Of a stretch of DNA of 64,000 bases, positions 1 through 64,000 are shown piece after piece. The notes beneath the pieces are model-generated. The model searched no databases, had not been told where the DNA came from, and was given only the letters and a program-made list of their open reading frames with translations. The translations under genes were made by a program, and so were the position numbers. Source of the DNA: Lachnospiraceae bacterium. GTDB lineage: Bacteria; Bacillota; Clostridia; Lachnospirales; Lachnospiraceae. How positions within the stretch are numbered: position 1 is the first letter of the stretch; every line of letters starts with the position of its first letter. The DNA is taken from NCBI GenBank assembly GCA_029067085.1, contig JAIEFE010000004.1:1-64000 (forward strand), given 5' to 3'.

Positions 1-74
1 TGCTTTTCTATTTCCGGACACAAAAAGGGAGCCATTGCTCCAGTAGATTATTTATCTACTTTTGCAACAGCCCC
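1..74. mobile_element. possible terminal end of an insertion sequence running off the window
   Basis: Read on the minus strand from position 74, the sequence starts GGGGCTGTTGCAAAAG, which resembles the terminal inverted repeat of many IS1182-like elements, and it continues leftward off the window. An imperfect hairpin (CTCC/GGAG and TAGAT/ATCTA arms) lies inside it. No transposase can be seen, so it could equally be a terminator for the methyltransferase gene to the right. Confidence 0.25.
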
Positions 75-190
75 TTTATTCTTTGATTTTTTGACAATCT
101 GTAATTGATATCCCCAATCAATCGATATTCCTCTCTACTCTCATTCCATGCTTTAGTAAAAGATGGTTTTCGGAAAAGTGCTCCTAGCAT

Positions 191-790
191 TTATTTGGAA
201 CAAATTAAAATATGTGCAAACTCTGTTTCAAATTGACTAGAAATATACATATTTGATAAAACGATATATTCTTTTAAATCATCAATTTTATCGGGATAAA
301 TTTTTAATTTGTAATCACCCATGTCAATGCTATCATTGGAATTTTTATCAACAGATAAACAAAAAGTGCCGTTTCTATTTAGCAATTCACTGACTCTAAA
401 TATGAAATGCCGTTTATTTTCAAAATGCATCAATGACAATGATGAATAAATGACATCAAATGTTTCAGCAAAAATATAGTCCGAAAAGTCAGCACAGATA
501 AACTCGATATTATTAAAATCAGAGAGATTTTCTTTTGCTCTATTGATTGTTTTGGGAGAAATATCTATCCCTGATAACTTTAGACAAAAAGGGGCTACCT
601 TTGCTGCAATTCTACCTGTACCTATACCTATTTCAAGAACTTTTTTTGTAGAGGTAAGGTGCATGGAATCTATAAACAATTGTCCATCCCATTTATCCAT
701 ATATTCTTTCAATGGCTGAGGATCATGAAATGGATCGTTATTATCATCAATAAGTTTATCATAATGAGTTATGATATTCAAAATTCTCAT
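191..790 (-). CDS. class I SAM-dependent methyltransferase
   Basis: This 199-residue protein has the Rossmann methyltransferase core. The SAM-binding glycine motif VLEIGIGTGRIA lies near residues 51-62, followed by the acidic strand-2 signature GIDIS, an ADF motif and a FDVIYSSLSLMH strand-4 region. Family knowledge supports transfer of a methyl group from S-adenosylmethionine, but nothing here identifies the substrate. It is monocistronic and has its own promoter at 819-847. The length is normal for a stand-alone small-molecule or protein methyltransferase with no extra domain. Confidence 0.8.
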   Translation of the reverse strand: MRILNIITHYDKLIDDNNDPFHDPQPLKEYMDKWDGQLFIDSMHLTSTKKVLEIGIGTGRIAAKVAPFCLKLSGIDISPKTINRAKENLSDFNNIEFICADFSDYIFAETFDVIYSSLSLMHFENKRHFIFRVSELLNRNGTFCLSVDKNSNDSIDMGDYKLKIYPDKIDDLKEYIVLSNMYISSQFETEFAHILICSK

Positions 791-818
791 CTCTTTTAGA
801 TTTCATTTTATTAGTGTA

Positions 819-847
819 ATTATAATCTATTTTCAGTAGATACACAA
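819..847 (-). promoter_or_regulatory. sigma-A-type promoter of the methyltransferase
   Basis: On the minus strand TTGTGT is followed by a 17-bp spacer and a perfect TATAAT, about 30 bases before the start codon. The spacer and -35 closely resemble the promoter at 1223-1251 in front of the next gene. Confidence 0.6.
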
Positions 848-932
848 ATCTGAAACGGGGGTGATTTTTTATCTTTCTTCTCTCCTACCTATATTTTACA
901 ACTTTAAGTTATATTGTTAACTATGTAGGATT

Positions 933-1184
933 TCAATATTTTAGAAGATAGAATCCCCAGACACAGTTACTAAACTCTCCTGCAGCAAATTCCCGTTCTT
1001 GACCGTTAATCATAACTGTATAAATAGCAAAGTTATATTCTTGACCATAAAAGGGATCACAAACTTTCACAGATTTATGCGTTGATTTCCATTCATACTC
1101 AAAGATATTGACACCAAATAAAATCGTATTTCCATCAACACCCGTTATTTCATGTTTCCATGTTTTTCTTCTTAATAATTTCAT
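933..1184 (-). CDS. hypothetical protein, 83 aa
   Basis: A short soluble protein with a basic start (MKLLRRKTWKHE) and many aromatic residues in the C-terminal half. No membrane segment or recognised motif is visible. The ribosome binding site is weak (AGAGGG). A promoter at 1223-1251 supports expression as a single gene. I do not recognise the family; the amphipathic strand pattern suggests a small beta-rich fold. Confidence 0.55.
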   Translation of the reverse strand: MKLLRRKTWKHEITGVDGNTILFGVNIFEYEWKSTHKSVKVCDPFYGQEYNFAIYTVMINGQEREFAAGEFSNCVWGFYLLKY

Positions 1185-1222
1185 TGTGTGCCCTCTAAAA
1201 TTTTAATCTTTCGTCATAAATA

Positions 1223-1251
1223 ATTATATTCTATTTTCATCAAGTACACAA
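1223..1251 (-). promoter_or_regulatory. sigma-A-type promoter of the 83-aa hypothetical gene
   Basis: TTGTGT, 17-bp spacer and TATAAT on the minus strand, with a near copy of the 819-847 promoter including part of the spacer. Confidence 0.55.
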
Positions 1252-1256
1252 TTATA

Positions 1257-1290
1257 AAAGAGACAGGCAAATGACCTGTCTTTTCTTTTT
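1257..1290. terminator. rho-independent terminator after the carboxyltransferase gene
   Basis: AGACAGG (1261-1267) and CCTGTCT (1275-1281) form a stem with a 7-nt loop. It is flanked by A/T tracts on both sides, so it can work in either direction; on the minus strand it ends the 1398-3017 transcript. Confidence 0.65.
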
Positions 1291-1330
1291 ATGTAATGTA
1301 GACTCGCAAGCACGCGCTGACGCGCTCCCT

Positions 1331-1391
1331 GTTCGTCTTCGACGAACGCTTGCTCGTTACCCCTCGCCACAGGAAAACAAATTGTTTTCCT
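1331..1391. repeat. pair of short perfect hairpins
   Basis: Two compact inverted repeats follow each other downstream of the carboxyltransferase gene: GTTCGTC/GACGAAC (1331-1347) and AGGAAAACAA/TTGTTTTCCT (1371-1391). Neither has a clear U-tract. They may be a dispersed palindromic repeat or an RNA 3'-end structure. Confidence 0.45.
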
Positions 1392-1397
1392 TCGTGG

Positions 1398-3017
1398 CTA
1401 GAGGGGTATATTTCCATGCTTCTTCTTCGGATTCTCCGTCTGCTTATTCTTCAATCCCCGCAGCGCCTTGATCAGTGCCGCCCTCGTCTCCTCTGGCTTG
1501 ATCACCTCGTTAACATAGCCTCTGGCCGCCGCCACATAAGGATTCAAAAATCTATCCTCATATTCTTTCTTGCACTGCGCCCGCATGGCTTCAGGATCTG
1601 CAGCCGCCTTGATCTTTCTCTTGAAGGCGATGTTCACCGCACCATCGGCCCCCATCACCGCGATCTCCGCGATCGGCCATGCGTATACGATGTCCGCTCC
1701 CATTTCCTTGGAATTCATCGCAATGTAAGCGCCGCCGTAAGCCTTACGCATAATCAGCGAAATCTTCGGCACAGTGGCCTCCGAGTAAGCGTAAAGGATC
1801 TTCGCACCGTGGCGGATGATGCCGTTGTGCTCCTGTGCCGTACCCGGCAAAAAGGCAGGCACGTCGATCAGCGTGATGAGCGGTATGTTGAAGCAATCAC
1901 AAAACCGAATAAATCTTGCTATTTTATCAGATGCGTGGTAATCCAGGGAACCTCCCATGGAATTGGGCTGGTTCGCCACGATGCCGACCACCTTGCCCTC
2001 CATGCGGCACCAGCCAACCACGGCGTTCGTCGCAAATTCCTTTTGAACCTCGAAAAAGCTTCCCTCGTCCACGATGCAGTCGATGACCTCCTTCACATCA
2101 TAGGCGTGACGGGAATTGTCAGGCACGATATCCTTGATCTTTGCCGCTTTAGCTTTCATGGAAACATCCAGCTTTACGCTGTTGTCCCCTCTGCCGAATA
2201 CCTTGCCCACCCGGGAGGGAATGCTCATTCTCTCTACGGTATTGATCACGGGCGGCTTCTCCGTCCAGTTGCTCGGCAGATACGACAGGAGCTTGCGCAC
2301 ACCCATCAGACACTCATTCTCCGTATCATAGGTAAAGTGGGACACGCCGCTCTTCTTCGCATGCACCTCGGCGCCGCCCAGCTCCTCCACGGAAACCTCC
2401 TCGTTGATGACTGTCTTCACCACGTTTGGTCCGGTAATAAACATCTTGGAGATATCTTTCACCATAAAGATAAAGTCACAGATGGCAGGCGCATAGCAGG
2501 CACCGCCCGAGCAGGGACCCAGGATTACCGCGATCTGGGGAATGACGCCGGAAGCCTTCGTGTGACGCAGGAACATCCCGCTGTAACCGCTGAGGGAGGA
2601 AATGCCCTCCTCGATTCTCGCACCGCCGCTGTCATTGATGCAGATGAGAGGTGCCTTCATCTCCATTGCCATATCCTGAATGCGACAGATTTTGAAGGAG
2701 TGATACTCCCCCAGAGTGCCGCCGATCACTGTAAAGTCCTCGCTGGCTACAAAAACCTGCCGGCCATCGATCTCGCCATAACCGGTCACCACACCATCAC
2801 CTGGCACACGTCTCTTATCCAGATCAAAATCGTCAATACGTGACTCTAAAAAACCGTCCACTTCTACAAAGGTGCCGGGATCGAGCAATACTTCGATCCG
2901 CTCTCTGGCCGTCAGTTTGCCCACTGCATGCTGCTTATCAATCTTATTCTGACCGCCGCCCAAAAGTGCCTTCTCTCTTCTCTTGTCCAGTTCTCTGATT
3001 GCCTCGTTCCAGTTCAT
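1398..3017 (-). CDS. acyl-CoA carboxylase carboxyltransferase subunit (MmdA/PccB family)
   Basis: The 539-residue protein has the two-lobed carboxyltransferase (crotonase-superfamily) architecture. The N-terminal lobe includes GKLTARERIEVLLDPGTFVE and the acyl-CoA oxyanion region SGGARIEEG; the C-terminal lobe includes the biotin-site region DVPAFLPGTAQEHNGIIRHGAK and KAYGGAYIAM. The family moves CO2 between carboxybiotin and an acyl-CoA (propionyl-CoA, methylmalonyl-CoA or acetyl-CoA). No biotin carrier, membrane decarboxylase subunit or biotin carboxylase gene lies beside it, so substrate and direction cannot be settled. Start chosen for a GGAGG site 7 bases upstream; promoter at 3078-3106. 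Confidence 0.88.
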   Translation of the reverse strand: MNWNEAIRELDKRREKALLGGGQNKIDKQHAVGKLTARERIEVLLDPGTFVEVDGFLESRIDDFDLDKRRVPGDGVVTGYGEIDGRQVFVASEDFTVIGGTLGEYHSFKICRIQDMAMEMKAPLICINDSGGARIEEGISSLSGYSGMFLRHTKASGVIPQIAVILGPCSGGACYAPAICDFIFMVKDISKMFITGPNVVKTVINEEVSVEELGGAEVHAKKSGVSHFTYDTENECLMGVRKLLSYLPSNWTEKPPVINTVERMSIPSRVGKVFGRGDNSVKLDVSMKAKAAKIKDIVPDNSRHAYDVKEVIDCIVDEGSFFEVQKEFATNAVVGWCRMEGKVVGIVANQPNSMGGSLDYHASDKIARFIRFCDCFNIPLITLIDVPAFLPGTAQEHNGIIRHGAKILYAYSEATVPKISLIMRKAYGGAYIAMNSKEMGADIVYAWPIAEIAVMGADGAVNIAFKRKIKAAADPEAMRAQCKKEYEDRFLNPYVAAARGYVNEVIKPEETRAALIKALRGLKNKQTENPKKKHGNIPL

Positions 3018-3077
3018 AAGAACGCCTCCATCTTGTTTGAATTTCCAATACTTTGAGTTTCAAACTATCCAGATATC

Positions 3078-3106
3078 ATTATAGGCAGGGCCCCGTTTCT
3101 TGTCAA
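3078..3106 (-). promoter_or_regulatory. perfect consensus sigma-A promoter
   Basis: The minus strand reads TTGACA, a 17-bp spacer and TATAAT, matching the housekeeping consensus at all 12 positions. It lies about 60 bases upstream of the carboxyltransferase start, implying strong constitutive transcription unless repressed. Confidence 0.8.
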
Positions 3107-3276
3107 GACTCTGCCTATATAATTTTTTCCCACAGCTCAGCCAGAGCAAGTCTGTCCGGCAAATCATGCTTGCATGAATATGACGGACGGATGCAGCTCT
3201 GAGGGAGCGCCTTCTAATGAGCAAAAGCAGCTGCGAAGCAGCTAAAAGCGCGATTTTGCGAATGGCGCGTGCTGAG

Positions 3277-4413
3277 CTACCCCTCATTCTCCACGGCTGC
3301 AAGCGCCTCCGCGATCACCTTATCCATATCATAGTAGCGGTACTGCCCCAGCCTTCCGCCGAAGATCACATGCTGCTTTTCTTTTGCGAGTGCCTGATAC
3401 TTTGCAAACAGAGCGTCGTTCTTCTCATTATTTACGGGATAATAAGGTTCCTCCCCCTCCTGCCATGCTGCCGGATACTCTCTGGTGATCACGGTGCAGG
3501 GCTGCGTACCAAAGACGAAATGCTTGTGCTCGATCACTCTGGTGTAAGGAATCTCCCGCTCCGTGTAGTTCACCACGGCGTTGCCCTGATAGTTGTCACA
3601 ATCAGGCAGCGTTTCGGTCTCAAAGCGCAGGGAACGGTATTCGAGATGTCCCAGTGAAAAATCAAAATACTCGTCAAGCATTCCCGTGTAGAGCACCTTT
3701 GTGTAGGTATTGCCTTCCCTGTCGCTCACAAGGATATGACCGTCCCGTTCTTCTTCCGTCACAAAATCGCGGTAGTCTGTGCCCGTCTTTACCTCAATAC
3801 CCTTCAGCATTTTTTCTACCATCGCGGTATACCCTTCCACAGGAATCCCCTGATAGCGGTCGTCAAAATAATTATTGTCAAAGGTAAAACGGAGGGGCAG
3901 ACGTTTGATGATAAAGGCCGGAAGCTCCTTACAGTCTCTCCCCCACTGTTTCTCGGTATAGCCCTTCACCAGCTTCTCGTAGACATCCTTTCCCACCAGA
4001 GAAAGCGCCTGCTCTTCCAGATTCTTCGGCTCCGTGATAGCAAGGTCCGCAATCTGCTCCGCAATCCTCTGTTTCGCTTCCTGCGGTGTTATAACGCCCC
4101 ACATCCTGCTGAAAGTATTCATATTAAAAGGAAGGTTGTAGAGTTCATCGCGGTAACGCGCTACCGGGGAGTTAATGTAATGATTAAACGCCGCAAATTG
4201 GTTTACATAATCCCATACTTTCCTGTCGGAAGTATGAAAAATATGGGCGCCGTAGCGATGCACCTGGATACCCTCTACGTCTTCCGTATAAATATTGCCG
4301 GCGATGTGTTCCCTCCTGTCAATGAGGAGCACCCGCCGGCCTTTTTCGTGCATCTCGTGGGCAAACACAGAGCCGTACAGCCCTGCGCCCACCACTAAAT
4401 AGTCATAATTCAT
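3277..4413 (-). CDS. glf: UDP-galactopyranose mutase
   Basis: This 378-residue flavoprotein opens with the FAD-binding motif VVGAGLYGSVFA (residues 7-18) and an acidic strand end LLIDRR. It carries the GLF signature around RYGAHIFHTSDRKVWDYV and the conserved KQWGRD and RLPLRFTFDNNYF segments, with FGGRLGQYRYYDMD near the C-terminus. The family interconverts UDP-galactopyranose and UDP-galactofuranose to supply galactofuranose for cell-surface polysaccharides. Length is typical. The two glycosyltransferases at 5.1-7.3 kb on the other strand may belong to the same surface-glycan theme (inference). Confidence 0.95.
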   Translation of the reverse strand: MNYDYLVVGAGLYGSVFAHEMHEKGRRVLLIDRREHIAGNIYTEDVEGIQVHRYGAHIFHTSDRKVWDYVNQFAAFNHYINSPVARYRDELYNLPFNMNTFSRMWGVITPQEAKQRIAEQIADLAITEPKNLEEQALSLVGKDVYEKLVKGYTEKQWGRDCKELPAFIIKRLPLRFTFDNNYFDDRYQGIPVEGYTAMVEKMLKGIEVKTGTDYRDFVTEEERDGHILVSDREGNTYTKVLYTGMLDEYFDFSLGHLEYRSLRFETETLPDCDNYQGNAVVNYTEREIPYTRVIEHKHFVFGTQPCTVITREYPAAWQEGEEPYYPVNNEKNDALFAKYQALAKEKQHVIFGGRLGQYRYYDMDKVIAEALAAVENEG

Positions 4414-4479
4414 AATAACTCCAATCTATGCGGAGAATGCTCGTTTTTCCGGCATACTCCTGAATGAAATGACTTCTTT

Positions 4480-4821
4480 TCATTCGTCTACCGCTTTATA
4501 CTTGTCAAGCTGCGCATAATCCTCCATCAGCTCAAGCGCTTTCTTGCGGCCTGTCTTATTCAGCTTCACATAGTACTGCATCACACGATTTTCCATGATC
4601 TTGCCGCCCAGCAGGCTCTTCTGGTTGATGGGTGTAAAGTCCACCGGATTTAAGTTCAGCTTATCACACATCCTGATGACGGTTCCGTAAGCCATTCCCT
4701 CAATTCCTCTATCCAAAGCGGTGACCAACGTAGAGTATGGAATCGACATTTCAAGCGCAAACTGTCTGACGCTCTTGTGCTGTTTTAAAATTTCTGCCTT
4801 TAAGATTTCTGCCTTCGTCAT
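4480..4821 (-). CDS. helix-turn-helix DNA-binding protein
   Basis: A 113-residue protein whose first 65 residues resemble an XRE-type helix-turn-helix (SVRQFALEMSIPYSTLVTALDRG, then a conserved MCDKLNLNPVDF segment). The C-terminal ~40 residues are a charged helical tail (VKLNKTGRKKALELMEDYAQ). The start has a strong AAGGAGG site. The first residues contain a tandem KAEILKAEIL duplication, which may reflect codon slippage near the start. Probably a small transcriptional regulator; target unknown. Confidence 0.65.
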   Translation of the reverse strand: MTKAEILKAEILKQHKSVRQFALEMSIPYSTLVTALDRGIEGMAYGTVIRMCDKLNLNPVDFTPINQKSLLGGKIMENRVMQYYVKLNKTGRKKALELMEDYAQLDKYKAVDE

Positions 4822-5109
4822 AATAGACCTCCTTATCCCCTTATCATGTGCTGTTTTCTTTCATCAAGAAGAAATCTGCTCCTCTTCACTTCGGACAGTA
4901 TATCACATTTCTGACGAAAAAGGAAGCACCCAACCTGATTTTTAAACGGAATACCGTCATCCTTGTTATCTTTTCACTAATATTTCCTCTGATTTTGTAC
5001 AAAAAGTATAATACTCCAGCCCTGCTCTACGGCAAAAACCGTATTGTAGAAGCCGAAAGAAGATGCTAAAATAGGAATATAAAATGAATCACAAAAGAGG
5101 TGTTGCCGT

Positions 5110-6180
5110 ATGTTACCTGTTTCCGTATGTATGATCGCCAAAAATGAGGACAACCACATCGAGGAATGCTTAAAAAGACTGCGTCCCTGCCGCTTTGAGA
5201 TCATCGTGGTGGACACAGGCTCCGTCGACCGCACTGTGGAGATTGCCCACAAATACGCAGACAGAGTTTTTCACTTTGCCTGGTGCGATGATTTCAGCAG
5301 CGCGAGAAACTTCTCGATCCAGCAGGCAGCGAACGACTGGGTACTGACCATCGACTGTGACGAGTATCTCGAGAATGTAAATCTGGCGGATCTTGAGGCA
5401 TCCCTTTCCCGAAACAGAGATGCCGTCGGCATGATCACACGCAACAATCCCTACACGGTGCAGGGTGCGCGCAACATTATGTCAGAGCGCATCGGCCGAC
5501 TGTTTAACAGGAACTTCTGCCACTACGAGGGCACAGTTCACGAGCAGGTACGCACCCTGCAGGGAAAAATACCGGAATGCTTCTCCATTCCCCTGACCTT
5601 CTACCATGAGGGATATGTAGAGGAATCCGACAAGCGTATGCGTGCCACGCGAAATCTGGAAATGCTTCTCCATGATCTGGTCTTAAAAGGCCCGAGTCCC
5701 TATATGTACTTCCAGCTGGGGCAGAATTACCTCTCCTTAAACGATATGGAAAAGGCTGCCCACTACTACAAACTGGGGCTTGATCTGAATGCCGATACCG
5801 ATTCCGCCTCCGACTTTGCACAGAGCATGACGGAAGCCTACGGCTACTGTCTGATGAACCTTGCCAAGTACGACACCGCCATGTCCTTAAAAGAGCAGTA
5901 TGACCGATTCTCCCACCGCGCGGACTTTGTCTACCTGATGGGAATGCTCCACATGAAGAGAGGCGAAAGGGAAAAGGCCATCGAGGAATTCGAGAAAGCG
6001 ACAAGAATCTCGGCCTACTCCCGCACGGGTGTAAACAGTTATCGCGCCTACTTCCAGATGGCGGACATCTACGAGTCCATGGGCGATTTTGAAAAGGCCA
6101 GAAGTTACTATAAAAAATGCGGGGACTTCGAGCCCGCCATGCGGAGGCTCAAGGAGCTGTCGGCACAGTCCGCTTCCTGA
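5110..6180 (+). CDS. family 2 glycosyltransferase with C-terminal TPR-like repeats
   Basis: The N-terminal ~200 residues are a GT-A domain: [20 protein letters not shown], then VVDTGSVDRTVEIA and the metal-binding IDCDEYLE motif. From about residue 210 helical repeats of TPR type follow (YFQLGQNYLSLNDMEKAAHY; LMGMLHMKRGEREKAIEEF). The family (SunS/WaaE-like GT2) moves a sugar from a nucleotide donor to an acceptor; the TPR half probably binds the acceptor. No membrane segment is present, so it is cytoplasmic. It is the first of two tandem paralogues. Confidence 0.85.
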   Translation: MLPVSVCMIAKNEDNHIEECLKRLRPCRFEIIVVDTGSVDRTVEIAHKYADRVFHFAWCDDFSSARNFSIQQAANDWVLTIDCDEYLENVNLADLEASLSRNRDAVGMITRNNPYTVQGARNIMSERIGRLFNRNFCHYEGTVHEQVRTLQGKIPECFSIPLTFYHEGYVEESDKRMRATRNLEMLLHDLVLKGPSPYMYFQLGQNYLSLNDMEKAAHYYKLGLDLNADTDSASDFAQSMTEAYGYCLMNLAKYDTAMSLKEQYDRFSHRADFVYLMGMLHMKRGEREKAIEEFEKATRISAYSRTGVNSYRAYFQMADIYESMGDFEKARSYYKKCGDFEPAMRRLKELSAQSAS

Positions 6181-6203
6181 TCCGCCTTCCGAAAGGAGCT
6201 GCC

Positions 6204-7262
6204 TTGTTTCCGCTCTCAGTCTGTATGATAGCCAAAAACGAAGAGATTCATATCGAGGAATGCCTGCGACGTCTTGCGCCATACGGCTTTGAGATCGTGC
6301 TGACGGACACAGGCTCCACGGATCGCACCCTGGCGGTCGCAGAAAAATACACCGATCGGATCTTTCATTTCGACTGGTGCAATGATTTTTCCGCCGCCAG
6401 GAATTTCTGTATGGAGAAAGCTTCCCACGATCTCATTCTCTCCCTCGACTGTGATGAGTTTATTGAAAAGATCGATCCGACCGCACTCCTGCACTGTATG
6501 GAAAGCTGCCCGGACGCCGTGGGACGCATCCTGATCCGCAGCCGTTTTACGAAGGACGGCCGCACCACCTTTGATCAGACCCGTGTGAGCCGCCTCGCCG
6601 ATCGCAGACGGTTCTGCTTTACGGGCGCGGTACATGAACAGTTGACTAACCGCCGCTCCCCTGATCTCCCGAACAAAATTTATGACGCTCCTGTCACAAT
6701 TTTACATGTAGGCTATGATCTAAGCAACGATGCCATGCGGGAAAAATGTCGTCGCAACATTGCGCTGCTCACAGCCGAGCTTGATACACAGGGCCCCGAT
6801 CCTTATCTATATTGTCAGCTGGGCCTGTCCTACCGCAGATTGGGAGAAAATGAGAAGGCCTGCGAAAGTTTTGACGCCGGCCTGTCGCTTGATGTGGATC
6901 CCTCCCTGGACTATGTGCGGACTATGGTGGAATCCTACGGATACACGCTCTTAGACCTGAAGCGTAACCGGGAAGCGCTTGGACTTTCCTCTCTCTATGA
7001 GGCCTTTGCCGTCCGCGCGGATTTCGTTTTTTTGATGGGACTTGTGTACATGAACAACGGTCTCTTCGACAAGGCTGTCGCCGAGTTCAAAAAGTCTACC
7101 ACGATGACAGAGTTCTCCGTAGAGGGTGTTAATACTTATCTCGCCTATTATAACATGGGCGTGATTCTCGAATGCACCGGCCGCACGGATGAAGCGCGTG
7201 CCGCCTATAAAAAATGCGGGAGCTATGCCCCCGCACTAAATCGCTTGAAAAACCTACCTTAA
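6204..7262 (+). CDS. family 2 glycosyltransferase with TPR-like repeats, TTG start
   Basis: A paralogue of the preceding gene, sharing [40 protein letters not shown] and the LDCDEF metal motif, and ending in TPR-like repeats ([33 protein letters not shown]). I place the start at TTG 6204 because AAAGGAG lies 5 bases upstream, homology begins right after it, and it lies 23 bases past the first gene's stop; a longer frame from 6117 would run through that gene's end. The two are probably one operon. The 3' end overlaps the convergent glycogen phosphorylase gene by 9 bases. Confidence 0.85.
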
Positions 7263-9563
7263 CCGCCAGATATCTCTGTTGTACTCTTCGATGGTTCTGT
7301 CGGAGGAGAAGAATCCTGCCTTCGCTATGTTCACAAGCATCATCCGTCTCCACTTCTCCTGATCCTCGTAATCCGCCATCATCTTATCCTTGGTGGCAAT
7401 ATAATCCTCCAGATCCAGAAGCGTCATAAACCAGTCTTTGTTTAACAGTTCCTTATAGAGTCTCTCCAGATTTTCCTTATGTCCCACTTTGAGAGCTTCC
7501 TTGCTGACAATGAAGTCCACTGCCTTCTTGATGACAGGCGACTTCTTATAATAATCCTTGGAGACATAATCGGCCTTCTCGTAATGCTCGATAACAGCCT
7601 CTGACTTCTCACCGAAGATGTAGATGTTGTCGTCTCCCACCAGCTCGTGGATTTCCACGTTCGCACCGTCGGAGGTGCCAAGGGTCACGGCACCGTTCAG
7701 CATGAATTTCATATTGCCCGTGCCGGAAGCCTCCTTGGATGCCAGGGAAATCTGCTCGGAGATATCACAGGCCGGAATCATCTTCTCGGCATAAGCCACG
7801 TTGTAATTCTCCACCATGAGCACCGTCATGTAAGGGCTGACATCCGGATCCTTATTGACGATCTCCTGCAGCACCAGAAGCAGGTGGATAATATCCTGCG
7901 CGATCACATAGGCGGGCGCCGCCTTCGCGCCGAAAATAAAGGTCATCGGCCTTACAGGTTTTTTGCCGGCCTTGATCTCCAGATACTTGTGAATGATGTA
8001 AAGCGCATTCATCTGCTGTCTTTTGTACTCATGCAGACGCTTACTCTGAATATCAAAGATGGAATCGGGATTCAGGGTCACGCCCTCCGTCTCCTTCACA
8101 TAAGCCGCCAGATCCTTCTTGCGGTTCATCTTGATCTCTGCAATGCGGTTCAGCACCGCCTCGTCATCGATATGTGCGAGAAGCTTCTCAAGGTTCGCCG
8201 CATCCTTCTTGTAGCCGTCGCCGATGGTCTCCGACAGAAAGCCCGCCAGCTCGCGGTTACAGCCCAGAAGCCATCTCCTGAAGGTGATGCCGTTCGTCTT
8301 ATTGTTAAACTTCTCGGGATATATCTTATAAAAAGCATTCAGCTCGGTATTCTTTAGAATCTCCGTGTGGATCGCTGCCACGCCGTTGACGGAAAATCCG
8401 TAGTGAATATCGATGTGCGCCATGTGCACTCTCTTATCCTTGTCGATGATCTGCACCTTTGGATCTTTGTACTTCTTAGCAACCCGCTTATCAAGCTCCT
8501 TGATGATGGGCACCAGCTGCGGCACCACTTTCTCCAGATACTTGAGGGGCCACTTCTCCAACGCTTCCGCCAGAATCGTGTGGTTCGTGTAGGCGCAGGT
8601 TCTGCTCACCACCTCGATCGCCTCGTCCATGGAAAAGGCCTTATCATCCACCAGAATGCGGATCAGTTCCGGAATGACCATGGTGGGATGAGTGTCGTTG
8701 ATCTGGATCACCGCATGATCGTACATCTTGCGCAGATCATACTGCTTCTCCTTCAACTCCTTCAGGATCAACTGTGCCGCATTGCTGACCATGAAATATT
8801 GCTGATAAATACGCAAAAGATTTCCGGCCTCGTCAGAGTCATCAGGATAGAGGAAAAGCGTAAGATTTTTTTCGATATCCTTCTTGTCAAAGTCGATGCC
8901 TTTCTTTACCAGACTCTCGTCAATCGTCTCAAGATCAAAGAGGTGCAGCTTATTGACACCATTGTCATATCCGATCACATCAATATCATAGAGTCTGGAT
9001 GTCACCTTCTTCTTGCCAAAAGCCACCTCAAAGGTAGTGTCCGTCTTTGTCAGCCAAGATTGCTCCTCGATCCAGTCATTTTTCTCGGCTGTCTGCAGCT
9101 TATCTTTAAACTCCTGCTTGAACAGCCCGAAATGGTAATTCAGTCCGATGCCCTCACCCGGCAGTCCCAGGGAAGCAATGGAGTCCAGAAAACACGCTGC
9201 CAGACGTCCCAGACCTCCGTTTCCCAAAGACGGCTCCGGCTCTACCTCCTCGATAACGGAGAGCTGTTTGCCGTTCTTAGCGAGAATCTTCTCCAGATTG
9301 TCATAGATTCCCAGATTGATCAGATTATTGGACAAGAGCTTTCCGATCAGGAACTCTGCTGAGATATAATAGACCTTCTTTTCTCCCTCGATCCGCTCCG
9401 ACACATTCATCAGCTTCTTGGAAAGTTGGAGGATGCTGTAATAGAGTTCCTCATTGCTGCAGGCAGAAATGGATTTGCCGTATCCGCTCTGGGTCTGATT
9501 CTCCAGCTCCTGCTCCAGATTCATTACCAATATGTCCCTTTTCAGGTTGCTTGCCTGTGTCAT
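7254..9563 (-). CDS. glgP: glycogen/starch phosphorylase
   Basis: 769 residues of GT35 alpha-glucan phosphorylase, releasing glucose-1-phosphate from glycogen or maltodextrin. Visible signatures include [19 protein letters not shown], the [12 protein letters not shown] segment and the pyridoxal-phosphate region [16 protein letters not shown], whose lysine carries the cofactor, followed by TSDGANVEI. The length fits a bacterial enzyme without an added regulatory domain. A strong GGGAGG site precedes the start. The LacI-type gene just upstream on the same strand is a plausible regulator (inference). Confidence 0.95.
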
Positions 9564-9615
9564 GTTGAAAACCTCCCTTGTAAATTCTTATGAATAGTAC
9601 TGCACTTTTATATTG

Positions 9616-10605
9616 TTATATGATAACATCCATATACTGCATCCGCACAAGCTCATAGTCAAGAATGATCTGCTTTCCCTCACCGCCGTCCAAAAGACGT
9701 TTCAGCTCCACTACTGCCTCCGATGCGATCCGCTTAAAATCCTGTTTTACCGTGTTCATCTGCTTACCCGCATACCCCATCAGGGTGATGCCGTCAAAAC
9801 CGCAGACCGGCCGGAAAATATCCATCTCTATCAAGGCCCGCATTGCGCCTATCGCCATCAGATCGGAGGCGCAGACCACGATATTCCTCTTCTTCGCATA
9901 GCGGAAGGTCAGATTTCTGGCCAGAAGCTCGGAAAATTCTCCGTTTCGGATAAGCAGCGAAAGGCCTTCTTCCTCGGCAAGCCGCTTCATTCCTTTCAGC
10001 CGTTCCTCGCTGACGTAGCCGTTCTTCTTGCCTGCCAGATAGAGAACCCTCTTTCCCTCGTTCTCCATCAAAGTTTTCTTCGCCACATCATACTGCGCCG
10101 CCGCCTGATCGATCCATATAGCAGAGGAAGCTGCATTTACCAACGGCGCGTCCACCGTTACGATCTTGAAAAGCTGCGCGTCGATCAGCCGGTGCAGTAC
10201 CTTGTCCTCCTTGGACATCCCGAAGATGATGAGGCCTGTAATACTCTGGGATCGAAGGTAGCGCACCACTTCTTCAAGACTCCTGTTTTTCAGCATGGAA
10301 TCGAAGATGGTGATCACGTCCAGATTCAGCTCCACCGCTTTACCTATTGTACCTGCAATATACTGCATATAAATCTCATCCACTGCCTGAGAGACATTTC
10401 CCAGATTCAGAAGAAGAGCCACTCTTCCTGACTGCTTGGAAGAGAGCGCCGCCGCAACGGTATTCGGCACGAAATTCAGTTCTTCCACCGCTTGATTTAC
10501 TTTTTTCTTTGTCTCTTCGCTCACATTGGGATAGTTATTTAACACCTTGGATACGGTGGAAATGGCTACACCTGCATGCTTTGCGACATCCTTAATCGAT
10601 ACCAT
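9616..10605 (-). CDS. LacI-family transcriptional regulator
   Basis: A helix-turn-helix with the LacI hinge (SIKDVAKHAGVAISTVSKVLNNY) occupies residues 3-25, followed by a periplasmic-binding-protein-like sensor domain. I place the start at 10605 (MVSIKDVAK) and not at the longer upstream frame, because LacI proteins begin at the HTH. The protein is then 329 residues, normal for the family. Its position immediately upstream of glycogen phosphorylase suggests control of glucan use. The effector is unknown, probably a sugar. Confidence 0.85.
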   Translation of the reverse strand: MVSIKDVAKHAGVAISTVSKVLNNYPNVSEETKKKVNQAVEELNFVPNTVAAALSSKQSGRVALLLNLGNVSQAVDEIYMQYIAGTIGKAVELNLDVITIFDSMLKNRSLEEVVRYLRSQSITGLIIFGMSKEDKVLHRLIDAQLFKIVTVDAPLVNAASSAIWIDQAAAQYDVAKKTLMENEGKRVLYLAGKKNGYVSEERLKGMKRLAEEEGLSLLIRNGEFSELLARNLTFRYAKKRNIVVCASDLMAIGAMRALIEMDIFRPVCGFDGITLMGYAGKQMNTVKQDFKRIASEAVVELKRLLDGGEGKQIILDYELVRMQYMDVII

Positions 10606-10720
10606 CGTTTTTCCAATCTGTACGATTCCTGTCATTTGCGGAAATCGTTTTCCAAAATTATCATATAACAAAAGAGTGGCTTTGTAAACCACTCTTTTAA
10701 AAATTTACGAGGTTTTTCTC

Positions 10721-12094
10721 TCATTCCATCATCAGCATAATGCTTAGGCAGAATTCATCATCTTTTACGTCAATGGCTATATCTCCGGCATATTTCCTCG
10801 CCACCATGCGGATATTGGACAACCCATACCCATGACCGTCCGTTTTTTCCTTTGACGTGACGGGCAGACCTCTCTCTTCATCCCATTGCAGATTCCCGTT
10901 GAAGCTGTTGCTTACTTCAATCATATAGGCATTATTCCTGTGGTAAGAGAGAACCGATATATGTGGTGCCGCGCTTTTTTCTGTATTCTCCATCGCATTC
11001 TGCAGGGCATTATTCAGTATCACGCTGACATCGAATGCGTTGATGTTAGTACCGGTGGGATAATAAAATTCTGATTGGAAGTGTATGTTCCTTTTCTCCG
11101 CTTCATTTTTTAATTCCTGCAGAATCACATCCGTTACAGGATTTCCGCTTTTTATTTCCTCTGCCATTGGGGAAAGGGCAGATTTTAATTCCTTGCCATA
11201 ATCCAATGCCTCCTCCACATTGTTTCCGGCATAGAGCCTTTCTAATGTGAGGATATGATTTGTCATATCATGTTTCATACTCCTGATGCCCTGATACAAA
11301 TTTTCCACCTGCTCAATATGTCGTTTTAGATTATCTATCTGCGTGGAAAGTAACTGATTTGCTGTCTTTTCCTCCTGTGCCGCTTTTATATTCTCATAGA
11401 GCATGATCAAAATAACAACCACCATGATCGCCAATCCACAGTAAAACAGCAGCAGCATATCATACACCTCTGCCGTCTTTCCATTCTCCAATATATAAAA
11501 CCTGCGATAATAGCGTATGACTTTGTATCCCACCACTCCCAGAAATGGCGGACTTACCAACATAAGCAATTCCCGCTTTGTCATCTGCTCATATTTACAT
11601 ATATAACTTCTTGTGATACAACAGACTGCGGCAGTTGTGATCAAAAACACCATGATCAGATAAAATACACAGACTCCGACATAAACCATTAACTGCATGG
11701 ACATAGAGGGATTTCCTTGATACCACTTGGTTTTTTCCACCAAATGATACAGTCTGTCATATAGAAGTTCCGCTATTGTGGCGGTAAACCAGCGCAATGA
11801 AAAAAAGGTGATCGCAAGAAAAGCCTTTTGGATACCATTCCTCCGTTCCAGCCTGTACATCACCAGAAACACCGTAAGGCTTCCCAGTGCATATGCGATA
11901 AACGCATCCACATACAACGGCAGGACCTCAACTGCTAACATTGTCAGGAAATAAAACCCTCCTGCTGCCAATGCCGCCTTGGCACTCCTTAAAAACGGCT
12001 TTACGAACCTGTATAGACAGTATCCTTCAATACATAGTTCCATCATTGAAACTATTTGTGTAATACATTCACTCCAGTAATCAAAATCTGTCAT
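10721..12094 (-). CDS. AgrC-like GHKL sensor histidine kinase
   Basis: 457 residues. The N-terminal ~220 residues hold about six hydrophobic membrane segments. A coiled coil leads to the phospho-accepting H-box MKHDMTNHIL, then the GHKL ATPase N-box (NALQNAMENTEK) and G-box (GHGYGLSNIRMVARKY). This is the HPK10/AgrC class, which often senses peptides or cell-envelope signals. It begins 1 base after the LytTR regulator, so the two are one operon. No AgrD/AgrB-type peptide genes are adjacent, so the signal is not evident. Confidence 0.88.
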   Translation of the reverse strand: MTDFDYWSECITQIVSMMELCIEGYCLYRFVKPFLRSAKAALAAGGFYFLTMLAVEVLPLYVDAFIAYALGSLTVFLVMYRLERRNGIQKAFLAITFFSLRWFTATIAELLYDRLYHLVEKTKWYQGNPSMSMQLMVYVGVCVFYLIMVFLITTAAVCCITRSYICKYEQMTKRELLMLVSPPFLGVVGYKVIRYYRRFYILENGKTAEVYDMLLLFYCGLAIMVVVILIMLYENIKAAQEEKTANQLLSTQIDNLKRHIEQVENLYQGIRSMKHDMTNHILTLERLYAGNNVEEALDYGKELKSALSPMAEEIKSGNPVTDVILQELKNEAEKRNIHFQSEFYYPTGTNINAFDVSVILNNALQNAMENTEKSAAPHISVLSYHRNNAYMIEVSNSFNGNLQWDEERGLPVTSKEKTDGHGYGLSNIRMVARKYAGDIAIDVKDDEFCLSIMLMME

Positions 12095-12095
12095 C

Positions 12096-12818
12096 TCACC
12101 TTCCCTTTCTTCTCTGGTTATAACGAAGATACGACTTCACAAACTCTCCGTAATTCTGCTTCGATATCAGTGCCTGCCCCCTTTTCAGATAGACCGTTGC
12201 CGCATCGTATTTTTTGATAAACTCAAAATTCACAAGATAGGATCTGTGAGTACGGTAAAATTCATCCCCCGTTTTCTCCTCCAGTTCTTTCATTTTTCCA
12301 TAATATTCTATATCTGCATCCACCGTATGCAGGATTACTTTCCGGTCATATACTTCCGCATATATGATATCCTCCAGATTGACGGTAATATGCTCGCCCC
12401 CTGTGGTTATCATAAGGTTCAGCTTTTCCCTCTTTCTGCCTGCGTCTTCCAGCTTTCTTCTGTCCTCAAACTGTTTTACGGCACTAAGCAGTACCTCGGC
12501 AAATTTTCCGTCATCGAATGGTTTTACCAGATAATGAAAAGCCCCTACATCGAACGCCTGAAACACAAAATCGTCCAAAGCGGTCACAAAAATAATGATT
12601 ATTTTTTTGTTTTTTCTGCGCAGTTCCTTTGCCGTTTCCATGCCATTCTTATCCGCCATCTGAATATCCAGCAGTAAAATATCCGGCTCGTCCCCCGACA
12701 ATAGCAGCTCGTCCCCCGATCTATACAGTGACAGATCTGCTTTCGGGCAGAGTCTCTCTATCTTTTCCGCAAGCATATCTCTGATCTCTTTTTCATCATC
12801 ACATATCGCGATCTGCAT
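12096..12818 (-). CDS. LytTR-family response regulator
   Basis: 240 residues with a CheY-like receiver (acidic DDEKE pocket, phosphoacceptor in ILLLDIQMADKNG, conserved FVTA and KPFDDGKF) and a C-terminal LytTR DNA-binding domain (residues ~135-235: DIIYAEVYDRKVILHT, FYRTHRSYLVNFEFIKKYD). It is translated ahead of its partner kinase. LytTR regulators bind paired short direct repeats; the targets cannot be assigned here. Confidence 0.9.
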   Translation of the reverse strand: MQIAICDDEKEIRDMLAEKIERLCPKADLSLYRSGDELLLSGDEPDILLLDIQMADKNGMETAKELRRKNKKIIIIFVTALDDFVFQAFDVGAFHYLVKPFDDGKFAEVLLSAVKQFEDRRKLEDAGRKREKLNLMITTGGEHITVNLEDIIYAEVYDRKVILHTVDADIEYYGKMKELEEKTGDEFYRTHRSYLVNFEFIKKYDAATVYLKRGQALISKQNYGEFVKSYLRYNQRRKGR

Positions 12819-12917
12819 TTTTCACTCCCCCTGTATTTCATAAAGAGTATATCGAAATGATATGGATACTGCAATAATGAGAATGACGCAGAACGGATAT
12901 TTTTTGTTGTAAATAAA

Positions 12918-12957
12918 GGAACCGGAACTGCCGTACATACCAGCAATTCCGGTTTCC
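12918..12957. terminator. hairpin terminator after phosphofructokinase
   Basis: A long stem, GGAACCGGAA paired with TTCCGGTTTCC around a ~10-nt loop, followed on the minus strand by TTTATT. It separates the phosphofructokinase gene from the two-component operon. Confidence 0.6.
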
Positions 12958-12996
12958 TGTGTGCAAATTATTTTCTTTATAAAAACCTTCCAGTTC

Positions 12997-14223
12997 TTAC
13001 TTTCTTACCAGATGTCTCGGCAGACCATTCACAAAGAGCGGCTGAAGCTCACCCATGATAAGAGGTCTCGCATACTTCTCATAGCCCTCTGTCAGGCCCT
13101 TGCCGTCCGATGTGATCCACTCGTCGGGCACGTTTCTCTCCACATTCGCGATGGCGTGGATATCGTAAGCGCTGGTGCCGCACTGATAAGGATCTTCACC
13201 GTTTCGATCCAGCGTGATCATCATGCCGGTCTTGCCCTCATTCGCTGCTACCACTGCGTCGTGGCCTACCTGGAACGCCTCGTTGATATCTGTCAGGGAA
13301 GCTAAATGGGTCGCTGCTCTCTGCAGGGTGGAGAACTCAATCGCACGGGTCTTTAAGCCTGTCTCTGCTGCGATCTTCTCAGCCAGCATCACTGCCGTAC
13401 CGGACATCTGCTTGTGTCCGAATGCGTCCACAGCTACCTCTCTGCCGATCTCGCAGACATATCTGCCGTCTGCAACCTTAACGCCCTCGGAAACCGCAAT
13501 AACTACAGAAGACTTCTTCGCTGCCAGCTCCTTCACATCCGCTACAAACTTGTCGATATCAAACACTCTCTCAGGCAGATAGATCGCATCACAGCCCTCG
13601 CAGTCATCGCCCTTAGCCAGCGCTGCTGCCGCTGTAAGCCAGCCTGCGTTACGACCCATGATCTCCACGATACAAACCGTAGGCTTCTTCGCACCGAAAG
13701 ATGCGTTGTCTCGAATTACTTCCTTTAAGGAAGCAGCAATATACTTCGCTGCGGAGCCATAACCAGGACAGTGATCTGTCACCGGCAGGTCGTTGTCGAT
13801 GGTCTTAGGCACGCCCATAAATCTCTGGGATTTACCATGTGCCGCTGCATAATCAGACAGCATCTTAACTGTATCCATGGAGTCGTTGCCGCCCGCATAG
13901 AACAGGCACTCAATGTCGTGTTTCTCCATGATCTCAAATACCTTCTCGTAGACATCCTCATGTCCCTCGATCTGCGGCATCTTAAAACGGCAGGAGCCTA
14001 AGAAAGCAGAAGGTGTTCTCTTTAAAAGCTCGATTCCTGTCTCATCGTCCAGATATTCACCCAGATCGATCATTCTGTCTTCCAGAAATCCCTCGATACC
14101 GTGAACCATACCATAAATCTTCTTTACGCCCAGCTTCTTCGCAGCGGCATACACACCTGCTACGGAAGAGTTGATAACGGCTGTAGGGCCGCCGGACTGT
14201 CCAACTACAATGTTTCCTTTCAT
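12997..14223 (-). CDS. 6-phosphofructokinase, pyrophosphate-type
   Basis: 408 residues of the phosphofructokinase A fold: GQSGGPTAVINSS at residues 8-20, GGNDSMDT at 111-118 and the catalytic GVPKTIDNDL at 137-146. Asp114 at the second position of the GGxDS motif and Lys140 in PKTIDND are the pair linked to pyrophosphate use; ATP enzymes have Gly at both places. The first Asp of the usual GGDDS is Asn113 here. It phosphorylates fructose-6-phosphate in glycolysis, probably with PPi. Strong GGAGA site upstream. Confidence 0.88.
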   Translation of the reverse strand: MKGNIVVGQSGGPTAVINSSVAGVYAAAKKLGVKKIYGMVHGIEGFLEDRMIDLGEYLDDETGIELLKRTPSAFLGSCRFKMPQIEGHEDVYEKVFEIMEKHDIECLFYAGGNDSMDTVKMLSDYAAAHGKSQRFMGVPKTIDNDLPVTDHCPGYGSAAKYIAASLKEVIRDNASFGAKKPTVCIVEIMGRNAGWLTAAAALAKGDDCEGCDAIYLPERVFDIDKFVADVKELAAKKSSVVIAVSEGVKVADGRYVCEIGREVAVDAFGHKQMSGTAVMLAEKIAAETGLKTRAIEFSTLQRAATHLASLTDINEAFQVGHDAVVAANEGKTGMMITLDRNGEDPYQCGTSAYDIHAIANVERNVPDEWITSDGKGLTEGYEKYARPLIMGELQPLFVNGLPRHLVRK

Positions 14224-14447
14224 GCTCGTCTCTCCTTTTTATTGTTTATTAATTTTGATCTTTACACTTTGCTTCTCAGCCGCAATACCAACTCGAAAAG
14301 CCTTCGGCTTTCCTCGTTCACGGGCATTCGCCCTATATAGCCGCAATCTGGAAAAATCGTCAGCAAGCTGCCATTTTTCCATCTTACGCCTATGCATTGC
14401 TCATTGCTTTCGGTGTACATTATACCAAAACTCCCCCTCCAAGACAA
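14224..14447 (-). promoter_or_regulatory. phosphofructokinase promoter and long leader
   Basis: TTGTCT, 17 bp, TATAAT (14447-14419 on the minus strand) lies about 190 bases upstream of the start codon. The leader has a perfect small hairpin (AAAGCC/GGCTTT around 14296-14311) and other GC-rich inverted pairs. No known riboswitch class was recognised. It also carries a spurious-looking 86-codon open frame. Confidence 0.4.
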
Positions 14448-14585
14448 GCCTTCCCCGGGAAATATTGGAAATCCGATGTAGGAAAAACTCTTCATTGTAT
14501 TTGCTCCGCAAACATGGTACACTTTTAGCTAAATAGTTTATCTTCTAGTTTCGCAGACTGCGGGAAAGGATCTCACTTATTAAAT

Positions 14586-15473
14586 ATGAAAAAATATATC
14601 TTAAGCTGCTGCTCAACTGCGGATCTTTCGGCGAGTCATTTCGCCGAGCGCGGCATTTCCTACGCTTGCTTCCACTATGAACTGGCCGGGAAAGAATATC
14701 TGGACGATCTGGGTAAGAGTATGTCCTTTGAGGCCTTCTACCGCGCCATGACGGAAGGAGCGGACACAAAGACATCCCAGATCAACGTGGATGAATTTAT
14801 CGAATACTTCGAGCCTTTCTTGCGAGCGGGGAAGGATGTTCTGCACCTGTGCCTTTCCTCCGGAATTTCCGGTGTTATCAATTCAGCGATGGCAGCCAAA
14901 GACCAGCTTGCTGAAAAATACCCAGACAACACAGTCTATATCGTAGACTCTCTGGCAGCCTCCTCGGGCTTCGGTCTGCTCATGGATAAACTTGCGGATC
15001 TGCGCGACGAGGGGATGTCCGTAGAAGAACTTTACCAGTGGGCTATCGATAACCGCCTACGCGTTAATCACTGGTTTTTCTCAACCGATCTGACCTTCTT
15101 TATCAAGGGCGGCCGCGTCTCAAAGACCTCCGGTATGGTCGGCAATATGCTCAACATCTGCCCTCTTCTCAATGTGGACTATCTGGGAAGACTGATTCCC
15201 CGTTTTAAGATCCGCACCAAGAGAAAGGTCATTCAGACCATCGTCGATAAGATGGAGGAATACGCCGAGGATGGCCTCGACTACAGCGGGAAATGCTACA
15301 TTTCCCAGTCAGCCTGCTACGCGGACGCAAGGCTTGTTGCTGATCTTGTAGAGGAGCGCTTTCCCCATCTTTCCGGCAAGGTTCTGATCAACAGCGTCGG
15401 AACCACAATCGGCGCGCATACAGGCCCCGGCACAGTGGCGCTGTTCTTCTGGGGAAAAGAAAGGGTTGACTGA
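14586..15473 (+). CDS. DegV-family fatty-acid-binding protein
   Basis: 295 residues with the DegV fold: SCCSTADLS near the start, the LCLSSGISGVINSA lipid-binding serine motif around residue 95, DSLAASSGFGLL, and GRVSKTSGMVGNMLNI. DegV/FakB proteins bind fatty acids and present them to a FakA-type kinase for phospholipid synthesis; no kinase gene is nearby. The start lacks a strong Shine-Dalgarno site (AAAGGA about 14 bases upstream). Monocistronic, divergent from phosphofructokinase. Confidence 0.88.
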   Translation: MKKYILSCCSTADLSASHFAERGISYACFHYELAGKEYLDDLGKSMSFEAFYRAMTEGADTKTSQINVDEFIEYFEPFLRAGKDVLHLCLSSGISGVINSAMAAKDQLAEKYPDNTVYIVDSLAASSGFGLLMDKLADLRDEGMSVEELYQWAIDNRLRVNHWFFSTDLTFFIKGGRVSKTSGMVGNMLNICPLLNVDYLGRLIPRFKIRTKRKVIQTIVDKMEEYAEDGLDYSGKCYISQSACYADARLVADLVEERFPHLSGKVLINSVGTTIGAHTGPGTVALFFWGKERVD

Positions 15474-15510
15474 TACCTAAAAATTATACTGACAGATATA
15501 AAACGTATTC

Positions 15511-16458
15511 TTATCGTATCAGATACACAAAATATCCTCCGTAGCAGACTAACATCACCGCGCCTCCCAAGCGGCCGAGGCGTTTCTTCCGAAAGACACA
15601 AAGCCACAAGAGTACAGCCGAAGCGATACATGCGGCGCTGTCCGCAAAGAAATCTACTGCGTACTCCACCGGCGTGATCAAAGCGGACGTTCCCACTACA
15701 AAGAGAATGTTAAAGATATTGCTGCCCACTATGTTGCCGACTGCGATATCCGCCTTTCCCTTGATGGCCGCCGTAACACTCGTCACAAGCTCTGGAAGCG
15801 AGGTGCCGAAGGCCACAATGGTCAGGCCGATCAAACGTTCGCTCATGCCGAAAATGAGAGCAAGCTCTGTCGCTGCATCCACCGCCACATCAGATCCCAC
15901 AACGATCATCACACCGCCCAGAACGATCATGAAAAGCATCCGCCAAATGGGCATATGTTTATCCTTATCCTCCGGCCCTTCCTCAGACAGCGGTACACCC
16001 CGCTTTGCCATCCCCAAAAGATACGCCAGATAGAGGATCATCAACCCCCACAGGATCAATCCGTCGGAGACGCGAAGCATCCGGTCTTCCATGCCGCCAA
16101 GCGCCCACAAAACCACTGATACAAAGATCACATAGGGAATCTCATAGCGCACCGTGGAACGCTGCACTGCGATCGGAGTGATAACTGCAGTCAGTCCCAG
16201 GATTAACAGCACATTCATAATGTTGCTCCCCAGGATATTGCCGATAGTGATCTCCGCACTTCCCTTCAAAGCCGCCGATACACTGACAGCCGCCTCCGGC
16301 AGAGAAGTTCCCATTGCCACGATGGTCAGACCGATCACAAGCTGAGGAATGCCAAAACGTTCCGCCAGACGGCTTGCTCCCTCCACAAACCAGTCCGCAC
16401 CTTTTACCAGAAGCGCAAAACCTACCGCCAGCAACGCCAGCTGAATTACTACCGCCAT
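15511..16458 (-). CDS. CaCA-family calcium/sodium antiporter (YrbG-like)
   Basis: About ten membrane segments in two inverted repeats, each with the alpha-repeat signature: GTSLPEAAVSVSAALKG ... GNILGSNIMNVLLILG and GTSLPELVTSVTAAIKG ... GNIVGSNIFNILFVVG. This is the K+-independent Na+/Ca2+ exchanger family that exports calcium. I place the start at 16458, giving 315 residues, because GGAGGA lies 6 bases upstream; a longer frame would add a non-conserved 58-residue N-terminus reaching into the neighbouring MATE gene. Confidence 0.9.
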   Translation of the reverse strand: MAVVIQLALLAVGFALLVKGADWFVEGASRLAERFGIPQLVIGLTIVAMGTSLPEAAVSVSAALKGSAEITIGNILGSNIMNVLLILGLTAVITPIAVQRSTVRYEIPYVIFVSVVLWALGGMEDRMLRVSDGLILWGLMILYLAYLLGMAKRGVPLSEEGPEDKDKHMPIWRMLFMIVLGGVMIVVGSDVAVDAATELALIFGMSERLIGLTIVAFGTSLPELVTSVTAAIKGKADIAVGNIVGSNIFNILFVVGTSALITPVEYAVDFFADSAACIASAVLLWLCVFRKKRLGRLGGAVMLVCYGGYFVYLIR

Positions 16459-16525
16459 ATCTTCCTCCATTCTGAAATGCCCGTCTCCCGGGAGACAGAT
16501 TTTTCCTTTTTCTGTTTTCCAATCC

Positions 16526-17908
16526 CTACCGGATCTTTTCCAGTGCTTCCTGTGACAGAATATTCCTGATATTGAATAAAAATAGAACGCTCGCCGTAAC
16601 TGCAGAAAGAATATCAGATACCGGCTCCGCATAGTACACGCCCATCACACCGAAAAAATGCGGCAGAATGATCGCTAACGGAATCAGTAGAATGATCTTG
16701 CGAAGCACCGCGATAAAAAGAGATACCTTCGCCTGCCCCAATGCCAGAAATGTGGGCTGAATCCCGTTTTGCAGACCAAATATCAACATACCCGCCATAA
16801 AAACAGGCATCACCTTACCTACTAATTCCACAAGGGCCGTCTCATCGGTAAAAAGACCGGCATAAAATTCCGGGAAGATCATAGTCGTAGCAGTGGAAAT
16901 CAGCAGAAATCCAAAGCACAGACCGATCATCCAGCGATAGAGCTGCCTGACCCGCGCAAAATTACCCGCACCGAAGTTGTAGCTGATGATGGGCGTCATA
17001 CCCTGTGTAAAGCCTCCGATAGGCGCGGAAAAGAGCTGCATCACACTCTGCATGATTGTGAGCGATCCCACATGAAGATCGCCGCCGTAAGACTGCAGAC
17101 CGTGATTCAACACAATGCTGATAAAGCTCTCCGTCGCGCGCATGATAAATGGAGAAATGCCAAGGGAAAATATGCTGATCATGATTCCCCATTCAAGTTT
17201 TAAAAATTTCCGTCTGATTTTTAAAGAGGAGCCGGAACCAAGCAAAAACGCCATGACCCAGGCCGCACTCAGGCCCTGAGAAATCACCGTTGCCACTGCC
17301 GCGCCCTTAACACCCATGTGAAAACCAAAAATAAAAATAGGATCCAGAATGATGTTCGCCACCGCGCCGATCAGCACGGAGAGCATGGCTGTTCCCGGCT
17401 TGCTCTGACAGATGATAAAGGCGTTTAAACCGAGGGAAAACTCCACGAACAGAGTACCCACCAGATAGATGGTCAGGTAGTCCACCGCATAACCGATGGT
17501 TGCATCGCTGGCACCGAAGCTGTAGAGCAGGGGCCTTTGGAAAACATAAAAGATCACCATCAGGATCACTGTGCAGTACACCAGAAAACTCACGCTGTTT
17601 CCCAAAATCTTTTCCGCATGCTCCCTGTCTCCCTTACCCAGCCAGATGGCCGCCAGCGGCGCCGCACCGCTGTTCACAAAACCCGAGAAAGCAGAGATGA
17701 ACACCGTAATACAGAAGGTAACGCCCACCCCTGTCAAAGCGTTCGCTCCCACCCCTTCCATATGACCGATGTATATTCTGTCTATAATGCTATAAAGAAT
17801 ATTGATGATCTGCGCGAGAATCGATGGCAGAGTCATGCTCACCATCAGGCGGCCGATCGACTCTGTCGCCATCCGCTCCTCGCGCGTCATTGCAGTTGTA
17901 TCAGCCAT
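16526..17908 (-). CDS. MATE-family efflux transporter
   Basis: 460 residues with twelve predicted membrane segments in two MatE domains (first half near LMVSMTLPSILAQIINILYSI; second half near APIGGFTQGMTPIISYNFGAG). The family exports drugs or metabolites by Na+ or H+ antiport. Start 17908 has AAAGGAG 8 bases upstream and begins MADTTAMTREER; the longer upstream frame lacks support. A second, diverged MATE gene lies at 42210-43595, on the other side of the mobile element. Confidence 0.9.
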   Translation of the reverse strand: MADTTAMTREERMATESIGRLMVSMTLPSILAQIINILYSIIDRIYIGHMEGVGANALTGVGVTFCITVFISAFSGFVNSGAAPLAAIWLGKGDREHAEKILGNSVSFLVYCTVILMVIFYVFQRPLLYSFGASDATIGYAVDYLTIYLVGTLFVEFSLGLNAFIICQSKPGTAMLSVLIGAVANIILDPIFIFGFHMGVKGAAVATVISQGLSAAWVMAFLLGSGSSLKIRRKFLKLEWGIMISIFSLGISPFIMRATESFISIVLNHGLQSYGGDLHVGSLTIMQSVMQLFSAPIGGFTQGMTPIISYNFGAGNFARVRQLYRWMIGLCFGFLLISTATTMIFPEFYAGLFTDETALVELVGKVMPVFMAGMLIFGLQNGIQPTFLALGQAKVSLFIAVLRKIILLIPLAIILPHFFGVMGVYYAEPVSDILSAVTASVLFLFNIRNILSQEALEKIR

Positions 17909-18031
17909 GGTTCCCACTCCTTTCGCTTGCATAACATTACTGAATTTGCTACGATAAACACGGAAACCGCTACACAATATTACATTATACCAAGCTGCTC
18001 GTATTTTGCAACCGACACACAGGAGAAATCT

Positions 18032-19423
18032 ATGAAAACACCCATGAAAACTTTTGCGAAGTTCTTCAGTGGATCCATCGTACTGCTTGCTCTCAACATA
18101 CGTTCCGTCTGCACTTTTTTATTTTGTGCAGGCCGGATCGACAGCCTGTTTCCCGCCGCCTGCGCTGCCGCAGAAATTGTCTGTTATCTGCTGCTTTTAT
18201 ACATCAACTTTTTCCCTGCATTGACGTTCCGCAAGGTATCCACGACCCGCAATCAGATCCTGGAAAACGGTATCACCCTGCTTCAGATTTTTCTGGGAAC
18301 GACCGCGCTTGAGATCGTATGCTGTCTCACCATGCTCATCGTGGGACTGCCCGGATACGACACCGGCTTCAGCCAGCCCTTTTTCTGGCTGAGACAGTTC
18401 GGATTGGCATTTCTCGTAGAATTTATCCTTTTCTGGAACGGTATGATACGCGTGTATCTGACCTCGGTACAGCTTGGCATCAGATGGCGCGTGATCGGCG
18501 CCGTCTGTGGGCTGATTCCGATCGTGCACCTCTATATCCTCTATAAAATTATTCTGATCACTCAAAATGAAGTGATCTATGAAAACGAAAAATATCTGCT
18601 CAATCAGGTGCGCGCCGAGAATCAGGAATGTCTGACAAAATATCCCATCCTGCTCGTCCATGGCGTATTCTTCCGGGATTTCCGTTTCTTAAACTACTGG
18701 GGCAGGATTCCGGCAGAACTGAAAAGAAACGGCGCTCAGGTCTACTACGGCAGCCAGCAGTCTGCTGCCTCCGTTGCTAAGTGCGGCGAAGAACTCTCTC
18801 ATCGCATCCGGCAGATCCTGCAGGAAACCGGTGCGGAAAGGGTGAATATCATTGCCCACTCCAAGGGCGGGCTGGACAGCCGCTGCGCCATCTCCAAATG
18901 CGGCATGGCTCCCTTTGTGGCTTCTCTCACCACCGTGAACACGCCCCACCGGGGCTGTATTTTTGCCGATTATCTTTTAGAGCATATCCCCGATGACGTC
19001 TGCAATAAAGTAGCTGCAAAATACAATGCGGCGCTGACTCTGCTGGGCGACCACGATCCGGATTTTATGGAGGCTGTACAGGATCTGACCGCGTCCGCCT
19101 GTGCCCGTCTGAATGAGGAACTGCCCGACAGCCCGGAGGTATATTACCAGAGTGTCGGCACGAAGATGAACCATGCCTTCAGCGGCAGATTTCCCCTGAA
19201 TCTGTCCTATCCGATGGTCAAACATTTCGACGGCGCAAATGACGGGCTGGTCTCTGTGGACAGCATGAAGTGGGGTAAGGAATTTATTTATCTGACCGTT
19301 CCGGAAGGCAGAGGCATCTCCCACGGGGATATGATCGATCTGAATCGGGAGAATATTGCCGGGTTTGATGTGCGAGAGTTTTATGTAAACCTTATAAAAG
19401 AACTAAAAGAAAAGGGCTTCTGA
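18032..19423 (+). CDS. membrane-anchored triacylglycerol lipase-like alpha/beta hydrolase
   Basis: 463 residues. The N-terminal ~185 contain four or five membrane segments (GSIVLLALNIRSVCTFLF; LFPAACAAAEIVCYLLLLYI). From about residue 205 there is an alpha/beta hydrolase: YPILLVHGVFFRDF supplies the oxyanion-hole HG, NIIAHSKGGLDSR contains the nucleophilic serine, and FDGANDGLVSVDS and ISHGDMIDL supply Asp and His candidates. This matches class 2 (LipA-like) lipases. Start 18032 has AGGAG 6 bases upstream; the frame extends further upstream but without support. Its terminator stem overlaps the stop codon. Confidence 0.82.
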   Translation: MKTPMKTFAKFFSGSIVLLALNIRSVCTFLFCAGRIDSLFPAACAAAEIVCYLLLLYINFFPALTFRKVSTTRNQILENGITLLQIFLGTTALEIVCCLTMLIVGLPGYDTGFSQPFFWLRQFGLAFLVEFILFWNGMIRVYLTSVQLGIRWRVIGAVCGLIPIVHLYILYKIILITQNEVIYENEKYLLNQVRAENQECLTKYPILLVHGVFFRDFRFLNYWGRIPAELKRNGAQVYYGSQQSAASVAKCGEELSHRIRQILQETGAERVNIIAHSKGGLDSRCAISKCGMAPFVASLTTVNTPHRGCIFADYLLEHIPDDVCNKVAAKYNAALTLLGDHDPDFMEAVQDLTASACARLNEELPDSPEVYYQSVGTKMNHAFSGRFPLNLSYPMVKHFDGANDGLVSVDSMKWGKEFIYLTVPEGRGISHGDMIDLNRENIAGFDVREFYVNLIKELKEKGF

Positions 19424-19448
19424 TCTGCTGTCAAGAAAGCCCCTTTTT
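19411..19448 (+). terminator. lipase terminator
   Basis: GGGCTTC and GAAAGCCC arms around a ~14-nt loop, followed by CTTTTT. The left arm includes the end of the coding sequence. The sequence then runs directly into tRNA-Leu 3'-end remnants. Confidence 0.65.
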
Positions 19449-19485
19449 ATGCGGATAACAGGATATTAAACCGGTTCAAATCCTG
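19444..19485. repeat. degenerate third copy of the tRNA-Leu attachment site
   Basis: Positions 19444-19464 repeat the 21 bases at 42004-42024 exactly (tRNA-Leu 3' end plus flank), then the match breaks off. GGTTCAAATCCTG at 19473-19485 is an inverted copy of the T-arm found at 19519-19531. This lies outside the intact attL and looks like a scar of an earlier insertion or imprecise excision. Confidence 0.55.
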
Positions 19486-19509
19486 CTTCACACATATTTA
19501 AAATTTTAC

Positions 19510-19558
19510 TGCGGATAACAGGATTTGAACCTGCACGGTCGCCCACTGGAACCTAAAT
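19510..19558. repeat. attL: 3' fragment of tRNA-Leu
   Basis: A 49-bp perfect copy of the 3' portion of tRNA-Leu (T-arm, variable region and part of the anticodon arm) with no matching 5' half. It pairs with attR at 42010-42058. Confidence 0.88.
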
Positions 19559-19696
19559 TCTGCTTATATACTTAATCCTATCCAATCGAAAAATTTGGTG
19601 ATTTCCTCAAGGCCGCATATTTATTGACTTTTGATAGCTTCGTAATTTTCTGACTTTTCCATACAGCATATTATTTTACTTCCCGTATTCTCTCCG

Positions 19697-19721
19697 GTTG
19701 ATGTCAACGTTGATGTCAAAA
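19697..19721. repeat. arm-type integrase binding repeats, left end
   Basis: Two copies of GTTGATGTCA 12 bases apart, ending TCAAAA. The same tandem motif in the same orientation is found at 41932-41956, just inside the other end, as expected for integrase arm sites (inference). Confidence 0.55.
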
Positions 19722-19775
19722 TGGTTCTTTTTACACTATCCGCAATCTCTGGAAAATGGAACGATCCAAGCGCCT

Positions 19776-20513
19776 TTATGCAGCTACATCCTTCGTCTTC
19801 GCCAATGCCTCCATCACCCGCTTATACATCGTCTCTCCCATTGTCTCCATCTGTTTGATCTGATACCGCTCCTGTACCGCCGCCACTGTAACACCTGTCC
19901 TATCAAGCTCCACCTGTAGCGCTGTCATCTGGTCTCTGGTAAGAGCCTTCTCCTGCACCTTCCTCTTTGGCTGCTTTTTTGAGCCCGCCTCAGGTGATTT
20001 CCCGGACTGCATTGTATAGACGCACTCCCCTTTACTATTCACGATTACAAGAGAAGTGATCTCCCGGTTTTCATTGTACTCGATAGAAGCTACCTTGAAA
20101 TGATCATTACAGTACAGCTTATCGCCTTTCTTCTGGATATTGGCCAGATTGCCCTGCACCCAGATAAACGGAGCTGTATATAACTCCCTTCCGATCCCCC
20201 AGTTGAAACAAGCCCTCTTAAAGCTGTCAGATGCCTGCCCTTTCTCTTTTTCTGAATAGCTTGTAGTCCCTACATCCTGCTTTGAGACCCATGTCTTTTT
20301 TTCTTCATCGTAGATTGCCACTGTACAGTAAAGATTCCCTTCTATGCATTGGTGGCTTCGCATCCATCCAAATGCCCCAAATGTCTCATCAAGGATCTTC
20401 TGGTCTACTCGCGCATCCTTATAGAGCAGGAGGCTTAATCCATTCTCCTTGACCATCGAAACCCTGCACTCGATCTCCTCTGCTTTTAACAGCCGTATTG
20501 CCTCTTGTTCCAT
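19776..20513 (-). CDS. Rad52-like single-strand annealing protein
   Basis: 245 residues. The middle carries the Rad52/Sak-like pattern: FGAFGWMRSHQCIEGNLYCTV, then GTTSYSEKEKGQASDSFKRAC and NWGIGRELY. The C-terminal ~80 residues are low-complexity, basic, then helical. Such proteins anneal complementary single strands in phage and plasmid recombination. The exonuclease gene immediately upstream completes a two-component annealing system like lambda Bet/Exo. Strong GGAGGG site. The family call rests on pattern recognition. Confidence 0.65.
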   Translation of the reverse strand: MEQEAIRLLKAEEIECRVSMVKENGLSLLLYKDARVDQKILDETFGAFGWMRSHQCIEGNLYCTVAIYDEEKKTWVSKQDVGTTSYSEKEKGQASDSFKRACFNWGIGRELYTAPFIWVQGNLANIQKKGDKLYCNDHFKVASIEYNENREITSLVIVNSKGECVYTMQSGKSPEAGSKKQPKRKVQEKALTRDQMTALQVELDRTGVTVAAVQERYQIKQMETMGETMYKRVMEALAKTKDVAA

Positions 20514-20590
20514 ACACCCTCCTTCCTGCCTGCTGGAACTCCCGGCAGATCTATTTTCTACTGCTACTGTAATATCAGCATTTCCTCCTG

Positions 20591-21520
20591 TTATGCCACC
20601 TTCACCTCAAAACGTCTGCTATGGGAGACTGTAGTATAATTCGCATATATCTCCGGTCTCTCCTCCTTGATCCGTTTTGTGTCAAGCCTCGTAGAATCTA
20701 CATTGCCCCATGAAACACTATAACTTTCGCTTCTTGCCAGTTCATGTTCTCCCATGACCAGTTTCACTTCCTGCTCGATCTGTTTCTTCTCCGTCTCAAG
20801 CTCTGCGATCTTCTGAAGGATTTCTCTGCGCCTCCCCAGCTTTGCATCAAACCCGCTCAGTTTGATCACAGCAGAAGCTTTGGCAGTACCGAAATATTGT
20901 GCGATCACCTCATCACAGGCCTTGCTCCCGTCAGGCGGCGGGATTTTTCCCATCAGGACATGATTATGCCAGAAATCTTTTTCCATGGCTATCAAGCTGC
21001 TGATAATGGCATCATCCCATTCCAGCCTCCTGTAAACAAACTCCCTGCCTAAGATGACTGCCGCTATGTACCATACTCTTTTTCCTGTGACTGCCATATA
21101 ATGATAGCACTGCATCATATAGTGGAGCGGGATATTGCCATCGTCCCACTTATCTGCATTGTATGCACTGGCTGTCTTGCATTCCAGCCCTGCATCCTCC
21201 CCAATGATAAGCCTGTCCACATCTGCGATCATAAAGGGATGCTCTTTACTCCGGTACATATAGTTGGAGCGGCGAACTTTTAAGCCCGTCGCCTCCATAA
21301 ACCGTTCCGCCACATACTGTTCCAGATCATGCCCGATACGGATCGCCTCACTGTCCTGCTCCTCCACAACACCACCGGTCTTATCCCGGAATACTTTCAT
21401 GGCACTGCTGTAAGGGTTCAGACCACAGATCGCCCCTGCATCCGAACCGCCTATCCCGGTCTTCCTGAGCTGCAGCCACTCTAACTGCGACATTCCCTTT
21501 ATTGATATCTTCTCATACAT
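20591..21520 (-). CDS. YqaJ-family viral-type recombination exonuclease
   Basis: 309 residues with the lambda-exonuclease/PD-(D/E)XK YqaJ domain in the N-terminal ~200: WLQLRKTGIGGSDAGAICGL, a conserved glutamate region RIGHDLEQYVAERF, the catalytic IADVDRLI ... LECKTA core (D, then ExK), and HYMMQCYHYMAVTG. A coiled coil follows (ILQKIAELETEKKQIEQEV). The family resects double-strand ends 5' to 3' for strand annealing, fitting the adjacent Rad52-like protein. Strong GGGAGGG site upstream. Confidence 0.85.
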   Translation of the reverse strand: MYEKISIKGMSQLEWLQLRKTGIGGSDAGAICGLNPYSSAMKVFRDKTGGVVEEQDSEAIRIGHDLEQYVAERFMEATGLKVRRSNYMYRSKEHPFMIADVDRLIIGEDAGLECKTASAYNADKWDDGNIPLHYMMQCYHYMAVTGKRVWYIAAVILGREFVYRRLEWDDAIISSLIAMEKDFWHNHVLMGKIPPPDGSKACDEVIAQYFGTAKASAVIKLSGFDAKLGRRREILQKIAELETEKKQIEQEVKLVMGEHELARSESYSVSWGNVDSTRLDTKRIKEERPEIYANYTTVSHSRRFEVKVA

Positions 21521-21664
21521 CTTATCCCTCCCTTCTTGTGTGACATATATGGATCAGCTTCCCTCTTAGGATCCCCGCTTCCCGTGATATACTGTCAACC
21601 AAAAGGCGCATTATCCGGAAATCCCAAAGCTGGAAGCACTATCCTCTGTTTTTTTATCACTTTA

Positions 21665-22594
21665 TCATGCCGCATTCACCATCTGATAAGCCTTATCTAT
21701 CATCGGGTTTCCATCCATCGTGCGGGCAAACAGGCTCTCCTTATAATTAGCTGTCCTTCTTAAGGGTTCCGCATGTGTGGCAAAATCCGAAACTGCATTG
21801 ATAAAACGGTAGGCGTTCTTACCCACGCCCTGCAGATCAGGTGCATCAAAATATCTGATCTTCAGATCCTCCCGCAGTCTCTTCACATTCTTTGCCCTCT
21901 TGGAATCATCCTCCTCCATCGGCAGGAGCATTTCTATGAACTCCTTCACCTGATTGTCCGTAAGCCTCTTTTTCTGCAGTTCATCGAACTTCTTTCCCAA
22001 CTCACCCATATAGGTTCCAGCAAGGGCTAAGGTTTCTCGCGCATCAGAGATCTTGCCCCTGATATCTCCCGTATGGACACAGGCCCATGAACGCTTTGCA
22101 GTATCAAGCGCCAGATTCAGTGTATTATTGCAGACCACCCGTATCGGCGTTACTGCCACCCTGATAGACCCTGTCCCGTCATGGGCATTGGAAAATACTA
22201 GATAAGGGTTGATCCGCTCCCCTGAAATGATATAGTCATGAGGCAGTCTTGCAAGGATCCATACCTTCCTGCCATTCTGCAGGGAGCCTGCCGTCTCATA
22301 GCGGACTCCTTCGCCTAAAAGTGCATCTGTAAAGGCAAAGGCTTCTTCATTCTGTACCACCTTGTAACGGTCGCTCACCACGCCGAGGACTTTCCTGTCC
22401 ATATCCCTGATATTGACGAAAAATCCCGGTATATGCTCATTCTTCACTGTATATACGGGTTCCTGCAGCACTTTCCAGTCAAGACCCGCAAGATGCAGGG
22501 CTTCTGCAGAAGTCGGTGCCTCCATGACTCTGGTTCCCAGACCGTGCCAAGGGGTCTCCCTTACATAAAACATACTCTCTACATTTGCTGCCAT
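21665..22594 (-). CDS. DUF932 phage/plasmid-like protein
   Basis: 309 residues matching the DUF932 family: N-terminal ETPWHGLGTRV, DRYKVVQNEEAFAF, and the RVVCNNTLNLAL core. It is common in integrative elements and phages of Firmicutes; its molecular function is unknown. It sits in a minus-strand series with DUF5688 upstream and recombination genes downstream, and has a strong AGGAGG site. Confidence 0.8.
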   Translation of the reverse strand: MAANVESMFYVRETPWHGLGTRVMEAPTSAEALHLAGLDWKVLQEPVYTVKNEHIPGFFVNIRDMDRKVLGVVSDRYKVVQNEEAFAFTDALLGEGVRYETAGSLQNGRKVWILARLPHDYIISGERINPYLVFSNAHDGTGSIRVAVTPIRVVCNNTLNLALDTAKRSWACVHTGDIRGKISDARETLALAGTYMGELGKKFDELQKKRLTDNQVKEFIEMLLPMEEDDSKRAKNVKRLREDLKIRYFDAPDLQGVGKNAYRFINAVSDFATHAEPLRRTANYKESLFARTMDGNPMIDKAYQMVNAA

Positions 22595-22622
22595 CGTTCA
22601 CTTCCTCCTTTTTTCTTTATCT

Positions 22623-22700
22623 CTATATTTTGTTATCCTTACTGATCTCATGTAATATGCCTGCAATGATGACTACAAGACATTTCAAAATGATCTCCAT
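22623..22700 (-). CDS. 25-aa hydrophobic small protein
   Basis: An ATG preceded by a strong AAGGAGG site (7-base spacing) opens a 25-codon frame with a hydrophobic core (MEIILKCLVVIIAGILHEIS) and a charged tail. It could be a one-pass membrane peptide or a leader. It lies between the DUF5688 and DUF932 genes on the same strand. The evidence is only the ribosome site and the plausible composition. Confidence 0.4.
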   Translation of the reverse strand: MEIILKCLVVIIAGILHEISKDNKI

Positions 22701-22715
22701 CGGTACACCTCCTTA

Positions 22716-23606
22716 TCATGCCGCCACAAGCTCCACTACGTCTTTTTCCCTATTGTAGCGGTAGATGTTATCAGAGAGGACCTCCTCCGGCTCTACCATC
22801 AGCCTATTTACCTCCCCGACCATCTCTTTCCATCTCGGATGATTCTCTTCATCATCCGCCAATAGCAGCACTTCATGTAATGACGATGGCAGGATCACAA
22901 GATCTGAACCAATCGTATCTGCAAGTTCTTTCATCTTCCCGGAATACAGCATGACCGTTGCCCCAAACTTTCTCGATGTATTCGTCAGCACATACATAGG
23001 CGGGATTTCTTCCCTGTCTGGTGCCTTCTCTTTCATAAACATATCATTCAGGGAAAACATATCATCAGATGCTGCGTTTTTCATATTTTTCAGAGCATCC
23101 TCATATAAGGTCTCCACCGTCACTTCCCACTCGGCAAGATGATCATTCCGTATCATGATACAAGCGTTTCCTTCTTTCCACGCCTCGACCTCATAACAGA
23201 AGATGACTGCAAGGTCATTCCAACAGACATGAGGCATATCCCCCAGCAGCTCCGTATTCTTTTCGCAGTTTATCAGTCTCAGGCGCAGATGTTCTTTTGC
23301 TTGGCTGTAATCCTTGAACGATTCAATCTGGAACTCTTTATCAAATTCCACTTCAAAGTTATGCCCAAATGGCGCATCCAACAGTATCTCCACTGTCTCC
23401 TCCACCTCCATGCCGTCCATGTATCTCCCGCATGCCTCCTCCAGATACAGGATTGAATCGTAACGCTCCCCTTTCTTTTGTAGCATAATACCCGTTTTTG
23501 TGATCCCGTTATTCTTCAGGGCTTTATAGACGCCGACCTCCCAGTTATCTCCCACTCTTTCCTTCAAAAGCTCCATCATTTTTTCTGTAAACATTTCAAA
23601 ATCCAT
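22716..23606 (-). CDS. DUF5688 family protein
   Basis: 296 residues. The pattern at the start (FTEKMMELLKERVGDNWEV, a variable loop, then GIMLQKKGERYDSILYLEEA) and VCWNDLAVIFCYEVE fit DUF5688, common in Lachnospiraceae mobile elements and of unknown function. No membrane segment or catalytic motif is evident. A strong GGAGGA site supports the start. Probably cotranscribed with the small ORF and the DUF932 gene. Confidence 0.7.
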   Translation of the reverse strand: MDFEMFTEKMMELLKERVGDNWEVGVYKALKNNGITKTGIMLQKKGERYDSILYLEEACGRYMDGMEVEETVEILLDAPFGHNFEVEFDKEFQIESFKDYSQAKEHLRLRLINCEKNTELLGDMPHVCWNDLAVIFCYEVEAWKEGNACIMIRNDHLAEWEVTVETLYEDALKNMKNAASDDMFSLNDMFMKEKAPDREEIPPMYVLTNTSRKFGATVMLYSGKMKELADTIGSDLVILPSSLHEVLLLADDEENHPRWKEMVGEVNRLMVEPEEVLSDNIYRYNREKDVVELVAA

Positions 23607-23696
23607 GTCTCTTCCTCCTTCTTTGAGTCTTCCAGTTAAAATTTATGCATCCGACCACCTTCCTGCCTTACTCCTCCTTTCCCGGCGGTCATGTAT

Positions 23697-24026
23697 TTAC
23701 GCAGTGCCACCTGACTCTATGGCCTTTACAAGTCCGATCTCACAAAGCATCGCTGCACAATCTTTAAGACCAAAACGATATGCCACAGCACTATGATAAG
23801 CGGCGCTCTCCGTGTAGGCTGATATGAGCCGGTCTACTACCAGCCGTGCTTTCTTTGAGAATCCAAGTTTGTTAAACACCTCCATCTGCTCCTCGATCTT
23901 ATTCTGCAGATCTCGAAAGACCGGATCGCAGAATAAAATAGCATCCAGTCTTTCATTGACTGAATGCTCTGTGATAATGTCCAGTAAACTTTTTTTGCCT
24001 TTCCTCACTTTCTCATCTCCTCCCAT
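23697..24026 (-). CDS. hypothetical helical protein, 109 aa
   Basis: A wholly helical-looking small protein (DPVFRDLQNKIEEQMEVFNKLG; KARLVVDRLISAYTESAAY), the first gene of the left operon of the element. The helical-hairpin pattern resembles small accessory proteins of Clostridia integrative elements, but I cannot name a function. The ribosome site before 24026 is weak (AAGGT). Confidence 0.6.
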   Translation of the reverse strand: MGGDEKVRKGKKSLLDIITEHSVNERLDAILFCDPVFRDLQNKIEEQMEVFNKLGFSKKARLVVDRLISAYTESAAYHSAVAYRFGLKDCAAMLCEIGLVKAIESGGTA

Positions 24027-24089
24027 ACCTTGTTTGTCAACGGGACCTCTCCATTTTCTGTCTTATAGGTATTCAGGCAAAATACTAGA

Positions 24090-24110
24090 CGGCAGGAATT
24101 TTTCCTGCCG
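24090..24110. terminator. perfect hairpin between the left operon and the GTPase operon
   Basis: CGGCAGGAA and TTCCTGCCG pair perfectly around a 3-nt loop. There is no clear U-tract, so the termination role is inferred from position downstream of the GTPase operon. Confidence 0.45.
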
Positions 24111-24178
24111 CCTAACAATAAATCAGTTAATCTTTTTACTGTTTCAATGTTATAATATATAATTTTACATGCCCTATT

Positions 24179-24883
24179 TTACGGCAGTCTGTTCATTCTC
24201 CTTCTTTTATCGGGTATATGATCGACAATAAAATCAAATAGTACCTTTAAATTATATCCATACTCAGCCGAATAATATACAGGTTTAGGAATTATGATAC
24301 CTGTCGCTTCTTTAACCCGTCTTTGAATGGAACTGGCTTGCTCTTCCAAAAAAGCAATCAATGTTGCATCTGGTAGTTTTGTTTGATTATTCCAATGCCT
24401 CCCTTTCATCGCCACATCTGCCTGATTAATTGCAACTAAAATACGTTTTCCTTGAATATTGGGGGCAATCACCTCATTTAGAAGAGTGTATGTAGTTCCC
24501 ATATCACGATTTGAGCCCTCGATAAGTACCAATACCATATCAACAAGACCATATGTATGTCCTTTATCAGAATATTTTGAATTAAGAAGATACACTATCT
24601 TCTTTTTATGCCGCTGGTCATTAATAACTCCATCACCAAGCCCCGGAGTATCCCATACACGAACTACATCATTAAGTCTATACTCACTCAATCTCAATGT
24701 TTCCGGATTAACACCGCTTCCGATTTCTGTTACCTTGCGATGAAAAATTGCATTTAACGTAGTGGATTTTCCTGCTCCGGTAACTCCTGTAACCATCAGC
24801 GTTATTAATGGAAGCTTAGCTTTTTTAAGTTTTTCTTCTATATCTTGCTTCCTATATATATCAAAATCCATGTTACAAACCAC
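24179..24883 (-). CDS. small P-loop GTPase (YfjP/COG3596-like), second of a tandem pair
   Basis: 234 residues, essentially one G domain: G1 GVTGAGKST near residues 33-41, G2-region threonine in NPETLRL, G3 WDTPGLGDG, G4 NQAD. This is the 50S-ribosome-binding-GTPase-like clan that includes YeeP/YfjP and resembles immunity GTPases. It lacks the glycine-rich C-terminal tail of its paralogue. The GTG at 24883 has AAGGG upstream and overlaps the previous gene by 11 bases; an ATG at 24871 is an alternative start. The overlap implies translational coupling. Confidence 0.8.
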   Translation of the reverse strand: MVCNMDFDIYRKQDIEEKLKKAKLPLITLMVTGVTGAGKSTTLNAIFHRKVTEIGSGVNPETLRLSEYRLNDVVRVWDTPGLGDGVINDQRHKKKIVYLLNSKYSDKGHTYGLVDMVLVLIEGSNRDMGTTYTLLNEVIAPNIQGKRILVAINQADVAMKGRHWNNQTKLPDATLIAFLEEQASSIQRRVKEATGIIIPKPVYYSAEYGYNLKVLFDFIVDHIPDKRRRMNRLP

Positions 24884-25859
24884 ACCAAATCCCTTTTATG
24901 AACCCACCTGCTCCACCGATCACACCGCCAACAAATTCACCGACCTTCCTAAGCCCAAATATTTCACCAATATCGCCACCAATCTTAGCCCCATTGCCAA
25001 TACCCTGAATGATAGCTGCCCCAAATCCTTCCATTATTTCTTTTTTGTAATCCCGCAGATTATCATCATCTTCCCACATTTCACTGTTGGAATTCATATT
25101 ATCCACATAAGAAAGTCTCTTCTTTTCAGGTGTGTTTTTAAGAATATAACAAAATAATTTAGAGAGATTATACGGCTTACATTGAGCTTTACCCGCTTCT
25201 TTAAAGCCCGCACAGTAATATATTGGATTAGTACTTATTCCCGTTCCCTCCTTAATACGTTTTTTTACCGATTCTACTTTTTCATTCAGAAATTCTACTA
25301 ACTGAGGCTCTGGCTTATTTTCCTCATAATTCCAATATCTTCCTTTCATAGCCACGTCCGCCTGATTGATCGCGACAAGTATCCTTTTTTCTTTTTCTTC
25401 ACCCAAATTAGGAATAATTACCTGATTAATCAGTTCGTAAGATGTACCCAGATCCCTTGTACTGCCATCCAATATTACAAGAACCAGATCAATCAGCAGA
25501 TTACCATCCTCGTCTCTTTCATTCAGCTTCTTTATTATGTTTTTAGCATGCCGATTATCCGCCTCCTTTCCATCCCCTAAGCCGGGGCTGTCCCATAACA
25601 CCAGATTATTCAGCTCATATTTAGTTATTTCCATGGTTTCCGGATCAACACCGACTCCCACTTTTGCAACCTCTACATTAAACAATGCATTAATTGTAGA
25701 ACTCTTTCCGCACCCGGTGGCACCTGTAATCATCAGATTTATCTCTTGTTTTTTAAGATTCAAAAAGTTTCTAAGCAATTTATTTTTCTCTGTTTCAGGA
25801 ATATCTGCATGCATAATATCCTGTTCCATTGCTTCAAAGAAATTATTTTCATTTCCCAT
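24873..25859 (-). CDS. P-loop GTPase with glycine-rich membrane-active-looking tail
   Basis: 328 residues. The G domain has G1 GATGCGKSST (~46-55), G3 WDSPGLGDG and G4 NQAD, and is clearly paralogous to the downstream GTPase. After a charged linker, residues ~275-328 form a glycine-zipper-like hydrophobic region (FGAAIIQGIGNGAKIGG; GGVIGGAGGFIKGIW) of the kind seen in pore-forming or membrane-inserting segments. AAAGGAG site upstream. A membrane-acting effector switched on by nucleotide state is a reasonable inference but is not shown. Confidence 0.8.
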   Translation of the reverse strand: MGNENNFFEAMEQDIMHADIPETEKNKLLRNFLNLKKQEINLMITGATGCGKSSTINALFNVEVAKVGVGVDPETMEITKYELNNLVLWDSPGLGDGKEADNRHAKNIIKKLNERDEDGNLLIDLVLVILDGSTRDLGTSYELINQVIIPNLGEEKEKRILVAINQADVAMKGRYWNYEENKPEPQLVEFLNEKVESVKKRIKEGTGISTNPIYYCAGFKEAGKAQCKPYNLSKLFCYILKNTPEKKRLSYVDNMNSNSEMWEDDDNLRDYKKEIMEGFGAAIIQGIGNGAKIGGDIGEIFGLRKVGEFVGGVIGGAGGFIKGIWCGL

Positions 25860-25892
25860 TACACATTCTCCTTTGTAATCTACCTCTATGTA

Positions 25893-26327
25893 TTACCGAG
25901 AACTTTTTTCTTCCATCGCTTCTCGAATTGCCTTCTCTTCCATTTCGTCTAAAACACTCTCCTCTTCATTTATTGCAGATATTTCCATGTCAACAATTTT
26001 CTCGGAGGTTGTCGGAAACTGCTTTGTTTTCTGTTCCTGCTCTTCTTTGAGAACCTTCTCCAATTCAGCATTCAGATCATGTGCGCTGGAAGCGATGAGA
26101 TTGAAAGCATTGAGCATGATAGTGTTACCAACTACCTGCCCCTTGGTCTCTTCCACTTCTTCCTCATCCCCATCGTTGTCATTTTCGTCTTCTGTCTTCT
26201 CATCGTAAGCTGCCACTTGATCCGATTCGAATATCTTACGATGCCGCTTCTCCACGCCTCTCCAGTAGCTATTTGAAAACACAGTGCCCGGTCCGCATAA
26301 TAGCAAATTGTCTAAAATGATACCCAT
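25893..26327 (-). CDS. acidic coiled-coil partner of the GTPases, 144 aa
   Basis: First gene of the GTPase operon, with a strong GGAGGT site. The first ~35 residues are mixed, including a possible amphipathic start MGIILDNLLLCG. A very acidic linker follows (DENDNDGDEEEVEE), then two helical stretches rich in E/K/A (LNAELEKVLKEEQEQKTK; EEESVLDEMEEKAIREAME). No enzyme motif is seen. I do not recognise the family; a regulator or adaptor of the GTPases is inferred from operon position only. Confidence 0.6.
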   Translation of the reverse strand: MGIILDNLLLCGPGTVFSNSYWRGVEKRHRKIFESDQVAAYDEKTEDENDNDGDEEEVEETKGQVVGNTIMLNAFNLIASSAHDLNAELEKVLKEEQEQKTKQFPTTSEKIVDMEISAINEEESVLDEMEEKAIREAMEEKSSR

Positions 26328-26384
26328 AAGGTACCTCCTTCCTTTCTACACTCTGTAGAGATTAATATGATAATTATGAAACAT

Positions 26385-26416
26385 ATTATAAAACTATTGT
26401 ATGACAAAATATGTCA
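26385..26416 (-). promoter_or_regulatory. GTPase-operon promoter with WYL-type operator
   Basis: On the minus strand, TGACA-N5-TGTCA (26416-26402) is followed after 11 bases by TATAAT (26390-26385), upstream of the 26327 start. The palindrome covers the -35 region. The same arrangement with the same 11-base spacing occurs before the WYL gene. Confidence 0.65.
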
Positions 26417-26458
26417 CCCTAATAAATTCATCTCCGATTTTTCAAAACTAACGATATC

Positions 26459-27475
26459 TCAACTATAAAGTTTCCAAATCTCTTCCGCCTTCTCCCGTAT
26501 CTCTTGCCGCAGGTTATCCGGACGCAGTACCTTTATCCTGCTCCCCTGACTTAACAGCCACATGAGAATCCCATTGCCGTATACCTCTGCACTGATGATA
26601 CACTCATTCTCTCCCTGCTCAATAATCTGTGCAGTGGGAAGACGATCTAACACCGGCTCCGGATTTGCCCCATAAAACATTAATCGAATCCTCATCAATT
26701 CTCCTGCATACATGAATTGAATCCGCTTACGAAACTCACCCTCTTCAAAACGATCCGCATAGAGTACCCGAAATTTTTCTCCTGTCTCCTTATATGCCTT
26801 AATCCTGTCGATGCGGAAAATTGCAGGATAAGCGTATTTGTGCGTCCACATTCCGTCTTTGTTTTTCTCCACAATAAAAGCATTCAGATAAAAATAGTAT
26901 TCTGAGAAAAGCACCGCCATCGGCTCAATCAGGCGCTTCACCGTTTCTTTCGTATGTTCAGCCTTTTTATAGGTAATCTCAAGTAAATTATGCTCTTGAA
27001 TATCTCTTCCAAACTCCCACAGCTTGTCCTGTACATGGCTTTTATGATGCAGCTCCACATAATGATATTTCTCGTTGGAGAGCAATTCACTGACCAGACG
27101 CATATTTCTTAAAGGTACGCAGCCTTTCACCAACTTGTTTAAGATGCCGTCAATCTCTTTTTTCGTAAAAGCGCGGCTTGCCAGCAGAATCTTACTCACT
27201 GCAAGGATTTCGCTGTTCGACATCACAGAATCTTCTCCGCCCGTCATTACAAAGCCTTTCATTCTGCGATCATACTCTATCGTGCGATTGTCCGATGCCT
27301 TGTTCGTTTTATTTTCATCCAGAAAAGCGCGGATGTCGTCAATGTCACGCTGAATGGACCGTTCGTCCACGCCGAAGTGTTTTGCCTGCTCTGTTTTGTT
27401 GATTATTTTTCCCTCACAAAGACTTGCATAGAGATTAAGGATTCGGTTATTTTTAGAAGTTTTATGTTCTGTCAT
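26459..27475 (-). CDS. WYL-domain transcriptional regulator
   Basis: 338 residues. An N-terminal DeoR-like winged helix (IINKTEQAKHFGVDERSIQRDIDDIRAFL) is followed by a WYL-type domain (LEITYKKAEHTKETVKRLIEPMAVLFSEYYFYLNAFI) and a C-terminal WCX-like region. Proteins of this build (BrxR, CapW, DriD type) often control anti-phage defence genes. Start 27475 has GGGAG upstream; the longer frame lacks one. Palindromes before this gene and before the GTPase operon suggest it controls both. Confidence 0.85.
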   Translation of the reverse strand: MTEHKTSKNNRILNLYASLCEGKIINKTEQAKHFGVDERSIQRDIDDIRAFLDENKTNKASDNRTIEYDRRMKGFVMTGGEDSVMSNSEILAVSKILLASRAFTKKEIDGILNKLVKGCVPLRNMRLVSELLSNEKYHYVELHHKSHVQDKLWEFGRDIQEHNLLEITYKKAEHTKETVKRLIEPMAVLFSEYYFYLNAFIVEKNKDGMWTHKYAYPAIFRIDRIKAYKETGEKFRVLYADRFEEGEFRKRIQFMYAGELMRIRLMFYGANPEPVLDRLPTAQIIEQGENECIISAEVYGNGILMWLLSQGSRIKVLRPDNLRQEIREKAEEIWKLYS

Positions 27476-27659
27476 AAAAAACTCCCTTGCTCCATAATTC
27501 ATTATTTTTTCATCTGCTTAATCAACATATAACACTCACAGCACTGGAAACGACCCATTTACTAAAATAAAAGACTAAAAATTATTCACAACCATTTATT
27601 TACTCACTTTGTAAGGTCCAGCTATACAAACTTCTAAATGACATCTCATGAATGTCTTA

Positions 27660-27691
27660 ATTATACAAAATCCCATTGACACATTATGTCA
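27660..27691 (-). promoter_or_regulatory. WYL-gene promoter with matching operator
   Basis: TGACA-N5-TGTCA (27691-27677, minus strand), 11 bases, TATAAT (27665-27660). The geometry is identical to that at 26385-26416. Confidence 0.65.
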
Positions 27692-27705
27692 TTCTCTAAA
27701 CATTG

Positions 27706-27745
27706 TCCATTTGTAGATATTATCCATTTATGGCTAATATCCATT
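27706..27745. repeat. three TCCATT direct repeats at 17-bp spacing
   Basis: TCCATT starts at 27706, 27723 and 27740, each preceded by an A/T- or G/T-rich base pair. It lies about 50 bases upstream of the small HTH gene and may be its operator. Confidence 0.45.
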
Positions 27746-27792
27746 ATAGGGCAATAATTGTATTATATCAATAAAAAATTAGGAGAACGATA

Positions 27793-28023
27793 TTGATTTC
27801 ATATGATCCATTATGGAAAACCATGAAAGAAAAGGGCATAACGCAATACTCTTTGATAAAAAACTTTCATTTTAGCGCTGGACAACTATCCAGACTAAAG
27901 AATAATTACTACGTTAGCACTCATACAATTGATTTGCTTTGTAATATTTTAAATTGCAACGTTGAGGATATCTTAATGCATATTAACGAGGAGACTAAAT
28001 CCTCACAAAACATATCTCACTAA
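27793..28023 (+). CDS. small XRE-type helix-turn-helix protein, TTG start
   Basis: 76 residues: SYDPLWKTMKEKGITQYSLIKNFHFSAGQLSRLKNN is a Cro/C1-like helix-turn-helix, followed by a recognition helix and LCNILNCNVEDILMHI. The start is TTG 27793, with AGGAG 7 bases upstream. A chromosomal relative of similar size is at 44360-44554. It points away from the WYL gene, towards the mobilization region, and could be an element regulator. Confidence 0.75.
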   Translation: MISYDPLWKTMKEKGITQYSLIKNFHFSAGQLSRLKNNYYVSTHTIDLLCNILNCNVEDILMHINEETKSSQNISH

Positions 28024-28142
28024 TCTGAATTCTAATTTCATTTTTTGGCTTACTTATTTTACAACACACCCTACATAATATTTCCATTGACGCGTCAGAA
28101 CATCTGTTCCATTACATTCCTACAGCTAAGGAGTTGATAGAC

Positions 28143-28339
28143 ATGGAAAGTATCTTGTGCATCAATATCCCAGTACAGATGATCTCCTGTACCGATACCG
28201 ACGGAAAGATCACCCCGATGCGCTTCCGATTCAAGGATAAACCGGAAGCCTCACTACAATACAGATCGGCTGTATTCTGAAAAGTGAACATAAGAGTAGC
28301 CACTTCCACGCCACTTTCACCTACGAACTGAGGTATTAG
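28143..28339 (+). pseudogene. frameshifted small conserved-looking gene
   Basis: An ATG with AGGAG upstream opens a frame beginning MESILCINIPVQMISCTDTD that stops after 45 codons. Shifting frame near 28255 gives a continuation (TIQIGCILKSEHKSSHFHAT) that runs to a stop at 28339. The pattern fits one small gene broken by a single indel. The family is not identified; its proximity to the relaxase suggests element housekeeping. Confidence 0.4.
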
Positions 28340-28424
28340 GCATGAAGAAAAGCTTTGAGCTTCATTACAATTATTCTGCACACGCATGTTCTCTGAGAAG
28401 AATTGTACTCTACATGTAAACTGG

Positions 28425-28454
28425 GGGCATGACTAACCGCCTGTAGACATGCCC
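28425..28454. terminator. hairpin after the relaxase gene
   Basis: GGGCATG (28425-28431) and CATGCCC (28448-28454) form a 7-bp stem with a 16-nt loop downstream of the relaxase stop. The U-tract is poor. Confidence 0.4.
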
Positions 28455-28482
28455 TTGCTAGTATAACTTCCATAATGATACC

Positions 28483-29040
28483 TTAATTCCAAAAAATCTC
28501 TGTTTCAAAAGCATCAGGAATCATGAAACTTCGCATATAGTCATTAAAAATCTGCACTCTTGTATGGTTTTCTCTCATATTTGTATGCCACTTATTTCCC
28601 GTCAGAAAGTTGATTGCATTAACTACAAAATGAATATGTAGACTCTGCGTTCTACTCTGACAATCTCCTTTTGCATGATGTATTGCATATATAACCTGAT
28701 GCCCCATCGCATAGTAATATTTCGCACAGTTCATGGCTATCTGACATACCCGATCATAATCATACCCGAGTTTTGCAAATTCCTCCTCTTTTATTCCCAA
28801 CACTTCGTGAAATATTCTTGATCCACCCCTTGATGCTATTCCATGTGCTGTCTGCAAATGGCAAAACTGTTCAATGGCTAATTCCGGTGTTTGATAAGTA
28901 GCAATCCCCATACCTCCCCATGTTATCAGTTCATTTGCCCTGTCTTCCATCGGCCTCGTTCTGGTTATGTAACGTATTACTTTTTCCACTGCGTCACGGT
29001 TTGTATATCTTCCTCTTCTCATCATCATAAGCATTGCCAT
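28483..29040 (-). CDS. small relaxase/mobilization nuclease
   Basis: 185 residues. SLHIHFVVNAINFLTGNKWHT matches the relaxase metal-binding motif III (HxHxxxN) and the following TGxKWH signature; GSRIFHEVLG and VIYAIHH are consistent with the upstream strands. The N-terminus RRGRYTNRDAVEKVIRYITRTR could hold the nicking tyrosine. Compared with typical 300-500 residue MOB relaxases it is short and lacks a C-terminal helicase/primase part. Relaxases cut one strand at oriT and lead it into the recipient. It overlaps the MobC-like gene by 16 bases. Confidence 0.75.
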   Translation of the reverse strand: MAMLMMMRRGRYTNRDAVEKVIRYITRTRPMEDRANELITWGGMGIATYQTPELAIEQFCHLQTAHGIASRGGSRIFHEVLGIKEEEFAKLGYDYDRVCQIAMNCAKYYYAMGHQVIYAIHHAKGDCQSRTQSLHIHFVVNAINFLTGNKWHTNMRENHTRVQIFNDYMRSFMIPDAFETEIFWN

Positions 29041-29351
29041 AGTTTATTGTCCTCCTCCGCCAATTCCAATATCTTTTCACAAAGCTCTTTAGGGACTGAT
29101 TCATCCTGCAAGAGTTTAAAAATATCATTAAAAATATTCTGACTATTTATTAATATCCCTGCTCGTTTCTTGTCTTTACTACTCCTCCTCTCCATTCCGG
29201 CCAGTGCTGCGTCAGTCAAATATTGGCTTGTCGACTTGCCTTCCTTTTTTGCTTGTTTTTTAATTTTCTCCTTTTCCTCCTTCGTTACTCTTGCGGTGAT
29301 CGATACATCCTTCCAATCTGCCCTTTTTCCCAATTCTCCACCTCCTGTCAT
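29025..29351 (-). CDS. MobC-like ribbon-helix-helix mobilization accessory protein
   Basis: 108 residues. VSITARVTKEEKEKIKKQAK then STSQYLTDAALAGM is a ribbon-helix-helix DNA-binding unit of MobC/relaxosome type. The C-terminal half is helical (LCEKILELAEEDNKLWQCL). Such proteins bind near oriT and help the relaxase nick. It is first in the mobilization operon, overlapping the relaxase start. The perfect palindromes lie immediately upstream. Confidence 0.75.
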   Translation of the reverse strand: MTGGGELGKRADWKDVSITARVTKEEKEKIKKQAKKEGKSTSQYLTDAALAGMERRSSKDKKRAGILINSQNIFNDIFKLLQDESVPKELCEKILELAEEDNKLWQCL

Positions 29352-29421
29352 ATTTCTCCACTGATCATGCTACTACATCGTCATGACAGCAAACTTTTGT
29401 CGTATAGATATCTGTATAAAA

Positions 29422-29461
29422 AAGCAGGAAAATAATCTGAACATTCGCTATTTTCCTGCTT
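29422..29461 (-). terminator. perfect 13-bp stem terminator
   Basis: AAGCAGGAAAATA and TATTTTCCTGCTT pair perfectly around a 14-nt loop. On the minus strand the stem is followed by CTTTTTTATA, so it would stop transcription entering the mobilization operon from upstream. Confidence 0.6.
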
Positions 29462-29509
29462 CACAGCCACAATATATATTTTTTGTATTCTACAGTTGTA
29501 ATAATAATT

Positions 29510-29623
29510 AGAAAATAAACTGCTTTATTTTCTGTTTAAGATCTACTAATTGTAAGATTACTTGACCACTATAGATTATCCCGTAAGGGATAGGTCAGCA
29601 TCCCTTACGGGATAATCTATAGT
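29510..29623. other. oriT candidate: stacked perfect inverted repeats
   Basis: Two palindromes lie upstream of the mobilization operon. One has 10-bp arms and a 4-nt loop (29510-29533). The other has perfect 23-bp arms (29568-29590 and 29601-29623, containing ATCCCGTAAGGGA) and a 10-nt loop. There is no T-run, so it is not a normal terminator. Position beside relaxase and MobC genes suggests an origin of transfer. The rest of 29352-29825 is AT-rich with no gene seen. Confidence 0.4.
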
Positions 29624-29825
29624 AAACATGCAAAATGTATTACATTTTATTTCTGATCTATTCTTAATGCAACAATCTGTTTTTTTTCATCTGTATGTTA
29701 CAAAACAATTTATTTCAAATTATTATCTATCTACTTTTACCTCATTTAGTTAATTTTCTTTATCTTGCCCCTTACTCCCTTACAAATCATATAACATAAA
29801 AATAAAACAGCAGGAGGGAATCAAT

Positions 29826-30005
29826 ATGTTAAATCAATACGAGGAAATAATAACCATAGATGAGCTCTGTGACATCTTAATGATCGGTAAGAATCTTGCT
29901 TACCGTTTATTAACAGAAAATAAAATTAAAGCTTTTCGTATCGGAAAGAAATGGAAAATCCCAAAATCTTCTGTCATACAATTTATTCAGGAAAGTACAA
30001 AATAA
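29826..30005 (+). CDS. excisionase-like helix-turn-helix protein, 59 aa
   Basis: Opens with ATG 29826 after a strong AGGAGG site. TIDELCDILMIGKNLAYRLL then ENKIKAFRIGKKWKIPKSSV is the winged-helix fold of excisionase/MerR-like small proteins. It is related in design to the excisionase at 39649-39822 but far from the integrase. It could regulate mobilization or cargo genes, or act as a second directionality factor. Confidence 0.7.
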   Translation: MLNQYEEIITIDELCDILMIGKNLAYRLLTENKIKAFRIGKKWKIPKSSVIQFIQESTK

Positions 30006-30181
30006 AAATATATGTTTCCAGTAGATTTCCCCGTATATTGGAAATTTTTTTCATTTCTCACTTGTAAAAGACGTAACGATCGGGATTTTTTACCCCCAGC
30101 TTTTTCAAAAATATCAAATAGCCGAGGACAGCAAAGTTCTCAACTTGATAGCACTTCAAGATTATCGCTATAAAGCAAGGA

Positions 30182-30214
30182 AAACCCGGCAAAACAATCT
30201 ATTTCGCCGGGTTT
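30182..30214 (-). terminator. terminator of the CHAT operon
   Basis: AAACCCGGC and GCCGGGTTT pair perfectly around a 15-nt loop; on the minus strand the stem runs into TTTT. It lies 28 bases beyond the stop of the 136-aa gene. Confidence 0.7.
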
Positions 30215-30241
30215 ATAGAATACATACTCATTTTCAATATT

Positions 30242-30652
30242 TCAATTTTTGAAAAGATCAGTAAGTAATTGTGCGATTTTTTCAAGAATACCATCATTGG
30301 AAGCTTTGTGCTCCAGAAGGAACTCCCATTTACCATCTTTTGTTCTATGGATTTTGATGTGTGTACTTAGGAGAAACAACGCAGCAATCAAAACCTCTGC
30401 CTCCAGCAAACCTGGAATAGCAAAAGTTTGGATAACCTGTGCGTTTTCCCGGCAGCGCTTTACCGCAGAGGATAAAGCAGGCTCTTTCTCTGCAAATATA
30501 ATTACATCATCCCAAAAGTCTATGGGCAATGGCGCAGGCAGGTCGATTTGGTCTTGATATTGCAAATAAAAATCTGTAAAAGCGGGATTCTGCTGTGCCA
30601 AGGCAATTATCGTTCTTTTTTTGTCATATGTAGAATATTCAACTGTTTTCAT
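30242..30652 (-). CDS. small partner protein of the CHAT-STAND-TPR genes
   Basis: 136 residues. It overlaps the end of the CHAT-STAND-TPR gene upstream by 14 bases, so the two are probably translationally coupled. The N-terminal half is helical (TIIALAQQNPAFTDFYLQYQ). A hydrophobic helix follows (GLLEAEVLIAALFLLSTHI), then a basic beta stretch (KIHRTKDGKWEFLLEHKAS) and a terminal helix. No known toxin or nuclease motif is seen. It could be an effector, an adaptor or the CHAT protease substrate; all three are inference. Confidence 0.65.
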   Translation of the reverse strand: MKTVEYSTYDKKRTIIALAQQNPAFTDFYLQYQDQIDLPAPLPIDFWDDVIIFAEKEPALSSAVKRCRENAQVIQTFAIPGLLEAEVLIAALFLLSTHIKIHRTKDGKWEFLLEHKASNDGILEKIAQLLTDLFKN

Positions 30653-33600
30653 CGTTCAGTTCACCTTCCATTTCTTCCAGAATTTTTGTCAGTTCCTCGG
30701 GTATACTTGTCTCCCATGCCCGCCTCAATTGGCTGTGCTCTGTACCTACAGTCGCATGCAGCAGACGAGCATAACCACAGATTGCAAACATCACGTTGTA
30801 TGTGTCATTTGTATCAACAAACATTTTAATGGATCTTAAATAGAAATTACCTGCTTGTAAAAAAATCCGCCGCTCCTCGGCCATGGTACCCAGTTGATAG
30901 TAAATACAAGCCGCGTCATGCTTATTGTTTAGCTTCTTAAAAATTGTGAGCGCCTTTTTGTACCAAGCTTCAGCGACCATAAAATCCCGCTGCTCCTCGG
31001 CAATGGTACCCAGTTGATAGTAAGTACTAGCCGCGCTATGCTCATCGTGTTGTTTTTCCTTAATCGCCAGGGCCTTTTTGTACCAAACTTCGGCGCCTTG
31101 AAGATCTCGCTGTTTCTGGGCAATAATGCCCAGTTCATGGTAGACGATGGCTTTGTCATATTCACTATCTTTTTTTTCAAAAATTACCAGCGCCTTTTGA
31201 AGCCAGGCTTCGGCGGTTGCATAATCCCGCTGTTCCTGAGTAATACAGCCTAGGTGATGGTAAGTGATAGCCGCGCTATACTCATTGCCTTGTTTTTCAA
31301 AAATCATCAGCGCCTTTTTGTACCAGTTTTCGGCACCCGCAAAATCCCGCTGTTCCTCAGCGATCATGCCCAATGCATGGTAAATGGAAGCTGCATCATA
31401 CTCATTGCCTTGTTTTTCTTCTATCACCAGCGCCTTCTTGTACCAATTTTCAGCTACTATAAAATCACGCTGTTTCCGAGCAATCATGCCCAGTGCATAA
31501 TAGATGCGAGCCACGTCCTGATCATTGCCTTGTTTTTCAAAAATTACCAGCGCTTTTTGGAGCCAGGCTTCGGCGGCTACAAAATCTCGTTGCTCCTGAG
31601 CAATGATACCCAGTTCATAGTAGGTGAGAGCCGGGCCATAATCATTGTCCTGTTTTTCTTCTATCGTCAACGACTTTTTGAACTGGGCTTCGGCGACCGC
31701 AAAATCTCGTTGCTCCTCAGCAATGATACCCAGTGCATGGTAGATAAGAGCCGCGTCATGCTCATTGCCTTGTTTTTCCTTTATCGTCAACGACTTTTTA
31801 AACCAGTCTTCAGCGACCGCAAAATCACGCTGTTCTAGGGCAATTTTACCCAATTGATAGTAGGCGTTGGACGCAGCTTCTCCATTTTTAGAAAATTCGG
31901 CTTTTTCCGCAAGAGCCAAATACAGTTTTTTTGCTTCTGCAAAGCAGCGCATTTCTTCCGCATGATATGCGAGACTTTGCGTCAAAACTATATAATCTAT
32001 ATCCCTATTCTGGGCTTTGGCTAACTGTCTTGCATAGTAAAAATTCACAATATTAATTTGGTAGGTAGCATTTACTTGATACAGCGGTTTACCGTTCAGA
32101 GCATTAGCAAGACTTCCCATGATATTCACAAAAGCTCTCTGCATGGGCTCCGAGGCAGGCATCTGCCGTAGTAGATATCCCCGCAAAACAGGGTGAAGCT
32201 GGTAGACATTCTGTCCTATATGGGTGCAGAAACCAGCGTTTTCCAGAATATGATAACATGCATTGACCATATCCACTTCCACAGGGCATCCTACTGTATC
32301 TAGCATTGATTTCACACAATCCGCTTTCGCGTGGAACTCGTGCAGGCCGGTCATCCTCAATACGGGAAGATACTTTTCTGTAAGACTGCTGCCGAATACG
32401 GCATAAGCAGCCTGCAACCGTCTCGTGCTCTCATCCCCCTCCATTCCTTCAAAGTTGCTTTCCAAGTCGACTAACAGCTGTTCGGCAGAGGAATTCCGAA
32501 GCCGCAACAGGATGGATCGGATGGCCAGAGGATTGCCGCACAGTTTGTCAAGAATTTTGACGTAAGTCTCATTGCTTCGGTCCAGTGTCAAGCCAAGATC
32601 TCCTACAACAGCATTGCAGTACTCCCATAAATCTTCTCCCGTCAAACCGCCCAAGGGAAGCCGGTAGCAGATTGGTATCGACAGCCAGGCTTCCTCACTT
32701 CTGCTTGTGATTAACACCTTCGTTTTCCCCGTGCGGAGTTCCTTCAGCAAGCGGGCCAGAATCTCCCGATCCTCTGTACTGAGCTGCGGCTGGATCTCCG
32801 TTCCCTCAATACCGGAAGCGGATTCAAAGTTGTCCCACACCAGCAGGCATGGCTTGTCCCGCAGCAGCCTTGTCAAGTTCTTCTGCTTTTCCTCTGCCGG
32901 CCATGCCAGGGCCGAAGTGTCCGCCAGTTGATCCAGCACCCGATTGATGACATACTCAGCGGAATGAATTTCCTGGAAGTTGAACCAGAAAACTTCCCGC
33001 CGCAATCCACCGGACTGACTCAGCCAGTGCAGAAAACCTTTTGCGAGACTGGTCTTGCCGACTCCAGCTTGACCGTGTATCAGGATTGCCGCCTGGGGCT
33101 GACGAATCATGGCTCGCTCTAGCCTCTGTATATCACGCCCTCTGCCGATAAAGCCATAATCACCGTCTACCCTTGCGTCCTCTGGTATGGATAAAGCTTC
33201 TTCGTCTGATCTCTCTGCTGTCCGGATCTTCGGTAAAACCACGCTCTCAGAAGACATCTGCTGGTACAAAACCGGGACTACCCAATCCTGCAAAGGTAGC
33301 TGTCCCACAATGCAGTCCCGTTTGGGCTGCTGCAGCATCTTTCCCCGGCCGGCGCGCACCGCTTCGGATACTACACCGGTGGAAAACAAACGCTCGTAAA
33401 ATGCCGGAATGAACGTTTTCGCGCCGCTTACATAGAGGGAGTAACCCATAGCCACTACACTGCGGACACCAGCCCTGAGCAGTCCTGCTGCCACACTGGC
33501 AAAAGGATCCTGCGCTTGACCGTCGATCATGCCGGACTGACAGGCATTCATCACCATGAATGGGATGTTATATTCCGCCAGCAGCTGAGCAAGCAACCTT

Positions 33601-34403
33601 GTGTCAATCGGGTCAGGTTCACCGTTTTCTGATTCAAAAACAAGACGGCCCTCCGGAGCAGCATACAGGTTCTCGGCAGGCTTGTCCATGACTTCGCCGT
33701 AGCCGCCATGACCGTCAAAATGGACGATATGGTAGTAGCCGGGATGTTCGTAAAGTACCTTCCTCAGTTGGTCAAAGGTTGGCGGGCGCAGGATGTCCAC
33801 AGCGACGGGCAGACTACTTTTCTTGATATACCCCATCAGGCTGTTGGCCAGTACGTTATAACTTACATCGTTTTCCCCATAAGGACGGGGAATAACGTAC
33901 AGTATATGTATAGAGTCCTGGGCCGGAGCAACCTGCAGCGGTGGCGGGTCGCCGATATTGGAGAGCTGTCGATCAATACAACAGCGCAGGGCCAGCCAGC
34001 CATCGTCCCCGCTGTACAGAGTTTCCCAAGGCCATGACAGGATCTCAGGCGAATCGCTTGTGATCTTAATGCGGAACCCGTCAAAATTCTGCCTCTTAGC
34101 GTTCTGGTACCAGTCCTGCGCGTACCCAGTAAACAGCGCATCGAAAATCGAAGCGCCCCATGCCTGCATCGTCTTTTCGACGCATTCTGCCAATTGAGGA
34201 AATACACCATAGGGGATTTGCAGATAGTCCTCCAGATACCAGCGCAACTCAGGAAGAAATTGCTTTGCAGGATGTTCTTCCACAGGAAACTTTGCGGGAT
34301 CTGGTAAGGCCACCGCCGCAGTGTGCTTCATATCCATGCTGCGGATTACCTCGAACATAGCGTTGCCGTTCTGATTACCGATATGATGGATCTGAAGTTC
34401 CAT
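30639..34403 (-). CDS. CHAT protease-STAND NTPase-TPR protein (copy 2)
   Basis: 1254 residues from MELQIHHIGN (AAAGGAGG upstream). Residues ~1-390 are a CHAT caspase-like domain: His232 in HFDGHGG and Cys288 in NACQSG form the expected dyad. After FIGRGRD, a STAND/NB-ARC NTPase follows with Walker A HGQAGVGKTS (444-452), Walker B CLLVWDNFE (Asp524) and sensor LITSRSEEAW, then winged-helix and spacer regions. The C-terminus has nine TPRs of 40 residues. This is a sensor-switch-protease plan: TPRs detect, NTPase oligomerises, CHAT cleaves. Target and trigger are unknown. Paralogue of the next gene. Confidence 0.9.
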   Translation of the reverse strand: MELQIHHIGNQNGNAMFEVIRSMDMKHTAAVALPDPAKFPVEEHPAKQFLPELRWYLEDYLQIPYGVFPQLAECVEKTMQAWGASIFDALFTGYAQDWYQNAKRQNFDGFRIKITSDSPEILSWPWETLYSGDDGWLALRCCIDRQLSNIGDPPPLQVAPAQDSIHILYVIPRPYGENDVSYNVLANSLMGYIKKSSLPVAVDILRPPTFDQLRKVLYEHPGYYHIVHFDGHGGYGEVMDKPAENLYAAPEGRLVFESENGEPDPIDTRLLAQLLAEYNIPFMVMNACQSGMIDGQAQDPFASVAAGLLRAGVRSVVAMGYSLYVSGAKTFIPAFYERLFSTGVVSEAVRAGRGKMLQQPKRDCIVGQLPLQDWVVPVLYQQMSSESVVLPKIRTAERSDEEALSIPEDARVDGDYGFIGRGRDIQRLERAMIRQPQAAILIHGQAGVGKTSLAKGFLHWLSQSGGLRREVFWFNFQEIHSAEYVINRVLDQLADTSALAWPAEEKQKNLTRLLRDKPCLLVWDNFESASGIEGTEIQPQLSTEDREILARLLKELRTGKTKVLITSRSEEAWLSIPICYRLPLGGLTGEDLWEYCNAVVGDLGLTLDRSNETYVKILDKLCGNPLAIRSILLRLRNSSAEQLLVDLESNFEGMEGDESTRRLQAAYAVFGSSLTEKYLPVLRMTGLHEFHAKADCVKSMLDTVGCPVEVDMVNACYHILENAGFCTHIGQNVYQLHPVLRGYLLRQMPASEPMQRAFVNIMGSLANALNGKPLYQVNATYQINIVNFYYARQLAKAQNRDIDYIVLTQSLAYHAEEMRCFAEAKKLYLALAEKAEFSKNGEAASNAYYQLGKIALEQRDFAVAEDWFKKSLTIKEKQGNEHDAALIYHALGIIAEEQRDFAVAEAQFKKSLTIEEKQDNDYGPALTYYELGIIAQEQRDFVAAEAWLQKALVIFEKQGNDQDVARIYYALGMIARKQRDFIVAENWYKKALVIEEKQGNEYDAASIYHALGMIAEEQRDFAGAENWYKKALMIFEKQGNEYSAAITYHHLGCITQEQRDYATAEAWLQKALVIFEKKDSEYDKAIVYHELGIIAQKQRDLQGAEVWYKKALAIKEKQHDEHSAASTYYQLGTIAEEQRDFMVAEAWYKKALTIFKKLNNKHDAACIYYQLGTMAEERRIFLQAGNFYLRSIKMFVDTNDTYNVMFAICGYARLLHATVGTEHSQLRRAWETSIPEELTKILEEMEGELNDENS

Positions 34404-34457
34404 AGGAATGTCCTCCTTTGTAATTAAGATCGATAACGAATACAACTCATAGTCTCA

Positions 34458-34488
34458 ATTATACTATACTCTATTTGATTTAGATAAG
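34458..34488 (-). promoter_or_regulatory. promoter-like region before CHAT copy 2
   Basis: TATAAT (34463-34458, minus strand) with a weak TTATCT upstream. The surrounding ~100 bases closely match the region before copy 1 (38240-38360), so each copy has its own promoter. Confidence 0.45.
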
Positions 34489-34561
34489 CCAACAGAAATA
34501 TCAATTCATTATCAAGAATTCCAGCCGTAGCTTGTCCATCTCTCCCACGCTCTCCATTTCT

Positions 34562-37500
34562 TCAACTGTTGGGGTTATTCAGTTCATCCCCCATTTCTTC
34601 CAGAATTTTTGTCAGTTCCTCGGGCATACATGTCTCCCATGCTCGCCTCAATTGACTCTGCTCCGTACCTGCAGTCGTATGTAACAGACGAGCGTAACTA
34701 CCAATCACAATCATTATGTTATGTGTGCTATTTGCATTTTTAAACATTTTGATGGATTTTAAATAAAAATCACCTGCTTGTAGAAAAGTCTGCTGTTCCT
34801 CGGCAATGATGCCCAGTTGATGATAGGTGATGGCCGCATCATGTTCATTGCCTTGTTTTTCGTCTATCGCCAACGACTTTTTGTACCAGACCTCAGCAGT
34901 CGCAAAATTCCGCTGTTCCTGGGCAGCTCTACCCAATCCATAGTAAGTGATGGTCGCATCATGTTCATTGCCTTGTTTTTCCTTAATCGCCAGTGCTTTT
35001 TTGTACCAAGCTTCTGCGGTCGCAAAATCCCGCTGTTCAAAGGCATTATTGCCCAGTTCATGGTAGGTAATGGCCGCGCAATACTCATCGTCTTGTTTTT
35101 CAAAAATCGCCAGCGCCTTTTTGAGCCAGGTTTCGGCGGCCGTAAAATTTCGCTGTTCCCAAGCAATCCTGCCCAGTTGATAGTAGATGATGGCCGCACC
35201 ATGCTCATCGTCTTGTTTTTCAAAAATCGCCAATGCCTTTTTGTATCGGTCTTTGGCGGCTGCAAAATTCCTCTGTTCCTGGGCAATAACGCCCAGTTGA
35301 TGGTAGGTGCTTGCCGCGCCATGCTCATTGCCATGTTTTTCCTTAATCGCCAGCGATTTTTTGTACCAAGCTTCTGCGGTCGCAAAATCCCGCTGTTCAA
35401 AGGCATTATTGCCCAGTTCATGGTAGGTAATGGCCGCACCATGCTCATCGCCTTGTTTTTCGTCTATAGCCAACGCCTTTTTGTACCAAGCTTCTGCAGC
35501 AATAAAATCCTGCTGTTTCTCGGCAATCATGCCCAGATGATGGTAAGTAATGGCCGCACCATGCTCATCGCCTTGTTTTTCGTCTATAGCCAACGCTTTT
35601 TTGAACAAGGTTTCGGCACCCGAAAAATCCCTCTGTTCTTCGGCTATTCTGCCCAGATGATGGTAGGCAGTGGCCGCAACTTCCCAATGATTAGAAGATT
35701 CAGCATTTTGTACCTGTGCCGAATACAGTTTATTCGCTTCTGCAAACCGACGCATTTGTTCCGCATGATACGCAAGACTCTGGGTCAAAGCCAAATAATC
35801 TATATCCATATCTTGGGCTTTGGCCAACCGTCTTGCATAGTAAAAATTCACAAGATTCATCTGGTAGACATTCTGAACTTGATACAGCGACTCATCGATC
35901 AAATCGTCCGCAAGCCTTCCCATAATATCCACAAAACCTTTCTGTATAGACTCCGGGGCTGGCGTCTCCCGCAGCAGGTATCCTCGCAAGGCAGGGTGGA
36001 GCTTGTAGATATTCTTTCCTATATGGGTGCAGAAACCGGCGTCTCCCAGAATATGATAGCATGCATTGACCATATCTGATTCTACAGGACATCCTGCCGC
36101 ATCCAGCATTGCTTTCACATAATCCGTATCTGCGTAAAACTCATGCAAGCCGGTCACCTGCAATATAGGCAGATAACGATCTGTAAGGCTGCTACCAAAT
36201 ACGGAATAAGCAGCCTGCAGCCGTCTCGTGCTCTCGTCCCCCTCTATTCCCTCAAAACAGCTTTCCAGTTCAGCTAGCAGCTGTTTGGCGGAGCAATTTT
36301 GAAGTCGCAACAGGATGGACCGGATAGCTAGTGGATTACCGCACAGCTTATCAAGAATGGCCGCGTAGTTCTCGTCGCTTCGGTCTAGTGTCAGTCCAAG
36401 ATCTCTTACCACAGCATTGCAGTATTCCCAAAGGTCTTCTCCATTTAGGCCGTCCAGGGGAAGCCGGTAGCAGGACTGCATCGGCAGCCAGGCTTCCTCA
36501 CTTCTACTTGTGATCAGCACCTTCGTTTTCCCCGCGCGAAGTCTTTTCAGCAGCTGGGCAAGGATTTCCCGATCCTTTGTGTTTAGCTGCGGCTCAATCT
36601 CCGTCCCCTCAATACCGGAAGCGGATTCAAAGTTGTCCCACACCAGCAGGCAGGGCTTGTCCCGCAGCAGGCTTATCAAGAGATTCTGCTTTTCCCCTGC
36701 CGGCCATGCCAGGGAGGAAGTGCCCACCAGTTCGTCCAGCACCTGGTTGATGACATACTCTGCGGATTGAATTTCTTGGAAGTTAAACCAGAAAACCTCC
36801 CCCCGCAGTCCGCCGGACTGGCTCAGCCAGCGAAGGAACCCTTTTGCCAGGCTGGTCTTGCCAACTCCGGCTTGGCCGTGTATCAGGATTGCCGCCTGGG
36901 GCTGACGAATCATGGTGCCCTCCAACCTCTGGATATCGCGTCCTCTTCCGATAAAATCATAATCACCGTCCACCCTCGCGTCCTCTGGCAGAGTGGAAGT
37001 TTCTTCGCCTGGTTCCTCTGCAGGCCGCAGCTTCGGCAAAACCACGCTCTCAGAAGACATCTGTTGGTACAGCACCGGGACTACCCAATCCTGCAGGGGC
37101 AGCTCCCCAACGATGCAGTCCCGTTTGGGCTGCTGTATCATCTTTCCCCGGCCAGCACGCACCGCCTCAGATACTCTGCCGGTGGAAAACAAACGTTCAT
37201 AAAACGCCGGAACGAACGCTTTTGCGCCACTTACATAGAGAGAGTATCCCATGGCTACCACACTGCGGACACCAGCCCTGAGCAGTCCTGCCGCCACACT
37301 GGCAAAAGGATCCTGCGCCTGGCCATCAATCATGCCAGACTGACAGGCATTCATCACCATGATCGGGATGTTATATTCCGCCAATAGTTGAGCAAGCAGC
37401 CTTGTATCAACAGGGTCAGCTTGGCCGTTTTCTGCTTCAAAAACAAGCTGGCCTTCCGGGGCAGCATACAGGTTTCCGGCAGGCGTGTCCATGACCGCGC

Positions 37501-38206
37501 CGTAGCCGCCATGACCATCAAAATGGACAATATGGTAATGGCCAGGATGGTCGTAAAGCATCTTCCTCAGCTGCTCAAAGGTGGGCGGCCGCAGGATGTC
37601 CACAGTGATCGGCAGGCTGTTTGTGTTGATATAGCCCATCAAGCTGTTGGCCAGTACGTTATAATTTACATCGTTTTCTCCGTAAGGCCTGGGGATGACA
37701 TACAGAATATGGATGGCGTCTTGGTCCAAAGTGGCTGGCAGGGGTGGCGGATCACCGATACTGGAGAGTTGCCGGTCAATACAGCAACGCAGAGCTAGCC
37801 AGCCGTCGTCCCCGCTATACAGAGCTTCCCATGGCCAAGACATGATCTCGGGCGAATCACTTGTGATCTTTATACGGAAACCTTCAAAATTCTGCCTCTT
37901 TGCATCCTGATACCAGTCCCGAGCGTATTCAGTAAACAGCGTGTTAAATATCGAAGCGCCCCATACCTGCATAGTCTTTGCGATACACTCTGCCAATTGA
38001 TGATATACTCCAAATGGGATTTGCAGATAGTCTTCCAGATACCAGCGCAGTTCAGGAAGAAATTTCTTTGCAGGATGTCCTTCCACAGGAAACTTTGCGG
38101 GATCTGGCAGAGCCACCGCCGCAGTGTGCTTCATATCCATGCTGCGTATCACCTCAAACATAACACTGCCGTTCTGATTGCCAATATGATGAATCTGAAG
38201 TTCCAT
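34562..38206 (-). CDS. CHAT protease-STAND NTPase-TPR protein (copy 1)
   Basis: 1214 residues from MELQIHHIGN (AAAGGAGG upstream). The domain order and key residues match copy 2: CHAT dyad in HFDGHGG and NACQSG, FIGRGRD linker, Walker A HGQAGVGKTS, Walker B CLLVWDNFE, LITSRSEEAW, then eight TPRs in place of nine. The 40-residue difference is exactly one TPR. The N-terminal CHAT/NTPase parts are nearly identical between copies, while the repeats differ most, which would fit selection on the sensing surface (inference). The protein is cytoplasmic, with no signal or membrane segments. Confidence 0.9.
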   Translation of the reverse strand: MELQIHHIGNQNGSVMFEVIRSMDMKHTAAVALPDPAKFPVEGHPAKKFLPELRWYLEDYLQIPFGVYHQLAECIAKTMQVWGASIFNTLFTEYARDWYQDAKRQNFEGFRIKITSDSPEIMSWPWEALYSGDDGWLALRCCIDRQLSSIGDPPPLPATLDQDAIHILYVIPRPYGENDVNYNVLANSLMGYINTNSLPITVDILRPPTFEQLRKMLYDHPGHYHIVHFDGHGGYGAVMDTPAGNLYAAPEGQLVFEAENGQADPVDTRLLAQLLAEYNIPIMVMNACQSGMIDGQAQDPFASVAAGLLRAGVRSVVAMGYSLYVSGAKAFVPAFYERLFSTGRVSEAVRAGRGKMIQQPKRDCIVGELPLQDWVVPVLYQQMSSESVVLPKLRPAEEPGEETSTLPEDARVDGDYDFIGRGRDIQRLEGTMIRQPQAAILIHGQAGVGKTSLAKGFLRWLSQSGGLRGEVFWFNFQEIQSAEYVINQVLDELVGTSSLAWPAGEKQNLLISLLRDKPCLLVWDNFESASGIEGTEIEPQLNTKDREILAQLLKRLRAGKTKVLITSRSEEAWLPMQSCYRLPLDGLNGEDLWEYCNAVVRDLGLTLDRSDENYAAILDKLCGNPLAIRSILLRLQNCSAKQLLAELESCFEGIEGDESTRRLQAAYSVFGSSLTDRYLPILQVTGLHEFYADTDYVKAMLDAAGCPVESDMVNACYHILGDAGFCTHIGKNIYKLHPALRGYLLRETPAPESIQKGFVDIMGRLADDLIDESLYQVQNVYQMNLVNFYYARRLAKAQDMDIDYLALTQSLAYHAEQMRRFAEANKLYSAQVQNAESSNHWEVAATAYHHLGRIAEEQRDFSGAETLFKKALAIDEKQGDEHGAAITYHHLGMIAEKQQDFIAAEAWYKKALAIDEKQGDEHGAAITYHELGNNAFEQRDFATAEAWYKKSLAIKEKHGNEHGAASTYHQLGVIAQEQRNFAAAKDRYKKALAIFEKQDDEHGAAIIYYQLGRIAWEQRNFTAAETWLKKALAIFEKQDDEYCAAITYHELGNNAFEQRDFATAEAWYKKALAIKEKQGNEHDATITYYGLGRAAQEQRNFATAEVWYKKSLAIDEKQGNEHDAAITYHQLGIIAEEQQTFLQAGDFYLKSIKMFKNANSTHNIMIVIGSYARLLHTTAGTEQSQLRRAWETCMPEELTKILEEMGDELNNPNS

Positions 38207-38260
38207 AGGAATACCCTCCTTTGTAATCGAGATTAATAGCGAATACAACCCATAGTCTCA

Positions 38261-38290
38261 ATTATACTATACTCTATTTGTTTCAGATAA
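38261..38290 (-). promoter_or_regulatory. promoter-like region before CHAT copy 1
   Basis: TATAAT (38266-38261, minus strand) with a weak TTATCT upstream, in a block nearly identical to the one before copy 2. Confidence 0.45.
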
Positions 38291-38438
38291 GCCAACTGAA
38301 ATATCCTTTCTTTATCAAGATTTCCACCCTTAACCTGTCCATCTCTCCCACGCTCTCCTTTTTTTCCCTGATTTTTTCCTATCCCAGCTTCTGCGATCCC
38401 CACTACCACTTACCTTATTACTTATATACTTCCAAATT

Positions 38439-39590
38439 TTATTTCCTGTGCTCTCCCAACTTTAATTGATCAAGTGCTTTCTCTTTCATCTGGTCTGATA
38501 CATGCGTATAAATGTCCATGCTCGTGGTAATTGTCGAATGTCCCAACAATTCCTGTACCAGCTTCATAGAGACGTCGGATTCAATCAGAAGCGTCGCAAA
38601 TGTATGTCGCAGATCATGAAACCGCACATCTGTAATGTGATATTTCTGTAAAAACTGATGATACTTATCCATAAACTCTCTTTGATAAAGATAATTCCCT
38701 CTTTCATCTGTAAAAACCAGCCCCTGATCCAGATATTGTTCCCCCTGTGATGCCTTTAGAATCTCCTGTCTCTTTTTTTGCTCCACCAAAGCAGTATAGA
38801 CCTCATCAAGCATTGGAATCATCCTGATACTTTTCTTTGTTTTAGGTTCTAAAATCTTATATGACACGCGATAACGTCCATCTTCTCCCGGTTGCTCATC
38901 ATACACACGGCATAAGCTGTTTTTTACATATATCTTTCGCTCGTTGAAATCTACATTTTCCCACTTTAATGCCATGACCTCTCCTTTCCGCATTCCGGTG
39001 TATACCGTTGTGACAACGATAGGATACAGTTCTTCTCCCTTTGCTTCGACTACAATCCTTTCAACCTCTTCTCTGGTAAGCACCTTTGCTTCATACCTCT
39101 CCTTTGGAGGGAGCGTAGTAAAAATATTGGGGTTCTCAGGGATCATTTTAAGCTTAAATGCCCTATCCAATGCGCTGTTAAAGATTACTTCAATCGAACG
39201 GACATATTTGCTGCTGTAGCCCTCTTTGAGCTTTTCATTATAATACTGCTGCAAATTGGCAGCCTTTACATTCTCCAGTTTTGTCATTCCCAGCTGCGTA
39301 TTCAGGATATGCTTACGATATCTGAGCATATATGAATTATAAGTTGTTACCTTTAACTCATTCTTCTTATAATTCTGCAAAAACTCCAATATCCATTCTT
39401 GAAACAGATAGGGCTTACCCTTTATAGTTCTGCCCGCCTGCTTTTCTTTCAATTTCCGTTTTACCTCACTCTGCGTCTTCCCATATACAAAATGACGGCT
39501 AAATTGCTCATCAAAATATGCTCCGCACCATCTTCCGTCTTTTCTCTTAAAAATCGTTCCCTCTCCATTACTCCTTTTTCCCATTTTCAT
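38439..39590 (-). CDS. tyrosine-type site-specific integrase
   Basis: About 383 residues with an N-terminal AP2-like arm-binding region (GEGTIFKRKDGRWCGAYFDEQ), a SAM-like core-binding domain and a catalytic domain holding the R-H-R-H-Y set: TGMRKGEVMALKW, HDLRHTFATLL, ELLGHSTITTSMDIYTHV. It integrates the element into the tRNA-Leu 3' end. I place the start at 39590 (AAGGAG just upstream); ATG 39584 is also possible, and a longer frame from 39761 would overlap the excisionase. Related to Tn916-type integrases. Confidence 0.92.
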   Translation of the reverse strand: MKMGKRSNGEGTIFKRKDGRWCGAYFDEQFSRHFVYGKTQSEVKRKLKEKQAGRTIKGKPYLFQEWILEFLQNYKKNELKVTTYNSYMLRYRKHILNTQLGMTKLENVKAANLQQYYNEKLKEGYSSKYVRSIEVIFNSALDRAFKLKMIPENPNIFTTLPPKERYEAKVLTREEVERIVVEAKGEELYPIVVTTVYTGMRKGEVMALKWENVDFNERKIYVKNSLCRVYDEQPGEDGRYRVSYKILEPKTKKSIRMIPMLDEVYTALVEQKKRQEILKASQGEQYLDQGLVFTDERGNYLYQREFMDKYHQFLQKYHITDVRFHDLRHTFATLLIESDVSMKLVQELLGHSTITTSMDIYTHVSDQMKEKALDQLKLGEHRK

Positions 39591-39648
39591 ACTCTCCTTC
39601 CCAATTAAAAAAGAGCCACATTCCTGTAGCTCTTTTCCCATAATCCGC

Positions 39649-39822
39649 TTATTTTTCTTTTCTTCCGTTGATCCACTCGGTAAATTTTTCTTTCGGAACG
39701 AGACGTTTCTTTCCCAACTCCAGTGCTGGAATCGTTCCATTCCTGACCAATTCATAGGCATAACTTCTGCTAATCCCTAGCAATTCTGCCACTTCTTGAA
39801 TTGAATACACCAATTTTTCCAT
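39649..39822 (-). CDS. excisionase (Xis-type helix-turn-helix)
   Basis: 57 residues: MEKLVYSIQEVAELLGISRS, then AYELVRNGTIPALELGKKRLV is the winged-helix DNA-binding fold of excisionases that bend att DNA and favour excision. It lies 58 bases upstream of the integrase on the same strand. Start 39822 has GAGGTG 8 bases upstream and fits the family better than the longer frame at 39843. Confidence 0.85.
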   Translation of the reverse strand: MEKLVYSIQEVAELLGISRSYAYELVRNGTIPALELGKKRLVPKEKFTEWINGRKEK

Positions 39823-39894
39823 ATTTTTCACCTCGCTTATCAAATTTCCATTGATTCCAATAAATTACCATTTCGTTATAAGCAAGGTATTGTT

Positions 39895-41694
39895 TTACTG
39901 TTCGGCACGTCTGAAAACATACTGACATTGTTTTTCACCGTCCTTACGCTTTTCCACTCTGTATGGAAGCTTACAATTTTCCCTCAAATAATCCATATTT
40001 TTATCTGAAATAGGGCGATCATTCTTTTTCAGATTCATTTCTACTGTATCTTTATCACTGGTGTCCTTATCACTACTATCTTGACATAAATGAACCAATA
40101 AACGCAGGTCATCACTAACCATATTCTTTAAATCAACTGCTTCCATCTTAGTCATAGCAGTATCAATAACTTTATCTATCACTTCGCAAACTGCCTGCCT
40201 AATCCTTGTCTCCTCTGTAATCTTGCTCTGATCAATTATACCCTTAATTTCTTTTTCATCTTTTCCGAGCCACTGCAGTTGCTCTCTTAGAATGGCATCC
40301 TCTCCTTCACAGTTAAATTTCTCTATGATGTCATTATAAAAATCTTTTAATTTATCCATTTGTTTCACTGATAAGAGATTTAAGTATAAATATCCTTCTT
40401 TAGCATAAAATGCCATCCTTATCTTATCATACGCACCCTCTTCATTTATAAGACGCTTCAATAGCCGTTTATGCTGCTTCTTTACAAAACATTCTTCATT
40501 ATCATTTGATTTTACCCAATTTATTTGTCCGGAATAATCACTATCTATTATATTTGTTTCTTCCTCTTTCAGATGCTTCTTATAATCTAACGCCACTTGC
40601 TCCTTTCTTATTAATTGATCCCGTCTGCGGTCAAAATGCTCTTTTTCCCACTTAAAGATATATAAATTTACTTGGTTTCCATCCTCTCTTTTCCTACCTA
40701 GCATCTGTATAAACTCCGTTTCATTGTCAGCAAAAACAATCACATTATTCAACCGCTCATCTTTCAGGTTAATACCATTATCCATGACCGATGTCGCAAT
40801 CAAGATCCTTGCCGATTGCACATTATCCTTCTTTATAACCTGCACTTCTTCTTCCGGATCTCCTCCTTCCCTTCTATAACCTGAAGAAAGGAAAACCACA
40901 TCTTTCTTATATTCTTTACAGTCCTCATCTGTTTCTTTCTGGCTCCTACATAATTCACGAAATCTCTTTTTAATCTTTTTGCACAGTTCTTTACCAAAAG
41001 GAATACTGTCAACAAAGATCAGCCACTTCGCATTACCATCGCATACCAAGTCAATAACCCGCTCTCTTGTTGTAATAATATTGACATTTAGATAATCATA
41101 GCAACGCTCCAGTGTATACTCCAAAGGTTTTTTAAGAAAATACTGTTGAAACTCTGTATAAACCGATTGTAATTTGTAAATCTCTGTACACTGATGCTGT
41201 GCTTTCACATCCTGCTCATAAATATATTCTCTTATATTTTCAATAGTTGCTGACATAAAGACTCTGATTCTTTTATAAAACTTATCCTGTATCCATTGAA
41301 ATGAGAGACATGTATTCGTATTATAGTTAGAATCTGCTAGGAAGTAATGACATTCATCACAGACAACATAGTTATGCTCATTCGCCATTTCACTCAGTTC
41401 TTTTTCCTTTTTATCCAAAATATAGTTTTCTATTGTCTGGTACAATTCAATCTGTACCCTCCAACTAACATCCGATGGAAGTAAGGAAAGTTCCCGATTC
41501 AACTGCTCTTTTAATATGGTGCGATTTACCAGATATAAAATTCTCTGATTTGTCTGTTTCACATAAGGTAATAGTTTGTGAAGAACAAAATAAGTTTTAC
41601 CCGAGCCAGTAGGTGCCGATATAAAAACTTTGGAAAGTGGTCCCCACTGCATGTACTCATTACCTATTTTTTCTGTAACAGTTATTTTTTCCAT
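39895..41694 (-). CDS. DEAD/DEAH-type superfamily 2 helicase
   Basis: 599 residues. Motif I SAPTGSGKTYF, motif II DECH, motif III SATIEN and the C-terminal motif VI QMLGRKRED place it in SF2. The C-terminal ~200 residues are a charged helical region with no nuclease motif. It is the gene closest to attR, next to excisionase and integrase. Start 41694 has AGGAG upstream; 41712 is less likely. Roles in element replication, processing or defence are all possible. Confidence 0.82.
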   Translation of the reverse strand: MEKITVTEKIGNEYMQWGPLSKVFISAPTGSGKTYFVLHKLLPYVKQTNQRILYLVNRTILKEQLNRELSLLPSDVSWRVQIELYQTIENYILDKKEKELSEMANEHNYVVCDECHYFLADSNYNTNTCLSFQWIQDKFYKRIRVFMSATIENIREYIYEQDVKAQHQCTEIYKLQSVYTEFQQYFLKKPLEYTLERCYDYLNVNIITTRERVIDLVCDGNAKWLIFVDSIPFGKELCKKIKKRFRELCRSQKETDEDCKEYKKDVVFLSSGYRREGGDPEEEVQVIKKDNVQSARILIATSVMDNGINLKDERLNNVIVFADNETEFIQMLGRKREDGNQVNLYIFKWEKEHFDRRRDQLIRKEQVALDYKKHLKEEETNIIDSDYSGQINWVKSNDNEECFVKKQHKRLLKRLINEEGAYDKIRMAFYAKEGYLYLNLLSVKQMDKLKDFYNDIIEKFNCEGEDAILREQLQWLGKDEKEIKGIIDQSKITEETRIRQAVCEVIDKVIDTAMTKMEAVDLKNMVSDDLRLLVHLCQDSSDKDTSDKDTVEMNLKKNDRPISDKNMDYLRENCKLPYRVEKRKDGEKQCQYVFRRAEQ

Positions 41695-41931
41695 CCTGAT
41701 CTCTCTCCTCATTTACCAACGCATACTGGAATTGAAATATTTTAGAGCGTTCCATTTTCCATTCAAGAAATCCCGTGTTTATGCCGATTTTAATACCCTG
41801 CTTTTCCTCAATGGAAGAGACTTCCACAGCCCTTTTCCATTCTTTTTTCCATTTTACAACAACATTTCTACACTGTAAATTCCTGTGCCTTCGATATGTA
41901 CAACGATATGCTCACCACTTAAATCTTTGCC

Positions 41932-41956
41932 GTTGATGTCAGCGTTGATGTCAAAA
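41932..41956. repeat. arm-type integrase binding repeats, right end
   Basis: Two copies of GTTGATGTCA 12 bases apart, ending TCAAAA; one base differs from the left copy at 19697-19721. Confidence 0.55.
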
Positions 41957-41965
41957 CACAAAAAC

Positions 41966-42004
41966 AAGGGCTTCCAAGACACCTAAAATGTCTCGAAAGC
42001 CCTT
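41966..42004 (-). terminator. tRNA-Leu terminator carried by the element
   Basis: AAGGGCTT...AGACA pairs with TGTCT...AAAGCCCTT in a long stem. On the minus strand it follows the tRNA directly and runs into TTGTTTTTGTGTTTTG, so the element supplies its own terminator when integrated. Confidence 0.65.
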
Positions 42005-42009
42005 TTTTA

Positions 42010-42089
<80 letters not shown>

Positions 42090-42209
42090 CTATTCTACAG
42101 TCTAAAACAGATGTGACACACATGTCACTTCTATTCCACCCGCCCATGTATCATATCATTTTCCATAAATCCTGTCAACGACTCGCGCCGACGTTATCTG
42201 CATATCTCC

Positions 42210-43595
42210 TCAGGTCTGTCCGGGCATTTCCTGTATGTTTTCTCCGATATGCCGGATCACCTTCCTGTTGGTTCGAATCAGGAAGAACACCGTCATGCCC
42301 AAAGACACCAGTTCTGCGATAGGAAACGACCACCACACATAATCCACATTCCCGGCCAGAGACAGAAGATAAGCCGAGGGAAGCAGCACTACGAGCTGTC
42401 TGGCTATGGAGATGATCATACTGTAGACCGCATTGCCGAGCGCCTGAAAAGAGGTGCCGCACACAATGCTGAAGCCGGCCATCAGAAAACAGAGGCTGAT
42501 GGTCCGCAGCGCCGGAACACCGATCGAGAGCATCTCCTCCGAAGCCTCAAAAAAGCCCAGCAGAATATGCGGAACGCTCTGGAAGAGCGCCACACCGACC
42601 GCCATGATCCCCACCGCATAATAGATGCCGCACTTCAGCGCCTGCACAAAGCGGTCTCTTCTTCCCGCACCGTAATTGTAGGCGAGGATTGGTACCAGAC
42701 CATTGTTCAACCCAAACACCGGCATAAAGATAAAGCTCTGCAGCTTGAAGTATACGCCGAATACCGCCGTCGCCGTGGATGTGAAGGATATCAGGATCCG
42801 ATTCATGCCGTAAGTCATTACCGAACCGATAGCCTGCATGATCATAGACGGCACACCGATCTTATAGATCAGCCCCACGATCTCCCAGTCCGGGCGTAAT
42901 TTCTTTATGGATAAATGGATATCTTCATTTTTCCGAAGGTTAATGAAAAAAGCCAGTGTTCCCGCTATGATCTGCCCCGTCACCGTCGCCACCGCCGCGC
43001 CTGTCACGCCCATTTTGGGAAATCCGAACAGACCAAAGATAAAGATGGGGTCCAGAATGATATTGATGATCGCACCCGTTCCCTGCGTGATCATGATATA
43101 GAAAGTACGGCCCGTAGATTGTAAAAGCCGCTCAAATACAAACTGCGCAAACAATCCAAAAGAGCAGCAGCACGCGACACTCAAATATTCCACGCCATAC
43201 TGCACGATCTGGGTGTCATCCGTCTGACTTAAATAAAATGCCCGCGTCGCAAAAAGCCCCACCAAAAGAAAGAGCAGATAGCTTACCGCCATCAAAACGA
43301 TGCCGCTGCCCGCCGCACCTTCCGCTTTCTCCTGCTCCTTCTCCCCCAATGCCTTGGAGAGAACAGCGTTGATACCGACACAGGTGCCGCCCGCTACGGC
43401 GATCATCAATGTCTGGATCGGGAAAGCAAGTGACACGGCTGTCAGTGCATTCTCGTTGATGCGGGAGACAAAGATAGAGTCCACCACATTATAGAGCGCC
43501 TGCACCAGCATGGATATCATCATGGGAAGCGACATGGTGATCAACAGCTTATTGACCGGCATCGTGCCCATTTTATTTTCTTTTGTCTGTTCCAT
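42210..43595 (-). CDS. MATE-family efflux transporter
   Basis: 461 residues, twelve membrane segments in two MatE repeats (KLLITMSLPMMISMLVQALY; MPVFGLNNGLVPILAYNYGAG). The family exports cationic drugs or metabolites by ion antiport. It belongs to the DinF/NorM-like group and is distinct from the MATE gene at 16.5 kb. Strong GGAGG site 6 bases before the start. Before the element inserted, this gene would have lain next to the lipase, separated only by tRNA-Leu. Confidence 0.9.
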   Translation of the reverse strand: MEQTKENKMGTMPVNKLLITMSLPMMISMLVQALYNVVDSIFVSRINENALTAVSLAFPIQTLMIAVAGGTCVGINAVLSKALGEKEQEKAEGAAGSGIVLMAVSYLLFLLVGLFATRAFYLSQTDDTQIVQYGVEYLSVACCCSFGLFAQFVFERLLQSTGRTFYIMITQGTGAIINIILDPIFIFGLFGFPKMGVTGAAVATVTGQIIAGTLAFFINLRKNEDIHLSIKKLRPDWEIVGLIYKIGVPSMIMQAIGSVMTYGMNRILISFTSTATAVFGVYFKLQSFIFMPVFGLNNGLVPILAYNYGAGRRDRFVQALKCGIYYAVGIMAVGVALFQSVPHILLGFFEASEEMLSIGVPALRTISLCFLMAGFSIVCGTSFQALGNAVYSMIISIARQLVVLLPSAYLLSLAGNVDYVWWSFPIAELVSLGMTVFFLIRTNRKVIRHIGENIQEMPGQT

Positions 43596-43692
43596 AGCAG
43601 CCTCCGCAATCTTCTTAAACTATTTACTCTGTCGCAATATCTTAATGATTAAAAAACGCCGCACATGGCGACGGTTACAAAAATCCTTTAAA

Positions 43693-43817
43693 TGAACCAC
43701 GGGGGATTTCGCTCTGGGGTTCGAATCCCCAATTTACATTCAGGATTGCTTTAATGAACCACGGGGGATTTCGCCCTGGGGGTTCGAATCCCCAATTTAC
43801 ACTCAGAATTTCTTTAA
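43693..43817. repeat. two tandem partial copies of the tRNA-Lys 3' end
   Basis: TGAACCACGGGGGATT occurs at 43693, 43755 and 43818; the last is the real tRNA-Lys 3' end. The first two are followed by a TTCGAATC stretch in the opposite T-arm orientation, giving a ~62-bp unit repeated twice. They look like attachment scars or duplicated tRNA fragments. Confidence 0.6.
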
Positions 43818-43890
43818 TGAACCACGGGGGATTCGAACCCCCGACAACCTGATTAAAAGTCAGGTGCTCTACCGACTGAGCTAGTGGTCC
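43818..43890 (-). tRNA. tRNA-Lys(UUU)
   Basis: Minus strand GGACCAC...GTGGTTC acceptor, D-arm AGCTCAGTCGGTAGAGC, anticodon loop CTTTTAA, and T-arm GGGGG TTCGAAT CCCCC. First of a minus-strand tRNA cluster. Confidence 0.95.
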
Positions 43891-43895
43891 GCAAA

Positions 43896-43967
43896 CTGGG
43901 CTAGCTGGATTTGAACCAGCGAATGCAGGAGTCAAAGTCCTGTGCCTTACCCCTTGGCGATAGCCCA
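43896..43967 (-). tRNA. tRNA-Gln(UUG)
   Basis: Minus strand TGGGCTA/TAGCCCA acceptor, anticodon loop CTTTGAC (TTG), and T-arm GCTGG TTCAAAT CCAGC. Confidence 0.93.
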
Positions 43968-44009
43968 TTATTGGTAATACAGGCAGTGCTTTGCACGTTC
44001 CCGCAAAAG

Positions 44010-44083
44010 GTGGATAGAGGGACTCGAACCCTCGGCCTCCAGAGCCACAATCTGGCGCGCTAGCCAACTGCGCCATACCCACC
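44010..44083 (-). tRNA. tRNA-His(GUG)
   Basis: Minus strand acceptor GTGGGTA/TATCCAC with the extra 5' G (position 44083) typical of His, anticodon loop TTGTGGC, T-arm GAGGG TTCGAGT CCCTC. Confidence 0.93.
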
Positions 44084-44097
44084 ATATGAAAGAAAAA

Positions 44098-44171
<74 letters not shown>

Positions 44172-44359
44172 GTACTGCTGACCGCACAAAAAATCGTACC
44201 GAACGATTCAGCACGAGAGTTATCTTATCATAATGAGATAATGTTGTCAATAAAGTTTTCCTATTTTATATCGGATTTTGCGCAATTTTACTGCAAATCG
44301 TATCCCCAGATGTCTCATCCGATTATCAGGTTCATTGGGCATAGCGGTCCCTTTTTATT

Positions 44360-44554
44360 CTAAAGGAACTCTATTACATCATTTACTTTACAATCCAGAA
44401 TTTTACACAACGTTTCCAGCGTGTTAGCTGTTACACTTTTGTTGTGCTTTAAATCATTAAGTGTGTGTGCATCAAAACCATACTTGTTTATAAGCGCATA
44501 GGTTGTTATATTTTTCTGTTTCATAGTTTCCCACAAGGGCGCATAACCAATCAT
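44360..44554 (-). CDS. small XRE-type helix-turn-helix protein
   Basis: 64 residues, essentially one Cro/C1-like domain: YAPLWETMKQKNITTYALIN, then FDAHTLNDLKHNKSVTANTL and LCKILDCKVNDVIEFL. It resembles the mobile element protein at 27793-28023 in length and motif. The ribosome site is weak. No toxin partner is adjacent; it sits within a tRNA cluster. Confidence 0.75.
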   Translation of the reverse strand: MIGYAPLWETMKQKNITTYALINKYGFDAHTLNDLKHNKSVTANTLETLCKILDCKVNDVIEFL

Positions 44555-44649
44555 TTTTTCACCACTTCTAGTTCATTATGAATTCATTATGCGTGTTAAA
44601 ATACAAAAGGAATCCCCTTGATTTTACGGGTCTCCCTTACAAAAAAAGA

Positions 44650-44720
44650 AGCAGGTGATGGGAATCGAACCCACGTATCCAGCTTGGAAGGCTGGTGTTC
44701 TACCATTGAACTACACCTGC
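44650..44720 (-). tRNA. tRNA-Gly(UCC)
   Basis: Minus strand acceptor GCAGGTG/CACCTGC, anticodon loop CTTCCAA (TCC) in stem CCAGC/GCTGG, T-arm GTGGG TTCGATT CCCAT. Confidence 0.93.
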
Positions 44721-44821
44721 ATAATCAATATCATTCAATTTTTCCCGCACTGTCTGCGGACGTTCTGCGTCAGGTAAAGTAAATCCCTTCTGGATTAACT
44801 TTCGAGGATTGCTTCACAACC

Positions 44822-44896
44822 TCGGGGTGACAGGATTCGAACCTGCGACCTCCTGGTCCCAAACCAGGCGCTCTAGCCAAGCTGAGCCACACCCCG
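44822..44896 (-). tRNA. tRNA-Pro(UGG)
   Basis: Minus strand acceptor CGGGGTG/CACCCCG, anticodon loop TTTGGGA (TGG) in stem CCTGG/CCAGG, T-arm GCAGG TTCGAAT CCTGT. Confidence 0.93.
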
Positions 44897-45002
44897 CAAG
44901 GGAACTGACGCCGTTCTCACAACGCATTTTACATTATATAATACAGCTTTTTTTCTGTCAACTGCTTTCTTTAAAAACTTACAATTCGGTCCGGCTGAAC
45001 TG

Positions 45003-45485
45003 TTAAGACACATAATTAACCGTATAGTGCGCTTCACCCGCCCGGTCAAGTTCCATGATAATAAAGCTAGGCCTGCGGTTCTCCTGTCTGGGATAGCTGA
45101 TGCTGCCGGGATTGATCAGGGTGATCGACGATCCGATCTCCACTACAGGTCTGTGAGAATGACCGCACATGACGATATCCACTTCTCTGGCGATTGCCTC
45201 CTGCTTGATAGTCTCGGTATTCATAGCAATATTGTAGTGATGACCATGAGTCAGCCAGACCTTGTACTGTCCTACCATAAACTCCTTCTCTCTGGGAAGG
45301 CCGGAAAAAAAGTCGTTGTTTCCCTGCACCATCTCCACGGGACACCCTGCCTTTTCACTGATGATGTGCTCGCTTCCCTCCACGTCACCGCAGTGGATCA
45401 ACATATCATAGGGTCCTGTCCTCTCCAGTACCCGGAACAGATTATCGTTATGTCGATGGGTGTCACTCACGATCAATACTCTCAT
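45003..45485 (-). CDS. YfcE-family metallophosphoesterase
   Basis: 160 residues with the calcineurin-like metal ligands: SDTHRH (8-13), HCGDVEG, QGNNDFF, LTHGHHYN and CGHSHRP. Members hydrolyse phosphodiesters or phosphomonoesters with Mn2+; the physiological substrate is unknown. It overlaps the RdgB gene by 4 bases (ATGA), last of a four-gene minus-strand operon, so it is translationally coupled. Confidence 0.9.
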   Translation of the reverse strand: MRVLIVSDTHRHNDNLFRVLERTGPYDMLIHCGDVEGSEHIISEKAGCPVEMVQGNNDFFSGLPREKEFMVGQYKVWLTHGHHYNIAMNTETIKQEAIAREVDIVMCGHSHRPVVEIGSSITLINPGSISYPRQENRRPSFIIMELDRAGEAHYTVNYVS

Positions 45486-46111
45486 ATATTTTCCCTGATA
45501 TTCCTTTTCTTCAGTTCCTCTTTCATCAGAGCAAGCGCCCTGCTCCTGTGGCTGATCCGATTCTTCTCCTCATCGCTAAGCTCCGCAGCCGTACGCCTGT
45601 ACTCCGGCAGATAAAAGATGGGATCGTAACCAAAGCCGTTATCACCCTTGAGCGCATATCCGATCCTGCCCTCGATGGTCCCTCTGGTCGTGATCGTCTC
45701 TCCGTCCGGAAACACTGCCGCGATCGCGCAAACAAATCTGGCGTTTCGCTCTTCATCCGGCACATCTTCCATTCTCCTAAGCAACTCTCTGCTCTTTACG
45801 TCAAAAGGCGTCTCCTCCCCCAGATATCTCGCCGAGTGGATCCCCGGTTCCCCGTTCAGACAGTCAATCTCCAGTCCCGAATCGTCCGCCAGCACCACAC
45901 AGTCCTGAAATCTTTCCTCTGCCGCAAGCGCGTCCGCCACAGCTCGCGCCTTGATCACGGCATTCTCTGCAAAACTTTGGCCGTTTTCCTCAATGTCGAG
46001 ACGGATGCCCGCCTCTTTCATCGAAAGGATATCCGCCTTCACATCCTCGAGGATTGCGCGAATTTCCCGCATTTTCCCTTCATTTCCCGTTGCAAATATA
46101 ATCTGAAACAT
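45482..46111 (-). CDS. rdgB: XTP/dITP diphosphatase (RdgB/HAM1)
   Basis: 209 residues with the Ham1 signatures: FATGNEGKMREI at the start, VLADDSGLEIDCLNGEPGIH, GYDPIFYLPEY and KNRISHRSRAL. It removes non-canonical purine nucleotides (XTP, ITP, dITP) by pyrophosphate release, keeping them out of DNA and RNA. It starts 9 bases after the amidase-like gene and overlaps the YfcE gene. Confidence 0.94.
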   Translation of the reverse strand: MFQIIFATGNEGKMREIRAILEDVKADILSMKEAGIRLDIEENGQSFAENAVIKARAVADALAAEERFQDCVVLADDSGLEIDCLNGEPGIHSARYLGEETPFDVKSRELLRRMEDVPDEERNARFVCAIAAVFPDGETITTRGTIEGRIGYALKGDNGFGYDPIFYLPEYRRTAAELSDEEKNRISHRSRALALMKEELKKRNIRENI

Positions 46112-46120
46112 ACTCGTTCC

Positions 46121-47212
46121 TCATTCGCTCTTTTCATATGCTTTCATCACAGCATTATAGATACCTTCTGCAATGCGCTCGATATAATCCTCCCGCTGCA
46201 GCAGGATCGCCTCCTGACTGTTGGTGAGATACCCCACCCGAATTGCCGCCGCCGGAACCGTCGCTTCGCCGATCACCTTATCTTCCGACGCTGCCTCAAG
46301 CAGGCCGCCGGCCTTACCGCTGATGGAAGTGACCACCTCCCGTTCCAAAAGATCCGCCAGCTCCACATTCCCAAAACCGGGAATAAAAAATTGGCTGTTG
46401 TAGACGGCCGTGGTGCCATAAAGCTTGCTGTTCTCATTACCGCTCACCTCAATGCGGATCAGCATATCAGCTTTGGTAGCCGCAGAAAGTTTCACTCTGT
46501 CCGCCGCCGTGGGATTGCTGTCATCCATTCTGGTATAATACACCTTGATATCACTCTCATCAAATTTTGCTTTGAGCGCTTTTGCGATATTCAGGGTAAT
46601 GTCCTTAGACACGATATCCTTCGCTGCCACTCCCGTATCCTCACCACCGTAGGCAGGATCCACTACCACGACTTTTTCGAATACTTCCTTGGGTGGCACA
46701 AATTCTACATACAGGATATGATTCTCAAAAATACTGCGGTACTCATACACTCCGTTCAGAGCAAAGCGCAGACAGGTTCTCTCCTGGCCTGCCTCAAAAT
46801 GGCCGTCCACAACATTTTCTATATTTCCGTAAACGCTGTTTGCCGCATAAAAATCCTGAAAAAGCTTTGGTTCCGAAGAGCTGATGCTCACCCATAACTC
46901 CTCATTCATATAATGATTTTCCAGAATTACATTCTCTGCTTTCACACTCTCCGGCATGGGTACGCAAAAATAATTAGAAGTTTGTCCATTCCGGTCAATC
47001 TTAATTTCATTGGTGTGTACCGGAATCGCTGCCTCAGACTCCTGCTGCTCCTGCTGTTCCTGCTGCACGTGAGATACCACCTCATCCTGCGCAACATCCG
47101 CCACGTTTACCGTCTTTGTTGCGGAATAATAGAGCATCACGCTCATCGCTGCAGTTACGAACAAAATGCAGTATATCAATGTGCTTCTCATCAAACTCTG
47201 TGTCTGCATCAT
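46121..47212 (-). CDS. degenerate amidase_3-fold protein (catalytic residues missing)
   Basis: 363 residues with a signal anchor at ~10-30 (LIYCILFVTAAMSVMLYY), a glutamine-rich linker and a C-terminal amidase_3 fold. The usual zinc and catalytic residues of N-acetylmuramoyl-L-alanine amidases are replaced: DPGHGG is DPAYGG (Tyr188), the QEK glutamate is Ser202, SIH is RIE (Glu255), and the catalytic Glu position is Arg325 in AAAIRVGYLT. Exported and probably peptidoglycan-binding but not hydrolytic (inference). 3 bases downstream of the methyltransferase gene. Confidence 0.85.
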   Translation of the reverse strand: MMQTQSLMRSTLIYCILFVTAAMSVMLYYSATKTVNVADVAQDEVVSHVQQEQQEQQESEAAIPVHTNEIKIDRNGQTSNYFCVPMPESVKAENVILENHYMNEELWVSISSSEPKLFQDFYAANSVYGNIENVVDGHFEAGQERTCLRFALNGVYEYRSIFENHILYVEFVPPKEVFEKVVVVDPAYGGEDTGVAAKDIVSKDITLNIAKALKAKFDESDIKVYYTRMDDSNPTAADRVKLSAATKADMLIRIEVSGNENSKLYGTTAVYNSQFFIPGFGNVELADLLEREVVTSISGKAGGLLEAASEDKVIGEATVPAAAIRVGYLTNSQEAILLQREDYIERIAEGIYNAVMKAYEKSE

Positions 47213-47215
47213 CTT

Positions 47216-48364
47216 TTATCTCTTACTCCCACCGGGCTTCGGACCCATGTATTGATAAAAATAGGTTTTCATCATACCGTTGTAGAGTTTTCTGTTCTTA
47301 TCAGCCTTCCTGCCGATGGCGTTCTCCGCCTGCTCATAGGCCGTGATCACATACATGGACCAGGAATCCAGTGCCCGGTAGCGCTCCCCCAGCGTCCGAT
47401 ACAATGTCTGTAGATTTTCCTTCTCCTCCAGCCTCTCTCCGTAAGGCGGATTGGTCAGGATGAAACCATACTTTTTCGCATGACTCAGATGCTCCACGCC
47501 TCTCTGCTGAAAATGAATCAGCTCCTCCACGCCGGCAAGGCGTGCGTTTGCTCTGGCGATGGAGACCATCTCCTCATCAATATCATAGCCCTGAATCTGT
47601 GTCTGAACCGCAAAATCTTCCAGATCGGCTGCTTCTTCTCTGGCCGCCCGCCAGAGCTTATCCGGAATAAGTTTCGTCCACTCCTCAGCCAGAAAACTCC
47701 TGTTTTTGCCGGGTGCCACATGAGCTGCCATCATAGCGGCTTCAATGGGGATCGTCCCGCTGCCGCAGAAGGGATCGATCAGGATCCTGTCCCCCCGCCA
47801 GGGCGTCAGCATCAGGAGCGCCGCCGCCAGGTTCTCCGCAATTGGAGCCTTTGCAACAAGTTTTCGGTATCCGCGTTTATGTAAGGATTCTCCTGAAGTA
47901 TCCAATCCCACCGTCACTTCATCCTTCTTGATAAAGACGCGAACCGGATAGGCTGCGCCGCTCTCCGCAAACCAGTCGATATGGTGTACGCTTCTCATGC
48001 GCTCCACCATGGCCTTCTTCATCACCGACTGAATATCGGAGGGACTGAAAAGTCTGCTCTTCACACTGGCCGCCTTGGCTACCCAAAATCTTCCGTCCTT
48101 TGGGATATACGCCTCCCAGGGGAGTGCCCGCGTTCCCTGAAAGAGCTCTTCAAAAGTCTCCGCGTGAAAACTTCCTATCTTGATCAGAACTCTCTCCGCA
48201 CTGCGCAAAAAAACATTGGCGCGGCAGAGCGCACTACAGTCTCCGGCAAAGGTGATCCTGCCATCTTCGACACAGGTAATCACAAGTCCCAGATCCGTGA
48301 GCTCTCGTTTTAATACGGCCTCCAGTCCGAAATGACAGGGCACAATATACTCTAATTTTTCCAT
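47216..48364 (-). CDS. THUMP-domain RNA methyltransferase (RlmL/YpsC-like)
   Basis: 382 residues. An N-terminal THUMP RNA-binding region (ELTDLGLVITCVEDGRITF onward) is followed by a UPF0020 methyltransferase with PFCGSGTIPIEAAMMA (motif I), GYDIDEEMVSIARAN and the catalytic NPPYGERL motif (NPPY, for N2 methylation). This fits 23S rRNA m2G2445-type enzymes. First gene of the four-gene operon; start at 48364 preceded by no strong site. Confidence 0.9.
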   Translation of the reverse strand: MEKLEYIVPCHFGLEAVLKRELTDLGLVITCVEDGRITFAGDCSALCRANVFLRSAERVLIKIGSFHAETFEELFQGTRALPWEAYIPKDGRFWVAKAASVKSRLFSPSDIQSVMKKAMVERMRSVHHIDWFAESGAAYPVRVFIKKDEVTVGLDTSGESLHKRGYRKLVAKAPIAENLAAALLMLTPWRGDRILIDPFCGSGTIPIEAAMMAAHVAPGKNRSFLAEEWTKLIPDKLWRAAREEAADLEDFAVQTQIQGYDIDEEMVSIARANARLAGVEELIHFQQRGVEHLSHAKKYGFILTNPPYGERLEEKENLQTLYRTLGERYRALDSWSMYVITAYEQAENAIGRKADKNRKLYNGMMKTYFYQYMGPKPGGSKR

Positions 48365-48407
48365 AGCTACATTTTATGCCGTAACGATATCTGTGTCAAG
48401 CACGTGA

Positions 48408-48432
48408 AAGGGGACGCACCATGCGTCCCCTT
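48408..48432. terminator. palindromic hairpin between genes
   Basis: AAGGGGACGCA and TGCGTCCCCTT pair perfectly around CCA. It separates the small Asn/Ser-rich gene from the RNA methyltransferase operon. No long T-run follows on either side. Confidence 0.45.
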
Positions 48433-48449
48433 CGCGGATCAGGCAGCGC

Positions 48450-48596
48450 TTAGTAGTTGTCCTTGCTGCTGTTGCCGGAGCTGTTCTTGGTGCTGTTAGA
48501 GCTGTTGTTAGAACTGTTCTTCGAATTGTTCTGATTGTTCTTGTCCTGCTGTTTCTCATTCTGCTGGCTGTTCTGGTTAAAATCGTTTTTAGACAT
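48450..48596 (-). CDS. small Asn/Ser/Gln-rich protein, 48 aa
   Basis: A strong CAGGAGGT site precedes ATG 48596. The protein is low-complexity, rich in N, S, Q and K (MSKNDFNQNSQQNEKQQDKN), with no hydrophobic core. It could be a disordered surface or spore-type small protein. Followed by a hairpin at 48408-48432. Coding is inferred from the ribosome site, the clean frame and the biased composition. Confidence 0.6.
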   Translation of the reverse strand: MSKNDFNQNSQQNEKQQDKNNQNNSKNSSNNSSNSTKNSSGNSSKDNY

Positions 48597-48742
48597 CTTC
48601 CATACCTCCTGATTGGTTTCGTGTTACAGAAATAGTATGAGAAAGTAACCGAAAACTTATTCAGCCGCATACTGAGTCTTTAGTACTATTTTTTTAGATA
48701 AAAGCAACAAAAGAGAAGTTGGTACTTTGGTACTATTTTTTG

Positions 48743-48770
48743 TTGCATTTTCCCGGAAAAGTACTATAAT
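48743..48770 (+). promoter_or_regulatory. promoter of a candidate small RNA
   Basis: TTGCAT, 16-bp spacer and TATAAT on the plus strand. Nearby GTACT repeats (four copies in 48680-48770) may be operator elements. Confidence 0.5.
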
Positions 48771-48776
48771 AATAAG

Positions 48777-48878
48777 TGTAGACGGAGATACCCCTTCATT
48801 CTCCGCCTACAGACCCTTATATCAATTTTTTATACTCCCCTCAACAGGCCATCTTTCCGGATGGTCTGTTGCTTTTTG
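48777..48878 (+). ncRNA. candidate intergenic small RNA, about 100 nt
   Basis: A plus-strand promoter at 48743-48770 leads into a 5' hairpin (GTAGACGGAGA paired with TCTCCGCCTAC, 48778-48811), a U-rich single-stranded stretch, then a terminator: CAACAGGCCATC/GATGGTCTGTTG with CTTTTTG at its end. The T-run is only on the plus strand, so it is unlikely to be the terminator of the minus-strand gene beyond it. No open frame of note lies inside. I recognise no known RNA family. Confidence 0.5.
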
Positions 48879-48884
48879 TACAGA

Positions 48885-49328
48885 TTATCTGCTTCGGATA
48901 AAATTATAGAGCAATACAACGATCAACACCGGGATTATGATAGGCGCCAAAAAAGAAATCACGGAGAAGATCACACCGATGATGAGAAGTGCGACCACCG
49001 TAACGATCAGGATAATGAGCCACCCCGGCATACGGACTGTTCCGCCCGAAGCTCTCGCGCCTTCCCGTACACTGTCCTCCTGCCTCTCTTCATCAAAATT
49101 CTGATTGGTTCCCTCAATATAACCCGCACGCTTGTTGGCTTCGATAATACTCTTTGCGAGAAGTCTCGGATCGCCAAGACTCGAAAGGACATCCGCCTCA
49201 CTCCTGCCCTTCCTGATCTCCGTGTCAATATAATCCTGATAGTAGCGCACATTCTCCGCCACCTGAGAGCTGTTCACGCCGCCCGCAAGTGCGCGCTGCA
49301 GCCTGTCCATAAATTCTGTCCGATCCAT
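48885..49328 (-). CDS. HAAS/DUF1700-like membrane protein
   Basis: 147 residues. The N-terminal ~65 residues (FMDRLQRALAGGVNSSQVAE, then YYQDYIDTEIRKGRSEADVL, LGDPRLLAKSII) match the HAAS signalling module of DUF1700 proteins. The C-terminal ~45 residues form two membrane segments. HAAS proteins are usually paired with PadR regulators, which are absent here. The role is unknown. Confidence 0.75.
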   Translation of the reverse strand: MDRTEFMDRLQRALAGGVNSSQVAENVRYYQDYIDTEIRKGRSEADVLSSLGDPRLLAKSIIEANKRAGYIEGTNQNFDEERQEDSVREGARASGGTVRMPGWLIILIVTVVALLIIGVIFSVISFLAPIIIPVLIVVLLYNFIRSR

Positions 49329-49375
49329 CTTTTTTCCTTTTTCCTCTGTTTGTTTCCGTTAAGCTCCCGTGTCGT

Positions 49376-49759
49376 TCACATGGTCTGATCCATACCCTTC
49401 CAATCGCGAAGCTTCCTTAAAAAATCTTCCGGCTGTCTCTGCATTCCGGCCATCATCATAAAAGACCGGAGCACCATATCCTCCTTATTGCACTGCGCCG
49501 TATTTTTTCCGGTATCCCGACGCAGATTATCCTGCTCCATCTGCCATACATAGCAGTCCGTCAGGGAATATCCCTCGCATTTGGGAGTCTCCGGGAGCGC
49601 ATGGTGTTCCAGATAATACACAAAGGCATCATACAGTCCCTGATTAACCAGAAACTCATTCCAAAGGCTCTGCTGCCATTCCTGTGTTTCCCCCGCATAC
49701 TCACACAGTCTTATGAAACCATCGTACACTTTTAACTTACTTTGGTCAAACAAAATCAT
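49376..49759 (-). CDS. hypothetical protein, 127 aa
   Basis: A soluble, aromatic-rich helical protein (WQQSLWNEFLVNQGLYDAFV; YYLEHHALPETPKCEGYSLT) of unknown family. It overlaps the LacI-type regulator by 4 bases (ATGA), indicating translational coupling. No motif suggests a function; the operon position links it loosely to cellobiose control. Confidence 0.65.
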   Translation of the reverse strand: MILFDQSKLKVYDGFIRLCEYAGETQEWQQSLWNEFLVNQGLYDAFVYYLEHHALPETPKCEGYSLTDCYVWQMEQDNLRRDTGKNTAQCNKEDMVLRSFMMMAGMQRQPEDFLRKLRDWKGMDQTM

Positions 49760-50781
49760 AACTTTTTTCCCCTGATATCCGCTACGGAGTTTCCCTCAAA
49801 CACGTGTCCCTCCACAACGATGGTCTCCACCAGCGTAGTCTTCGGATGCTCGATCAGATTGATCAGTTTCTCTCCCACCCGACGTCCAAGCTCCTCCGTA
49901 TCCTGCCGCAGGGTAGTCAGTGTAGGCTCGATGTGCCGGGCAATCCTGATGCCGTCATAACCCGCGATGGAAATATCCCCAGCCACCCGCAGCCCGCTCT
50001 CCTGAATCGCATTATAGCCGCCAAAGGCGGAAAAATCGTCCGGGTAGAGGATACAGGTGGGCGGCTCCTTAAGTCCCAACAGATACATGGTCTCCCGATA
50101 AGCGCCCTTCGTATCGCGGTAAGGTGACATGCGGATATAATCGTCCGGAATCGTAAGACCCAGCTGCACTGCCGTCCGATAAAAGGAGGCGAGCCGGCTC
50201 TGGGTAACAGAGGAATCCGCGCCATGGATGTATGCCACACGGCGGTGGCCTTTCTCCCAGATATAAGTCAAAAGATCCTGCATCCCCTGCACATTGTTTG
50301 ACATCACCGCGCAGACGTCGTTAAACAGATGGTCCAGCGTGACCGTAGGAATATCGCTCCTGACAAGTTCCAGAATCTCCTGCGAATAAAAGTCCGTACA
50401 GACGATGGCAATGCCGTCGAAGCCTCTCGATCTGCAATGTCCCAGATAGCTTGCCGTCCCGGCAAAGTGCTGATAACTATTGATAAAGGTAATATCGTAT
50501 CCCTGCTGCTCCACCGTGCGTTTTAAGCTGTCCAGCACAGAGGCATAGTAGTCGTGGGTCAGACCGCTGTAGTCCTCATGGGCAAAAAGGACACCGATAT
50601 TGTAGCTGCGGTTCGTCTTCAGCATTTTGGCGGCGGAATTGGAAAAATAACCCATCTCCTCGGCCGTCCTGCGGATGCGTTTCTTCGTCTCTTCTCCAAC
50701 ATCGCGCTGATCGTTTAACGCTTTGCTGACCGTGGCCACCGACACGCCGCAGACCACCGAAATATCCTTCATCGATACCAT
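49756..50781 (-). CDS. LacI-family regulator of cellobiose phosphorylase
   Basis: 341 residues from MVSMKDISVVCGVSVATVSK, the LacI helix-turn-helix with hinge, followed by a periplasmic-binding-protein sensor domain. A GAGGG site lies upstream; the longer frame at 50880 is not supported. Divergent from cellobiose phosphorylase, with TTAAACGTTT palindromes at both promoters, so it most likely represses both genes until a beta-glucoside effector binds (inference). Confidence 0.88.
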   Translation of the reverse strand: MVSMKDISVVCGVSVATVSKALNDQRDVGEETKKRIRRTAEEMGYFSNSAAKMLKTNRSYNIGVLFAHEDYSGLTHDYYASVLDSLKRTVEQQGYDITFINSYQHFAGTASYLGHCRSRGFDGIAIVCTDFYSQEILELVRSDIPTVTLDHLFNDVCAVMSNNVQGMQDLLTYIWEKGHRRVAYIHGADSSVTQSRLASFYRTAVQLGLTIPDDYIRMSPYRDTKGAYRETMYLLGLKEPPTCILYPDDFSAFGGYNAIQESGLRVAGDISIAGYDGIRIARHIEPTLTTLRQDTEELGRRVGEKLINLIEHPKTTLVETIVVEGHVFEGNSVADIRGKKL

Positions 50782-50831
50782 TTCATATCCCTCACAGCGA
50801 AAATCATCACGTCCGCTCCGCCGTTGTTTTC

Positions 50832-50843
50832 TTAAACGTTTTC
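50832..50843. promoter_or_regulatory. LacI-type operator near the regulator's own promoter
   Basis: TTAAACGTTTT, a near palindrome matching the 51028-51039 site; TTGTACAAT lies beside it. Confidence 0.5.
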
Positions 50844-50910
50844 GTATTCCTATTGTACAATACATTTTCCCACAGCGCAACGCATTCCGGGCTTTTTATT
50901 CACATTTCAG

Positions 50911-50958
50911 AAAGAATTACGAAGTAATTCTTTGGTCGCAGGATGCTGATCCTGCGAC
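50911..50958. repeat. two consecutive perfect hairpins upstream of the cellobiose promoter
   Basis: AAAGAATTAC/GTAATTCTTT (loop GAA, 50911-50933) and GTCGCAGGAT/ATCCTGCGAC (loop GCTG, 50935-50958). Neither has a U-tract. They lie just upstream of the -35. Confidence 0.55.
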
Positions 50959-50969
50959 GATTATATGGA

Positions 50970-50998
50970 TTGCTTTTTTCCAAATTCTTCTGTATAAT
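50970..50998 (+). promoter_or_regulatory. cellobiose phosphorylase promoter
   Basis: TTGCTT, 17-bp spacer, perfect TATAAT, about 105 bases upstream of the start codon, with an operator at about +23. Confidence 0.7.
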
Positions 50999-51027
50999 TT
51001 AGATATGCGATTGGAAGAGGGTTTTAC

Positions 51028-51039
51028 TTAAACGTTTAC
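51028..51039. promoter_or_regulatory. LacI-type operator downstream of the promoter
   Basis: TTAAACGTTTAC, an 8-bp perfect AAACGTTT core at about +23 from the promoter. It would block elongation when bound. Confidence 0.55.
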
Positions 51040-51102
51040 TTTCCTTCCATATCAGGGAAATCTACAAGAACCGGACAAAAAAACAAAAAGGAGAATGGCG
51101 CT

Positions 51103-53538
51103 ATGAAATTTGGTTATTTCGATGACGTAAACCGCGAGTATGTCATCACCACACCCAAAACACCACTGCCCTGGATCAACTACTTAGGCTGTAATGAGTT
51201 CTTTACGTTGATCTCCAACACCTGCGGCGGCTATACCTTCTATAAGGATGCAAAGCTTCTTCGCATGACCCGCTACCGCTACAACGATGTTCCAAACGAT
51301 ATCAACGGCAAGTATTTCTACATAAAAGACGGAAATACCGTATGGAATCCCGGCTGGAAACCCACCCAGACAGAGCTCGACAGCTACGAGTGCCGCCACG
51401 GCATCGGCTACAGCCGTTTCACCGGCGTTAAGAATGATCTTGAAGCTTCTGTCCTCACTTTCATCCCCATGGACGACAACTGCGAGATCAGTCAGGTGAA
51501 GCTGACAAACAAAAGCGGCAGCGCAAAGACCGCTTCTCTCTTCTCCTATGTGGAATGGTGTCTCTGGAATGCGGACGATGATTCCCGCAATTTCCAGCGC
51601 AACTTAAACACCGGCGAGGTAGAAGTGATCGGATCTACGATCTACCACAAGACAGAGTACAGAGAGCGCAGAAACCACTATGCGGTGTATTCCGTAAACG
51701 CACCCGTAGATGGCTTTGATACCAGCCGTGATGCCTTCCTCGGCGCATACCGCGGCGCGGCGAATCCGGAGGTCGTGGAGAACGGCAAGGCAACCAATTC
51801 CGTTGCGCACGGCTGGTCTCCCATCGCTTCTCATCAGATCAATGTGACCCTGGAACCGGGCGAGAGCAAGACCTTCGTCTTTGTTCTGGGCTATCTGGAG
51901 AATCCCGAAGATGAAAAGTGGGAATCTCCCGGAGTCATCAATAAAAAACCGGCAAATGCCATGCTTGCAAAATATCAGACCGACGCCGATGTGGACAAGG
52001 CTTTCGCGGCTTTGAACGCATACTGGGACAATCTGTTGTCCAAATACACCGTGAAGTCCTCTAACGACAAGGTTGATCGCATGGTCAATATCTGGAACCA
52101 GTATCAGTGTATGGTAACCTTTAACATGTCCCGTTCCGCTTCCTATTACGAATCCGGTATCGGCCGCGGCATGGGCTTCCGCGATTCCTGTCAGGATCTG
52201 TTAGGCTTCGTACATCTGATCCCGGATCGGGCAAGGCAGCGTATCATCGACATCGCTTCCACCCAGTTCCCGGATGGCAGCGCATACCATCAGTACCAGC
52301 CACTCACGAAGAAAGGTAACTCCGACATCGGAAGCGGCTTCAATGATGACCCGCTGTGGCTGATCGCAGGCACCTCCGCCTACGTACGCGAGAGCGGCGA
52401 CACCTCCATCCTCACGGAACAGGTGCCCTTCGATAATGACATGAACCTTGCAAAGCCTCTGATGGAGCATCTGAAGCGCTCCTTCGACTATATCGTTAAC
52501 CATAAAGGGCCTCATGCCCTGCCGCTGATCGGCCGCGCTGACTGGAACGACTGCCTGAACTTAAACTGCTTCTCGGAGCATCCGGGCGAATCCTTCCAGA
52601 CCTTTGGTCCCTCCGAAGGACCCGTGGCGGAATCCGTATTTATCGCGGGAATGTTTGTCAAGTACGGCGAAGAGTACGCGCAGCTGTGCGAACTGATGAA
52701 CGATCAGGCAGAAGCTGACCGCGCCCGCGCTGAAGTACAGACGATGTACGATGCGGTGTTAAAGGACGGCTGGGACGGCGACTGGTTTGTCCGTGCCTAC
52801 GACGCTTACGGCAAGAAGATCGGCTCCAAAGAATGCGAGGAGGGTCAGATCTACATTGAGTCAAACGGCTTCTGTCCGCTCGCCGGCATCGGTGTAAAGG
52901 AAGGGCTGGCTCAGAAAGCTCTCGACTCCGTGAAGGAAAAGCTGGACACGCAGTACGGCGTGATGATCTTACAGCCGGCGTACACCAGATATCACTTAGA
53001 GCTTGGTGAAATCTCCTCCTACCCTCCCGGGTATAAAGAGAATGCAGGAATCTTCTGCCACAACAATCCCTGGGTTTCCATCGCTGAGACGGTCATCGGC
53101 CGCGGCGACAGAGCCTTTGAGATCTATCAGAAGACCTGCCCTGCCTACGTGGAGGAATTCAGCGAGATTCACCGCACGGAGCCCTATGTATACTCTCAGA
53201 TGGTAGCGGGCGCGGACGCGAATATCCCCGGCGAAGCAAAGAACAGCTGGCTGACCGGAACGGCGGCATGGACCTTTGTGAACGTCTCCCAGCATATTCT
53301 GGGCGTCTATCCGACCCATAAGGGCTTAAGCATCGATCCCTGCGTACCGAAGGGCTTCGGAGACTTTACCCTGACCCGTAAATTCAGGGAGGGCACCTAC
53401 AACATCAAGGTCGTAAACCCTGACAACGTGGAGAAGGGCGTTAAATCCATCACCGTGGACGGCAAGGCTGTAGAAGGATGTGTAGTTCCCTACGAGAAAG
53501 GGAAGGAAAGCTATGATGTCGTGGTAACGATGGGATAA
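51103..53538 (+). CDS. cellobiose phosphorylase (GH94)
   Basis: 811 residues, the usual GH94 length. N-terminal beta-sandwich ([20 protein letters not shown]), then an (alpha/alpha)6 barrel with the general-acid aspartate in [31 protein letters not shown] and [20 protein letters not shown]. It splits cellobiose with phosphate into glucose-1-phosphate and glucose, saving ATP. Cytosolic, no signal peptide. Promoter and two operators match the divergent LacI regulator. AAAAAGGAG site upstream. Confidence 0.93.
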
Positions 53539-53562
53539 AGATAAAAAATACAGCAAAAAATG

Positions 53563-53610
53563 TCGTCGCATTCATGATGAAATAAATCACGGATGCGACG
53601 ATATCTTTTT
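53563..53610. terminator. bidirectional terminator
   Basis: TCGTCGCAT and ATGCGACGA pair perfectly. The plus strand continues to ATATCTTTTTG and the minus strand to CATTTTTTGC, so it serves both cellobiose phosphorylase and the convergent permease gene. Confidence 0.75.
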
Positions 53611-53619
53611 GCTCTTTGA

Positions 53620-54354
53620 TCAGGCTCTCGTTAATTTCGGACGGGTCGCGATATTAATGAATATAGCGCCGGTGCCTGCCAACAGATATATCATCCTGGC
53701 AGCCAGCCACACAGAGTTTATCACGAAAGCAGGTTCACCGTCCGGCCCAACAGGAAGAGTCATCGGATACGAGGAAAAGAACCCTCCGCCGAACAAATCG
53801 AACACTCCCGATACACCACCAACAAATCCCGCAATGAAAACAACTGGCAGCAGCACATAGATCAGACTGCAATGCAGTCTGCCTGCAAGATGTCCGACAC
53901 CGACTGCAAACAGGAAGCACGGTATCATTTCGAGCAGCGCCGGGAGAATAAAAGCACCGAAACCGTAATATCCGAAAAACACCGCGAAAAATACCGCTCC
54001 GAGCAAACTGTCAACAAGGCATATGATCAGGAAGCATACGCCGAGCACCGCCGTCCTTATCAGCAGTGTCTGCGCGTATGTCATAGGCGCAGACGCAGTC
54101 AATATCTCAACGCGTTTCTGCTGCTTGCCGTAATATCCCGCCTGAAGAAGCAGGACGGTGATTATCGAGATCGGGAGGGTTTTTCCGATAAATGCGCAGC
54201 TGCTCCACACCGAAAACGGCGCGGTGTACGCGATCCCCTCAATTATCTCGGTGGTGAGCACATACCACGCGAATACCGCGTTTACGGCGAGCATTGCAAT
54301 AAACAGTCCGCTTGTCAACAGACGTTTCAGTTCATATCCAAATACTTTAGTCAA
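53620..54354 (-). CDS. ABC-2-type permease
   Basis: 244 residues with about six membrane segments (FIAMLAVNAVFAWYVLTTEI; LIICLVDSLLGAVFFAVFFG) and GYYGKQQKRVEILTASAPM between them. It resembles the permease subunits of bacterial ABC exporters adjoining M1-peptidase genes. It overlaps the end of the M1 gene by 8 bases and belongs to the same operon. The substrate is unknown. Confidence 0.75.
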   Translation of the reverse strand: MTKVFGYELKRLLTSGLFIAMLAVNAVFAWYVLTTEIIEGIAYTAPFSVWSSCAFIGKTLPISIITVLLLQAGYYGKQQKRVEILTASAPMTYAQTLLIRTAVLGVCFLIICLVDSLLGAVFFAVFFGYYGFGAFILPALLEMIPCFLFAVGVGHLAGRLHCSLIYVLLPVVFIAGFVGGVSGVFDLFGGGFFSSYPMTLPVGPDGEPAFVINSVWLAARMIYLLAGTGAIFINIATRPKLTRA

Positions 54355-56527
54355 GCTTCAAGTCCTCCTCCGTAAGTCCGCAGTAATCCAAAAACTCCTT
54401 ATAAGTGAACTCATACTGTTCCCCTTTTTGGTAATCAGAAAACATTTGCTTCAATACCGCGTCCATCTGCTCCTCGCCGCCCAAAAGTTCCTCCGCTTTC
54501 AGCAGCATAAGCGGCATACGTCTGTATTTGTTGACGCCCTTGTTTAACCCGCTGAGCCGTTCCCTGTAATGTTCGGGCAGCTTTTCAAGATATTCCGGGT
54601 GGCGGTTGTAAAAGTTGCGGTTCTGCTCCTCAACATATTTCTTCCAATTGTCGACATAGTATTGCTTGGCGTAAAGCTCGCCGTATTTTTCTTTGACGAG
54701 CCTGTACGTTGAATAGACCGTAAGCCCCTCGGCGGACCATAAACCGTCATCCTCACACCACATTCCGACGCCGCCCCACCACTGATGTATCATCTCGTGA
54801 AAAAAGGTCTCTGTTGCGTTTGTACCTTTGTTGGGGTCGCTCAAGGTATTGGGAGAGATAGCGTCCTCAAGCCATGTTGACATACCTTCTCCCGCGTATG
54901 CGCCACCTGTTATTGAGCTCCACTGGAACAGCGTGAACGAACCGCCGTCGATATAAAACGGTTTTCCGTAGTGCTCCGTGCAGTAATCGAATACGTCGCA
55001 TATCGCCTGGCGCACATCATATTCCTCCACGGCGGAGCGGTAGATATCTCCGTATACAGATCTGAAATCATAGTCGTTTGACGAAAATTTATCCGTCACA
55101 TAGCGGCCCGCAACAAAATCGTATATAAAATCCGAATCGAGCATTGTTCTGTATGTTCTTGTTCCGTCGCCGTTATCGGTGAAGTCGGTAAGCTGTTTGT
55201 GTTCCATTTGTATAAACGGAGTCAGGTCTCCGGGGAGTGTGACCTCCAAATTTGGTTTATTAGCGATATAGTTTCCAAACAACGGCAAACAGTCGGTGGT
55301 TTGTATGCGGATATAATTACTTCCGATTGATGCTGTTACCATTGGAAAACCGCATCGCGCAGCCGTCGGATATCCGCCGTATTCTATTATCAGCTTTTGG
55401 TAGTTTTTGTCGGGCAGTTCAAAATAAGTGTCATACTGTCCGTTTATATCCTCCTTAACGGTTCGGAAGCTTACGGGCTCGCCGCCATATGTCATGCTTT
55501 TGATCTTATATCCCGCGTTCAGGCGCAGAACATTTTCACCCTTTACGGTCCTTGTGAGCTGATATTCCGCTTTTCCCGACAGCGTTCCCCAAACGGTATC
55601 GAGTTTAAGAGAAAGATCGGCTGAGGTAACAGGCTCCGCCGTAAGCTGATTTCCCATATATTCGTACTCGTTCTCCAGGTCAAATTCCTCGCTGCCGTGT
55701 CCGATAAACGGCTGAACGTTCCACAATACCGCTCCCGTTACCGTAAGCGCCGCCGCGCTTACGGGCAGATATACCTTTTTCAGTCCGCGCACGAAAGAAC
55801 CCGCAAGCCCTTTCTGATATTTCCGCCTGCATATCAGCGAGAACGTCCATGCTCCCGCGGCAATACACAGCCAGACAAGCCGCGTATACGCGCCCATTCT
55901 CAAAAACCATATATCGGGAAATCCGTCCGAATATGCTCCGATAGTCGGATTCAGCCACTGCATAAACCAGTTCCTCTCGGCAAAGCAGCTGTAACTCATA
56001 TATGCCAGCGCAGCGTACAGCACCGCAGACAGCTCCACACGGCACGTGATACGGTATAAGCCGTCCGCGAACAGTATGGATATCCACCATGTCGGCATCA
56101 TAAATACAAAGAAGTTCATAAAGTAAAAGCCCGCGTCAAACAGGTATTCGAGCTTCGCTACAGTGACCGGAATAGATACGAGAGCGCACAAAAGCGTTAC
56201 TGCCGCCGAGATCGTCATAAGCGCCGCCGTTTTCGCGGCGGAATGAGCAGTCGGCGGTGCTGCCGAATCGGCGAGAATATCCGTTCCGCTGCGGCGCTGA
56301 CGATCACCCTCGACAATAGCGATAACAGCCCACAAGACAGCCCCCACTGCAGTTCCTGCAAGTACGGGATTGCCGATATACAGCGCAGACATCGCCTCCA
56401 TGGTAACAGGCTTGTACACCGTATATCCGAGAAGCGGCGAACACAGGCAGAGCGCGGAGATGAGCCATATAAACTTTGTCAGCAGAAGCCGCCGCAGTTC
56501 AACGCGGTACAACGAAAAAAATCTCAT
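54347..56527 (-). CDS. permease-M1 metallopeptidase fusion
   Basis: 726 residues. The N-terminal ~250 residues hold about six membrane segments; the C-terminal part is an M1 peptidase with HEMIH, 18 residues, then Glu in WSAEG, the exact HExxH-X18-E zinc signature (about residue 575). The GAMEN-type substrate motif is not obvious. Known for M1-like proteins in ABC operons of Firmicutes. Start 56527 has AAGGAGG upstream and overlaps the ATPase by 4 bases. Substrate and side of action are unknown. Confidence 0.82.
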   Translation of the reverse strand: MRFFSLYRVELRRLLLTKFIWLISALCLCSPLLGYTVYKPVTMEAMSALYIGNPVLAGTAVGAVLWAVIAIVEGDRQRRSGTDILADSAAPPTAHSAAKTAALMTISAAVTLLCALVSIPVTVAKLEYLFDAGFYFMNFFVFMMPTWWISILFADGLYRITCRVELSAVLYAALAYMSYSCFAERNWFMQWLNPTIGAYSDGFPDIWFLRMGAYTRLVWLCIAAGAWTFSLICRRKYQKGLAGSFVRGLKKVYLPVSAAALTVTGAVLWNVQPFIGHGSEEFDLENEYEYMGNQLTAEPVTSADLSLKLDTVWGTLSGKAEYQLTRTVKGENVLRLNAGYKIKSMTYGGEPVSFRTVKEDINGQYDTYFELPDKNYQKLIIEYGGYPTAARCGFPMVTASIGSNYIRIQTTDCLPLFGNYIANKPNLEVTLPGDLTPFIQMEHKQLTDFTDNGDGTRTYRTMLDSDFIYDFVAGRYVTDKFSSNDYDFRSVYGDIYRSAVEEYDVRQAICDVFDYCTEHYGKPFYIDGGSFTLFQWSSITGGAYAGEGMSTWLEDAISPNTLSDPNKGTNATETFFHEMIHQWWGGVGMWCEDDGLWSAEGLTVYSTYRLVKEKYGELYAKQYYVDNWKKYVEEQNRNFYNRHPEYLEKLPEHYRERLSGLNKGVNKYRRMPLMLLKAEELLGGEEQMDAVLKQMFSDYQKGEQYEFTYKEFLDYCGLTEEDLKLD

Positions 56528-57384
56528 TGTCTGCCCTCCTTGTGAATACAATACAAATACGCATCCTCAAGGGTAGGCTCGGCGCTCTCAGCGATCCCGG
56601 GAAGCTCATCTGCGACAATGCGGCAGCGTATCCCCTCGGAAACGTTCACCTTGGAAACGATCCGGCAGCCCTCCGGAACGGAATCGCCCGCCTGCGAGAT
56701 ATACGTTCCGACGTGGCTTGCCGCGTCCAATATCAGGGCGGATGGCGAGCCGTCGTATAGGATAAGTCCGTCGTAGATCACAAGAACGCGGCTGCATACC
56801 GCCTGAACGTCCTCTACGATATGCGTGGAAAGCAGCACGATCTTATTCTGCGCCATTTCCGAAAAAATATTGCGGAATTTCACGCGCTCCTCGGGATCAA
56901 GCCCAACCGTAGGCTCGTCGAGGATAAGAAGCTGCGGGTCGCCGAGCAGTGCCTGTGCGATCCCCACGCGCTGACGCTGCCCTCCGGAAAGTCTGCGTAT
57001 GCGTGTTTTCCTTTGCTCCGTAAGGCTTGTGCGGCTTATAACGTCGTCAACGGCTTTTTTGTCCTTAACACCCTTGAGCGCCGCCATATAGTCCAGAAAC
57101 TGCCATACAGTCAATTCATCATACAAACCGAAGCTCTGCGGCAGATAACCCAGCTGCGCCTTAAGCTGTGTTTCCTGTGAAAGCAGAGGTTTGCCGTCCA
57201 GAAGTATTTCACCCCTGGTTGGGATAAGTCCGGCTATCAGCAGCTTCATAAGCGTTGTCTTTCCCGCGCCGTTAGGTCCGAGAATCCCGATAAATCCCGG
57301 ACTTTCAAAATTCACCGTTATATCCTGCAATGCTTTTTTCCCTGATGGATAGATCATTGTAATGTTATCAATATCTATTTTCAT
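56524..57384 (-). CDS. ABC transporter ATP-binding protein
   Basis: 286 residues. Walker A GPNGAGKTT, Q-loop GYLPQSFGLYD, ABC signature RLSGGQRQRVGIAQALL, Walker B QLLILDEPTVGLD, and switch histidine STHIVED. It powers the adjacent permeases, probably as an exporter. First gene of the three-gene operon, with 4-base overlap to the M1 gene. Confidence 0.93.
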   Translation of the reverse strand: MKIDIDNITMIYPSGKKALQDITVNFESPGFIGILGPNGAGKTTLMKLLIAGLIPTRGEILLDGKPLLSQETQLKAQLGYLPQSFGLYDELTVWQFLDYMAALKGVKDKKAVDDVISRTSLTEQRKTRIRRLSGGQRQRVGIAQALLGDPQLLILDEPTVGLDPEERVKFRNIFSEMAQNKIVLLSTHIVEDVQAVCSRVLVIYDGLILYDGSPSALILDAASHVGTYISQAGDSVPEGCRIVSKVNVSEGIRCRIVADELPGIAESAEPTLEDAYLYCIHKEGRQ

Positions 57385-57473
57385 CTGTCGGATTCCTTTC
57401 TGTTGTGCATTGCAATCAGTATAGACTAAATATTGTGTAGTTTGTCGGGAGATAATGTGTTTTTTGTGTGTAG

Positions 57474-58826
57474 TCAGTCTGTGATCCTGTCAAAACGTGC
57501 CGTAAATCTCACGCCGTCGGCAGTGTTTTCTATCTTGCAGCCGATATTATATTTTTCGAAGATCATACTTGTAATATACAATCCAAGTCCGCTTCCCCCC
57601 TCCGAGGAGGGGTCTGCACGGTAAAACGCTTCGAAAAGATGCGGCAGGTGTTTCTCGTCAATATGCGCAGGGAAATTCTCCACAATAAGCACTGCACCGT
57701 TTTCATACATAAGTGTGATCTTTACGCTTCCATGATCGGACGTATACGTAACAGCATTACCGATAATATTTCCGAGTGCTTTGTCAAAGAGCTTTTTATC
57801 ACCGCCGACAATGATATCGTCCTCCGCTTCTGTCATGATCGTTATCGATCTTTCCACGGCATAGTCGGAATATTCTTCGGCAAGTGCTTTTATTGTCTCG
57901 GACAGGTTCACTGATTCATTATTTTCATCATCGGAAATATCAAGATAGGACACTGACAGCACTTCTTTGATGAAGTTGCTGAGAGAACGGAGTATCTCCG
58001 CGCTGCGGGCCAAATATTTTTCTCTGTCCTTATAGACACCGATGCCTGCCTGCATACCCTCCAGCTGTCCTATTACGACTGCAATGGGTGTTTTCAGTTC
58101 ATGGGATACTCCTGAGAAAAACAGCATACGACGGTGCTCGCGCTCCTTTTCGAGTGCGATCTCGTCTTTCAGCGTACGATTGTGCATATTCAGTTCGTCA
58201 AGCGCTGCGTGGAGTTTATCTGACATTTCGTTGATACTTGCGGACAACATACCGATCTCATCGTCTCGTATATCGGGGCAATACCAGCTGAAGTCCAGAT
58301 CTGCCATCCTGCCGGCAATTTCACCGATACGGATAATGGGTTGTGTTGTGCGCTTTGAAAAGAACCATGCACCGGCAAAACACAGAATCAGGACGGCTAT
58401 CGTGACGTATGGAACGCTGTTGAGAATTGCCTGTGTTAATTCGTCGGAACGTGAGCTGTTGTATTGCACGATCAGAATATATTCATCATCGGAGTCGGCG
58501 AAACGAAACGGATAGCCGTCGTTATTGCTGACAGTTTCGTTTGTCAGCTCAAAAGTAAAAGGGCTTACGGTGTTTTTTTCTCCGTCAAGCAGAAAAAGGT
58601 ATGCGCCGGTTTCCCGTATAAAATCGGTAAGCAGTGCCTCACTGTTTTGTTTTTCGGTGGTCCGCAGAGATGACACGAGCTGCTCCGTTTTCGCATCAAG
58701 CAAACGTTGTGAACGGCTTTTTCCCGTGTAAGGAAGAGAAATCCAAATGCAAAGAAAAACAACAAAGAAAATTGTCAGCGCAAGTGCTGTCAGCAGCGCA
58801 AATGTCCTGACTGTAAGCTTTTTCAT
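57474..58826 (-). CDS. sensor histidine kinase
   Basis: 450 residues. Two N-terminal membrane segments flank an extracytoplasmic sensor of ~110 residues, followed by HAMP. The H-box is GVSHELKTPIAVVIGQLEGM; the catalytic domain has DKALGNIIGNAVTYTSDHG (N-box) and GGSGLGLYITSMIFEKYN (G-box). It overlaps the response regulator by 4 bases. The cognate ABC operon sits immediately downstream, as in many Firmicutes transport-sensing modules. Confidence 0.93.
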   Translation of the reverse strand: MKKLTVRTFALLTALALTIFFVVFLCIWISLPYTGKSRSQRLLDAKTEQLVSSLRTTEKQNSEALLTDFIRETGAYLFLLDGEKNTVSPFTFELTNETVSNNDGYPFRFADSDDEYILIVQYNSSRSDELTQAILNSVPYVTIAVLILCFAGAWFFSKRTTQPIIRIGEIAGRMADLDFSWYCPDIRDDEIGMLSASINEMSDKLHAALDELNMHNRTLKDEIALEKEREHRRMLFFSGVSHELKTPIAVVIGQLEGMQAGIGVYKDREKYLARSAEILRSLSNFIKEVLSVSYLDISDDENNESVNLSETIKALAEEYSDYAVERSITIMTEAEDDIIVGGDKKLFDKALGNIIGNAVTYTSDHGSVKITLMYENGAVLIVENFPAHIDEKHLPHLFEAFYRADPSSEGGSGLGLYITSMIFEKYNIGCKIENTADGVRFTARFDRITD

Positions 58827-59491
58827 ATTCCGCCGCCTTTCAGCTTATAGCCTACACCGCGTACGGTATCAATGAAGTCGTGATCAGCGAGTTTCCGCCG
58901 GATATTTTTTATGTGAGTGTCAACGATACGGGAATCGTTATAGTAACCGTATCCCCATAAATTGTTAAGCAGAGATTTCCGTGTAACGACCTCGCCCGGA
59001 GCTTTCATAAGCTCATAAAGTATCTCAAATTCACGGAGTGTGAATTCCACGGGATCATTTTCAACACAAACGGTATGTGCTTTAAGGTCGAGCGATATTC
59101 CGCAGTATTCCAGTGCCTGCGGCTGATCCGGCATAGTCCTGCGCAGTACCGCGTCAACCTTATGCACCAGCAGCGGCATGGAAACAGGCTTGGTGATATA
59201 GTCGTCAATATGAAGCCTGTATCCTCTCATCTGATGCGTTTCGCTGTCCAGAGCGGTAAGCATAATAATGGGAACGTCACTCTTTTCTCTTATCCTGCGG
59301 CAGACCTCATAACCGTCTATTCCGGGCAGCATCAAATCAAGCACGATCAGATCAAATGCGGTATCCTTCATCAGTCCGATGGCAGCTTCGCCGTCGGCTG
59401 CGGCGGTTACATCGTACCCTTCGTTTTCCAGAAAGCTTATAAGAAGCTCGCGATAATCGGCATTGTCCTCAACAATAAGCAGCTTTGACAT
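58823..59491 (-). CDS. OmpR-family response regulator
   Basis: 222 residues: receiver with VEDNADYR, phosphoacceptor in FDLIVLDLMLPGIDGYEV and KPVSMPLL, then a winged-helix domain (PVEFTLREFEILYELMKA; RIVDTHIKNIRRKLAD). I place the start at 59491, since AGGAGGT lies 6-7 bases upstream. Likely controls the ABC operon downstream of its kinase. Confidence 0.93.
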   Translation of the reverse strand: MSKLLIVEDNADYRELLISFLENEGYDVTAAADGEAAIGLMKDTAFDLIVLDLMLPGIDGYEVCRRIREKSDVPIIMLTALDSETHQMRGYRLHIDDYITKPVSMPLLVHKVDAVLRRTMPDQPQALEYCGISLDLKAHTVCVENDPVEFTLREFEILYELMKAPGEVVTRKSLLNNLWGYGYYNDSRIVDTHIKNIRRKLADHDFIDTVRGVGYKLKGGGI

Positions 59492-59510
59492 TATGTACCT
59501 CCTGGCTCCA

Positions 59511-60302
59511 TCACGCAAACATCCACTTTACGATTTTCTCCGTGTATTCGCTCCAGAAATTCATATCATGGTTTCCGCTGCTCTCGAAATATTCGTGCGG
59601 AACTTTTCTGTCCTCCAGAAAGCGATGAAATTCCCGGTTATTCTCCAGAAGAAAGTCCTCCGTACCGCAGCACATATAGATTTCAGGAATCTTACTGTCT
59701 TTTTCAATGAGCTTATCGACAAGGGTCTCCGGATTGTTGTCGCTCTTCAAAAGCTCCGCCGGTTCACCGAAGCACTCCCGATAATACTCATAGTTTGCAA
59801 CAGCATTTCCTTTTCCCGGTTTCATATCAGCCACCTCATGTACAATGAGGGCGGATGACATGGCTCCGATCTTTCCAAAACGGTCAGGATAGGCAAGTCC
59901 CGTATGAAGCGCACCGAATCCGCCCATTGACAGGCCTAAAATAGCGGTATCCTCAGCGCTCCCGGCCAGTCCGAATGTCTTTTTCACATATTCAGGTATT
60001 TCCTCACCGAGCAGCGTACAGAATTGATGCCCCGTTGATATGCCGTCAAGCCAGAAGCCGTTCTCACCATTGGGTGCGATCACCGCGAAATGATAGTGCT
60101 CCGAAAGGTATTCCGGAACATAGTTTCCCGCGCTTCCCGAATAGCCGTGCAGAAGAAACAACGTCTTCATCGGACGTTTCATGTAAACATCGCGTTCCTT
60201 TTCCCACGGCAGATCAGCACGCGGATCATTTGGAAGAAACATCTCAAAAGTGGTATGCCTTCTCAGGCAGTTCGAAAAAAACTTAACCGTTATGTTTGCC
60301 AT
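59511..60302 (-). CDS. esterase D/feruloyl-esterase-type alpha/beta hydrolase
   Basis: 263 residues. LFLLHGYSGSAGNY supplies the oxyanion HG; the nucleophile is in LGLSMGGFGALH; YMCCGTEDFLLE and GNHDMNFW provide the likely Asp and His. The class cleaves carboxyl-ester bonds of small or xylan-linked substrates. Cytoplasmic, no signal peptide. It starts the 60.3-53.6 kb cassette and is only 20 bases before the response regulator. Confidence 0.85.
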   Translation of the reverse strand: MANITVKFFSNCLRRHTTFEMFLPNDPRADLPWEKERDVYMKRPMKTLFLLHGYSGSAGNYVPEYLSEHYHFAVIAPNGENGFWLDGISTGHQFCTLLGEEIPEYVKKTFGLAGSAEDTAILGLSMGGFGALHTGLAYPDRFGKIGAMSSALIVHEVADMKPGKGNAVANYEYYRECFGEPAELLKSDNNPETLVDKLIEKDSKIPEIYMCCGTEDFLLENNREFHRFLEDRKVPHEYFESSGNHDMNFWSEYTEKIVKWMFA

Positions 60303-60570
60303 AATCTTCCCTCCTGACCAAAACTATTGTGTTGATACAATCCAATTATATACAATATAAAAGCATAAAACAATCTCACTCTTTTCCTTGCCATACATGA
60401 TATTGTAGGTTAAATTTTCCTGACCACTAGTTTCCCAAAAAGGCTTGTTTTCTCCTAAAATTTGTGACAAAATATGACTTACCGAACTCTACCAACAGGT
60501 TATAGTTTTGATTCATACGAAATGAAAATATAAGAAATTCCGGATAATCTATTCCGTTATAGGAGTGTGA

Positions 60571-61404
60571 ATGATGAGTCAGTATATGTCCATCGGAAAA
60601 GTTTCCAAACTAAAAAATGTGAGCATCAAATCCCTGCGTTACTATGATCAGATCGGGATTTTGAAGCCTGCCTTTGTGAACACGGAGACAAACTACCGCT
60701 ATTACACAAAAGAGCAGCTCTATCTATTGGACGCGATCACAGTCTGCATCAAACTGGGCATCCCCTTAAAAGATCTGAATAACTATGTGGAGAACTCCTC
60801 CATCAATCTGCAGAAGCTCCTCTACGACGGCAAGATCCTGGCGGAACAGAAGATTCTGGACATACATAACTGTCTTGCCACCCTGCAGGAGACGCTGCAG
60901 AATATGGCAAGCTCTGTGACAGGACTGGCAAAAATTCCGGAAAGCAAGAGCGGCGTCCTGCTGCCGGACGGCTTCTATCACAACGAGATCGTAACCCGGC
61001 GGATGCTCACCGTCCCCTTGGAGGAGATGGATATCCCGAAATACTATGGACAGCATATTCTGAAACTCTTTGTCACCGCCCAGCAGATGGGCACCGTGGT
61101 AGCCTATCCCTCCGGCGTGCTGCACGAATACCATAACGGACAGTATCAGAGGCATATGTTCCTCACGATCACCGGCGATACCCCCGCCTCGGAGGATGTG
61201 TCGCAGAGCGTCCGTACCATCAACGAGGGAAGCTTCGCCTGCCGTAGAATCTCTACCCATGTGTCAGACTTTAAAACCATTCGTGAAGAGATGAAGGAAG
61301 TCATCAAAAGTGACGATTTCTACGTCATTGAGACGGACACCCTCTCCGAGAAAAATAAAAAGGACGGATATCCGTTTGAACTGGAATATCCGTTGTCCTC
61401 CTGA
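60571..61404 (+). CDS. MerR-family regulator with effector-binding domain
   Basis: 277 residues. The N-terminal MerR winged helix (MSIGKVSKLKNVSIKSLRYYD, QIGILKPAFVN, TNYRYYTKEQL) is followed by a long helix and a GyrI-like effector-binding domain (~120-277). Such BmrR-type regulators twist a long-spacer promoter when a drug or cation binds. AGGAG lies 5 bases before the start. The regulated gene is not adjacent unless it is autoregulated. Confidence 0.88.
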   Translation: MMSQYMSIGKVSKLKNVSIKSLRYYDQIGILKPAFVNTETNYRYYTKEQLYLLDAITVCIKLGIPLKDLNNYVENSSINLQKLLYDGKILAEQKILDIHNCLATLQETLQNMASSVTGLAKIPESKSGVLLPDGFYHNEIVTRRMLTVPLEEMDIPKYYGQHILKLFVTAQQMGTVVAYPSGVLHEYHNGQYQRHMFLTITGDTPASEDVSQSVRTINEGSFACRRISTHVSDFKTIREEMKEVIKSDDFYVIETDTLSEKNKKDGYPFELEYPLSS

Positions 61405-61460
61405 TTTCTTTCGTTTTTCGAGCGCCGCACTGCTCAGGTGCAAGCGCCGCACTGCTCGCC

Positions 61461-62303
61461 CTACCCTCTCTTCAGCCGATGCAGCACCGTTTCAAACGGC
61501 ACACCCTCCGCAGGCGGCGTCTCAAGCTTCACCGCCTCCTCGACGCACTGTTTTACAAAACCGGCTGCTTTTTTGACCGATCGGTCGAAGGGAACGCCGT
61601 TTACGGCATCCGCCGCGACTATGGCGGTAAACACATCTCCCGTACTGCACCGTTCCTCTCCCGCTCTGTGGATGCGGATCAGACGCGTTATCGGCTTTTC
61701 CTGCTTTTCCTTCACAAACACATAATTTGCAAGATACTCTCCCTGTGGAATCCCCGTAATGACGACATGGGAAGGCCCCAGCGCTGCAAGGCGATCTGCC
61801 AAGTCGAAAAGTTCCTTTCGCTTCCAACCTTTCTCTTTGTACGGCATATCTGCAAGGTGACAAGCCTCCGTCAGATTCGGCGTGACAATATCCGCCAGTG
61901 CCACCAGTTTTCTAAGTTCTGTACATAACTCTACCGTATAGGCAGAGTATAATCTGCCGTGATCCCCCATTACGGGATCAACGATCACAAGTGTGTCTTC
62001 TCTGGAAAATTCCCGGACAAACCTTTTTACAATTTCAATCTGCCTGACAGAGCCCAGATATCCTGTAGAAATGCCATCAAATTTATGTTTCAGACCGATT
62101 TTTTCCCAGCTCTCAAGATAGGACTCCATTCGATCCGTATAGTCATCCATAAAAAAGTCCGGAAAAGCCGTGTTGCTGGAAAAGACGGAAGTAAGCAGCG
62201 GACATGCCTGTACCCCCATATAAGAAATAATCGGAAGAAGCACCGTCATGGCGCATCTTCCGTATCCCGCAATGTCATTGATGATCGCTAGCTTTTTCTG
62301 CAT
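61461..62303 (-). CDS. pyridoxamine/pyridoxal kinase
   Basis: 280 residues of the ribokinase-like fold (PdxY/PdxK type): INDIAGYGRCAMTVLLPII near the start, VDPVMGDHGRLYSAY, TPNLTEACHLAD and the anion-hole region STGDVFTAIVAADAVNG with the catalytic Asp. It phosphorylates B6 vitamers. Single gene, convergent with the MerR gene. Confidence 0.9.
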   Translation of the reverse strand: MQKKLAIINDIAGYGRCAMTVLLPIISYMGVQACPLLTSVFSSNTAFPDFFMDDYTDRMESYLESWEKIGLKHKFDGISTGYLGSVRQIEIVKRFVREFSREDTLVIVDPVMGDHGRLYSAYTVELCTELRKLVALADIVTPNLTEACHLADMPYKEKGWKRKELFDLADRLAALGPSHVVITGIPQGEYLANYVFVKEKQEKPITRLIRIHRAGEERCSTGDVFTAIVAADAVNGVPFDRSVKKAAGFVKQCVEEAVKLETPPAEGVPFETVLHRLKRG

Positions 62304-62342
62304 CGGACTGTCTGCCGCTCCTTTGTTTCGTAAGATATAGGT

Positions 62343-62483
62343 AATTTACTTCATCTGAGTTCACGAAGTGAATCTCGTAAAGTTAATCCTCAAGCAATTT
62401 ACTTCATCCGAGTTCACGAAGTGAATCTCGCGAAGTTAATTGCGAAGCAATTTACTTCGGTTAATTGCGAAGCAATTTACTTC
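62343..62483. repeat. short tandem repeats with hairpin potential
   Basis: TTCACGAAGTGAATCTCG occurs in two copies 53 bases apart, and TTAATTGCGAAGCAATTTAC in two tandem copies at 62436-62480. Each holds inverted pairs such as TTCACGAAGTGAA. They fill the intergenic stretch before the pyridoxal kinase gene; no gene is seen in them. Confidence 0.6.
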
Positions 62484-62522
62484 ACTTATTGTATCACCCT
62501 TTCTCTTACGAAGGCAAGCGAA

Positions 62523-63188
62523 TCAACCCACAAATTTCTTCTCACGCTTCTCCTCAATCCCGCGCATTTCCTCCGCACTGACCACGCCTACAGCCTCGCC
62601 CACAGACTGCTCACAGCAATCCTCAGCTCCGTCTTCGTCCTGCTTGCGGTCATTCTTCATCAACTCATCCTGCATCCGGTCAATCTGATTCAACGCCTCC
62701 CTTGCCTGCTTCACTTCCGTTATTCTTTTCAAGATTGCATTGATGTCCTCCGGAGAAAACAGATCCAGACACTTCATCAGGCTGGTCATGTCATTGAGAT
62801 CGATCTTCACCGACCCAACGGAAGTGCTCACATAAATCCAATCCGGACTCGCGCTGCCTCCGATAGTGATCTGATCACCATGAATTAAGTCCCTGGTGAT
62901 CGACACACGCGCGCCGTTATGCCAGAAATCCTTGGTCACTGTATTACCGGCTGTAGGTTCATCCATCTGTCGAAGCACGATCGCAATGGAGTCCGTTGCG
63001 CCGCAGTGCTCTCCTGACGCCTCATACTCGTCGGCACGTTTTAATTTGGCAGCAAAGCTGTCCGGATCAACATTTCCTTCCATATTTTCCATCTTCCACT
63101 TATTTGCTGACGCCACCTGCTTTGCCAACAGTTCCGCCGCATTGTATGTGGTAGGTGTTTTATAGCCGTATAGATTATTGCTTATCAT
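62523..63188 (-). CDS. hypothetical protein, 221 aa
   Basis: A soluble protein with a beta-rich middle (DFWHNGARVSITRDLIHGDQ; IYVSTSVGSVKIDLNDM), a helical segment (INAILKRITEVKQAREALNQ) and a long acidic/basic C-terminal tail. It lies third in the operon headed by the sigma factor. The family is not recognised. Confidence 0.7.
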   Translation of the reverse strand: MISNNLYGYKTPTTYNAAELLAKQVASANKWKMENMEGNVDPDSFAAKLKRADEYEASGEHCGATDSIAIVLRQMDEPTAGNTVTKDFWHNGARVSITRDLIHGDQITIGGSASPDWIYVSTSVGSVKIDLNDMTSLMKCLDLFSPEDINAILKRITEVKQAREALNQIDRMQDELMKNDRKQDEDGAEDCCEQSVGEAVGVVSAEEMRGIEEKREKKFVG

Positions 63189-63209
63189 ATCTTTTCCTCC
63201 TCCGAATCG

Positions 63210-63686
63210 TTACGCCTCCCGCATCGTCTCCAGAGCAAACCGCTCAATGGTGTGGGTCGTGTCCTGCGAAATCCGTTCCACGTCCACTTGATAGGCCTCC
63301 AGCCTTCCATCGTCATATTTCGCTTCGACGTAAACCCGGTCGCCTTTCTCCATATGTTTTCCCTTCAGGGTATACCCTTCCGCTACAGCAATCTCCACAT
63401 GGTCGCTCTCCTCATAACGCATATGCTGCACCTTCGCCGTCTGCACGGCCTCCGTCAACATGGCTGTATTCACCCGCACACCGCCGGTCACACCGATTCT
63501 GGCTGTCTCAGACGGCCTCTTTGTCCTATTTGAACCCTGTGCAGTATCTGCAGCCTCCTCCTGTTCCTGCTCTCTGGATCTCAGGTTTTGCAGAAGGCTT
63601 TCCTGAAACCCCTCCGCGCTGCCTGCCTTTTTCTTTTTTTGATATGCCGGCGCCTCCTTCGCGCTCTGTACCTCCTGTACTCCCAT
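63210..63686 (-). CDS. hypothetical protein, 158 aa
   Basis: The N-terminal half is charged and repetitive (YQKKKKAGSAEGFQESLLQN; QEQEEAADTAQGSN); the C-terminal half is a small beta-rich domain (HVEIAVAEGYTLKGKHMEKG; RVYVEAKYDDGRLEAYQVDV). No membrane segment, so it is not a classical anti-sigma factor. It starts 3 bases after the sigma factor stop. Confidence 0.7.
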   Translation of the reverse strand: MGVQEVQSAKEAPAYQKKKKAGSAEGFQESLLQNLRSREQEQEEAADTAQGSNRTKRPSETARIGVTGGVRVNTAMLTEAVQTAKVQHMRYEESDHVEIAVAEGYTLKGKHMEKGDRVYVEAKYDDGRLEAYQVDVERISQDTTHTIERFALETMREA

Positions 63687-63689
63687 GTT

Positions 63690-64000
63690 CTACGGCCTCC
63701 CTTCCGTCAGAATCTTCTTTACTTCCTCTCTGCCCCTGCGCAGCCTTGTCTTGATCGTCCCCTCCTTTTCATTGAGAATACCCGCAATCTCGTGAATCGA
63801 GTAATCCTCATAGTAGAAAAGGTAGATAGGATTCCTATAGTGCGTCGGCAGACACAGCACCGCCTCAAGCGTCTGATCGTCCTTGATCTGATAAGGCAGA
63901 TAGATATTTTTCGCCGCACTCTCAAAGGACTCGTCCCAAGGCACTGTCCTTTGATACCAGCCGCTCTTCAAAATATCCAGACAAATATGAATGGTGGTTC
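63690..64000 (-). CDS. sigma-70-type sigma factor, 5' end outside the window
   Basis: The open frame runs off the right edge without a stop. The visible ~100 residues include part of region 2 (HICLDILKSGWYQRTVPWDE), a linker and region 4 with its helix-turn-helix (YYEDYSIHEIAGILNEKEGT; IKTRLRRGREEVKKIL), typical of ECF sigma factors. The TTG at 63971 is not the true start because conserved region 2 continues upstream. Heads the operon with two unknown genes. Confidence 0.85.
   Translation of the reverse strand, partial: TTIHICLDILKSGWYQRTVPWDESFESAAKNIYLPYQIKDDQTLEAVLCLPTHYRNPIYLFYYEDYSIHEIAGILNEKEGTIKTRLRRGREEVKKILTEGRP

Follow-up and report, generated by a model that had tools for sequence, protein, structure and literature searches.

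In type III-E CRISPR, the TPR-CHAT protein Csx29 is a cue-activated protease that cuts the genetically linked protein Csx30 once (PMC10028731). Fungal and bacterial protease-gasdermin pairs include NLRs with a CHAT domain (PMC12881547), System 4 of Kaur et al. 2020 consists of EACC1 and a caspase (PMC7159879), and Canu, Hachiman and AVAST are described as protease-activated nucleases (PMC12799240). The highly similar repeats of the fungal het-d/het-e NLRs are kept by concerted evolution, with few variable positions in each (PMC12222747). The locus analysed here, found in a 64,000-nt stretch (the window) of a Lachnospiraceae genome, comprises two tandem receptor genes and a small partner gene, all within a 22.5-kb element that has inserted at tRNA-Leu. 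We give about an even chance (probability around 0.5) to the reading that it is an NLR-like, two-component CHAT-protease immune (abortive-infection) module transported as mobile cargo, with the small protein most likely being a latent effector.

Both receptors are encoded on the minus strand. The full ORFs extend over 34562-38248 (copy 1) and 30639-34445 (copy 2), and translation likely starts at the ATG codons at 38206 and 34403, each preceded by AAAGGAGG, which yields CHAT-NB-ARC/NACHT-TPR proteins of 1214 aa (34562-38206) and 1254 aa (30639-34403), respectively. Pfam matches above the curated cut-offs were obtained for CHAT (PF12770; 37106-37885 in copy 1, E 3e-19; 33282-34082 in copy 2, E 2e-18), NACHT (E 4e-10 and 5e-10), NB-ARC (E 2e-9 and 3e-10) and TPR_12 (E 4e-50 and 3e-66), and no other CHAT match was found in the assembly, which is 83.6% complete. 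The passed cut-off and the His232 (HFDGHG)/Cys288 (NACQS) dyad present in both copies place them among the CHAT-domain proteases. The STAND NTPases (36305-36934 in copy 1 and 32496-33104 in copy 2) have the Walker A (GQAGVGKT), Walker B (LLVWDNFE) and sensor 1 (VLITSR) motifs in common; copy 1 also shows a GNPL motif and, further on, LHPAL. An N-terminal effector domain, an NB-ARC/NACHT module with these motifs and C-terminal repeats make up a STAND/NLR-like architecture. The initial annotation had seen here two very large paralogues that join a CHAT domain with an intact dyad to a STAND NTPase with Walker A/B and sensor motifs and to long TPR arrays, and the Pfam matches and motifs uphold it, coordinates included. 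Identical promoter-like sites (TTGGCT-18-TATAGT) precede copy 1 (38266-38295, minus strand) and copy 2 (34463-34492, minus strand), the latter duplicated along with the gene; both are matches to the consensus only. The low dN/dS between the copies (0.17 across 847 codons and 0.11 within the CHAT portion) and between the small gene and its homologue in locus L026 (0.20) indicates that the copies and the small gene are under purifying selection and do not represent chance ORFs.

The TPR arrays (34826-35665 in copy 1 and 30903-31862 in copy 2, minus strand) contain seven and eight full units of 40 aa, respectively, with a period of 120 nt, plus a diverged last unit. The segment ahead of the TPRs is 81% identical between the copies, and the positional correspondence of the units is gone. 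Units are 60-68% identical within the window's copies and 91% identical in locus L053. Independent rearrangement of the arrays may have given rise to two receptor specificities sharing one effector. With such repeat turnover in a tandem pair, the diversification of a bacterial sensor would become open to measurement.

The small gene (30242-30652, minus strand) encodes 136 aa and overlaps copy 2 by 14 nt (30639-30652), as originally annotated; no small gene accompanies copy 1. Downstream lies a terminator-like hairpin of 15 pairs (30182-30214, minus strand), which agrees with the terminator proposed at the outset; it is taken as such because of its position and long stem and not because of the number of sites, four in the region vs a mean of 8.0 in shuffled sequences. 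The structure model of the small protein (pLDDT 84, pTM 0.80) predicts a compact fold with an N-terminal helical domain (residues 8-71), a linker (72-83) and a helix-strand-strand-helix module (84-135), the two parts being separated by the ten-residue block of lowest pLDDT (62; residues 71-80). Between positions 70 and 86, conservation is highest at F77 in the linker (F 18, Y 3, L 3, other 4; n = 28). The hydrophobic helix is a borderline membrane segment only, with the best 19-residue hydropathy mean ranging from 1.3 to 2.4 in 24 proteins. Searches of Pfam, NCBIfam, PADLOC, PHROGs and PDB gave no convincing match and revealed no enzyme domain, nuclease or otherwise; among the small proteins P0003 alone showed a family match, a stray one to Cas1_IIIb (E 0.035). 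Foldseek returned nothing at E<0.001 in PDB or BFVD for the first small protein and in PDB for the second one.

Identity with the partners of the known systems was also considered. The small protein has roughly half the length of bacterial gasdermins, and neither Pfam, nor the PDB profile, nor Foldseek indicated a gasdermin. Csx30 was rejected, the small proteins having no family match and no Csx30 homologue being seen among the neighbours scanned. The EACC1 profile (PF19953) matched none of 24 small proteins; at E up to 1 in 32 genomes it never listed the small gene, and its matches above the cut-off, in three of these genomes, lay elsewhere. The module profile, compared with two sequences of the EACC1 alignment, scored 4.4 for L161 (above all 500 shuffles) and 0.2 for L162 (reached by 46 shuffles), and hhalign gave no match.

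The initial annotation had staked the pairing on the recurrence of the small gene beside similar receptors, and it does recur. Among the best 80 of 223 receptor relatives, 58 are non-cyanobacterial and 45 of these have readable downstream DNA: a homologous small gene follows the receptor in 24, it is fused in frame to the receptor in one (L027), its N-terminal domain is fused to a DUF900 alpha/beta hydrolase in two (L065 and L101), and it was undetected in 18. Conservation of HFDG and WDNFE among the loci is biased, since both served as scan patterns for receptor relatives; the NAC motif and Walker A did not. The small gene was sought in a single non-iterated profile search built from 24 chosen sequences; an iterated HMM was discarded, as it had drifted to NTPase and TPR regions of the receptors themselves, with 109 matches in the last round. 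Exactly one small-gene copy was present in 28 of 44 locus-holding genomes searched as a whole, and none anywhere in the other 16. The profile had no match in 347 other genomes of the phylum and 273 of the class, drawn regardless of receptor presence (only part of the first-look candidates was scored in some), and five weak phylum matches (E 0.004-0.008) obtained with the small protein of G114 were regarded as noise. The gap to the preceding frame has a median of 3 nt (24 loci, with L044 and the window left out; L102 and L036 were omitted from the tree). Distantly related bacteria, from Bacillota to Planctomycetota, have the pair, and, judging by this genomic association, the small protein is the receptor's conserved, dedicated downstream partner.

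The close spacing, the L027 fusion and the compact model are as compatible with a stoichiometric subunit as with an effector, and the small protein could be a regulator or chaperone that keeps the receptor off, like an antitoxin, while CHAT targets host or viral proteins. Such an inhibitor is nevertheless unlikely: the small gene was not detected in the 18 loci mentioned above, copy 1 lacks one, and in Accumulibacter a hydrolase domain takes the place of the C-terminal module, which would be odd in a pure inhibitor. The DUF900 fusions, both of which retain F77, show the N-terminal domain behaving like an adaptor domain, and the VMAP caspase-superfamily domain is described as always neighboured by an alpha/beta-hydrolase (Kaur et al. 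2020, PMC7159879). Both points would suit an EAD-like adaptor or co-sensor that binds the TPR or CHAT part and brings in the true substrate or effector, but an unsystematic look at 79 loci brought up no additional effector gene following the small one, and we rate this role as improbable, on a par with the inhibitor. The exchange of modules behind one N-domain suggests a docking part and an effector part, as expected for the latent effector. In cyanobacterial relatives, 14 of 15 readable loci (among the best 80 of 223 relatives) contain another small gene, whose product ends in a hydrophobic C-terminus; it is located 1.0-2.6 kb behind the receptor frame in six of the 14. Homology of the two families was taken as unproven (hhalign probability 7%), so a mechanism common to both is an assumption.

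The genomic context bears on a possible immune function. The element, recognized as such from the beginning, is bounded by the 3' part of tRNA-Leu (gene at 42010-42089) at 42005-42058 and its repeat at the far end (19504-19558), 98% identical over 55 columns, and a congener has the empty site. It encodes a phage-type tyrosine integrase (38439-39761, minus strand), a NikA-like protein (29025-29351, minus strand) and a short MobA/VirD2-like relaxase of 185 aa (28483-29040, minus strand), the features of an integrative element with putative mobilisation. Receptor relatives also occur on plasmids, with a patchy distribution across phyla, and one instance of the cassette came up when viral contigs were scanned for the receptor: it sits on a phage contig, flanked by an integrase-like gene on one side and an endolysin-holin-tail block on the other; the single-sequence search with P0003 gave no match in plasmids, phages or viral contigs. 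PDC-S20, a PADLOC candidate-defence gene, occupies this tRNA site in a congener (of the inserts in G972, G967, G973 and G959, PADLOC was run on the first, with 10 of its 20 listed ORFs). The phage-contig copy and PDC-S20 make an immune cargo likelier. A non-immune role, as regulator of element maintenance, stress or development, would agree with the papers found, none of which reports a defence phenotype for the receptor-small protein pair, and with the PADLOC matches, which are only partial (TPR model E 2e-20, CHAT-type models E 2e-5 to 5e-4); however, carriage on integrative element, plasmids and phage contig, the patchy occurrence, the array turnover and PDC-S20 speak against it, and we consider it very unlikely. 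That the pair recurs both among distantly related bacteria and on a fragment of a phage genome suggests a putative, undescribed anti-virus self-destruct switch.

In the proposed immune module, the C-terminal TPR array would recognise an infection cue and, as family knowledge suggests, release of the NB-ARC/NACHT switch would allow receptor assembly, which in turn may switch on the N-terminal CHAT cysteine protease, whose dyad is conserved. The small protein is envisaged as a helical docking domain joined by a flexible linker to the C-terminal hydrophobic helix-hairpin-helix module; active CHAT would cut or rearrange it, and the freed module could harm the cell, perhaps at the membrane. Several observations were counted against this explanation: the 18 loci and 16 genomes in which the small gene was not detected, the absence of detectable homology between the two small families, the distant gene in the six cyanobacterial loci, the borderline hydrophobic helix, the compact modelled fold, and the L027 fusion, in which a free substrate is impossible unless cut. 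A simple receptor-plus-substrate pair is disfavoured because of the 18 loci with no detectable small gene.

The likeness to Csx29, drawn in the initial annotation, holds for the protease type only, as both have a CHAT cysteine protease with TPRs, whereas no Cas7-11 or Csx30 homologue was present among the flanking genes scanned. Here, in contrast, an NB-ARC/NACHT switch lies between the N-terminal CHAT domain and the TPRs; Csx29 is not known to have one. The reported Csx30 has 565 aa vs 136 aa of the small protein (PMC10028731). Canu, Hachiman and AVAST resemble the locus in that a protease switches on an adjoining pro-effector (PMC12799240), but our small protein showed neither a nuclease nor another enzyme domain. 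The het-d/het-e NLRs likewise have highly similar internal repeats (PMC12222747), although these are WD40 repeats described as over 80 to 100% identical, in contrast to the 40-aa TPRs found here. System 4 is also built of two genes, with a small protein composed of one hydrophobic helix and alpha+beta parts and a caspase-superfamily protein with STAND or repeat domains as partners (PMC7159879); EACC1 shows by eye the same hydrophobic helix-strand-turn-strand-helix order, its strands being judged from sequence, but is described there as the 5' gene, whereas the small gene here lies downstream. Protease-gasdermin pairs share a receptor with a CHAT or serine protease and a repeat domain, a small executor and the two-gene cluster (PMC12881547). 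It is possible, though this broader view is held more tentatively than the immune module itself, that the locus represents an undescribed, widespread class of NLR-like CHAT receptors, in which a small executor of new fold is exchangeable (helix-hairpin module, DUF900 hydrolase, unrelated cyanobacterial helical protein) and TPR arrays rearrange specificity, a bacterial counterpart of the fungal NLR-gasdermin clusters minus the gasdermin. If so, a new executor fold would span Bacillota to Planctomycetota, and bacterial immunity would gain a receptor-protease-executor pathway paralleling inflammasomes and fungal incompatibility NLRs.

Two receptor genes of CHAT-NB-ARC/NACHT-TPR architecture lie in tandem on the minus strand, copy 1 at 34562-38206 and copy 2 at 30639-34403, and the gene of a 136-aa small protein (30242-30652, minus strand) overlaps the end of copy 2 by 14 nt and is followed on its 3' side by a terminator-like hairpin of 15 pairs. 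Both receptor genes probably start at the ATG behind AAAGGAGG, 14 codons after the beginning of the longest ORF. The CHAT dyad and the NTPase motifs are intact in copy 1 and copy 2 alike, and the genes are under selection, with a dN/dS of 0.166 between the copies (0.107 in the CHAT part and 0.206 in the NTPase part) and of 0.204 for the small gene when compared with its counterpart in L026, a single-receptor locus of another MAG. The duplicated unit takes in the upstream region with an identical promoter-like sequence and excludes the small gene, which is present 3' of copy 2 only; downstream of the copy 1 stop, the sequences diverge at that point. The duplication is not recent, because the copies differ from each other at synonymous sites (0.594) about as much as either of them differs from the L026 gene (0.505 and 0.594). 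Tandem receptor genes recur: a second one lies directly downstream of the first in the Tahibacter locus L069 (9764-13834), and another, cut by the locus end, is found downstream in L045 (10732-11229), from a Bathycorpusculum MAG that we take, going by the name, to be archaeal.

The repeat arrays of the receptors, built of 120-nt TPR units, have turned over. The two proteins are 81% identical up to the repeats and 69% identical over the 87 residues after them. Units compared between the copies share around 60% identity at any offset (0.596 at offset 0, 0.607 for all pairs), and the identity of units is 0.681 inside copy 1 and 0.604 inside copy 2. Since the positional correspondence of units between the copies has been lost, the arrays were rebuilt after the duplication. 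Against the related receptor of a phage contig, registers 0 and +1 are slightly best (0.69-0.71 vs a mean of 0.65). Within the unit the TPR frame is fixed and few columns vary, the most variable, with the phage copy included, being 5, 15, 2, 27, 38, 8 and 14; columns 5 and 8 presumably correspond to the standard TPR positions 9 and 12, on the concave ligand surface. Four readable units of the locus L053 have a mean identity of 91%.

An alignment of seven receptor sequences, scanned against a genome collection of 84,980 species, gave 223 relatives, the best 80 of which represent 79 distinct loci, and the ORFs of these loci were searched with a non-iterated profile built from 24 small proteins. 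Among these best 80, 58 loci are non-cyanobacterial, and 45 of them are readable, the other 13 ending no more than 304 nt behind the receptor. The small gene lies downstream in 24 of the 45 (frame-shifted in L044), is fused in frame to the receptor C-terminus in one (L027) and was undetected by the profile in 18. In the remaining two, both from Accumulibacter (L065:9730-11184 and L101:2768-4216), the N-terminal domain of the small protein is fused, beside the receptor, to an alpha/beta hydrolase of the DUF900 family (Pfam E 2e-37 and 2e-36), an exchange of modules. Loci are not independent events in these counts, as L063/L101, L045/L051 and L083/L089 share genomes, going by contig names or the whole-genome search, and L047 and L060 are contigs of the genomes G125 and G114. 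The record titles of the loci with the small gene name Lachnospiraceae, Oscillospiraceae, Nitrosomonas, Rhabdochromatium, Competibacter, Paraburkholderia, Bryobacterales, Phycisphaerae, Zavarzinella, Desulfovibrio, Electrothrix and Zixiibacteriota. In 23 scan loci and the plasmid locus L018, the gap between the small gene and the frame of 150 aa or more that precedes it runs from -17 to 441 nt with 3 nt as the median, and 22 of these 24 gaps are within 101 nt.

Several loci have peculiarities of their own. L031, one of the 18 in which the profile detected no small gene, holds a 67-aa ORF at that place, the first 30 residues of which resemble the small protein by eye only. The Accumulibacter locus L063 has a stop-to-stop frame of 2192 residues (3773-10348), and the approximately 1100 residues ahead of its CHAT domain have no Pfam match. 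In Candidatus Electrothrix an EACC1 gene (L161:1441-1827) overlaps a gene that is caspase-like by eye (1811-3283), and the same genome also carries the small-gene system.

The partnership looks exclusive on the side of the small gene. In the genomes of 44 of the 58 non-cyanobacterial loci, the profile picked up a single copy 28 times and no copy 16 times; in one genome (G589, locus L025) the copy is near the start of a contig other than that of the receptor. Outside the centre genomes, the profile (E up to 1e-4) detected the small gene in 0 of 347 genomes of the phylum and 0 of 273 of the class of genome G597, samples drawn regardless of the receptor and with only part of the first-look candidates scored in some genomes. 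Searching 295 genomes of the order with a single sequence turned it up in three, G000, G286 and G114. In G114 it stands behind a full receptor with an 8-nt overlap. The G286 copy carries a frame shift and follows the end of a TPR protein at the start of a contig, and the front part of the receptor was not found in that assembly. On the basis of these genome and sample searches, the small gene was never seen apart from this receptor type. The receptor also exists without it, e.g., in G125.

Cyanobacterial relatives come with another small gene. They form one group with full support in the receptor tree of 77 loci and both window copies, and among the best 80 of the 223 relatives they account for 21 loci, 15 of them readable. 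A different small gene of about 130-150 aa lies downstream on the same strand in 14 of the 15 (as two broken frames in L098), more than 1 kb from the receptor in 6 of the 14; L093 is the readable locus without it. The two small-protein families have no detectable homology (hhalign probability 7%). The cyanobacterial protein is modelled as nearly all helical (pLDDT 88, pTM 0.84), its C-terminal stretch is hydrophobic, and its best PDB match has an E of 2.0. In L095 an AAA_16/KAP-type NTPase gene (10627-11919) is located between receptor and small gene.

The small protein of the window is modelled (pLDDT 84.4, pTM 0.80) with an N-terminal part of four helices, a low-confidence linker at residues ~72-83, and a C-terminal part consisting of a helix (84-95), two strands (99-103 and 109-113) and a helix (121-135). 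When the 24 small proteins were scanned, Pfam (best E 0.037) and NCBIfam (best E 0.03) returned no more than stray matches for one or two of them, and PADLOC and PHROGs had no match at E 0.01; a PDB profile search reached E 0.25 with a designed protein, and Foldseek returned nothing below E 0.001 from PDB or BFVD. Linker residue F77 is F in 18, Y in 3 and L in 3 of 28 small proteins, and L95 (27), T97 (20), H98 (20), G107 (25), W109 (19), E114 (18) and K116 (21) are also conserved.

The cassette is mobile. It resides on a 22.5-kb element inserted at a tRNA-Leu gene (42010-42089), the 3' part of which is the attachment repeat and recurs at 19504-19558 (98% over 55 columns). In the congener G969 the site is empty, the tRNA (1633-1712 in L152) adjoining the left flank (from 1786), and it looks empty in G957 as well (L153, at a contig start: tRNA part 1-75, flank 187-407). 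G972, G967, G973 and G959 appear to carry other inserts there of roughly 8-25 kb, sizes taken as distances between matched flank pieces, which are incomplete in G959. The G972 insert includes a PDC-S20 candidate-defence gene (PADLOC E 7e-165; 10 of 20 ORFs scanned), and the site (L152-L158) looks like an integration hotspot among the congeners. Besides the cassette, the element encodes an integrase, DEAD/ResIII helicase-like and NikA-like proteins, a short relaxase, a WYL protein, DUF5688, DUF932, YqaJ and a Rad52-like protein. Two adjoining GTPases (24179-25859, minus strand), both with AIG1/IIGP/MMR_HSR1 matches, are possibly another cargo system. The relaxase ORF has only 185 aa and is followed by a 91-aa ORF with no Pfam match (28112-29040, minus strand), and the gene for mobilisation is possibly truncated.

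Among 33 pattern matches in viral contigs, a single IMG/VR contig of 40.8 kb, of which 19.8 kb was read, encodes a relative. Its receptor is 83% and its small protein 72% identical to those of the window, with a gene overlap of 17 nt. The cassette lies between an integrase-like gene and an endolysin/holin/tail-fibre block, after which come genes for baseplate, tail and tape measure, and it is likely inside the phage boundary; the integrase-like ORF has only 206 aa, and the contig begins 1.3 kb before the receptor.

We propose that the TPR array would sense a cue, upon which the receptor would oligomerise and the CHAT protease would become active and act on the small protein, with cell death as the putative outcome. 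Our first choice is that the small protein would be a latent effector that CHAT cuts or sets free. This model is preferred because a hydrolase replaces the C-terminal module behind the same N-terminal domain and because the linker residue is conserved; alternatively, the small protein may be a regulator or an adaptor. Full-text searches of a library with few subscription journals and preprints gave no paper on this receptor together with its small partner, judged by title and start of abstract, and an earlier description may exist. For known systems the comparison drew on PMC10907252, PMC8195603, PMC12881547, PMC12799240, PMC10028731, PMC12222747 and PMC7159879.
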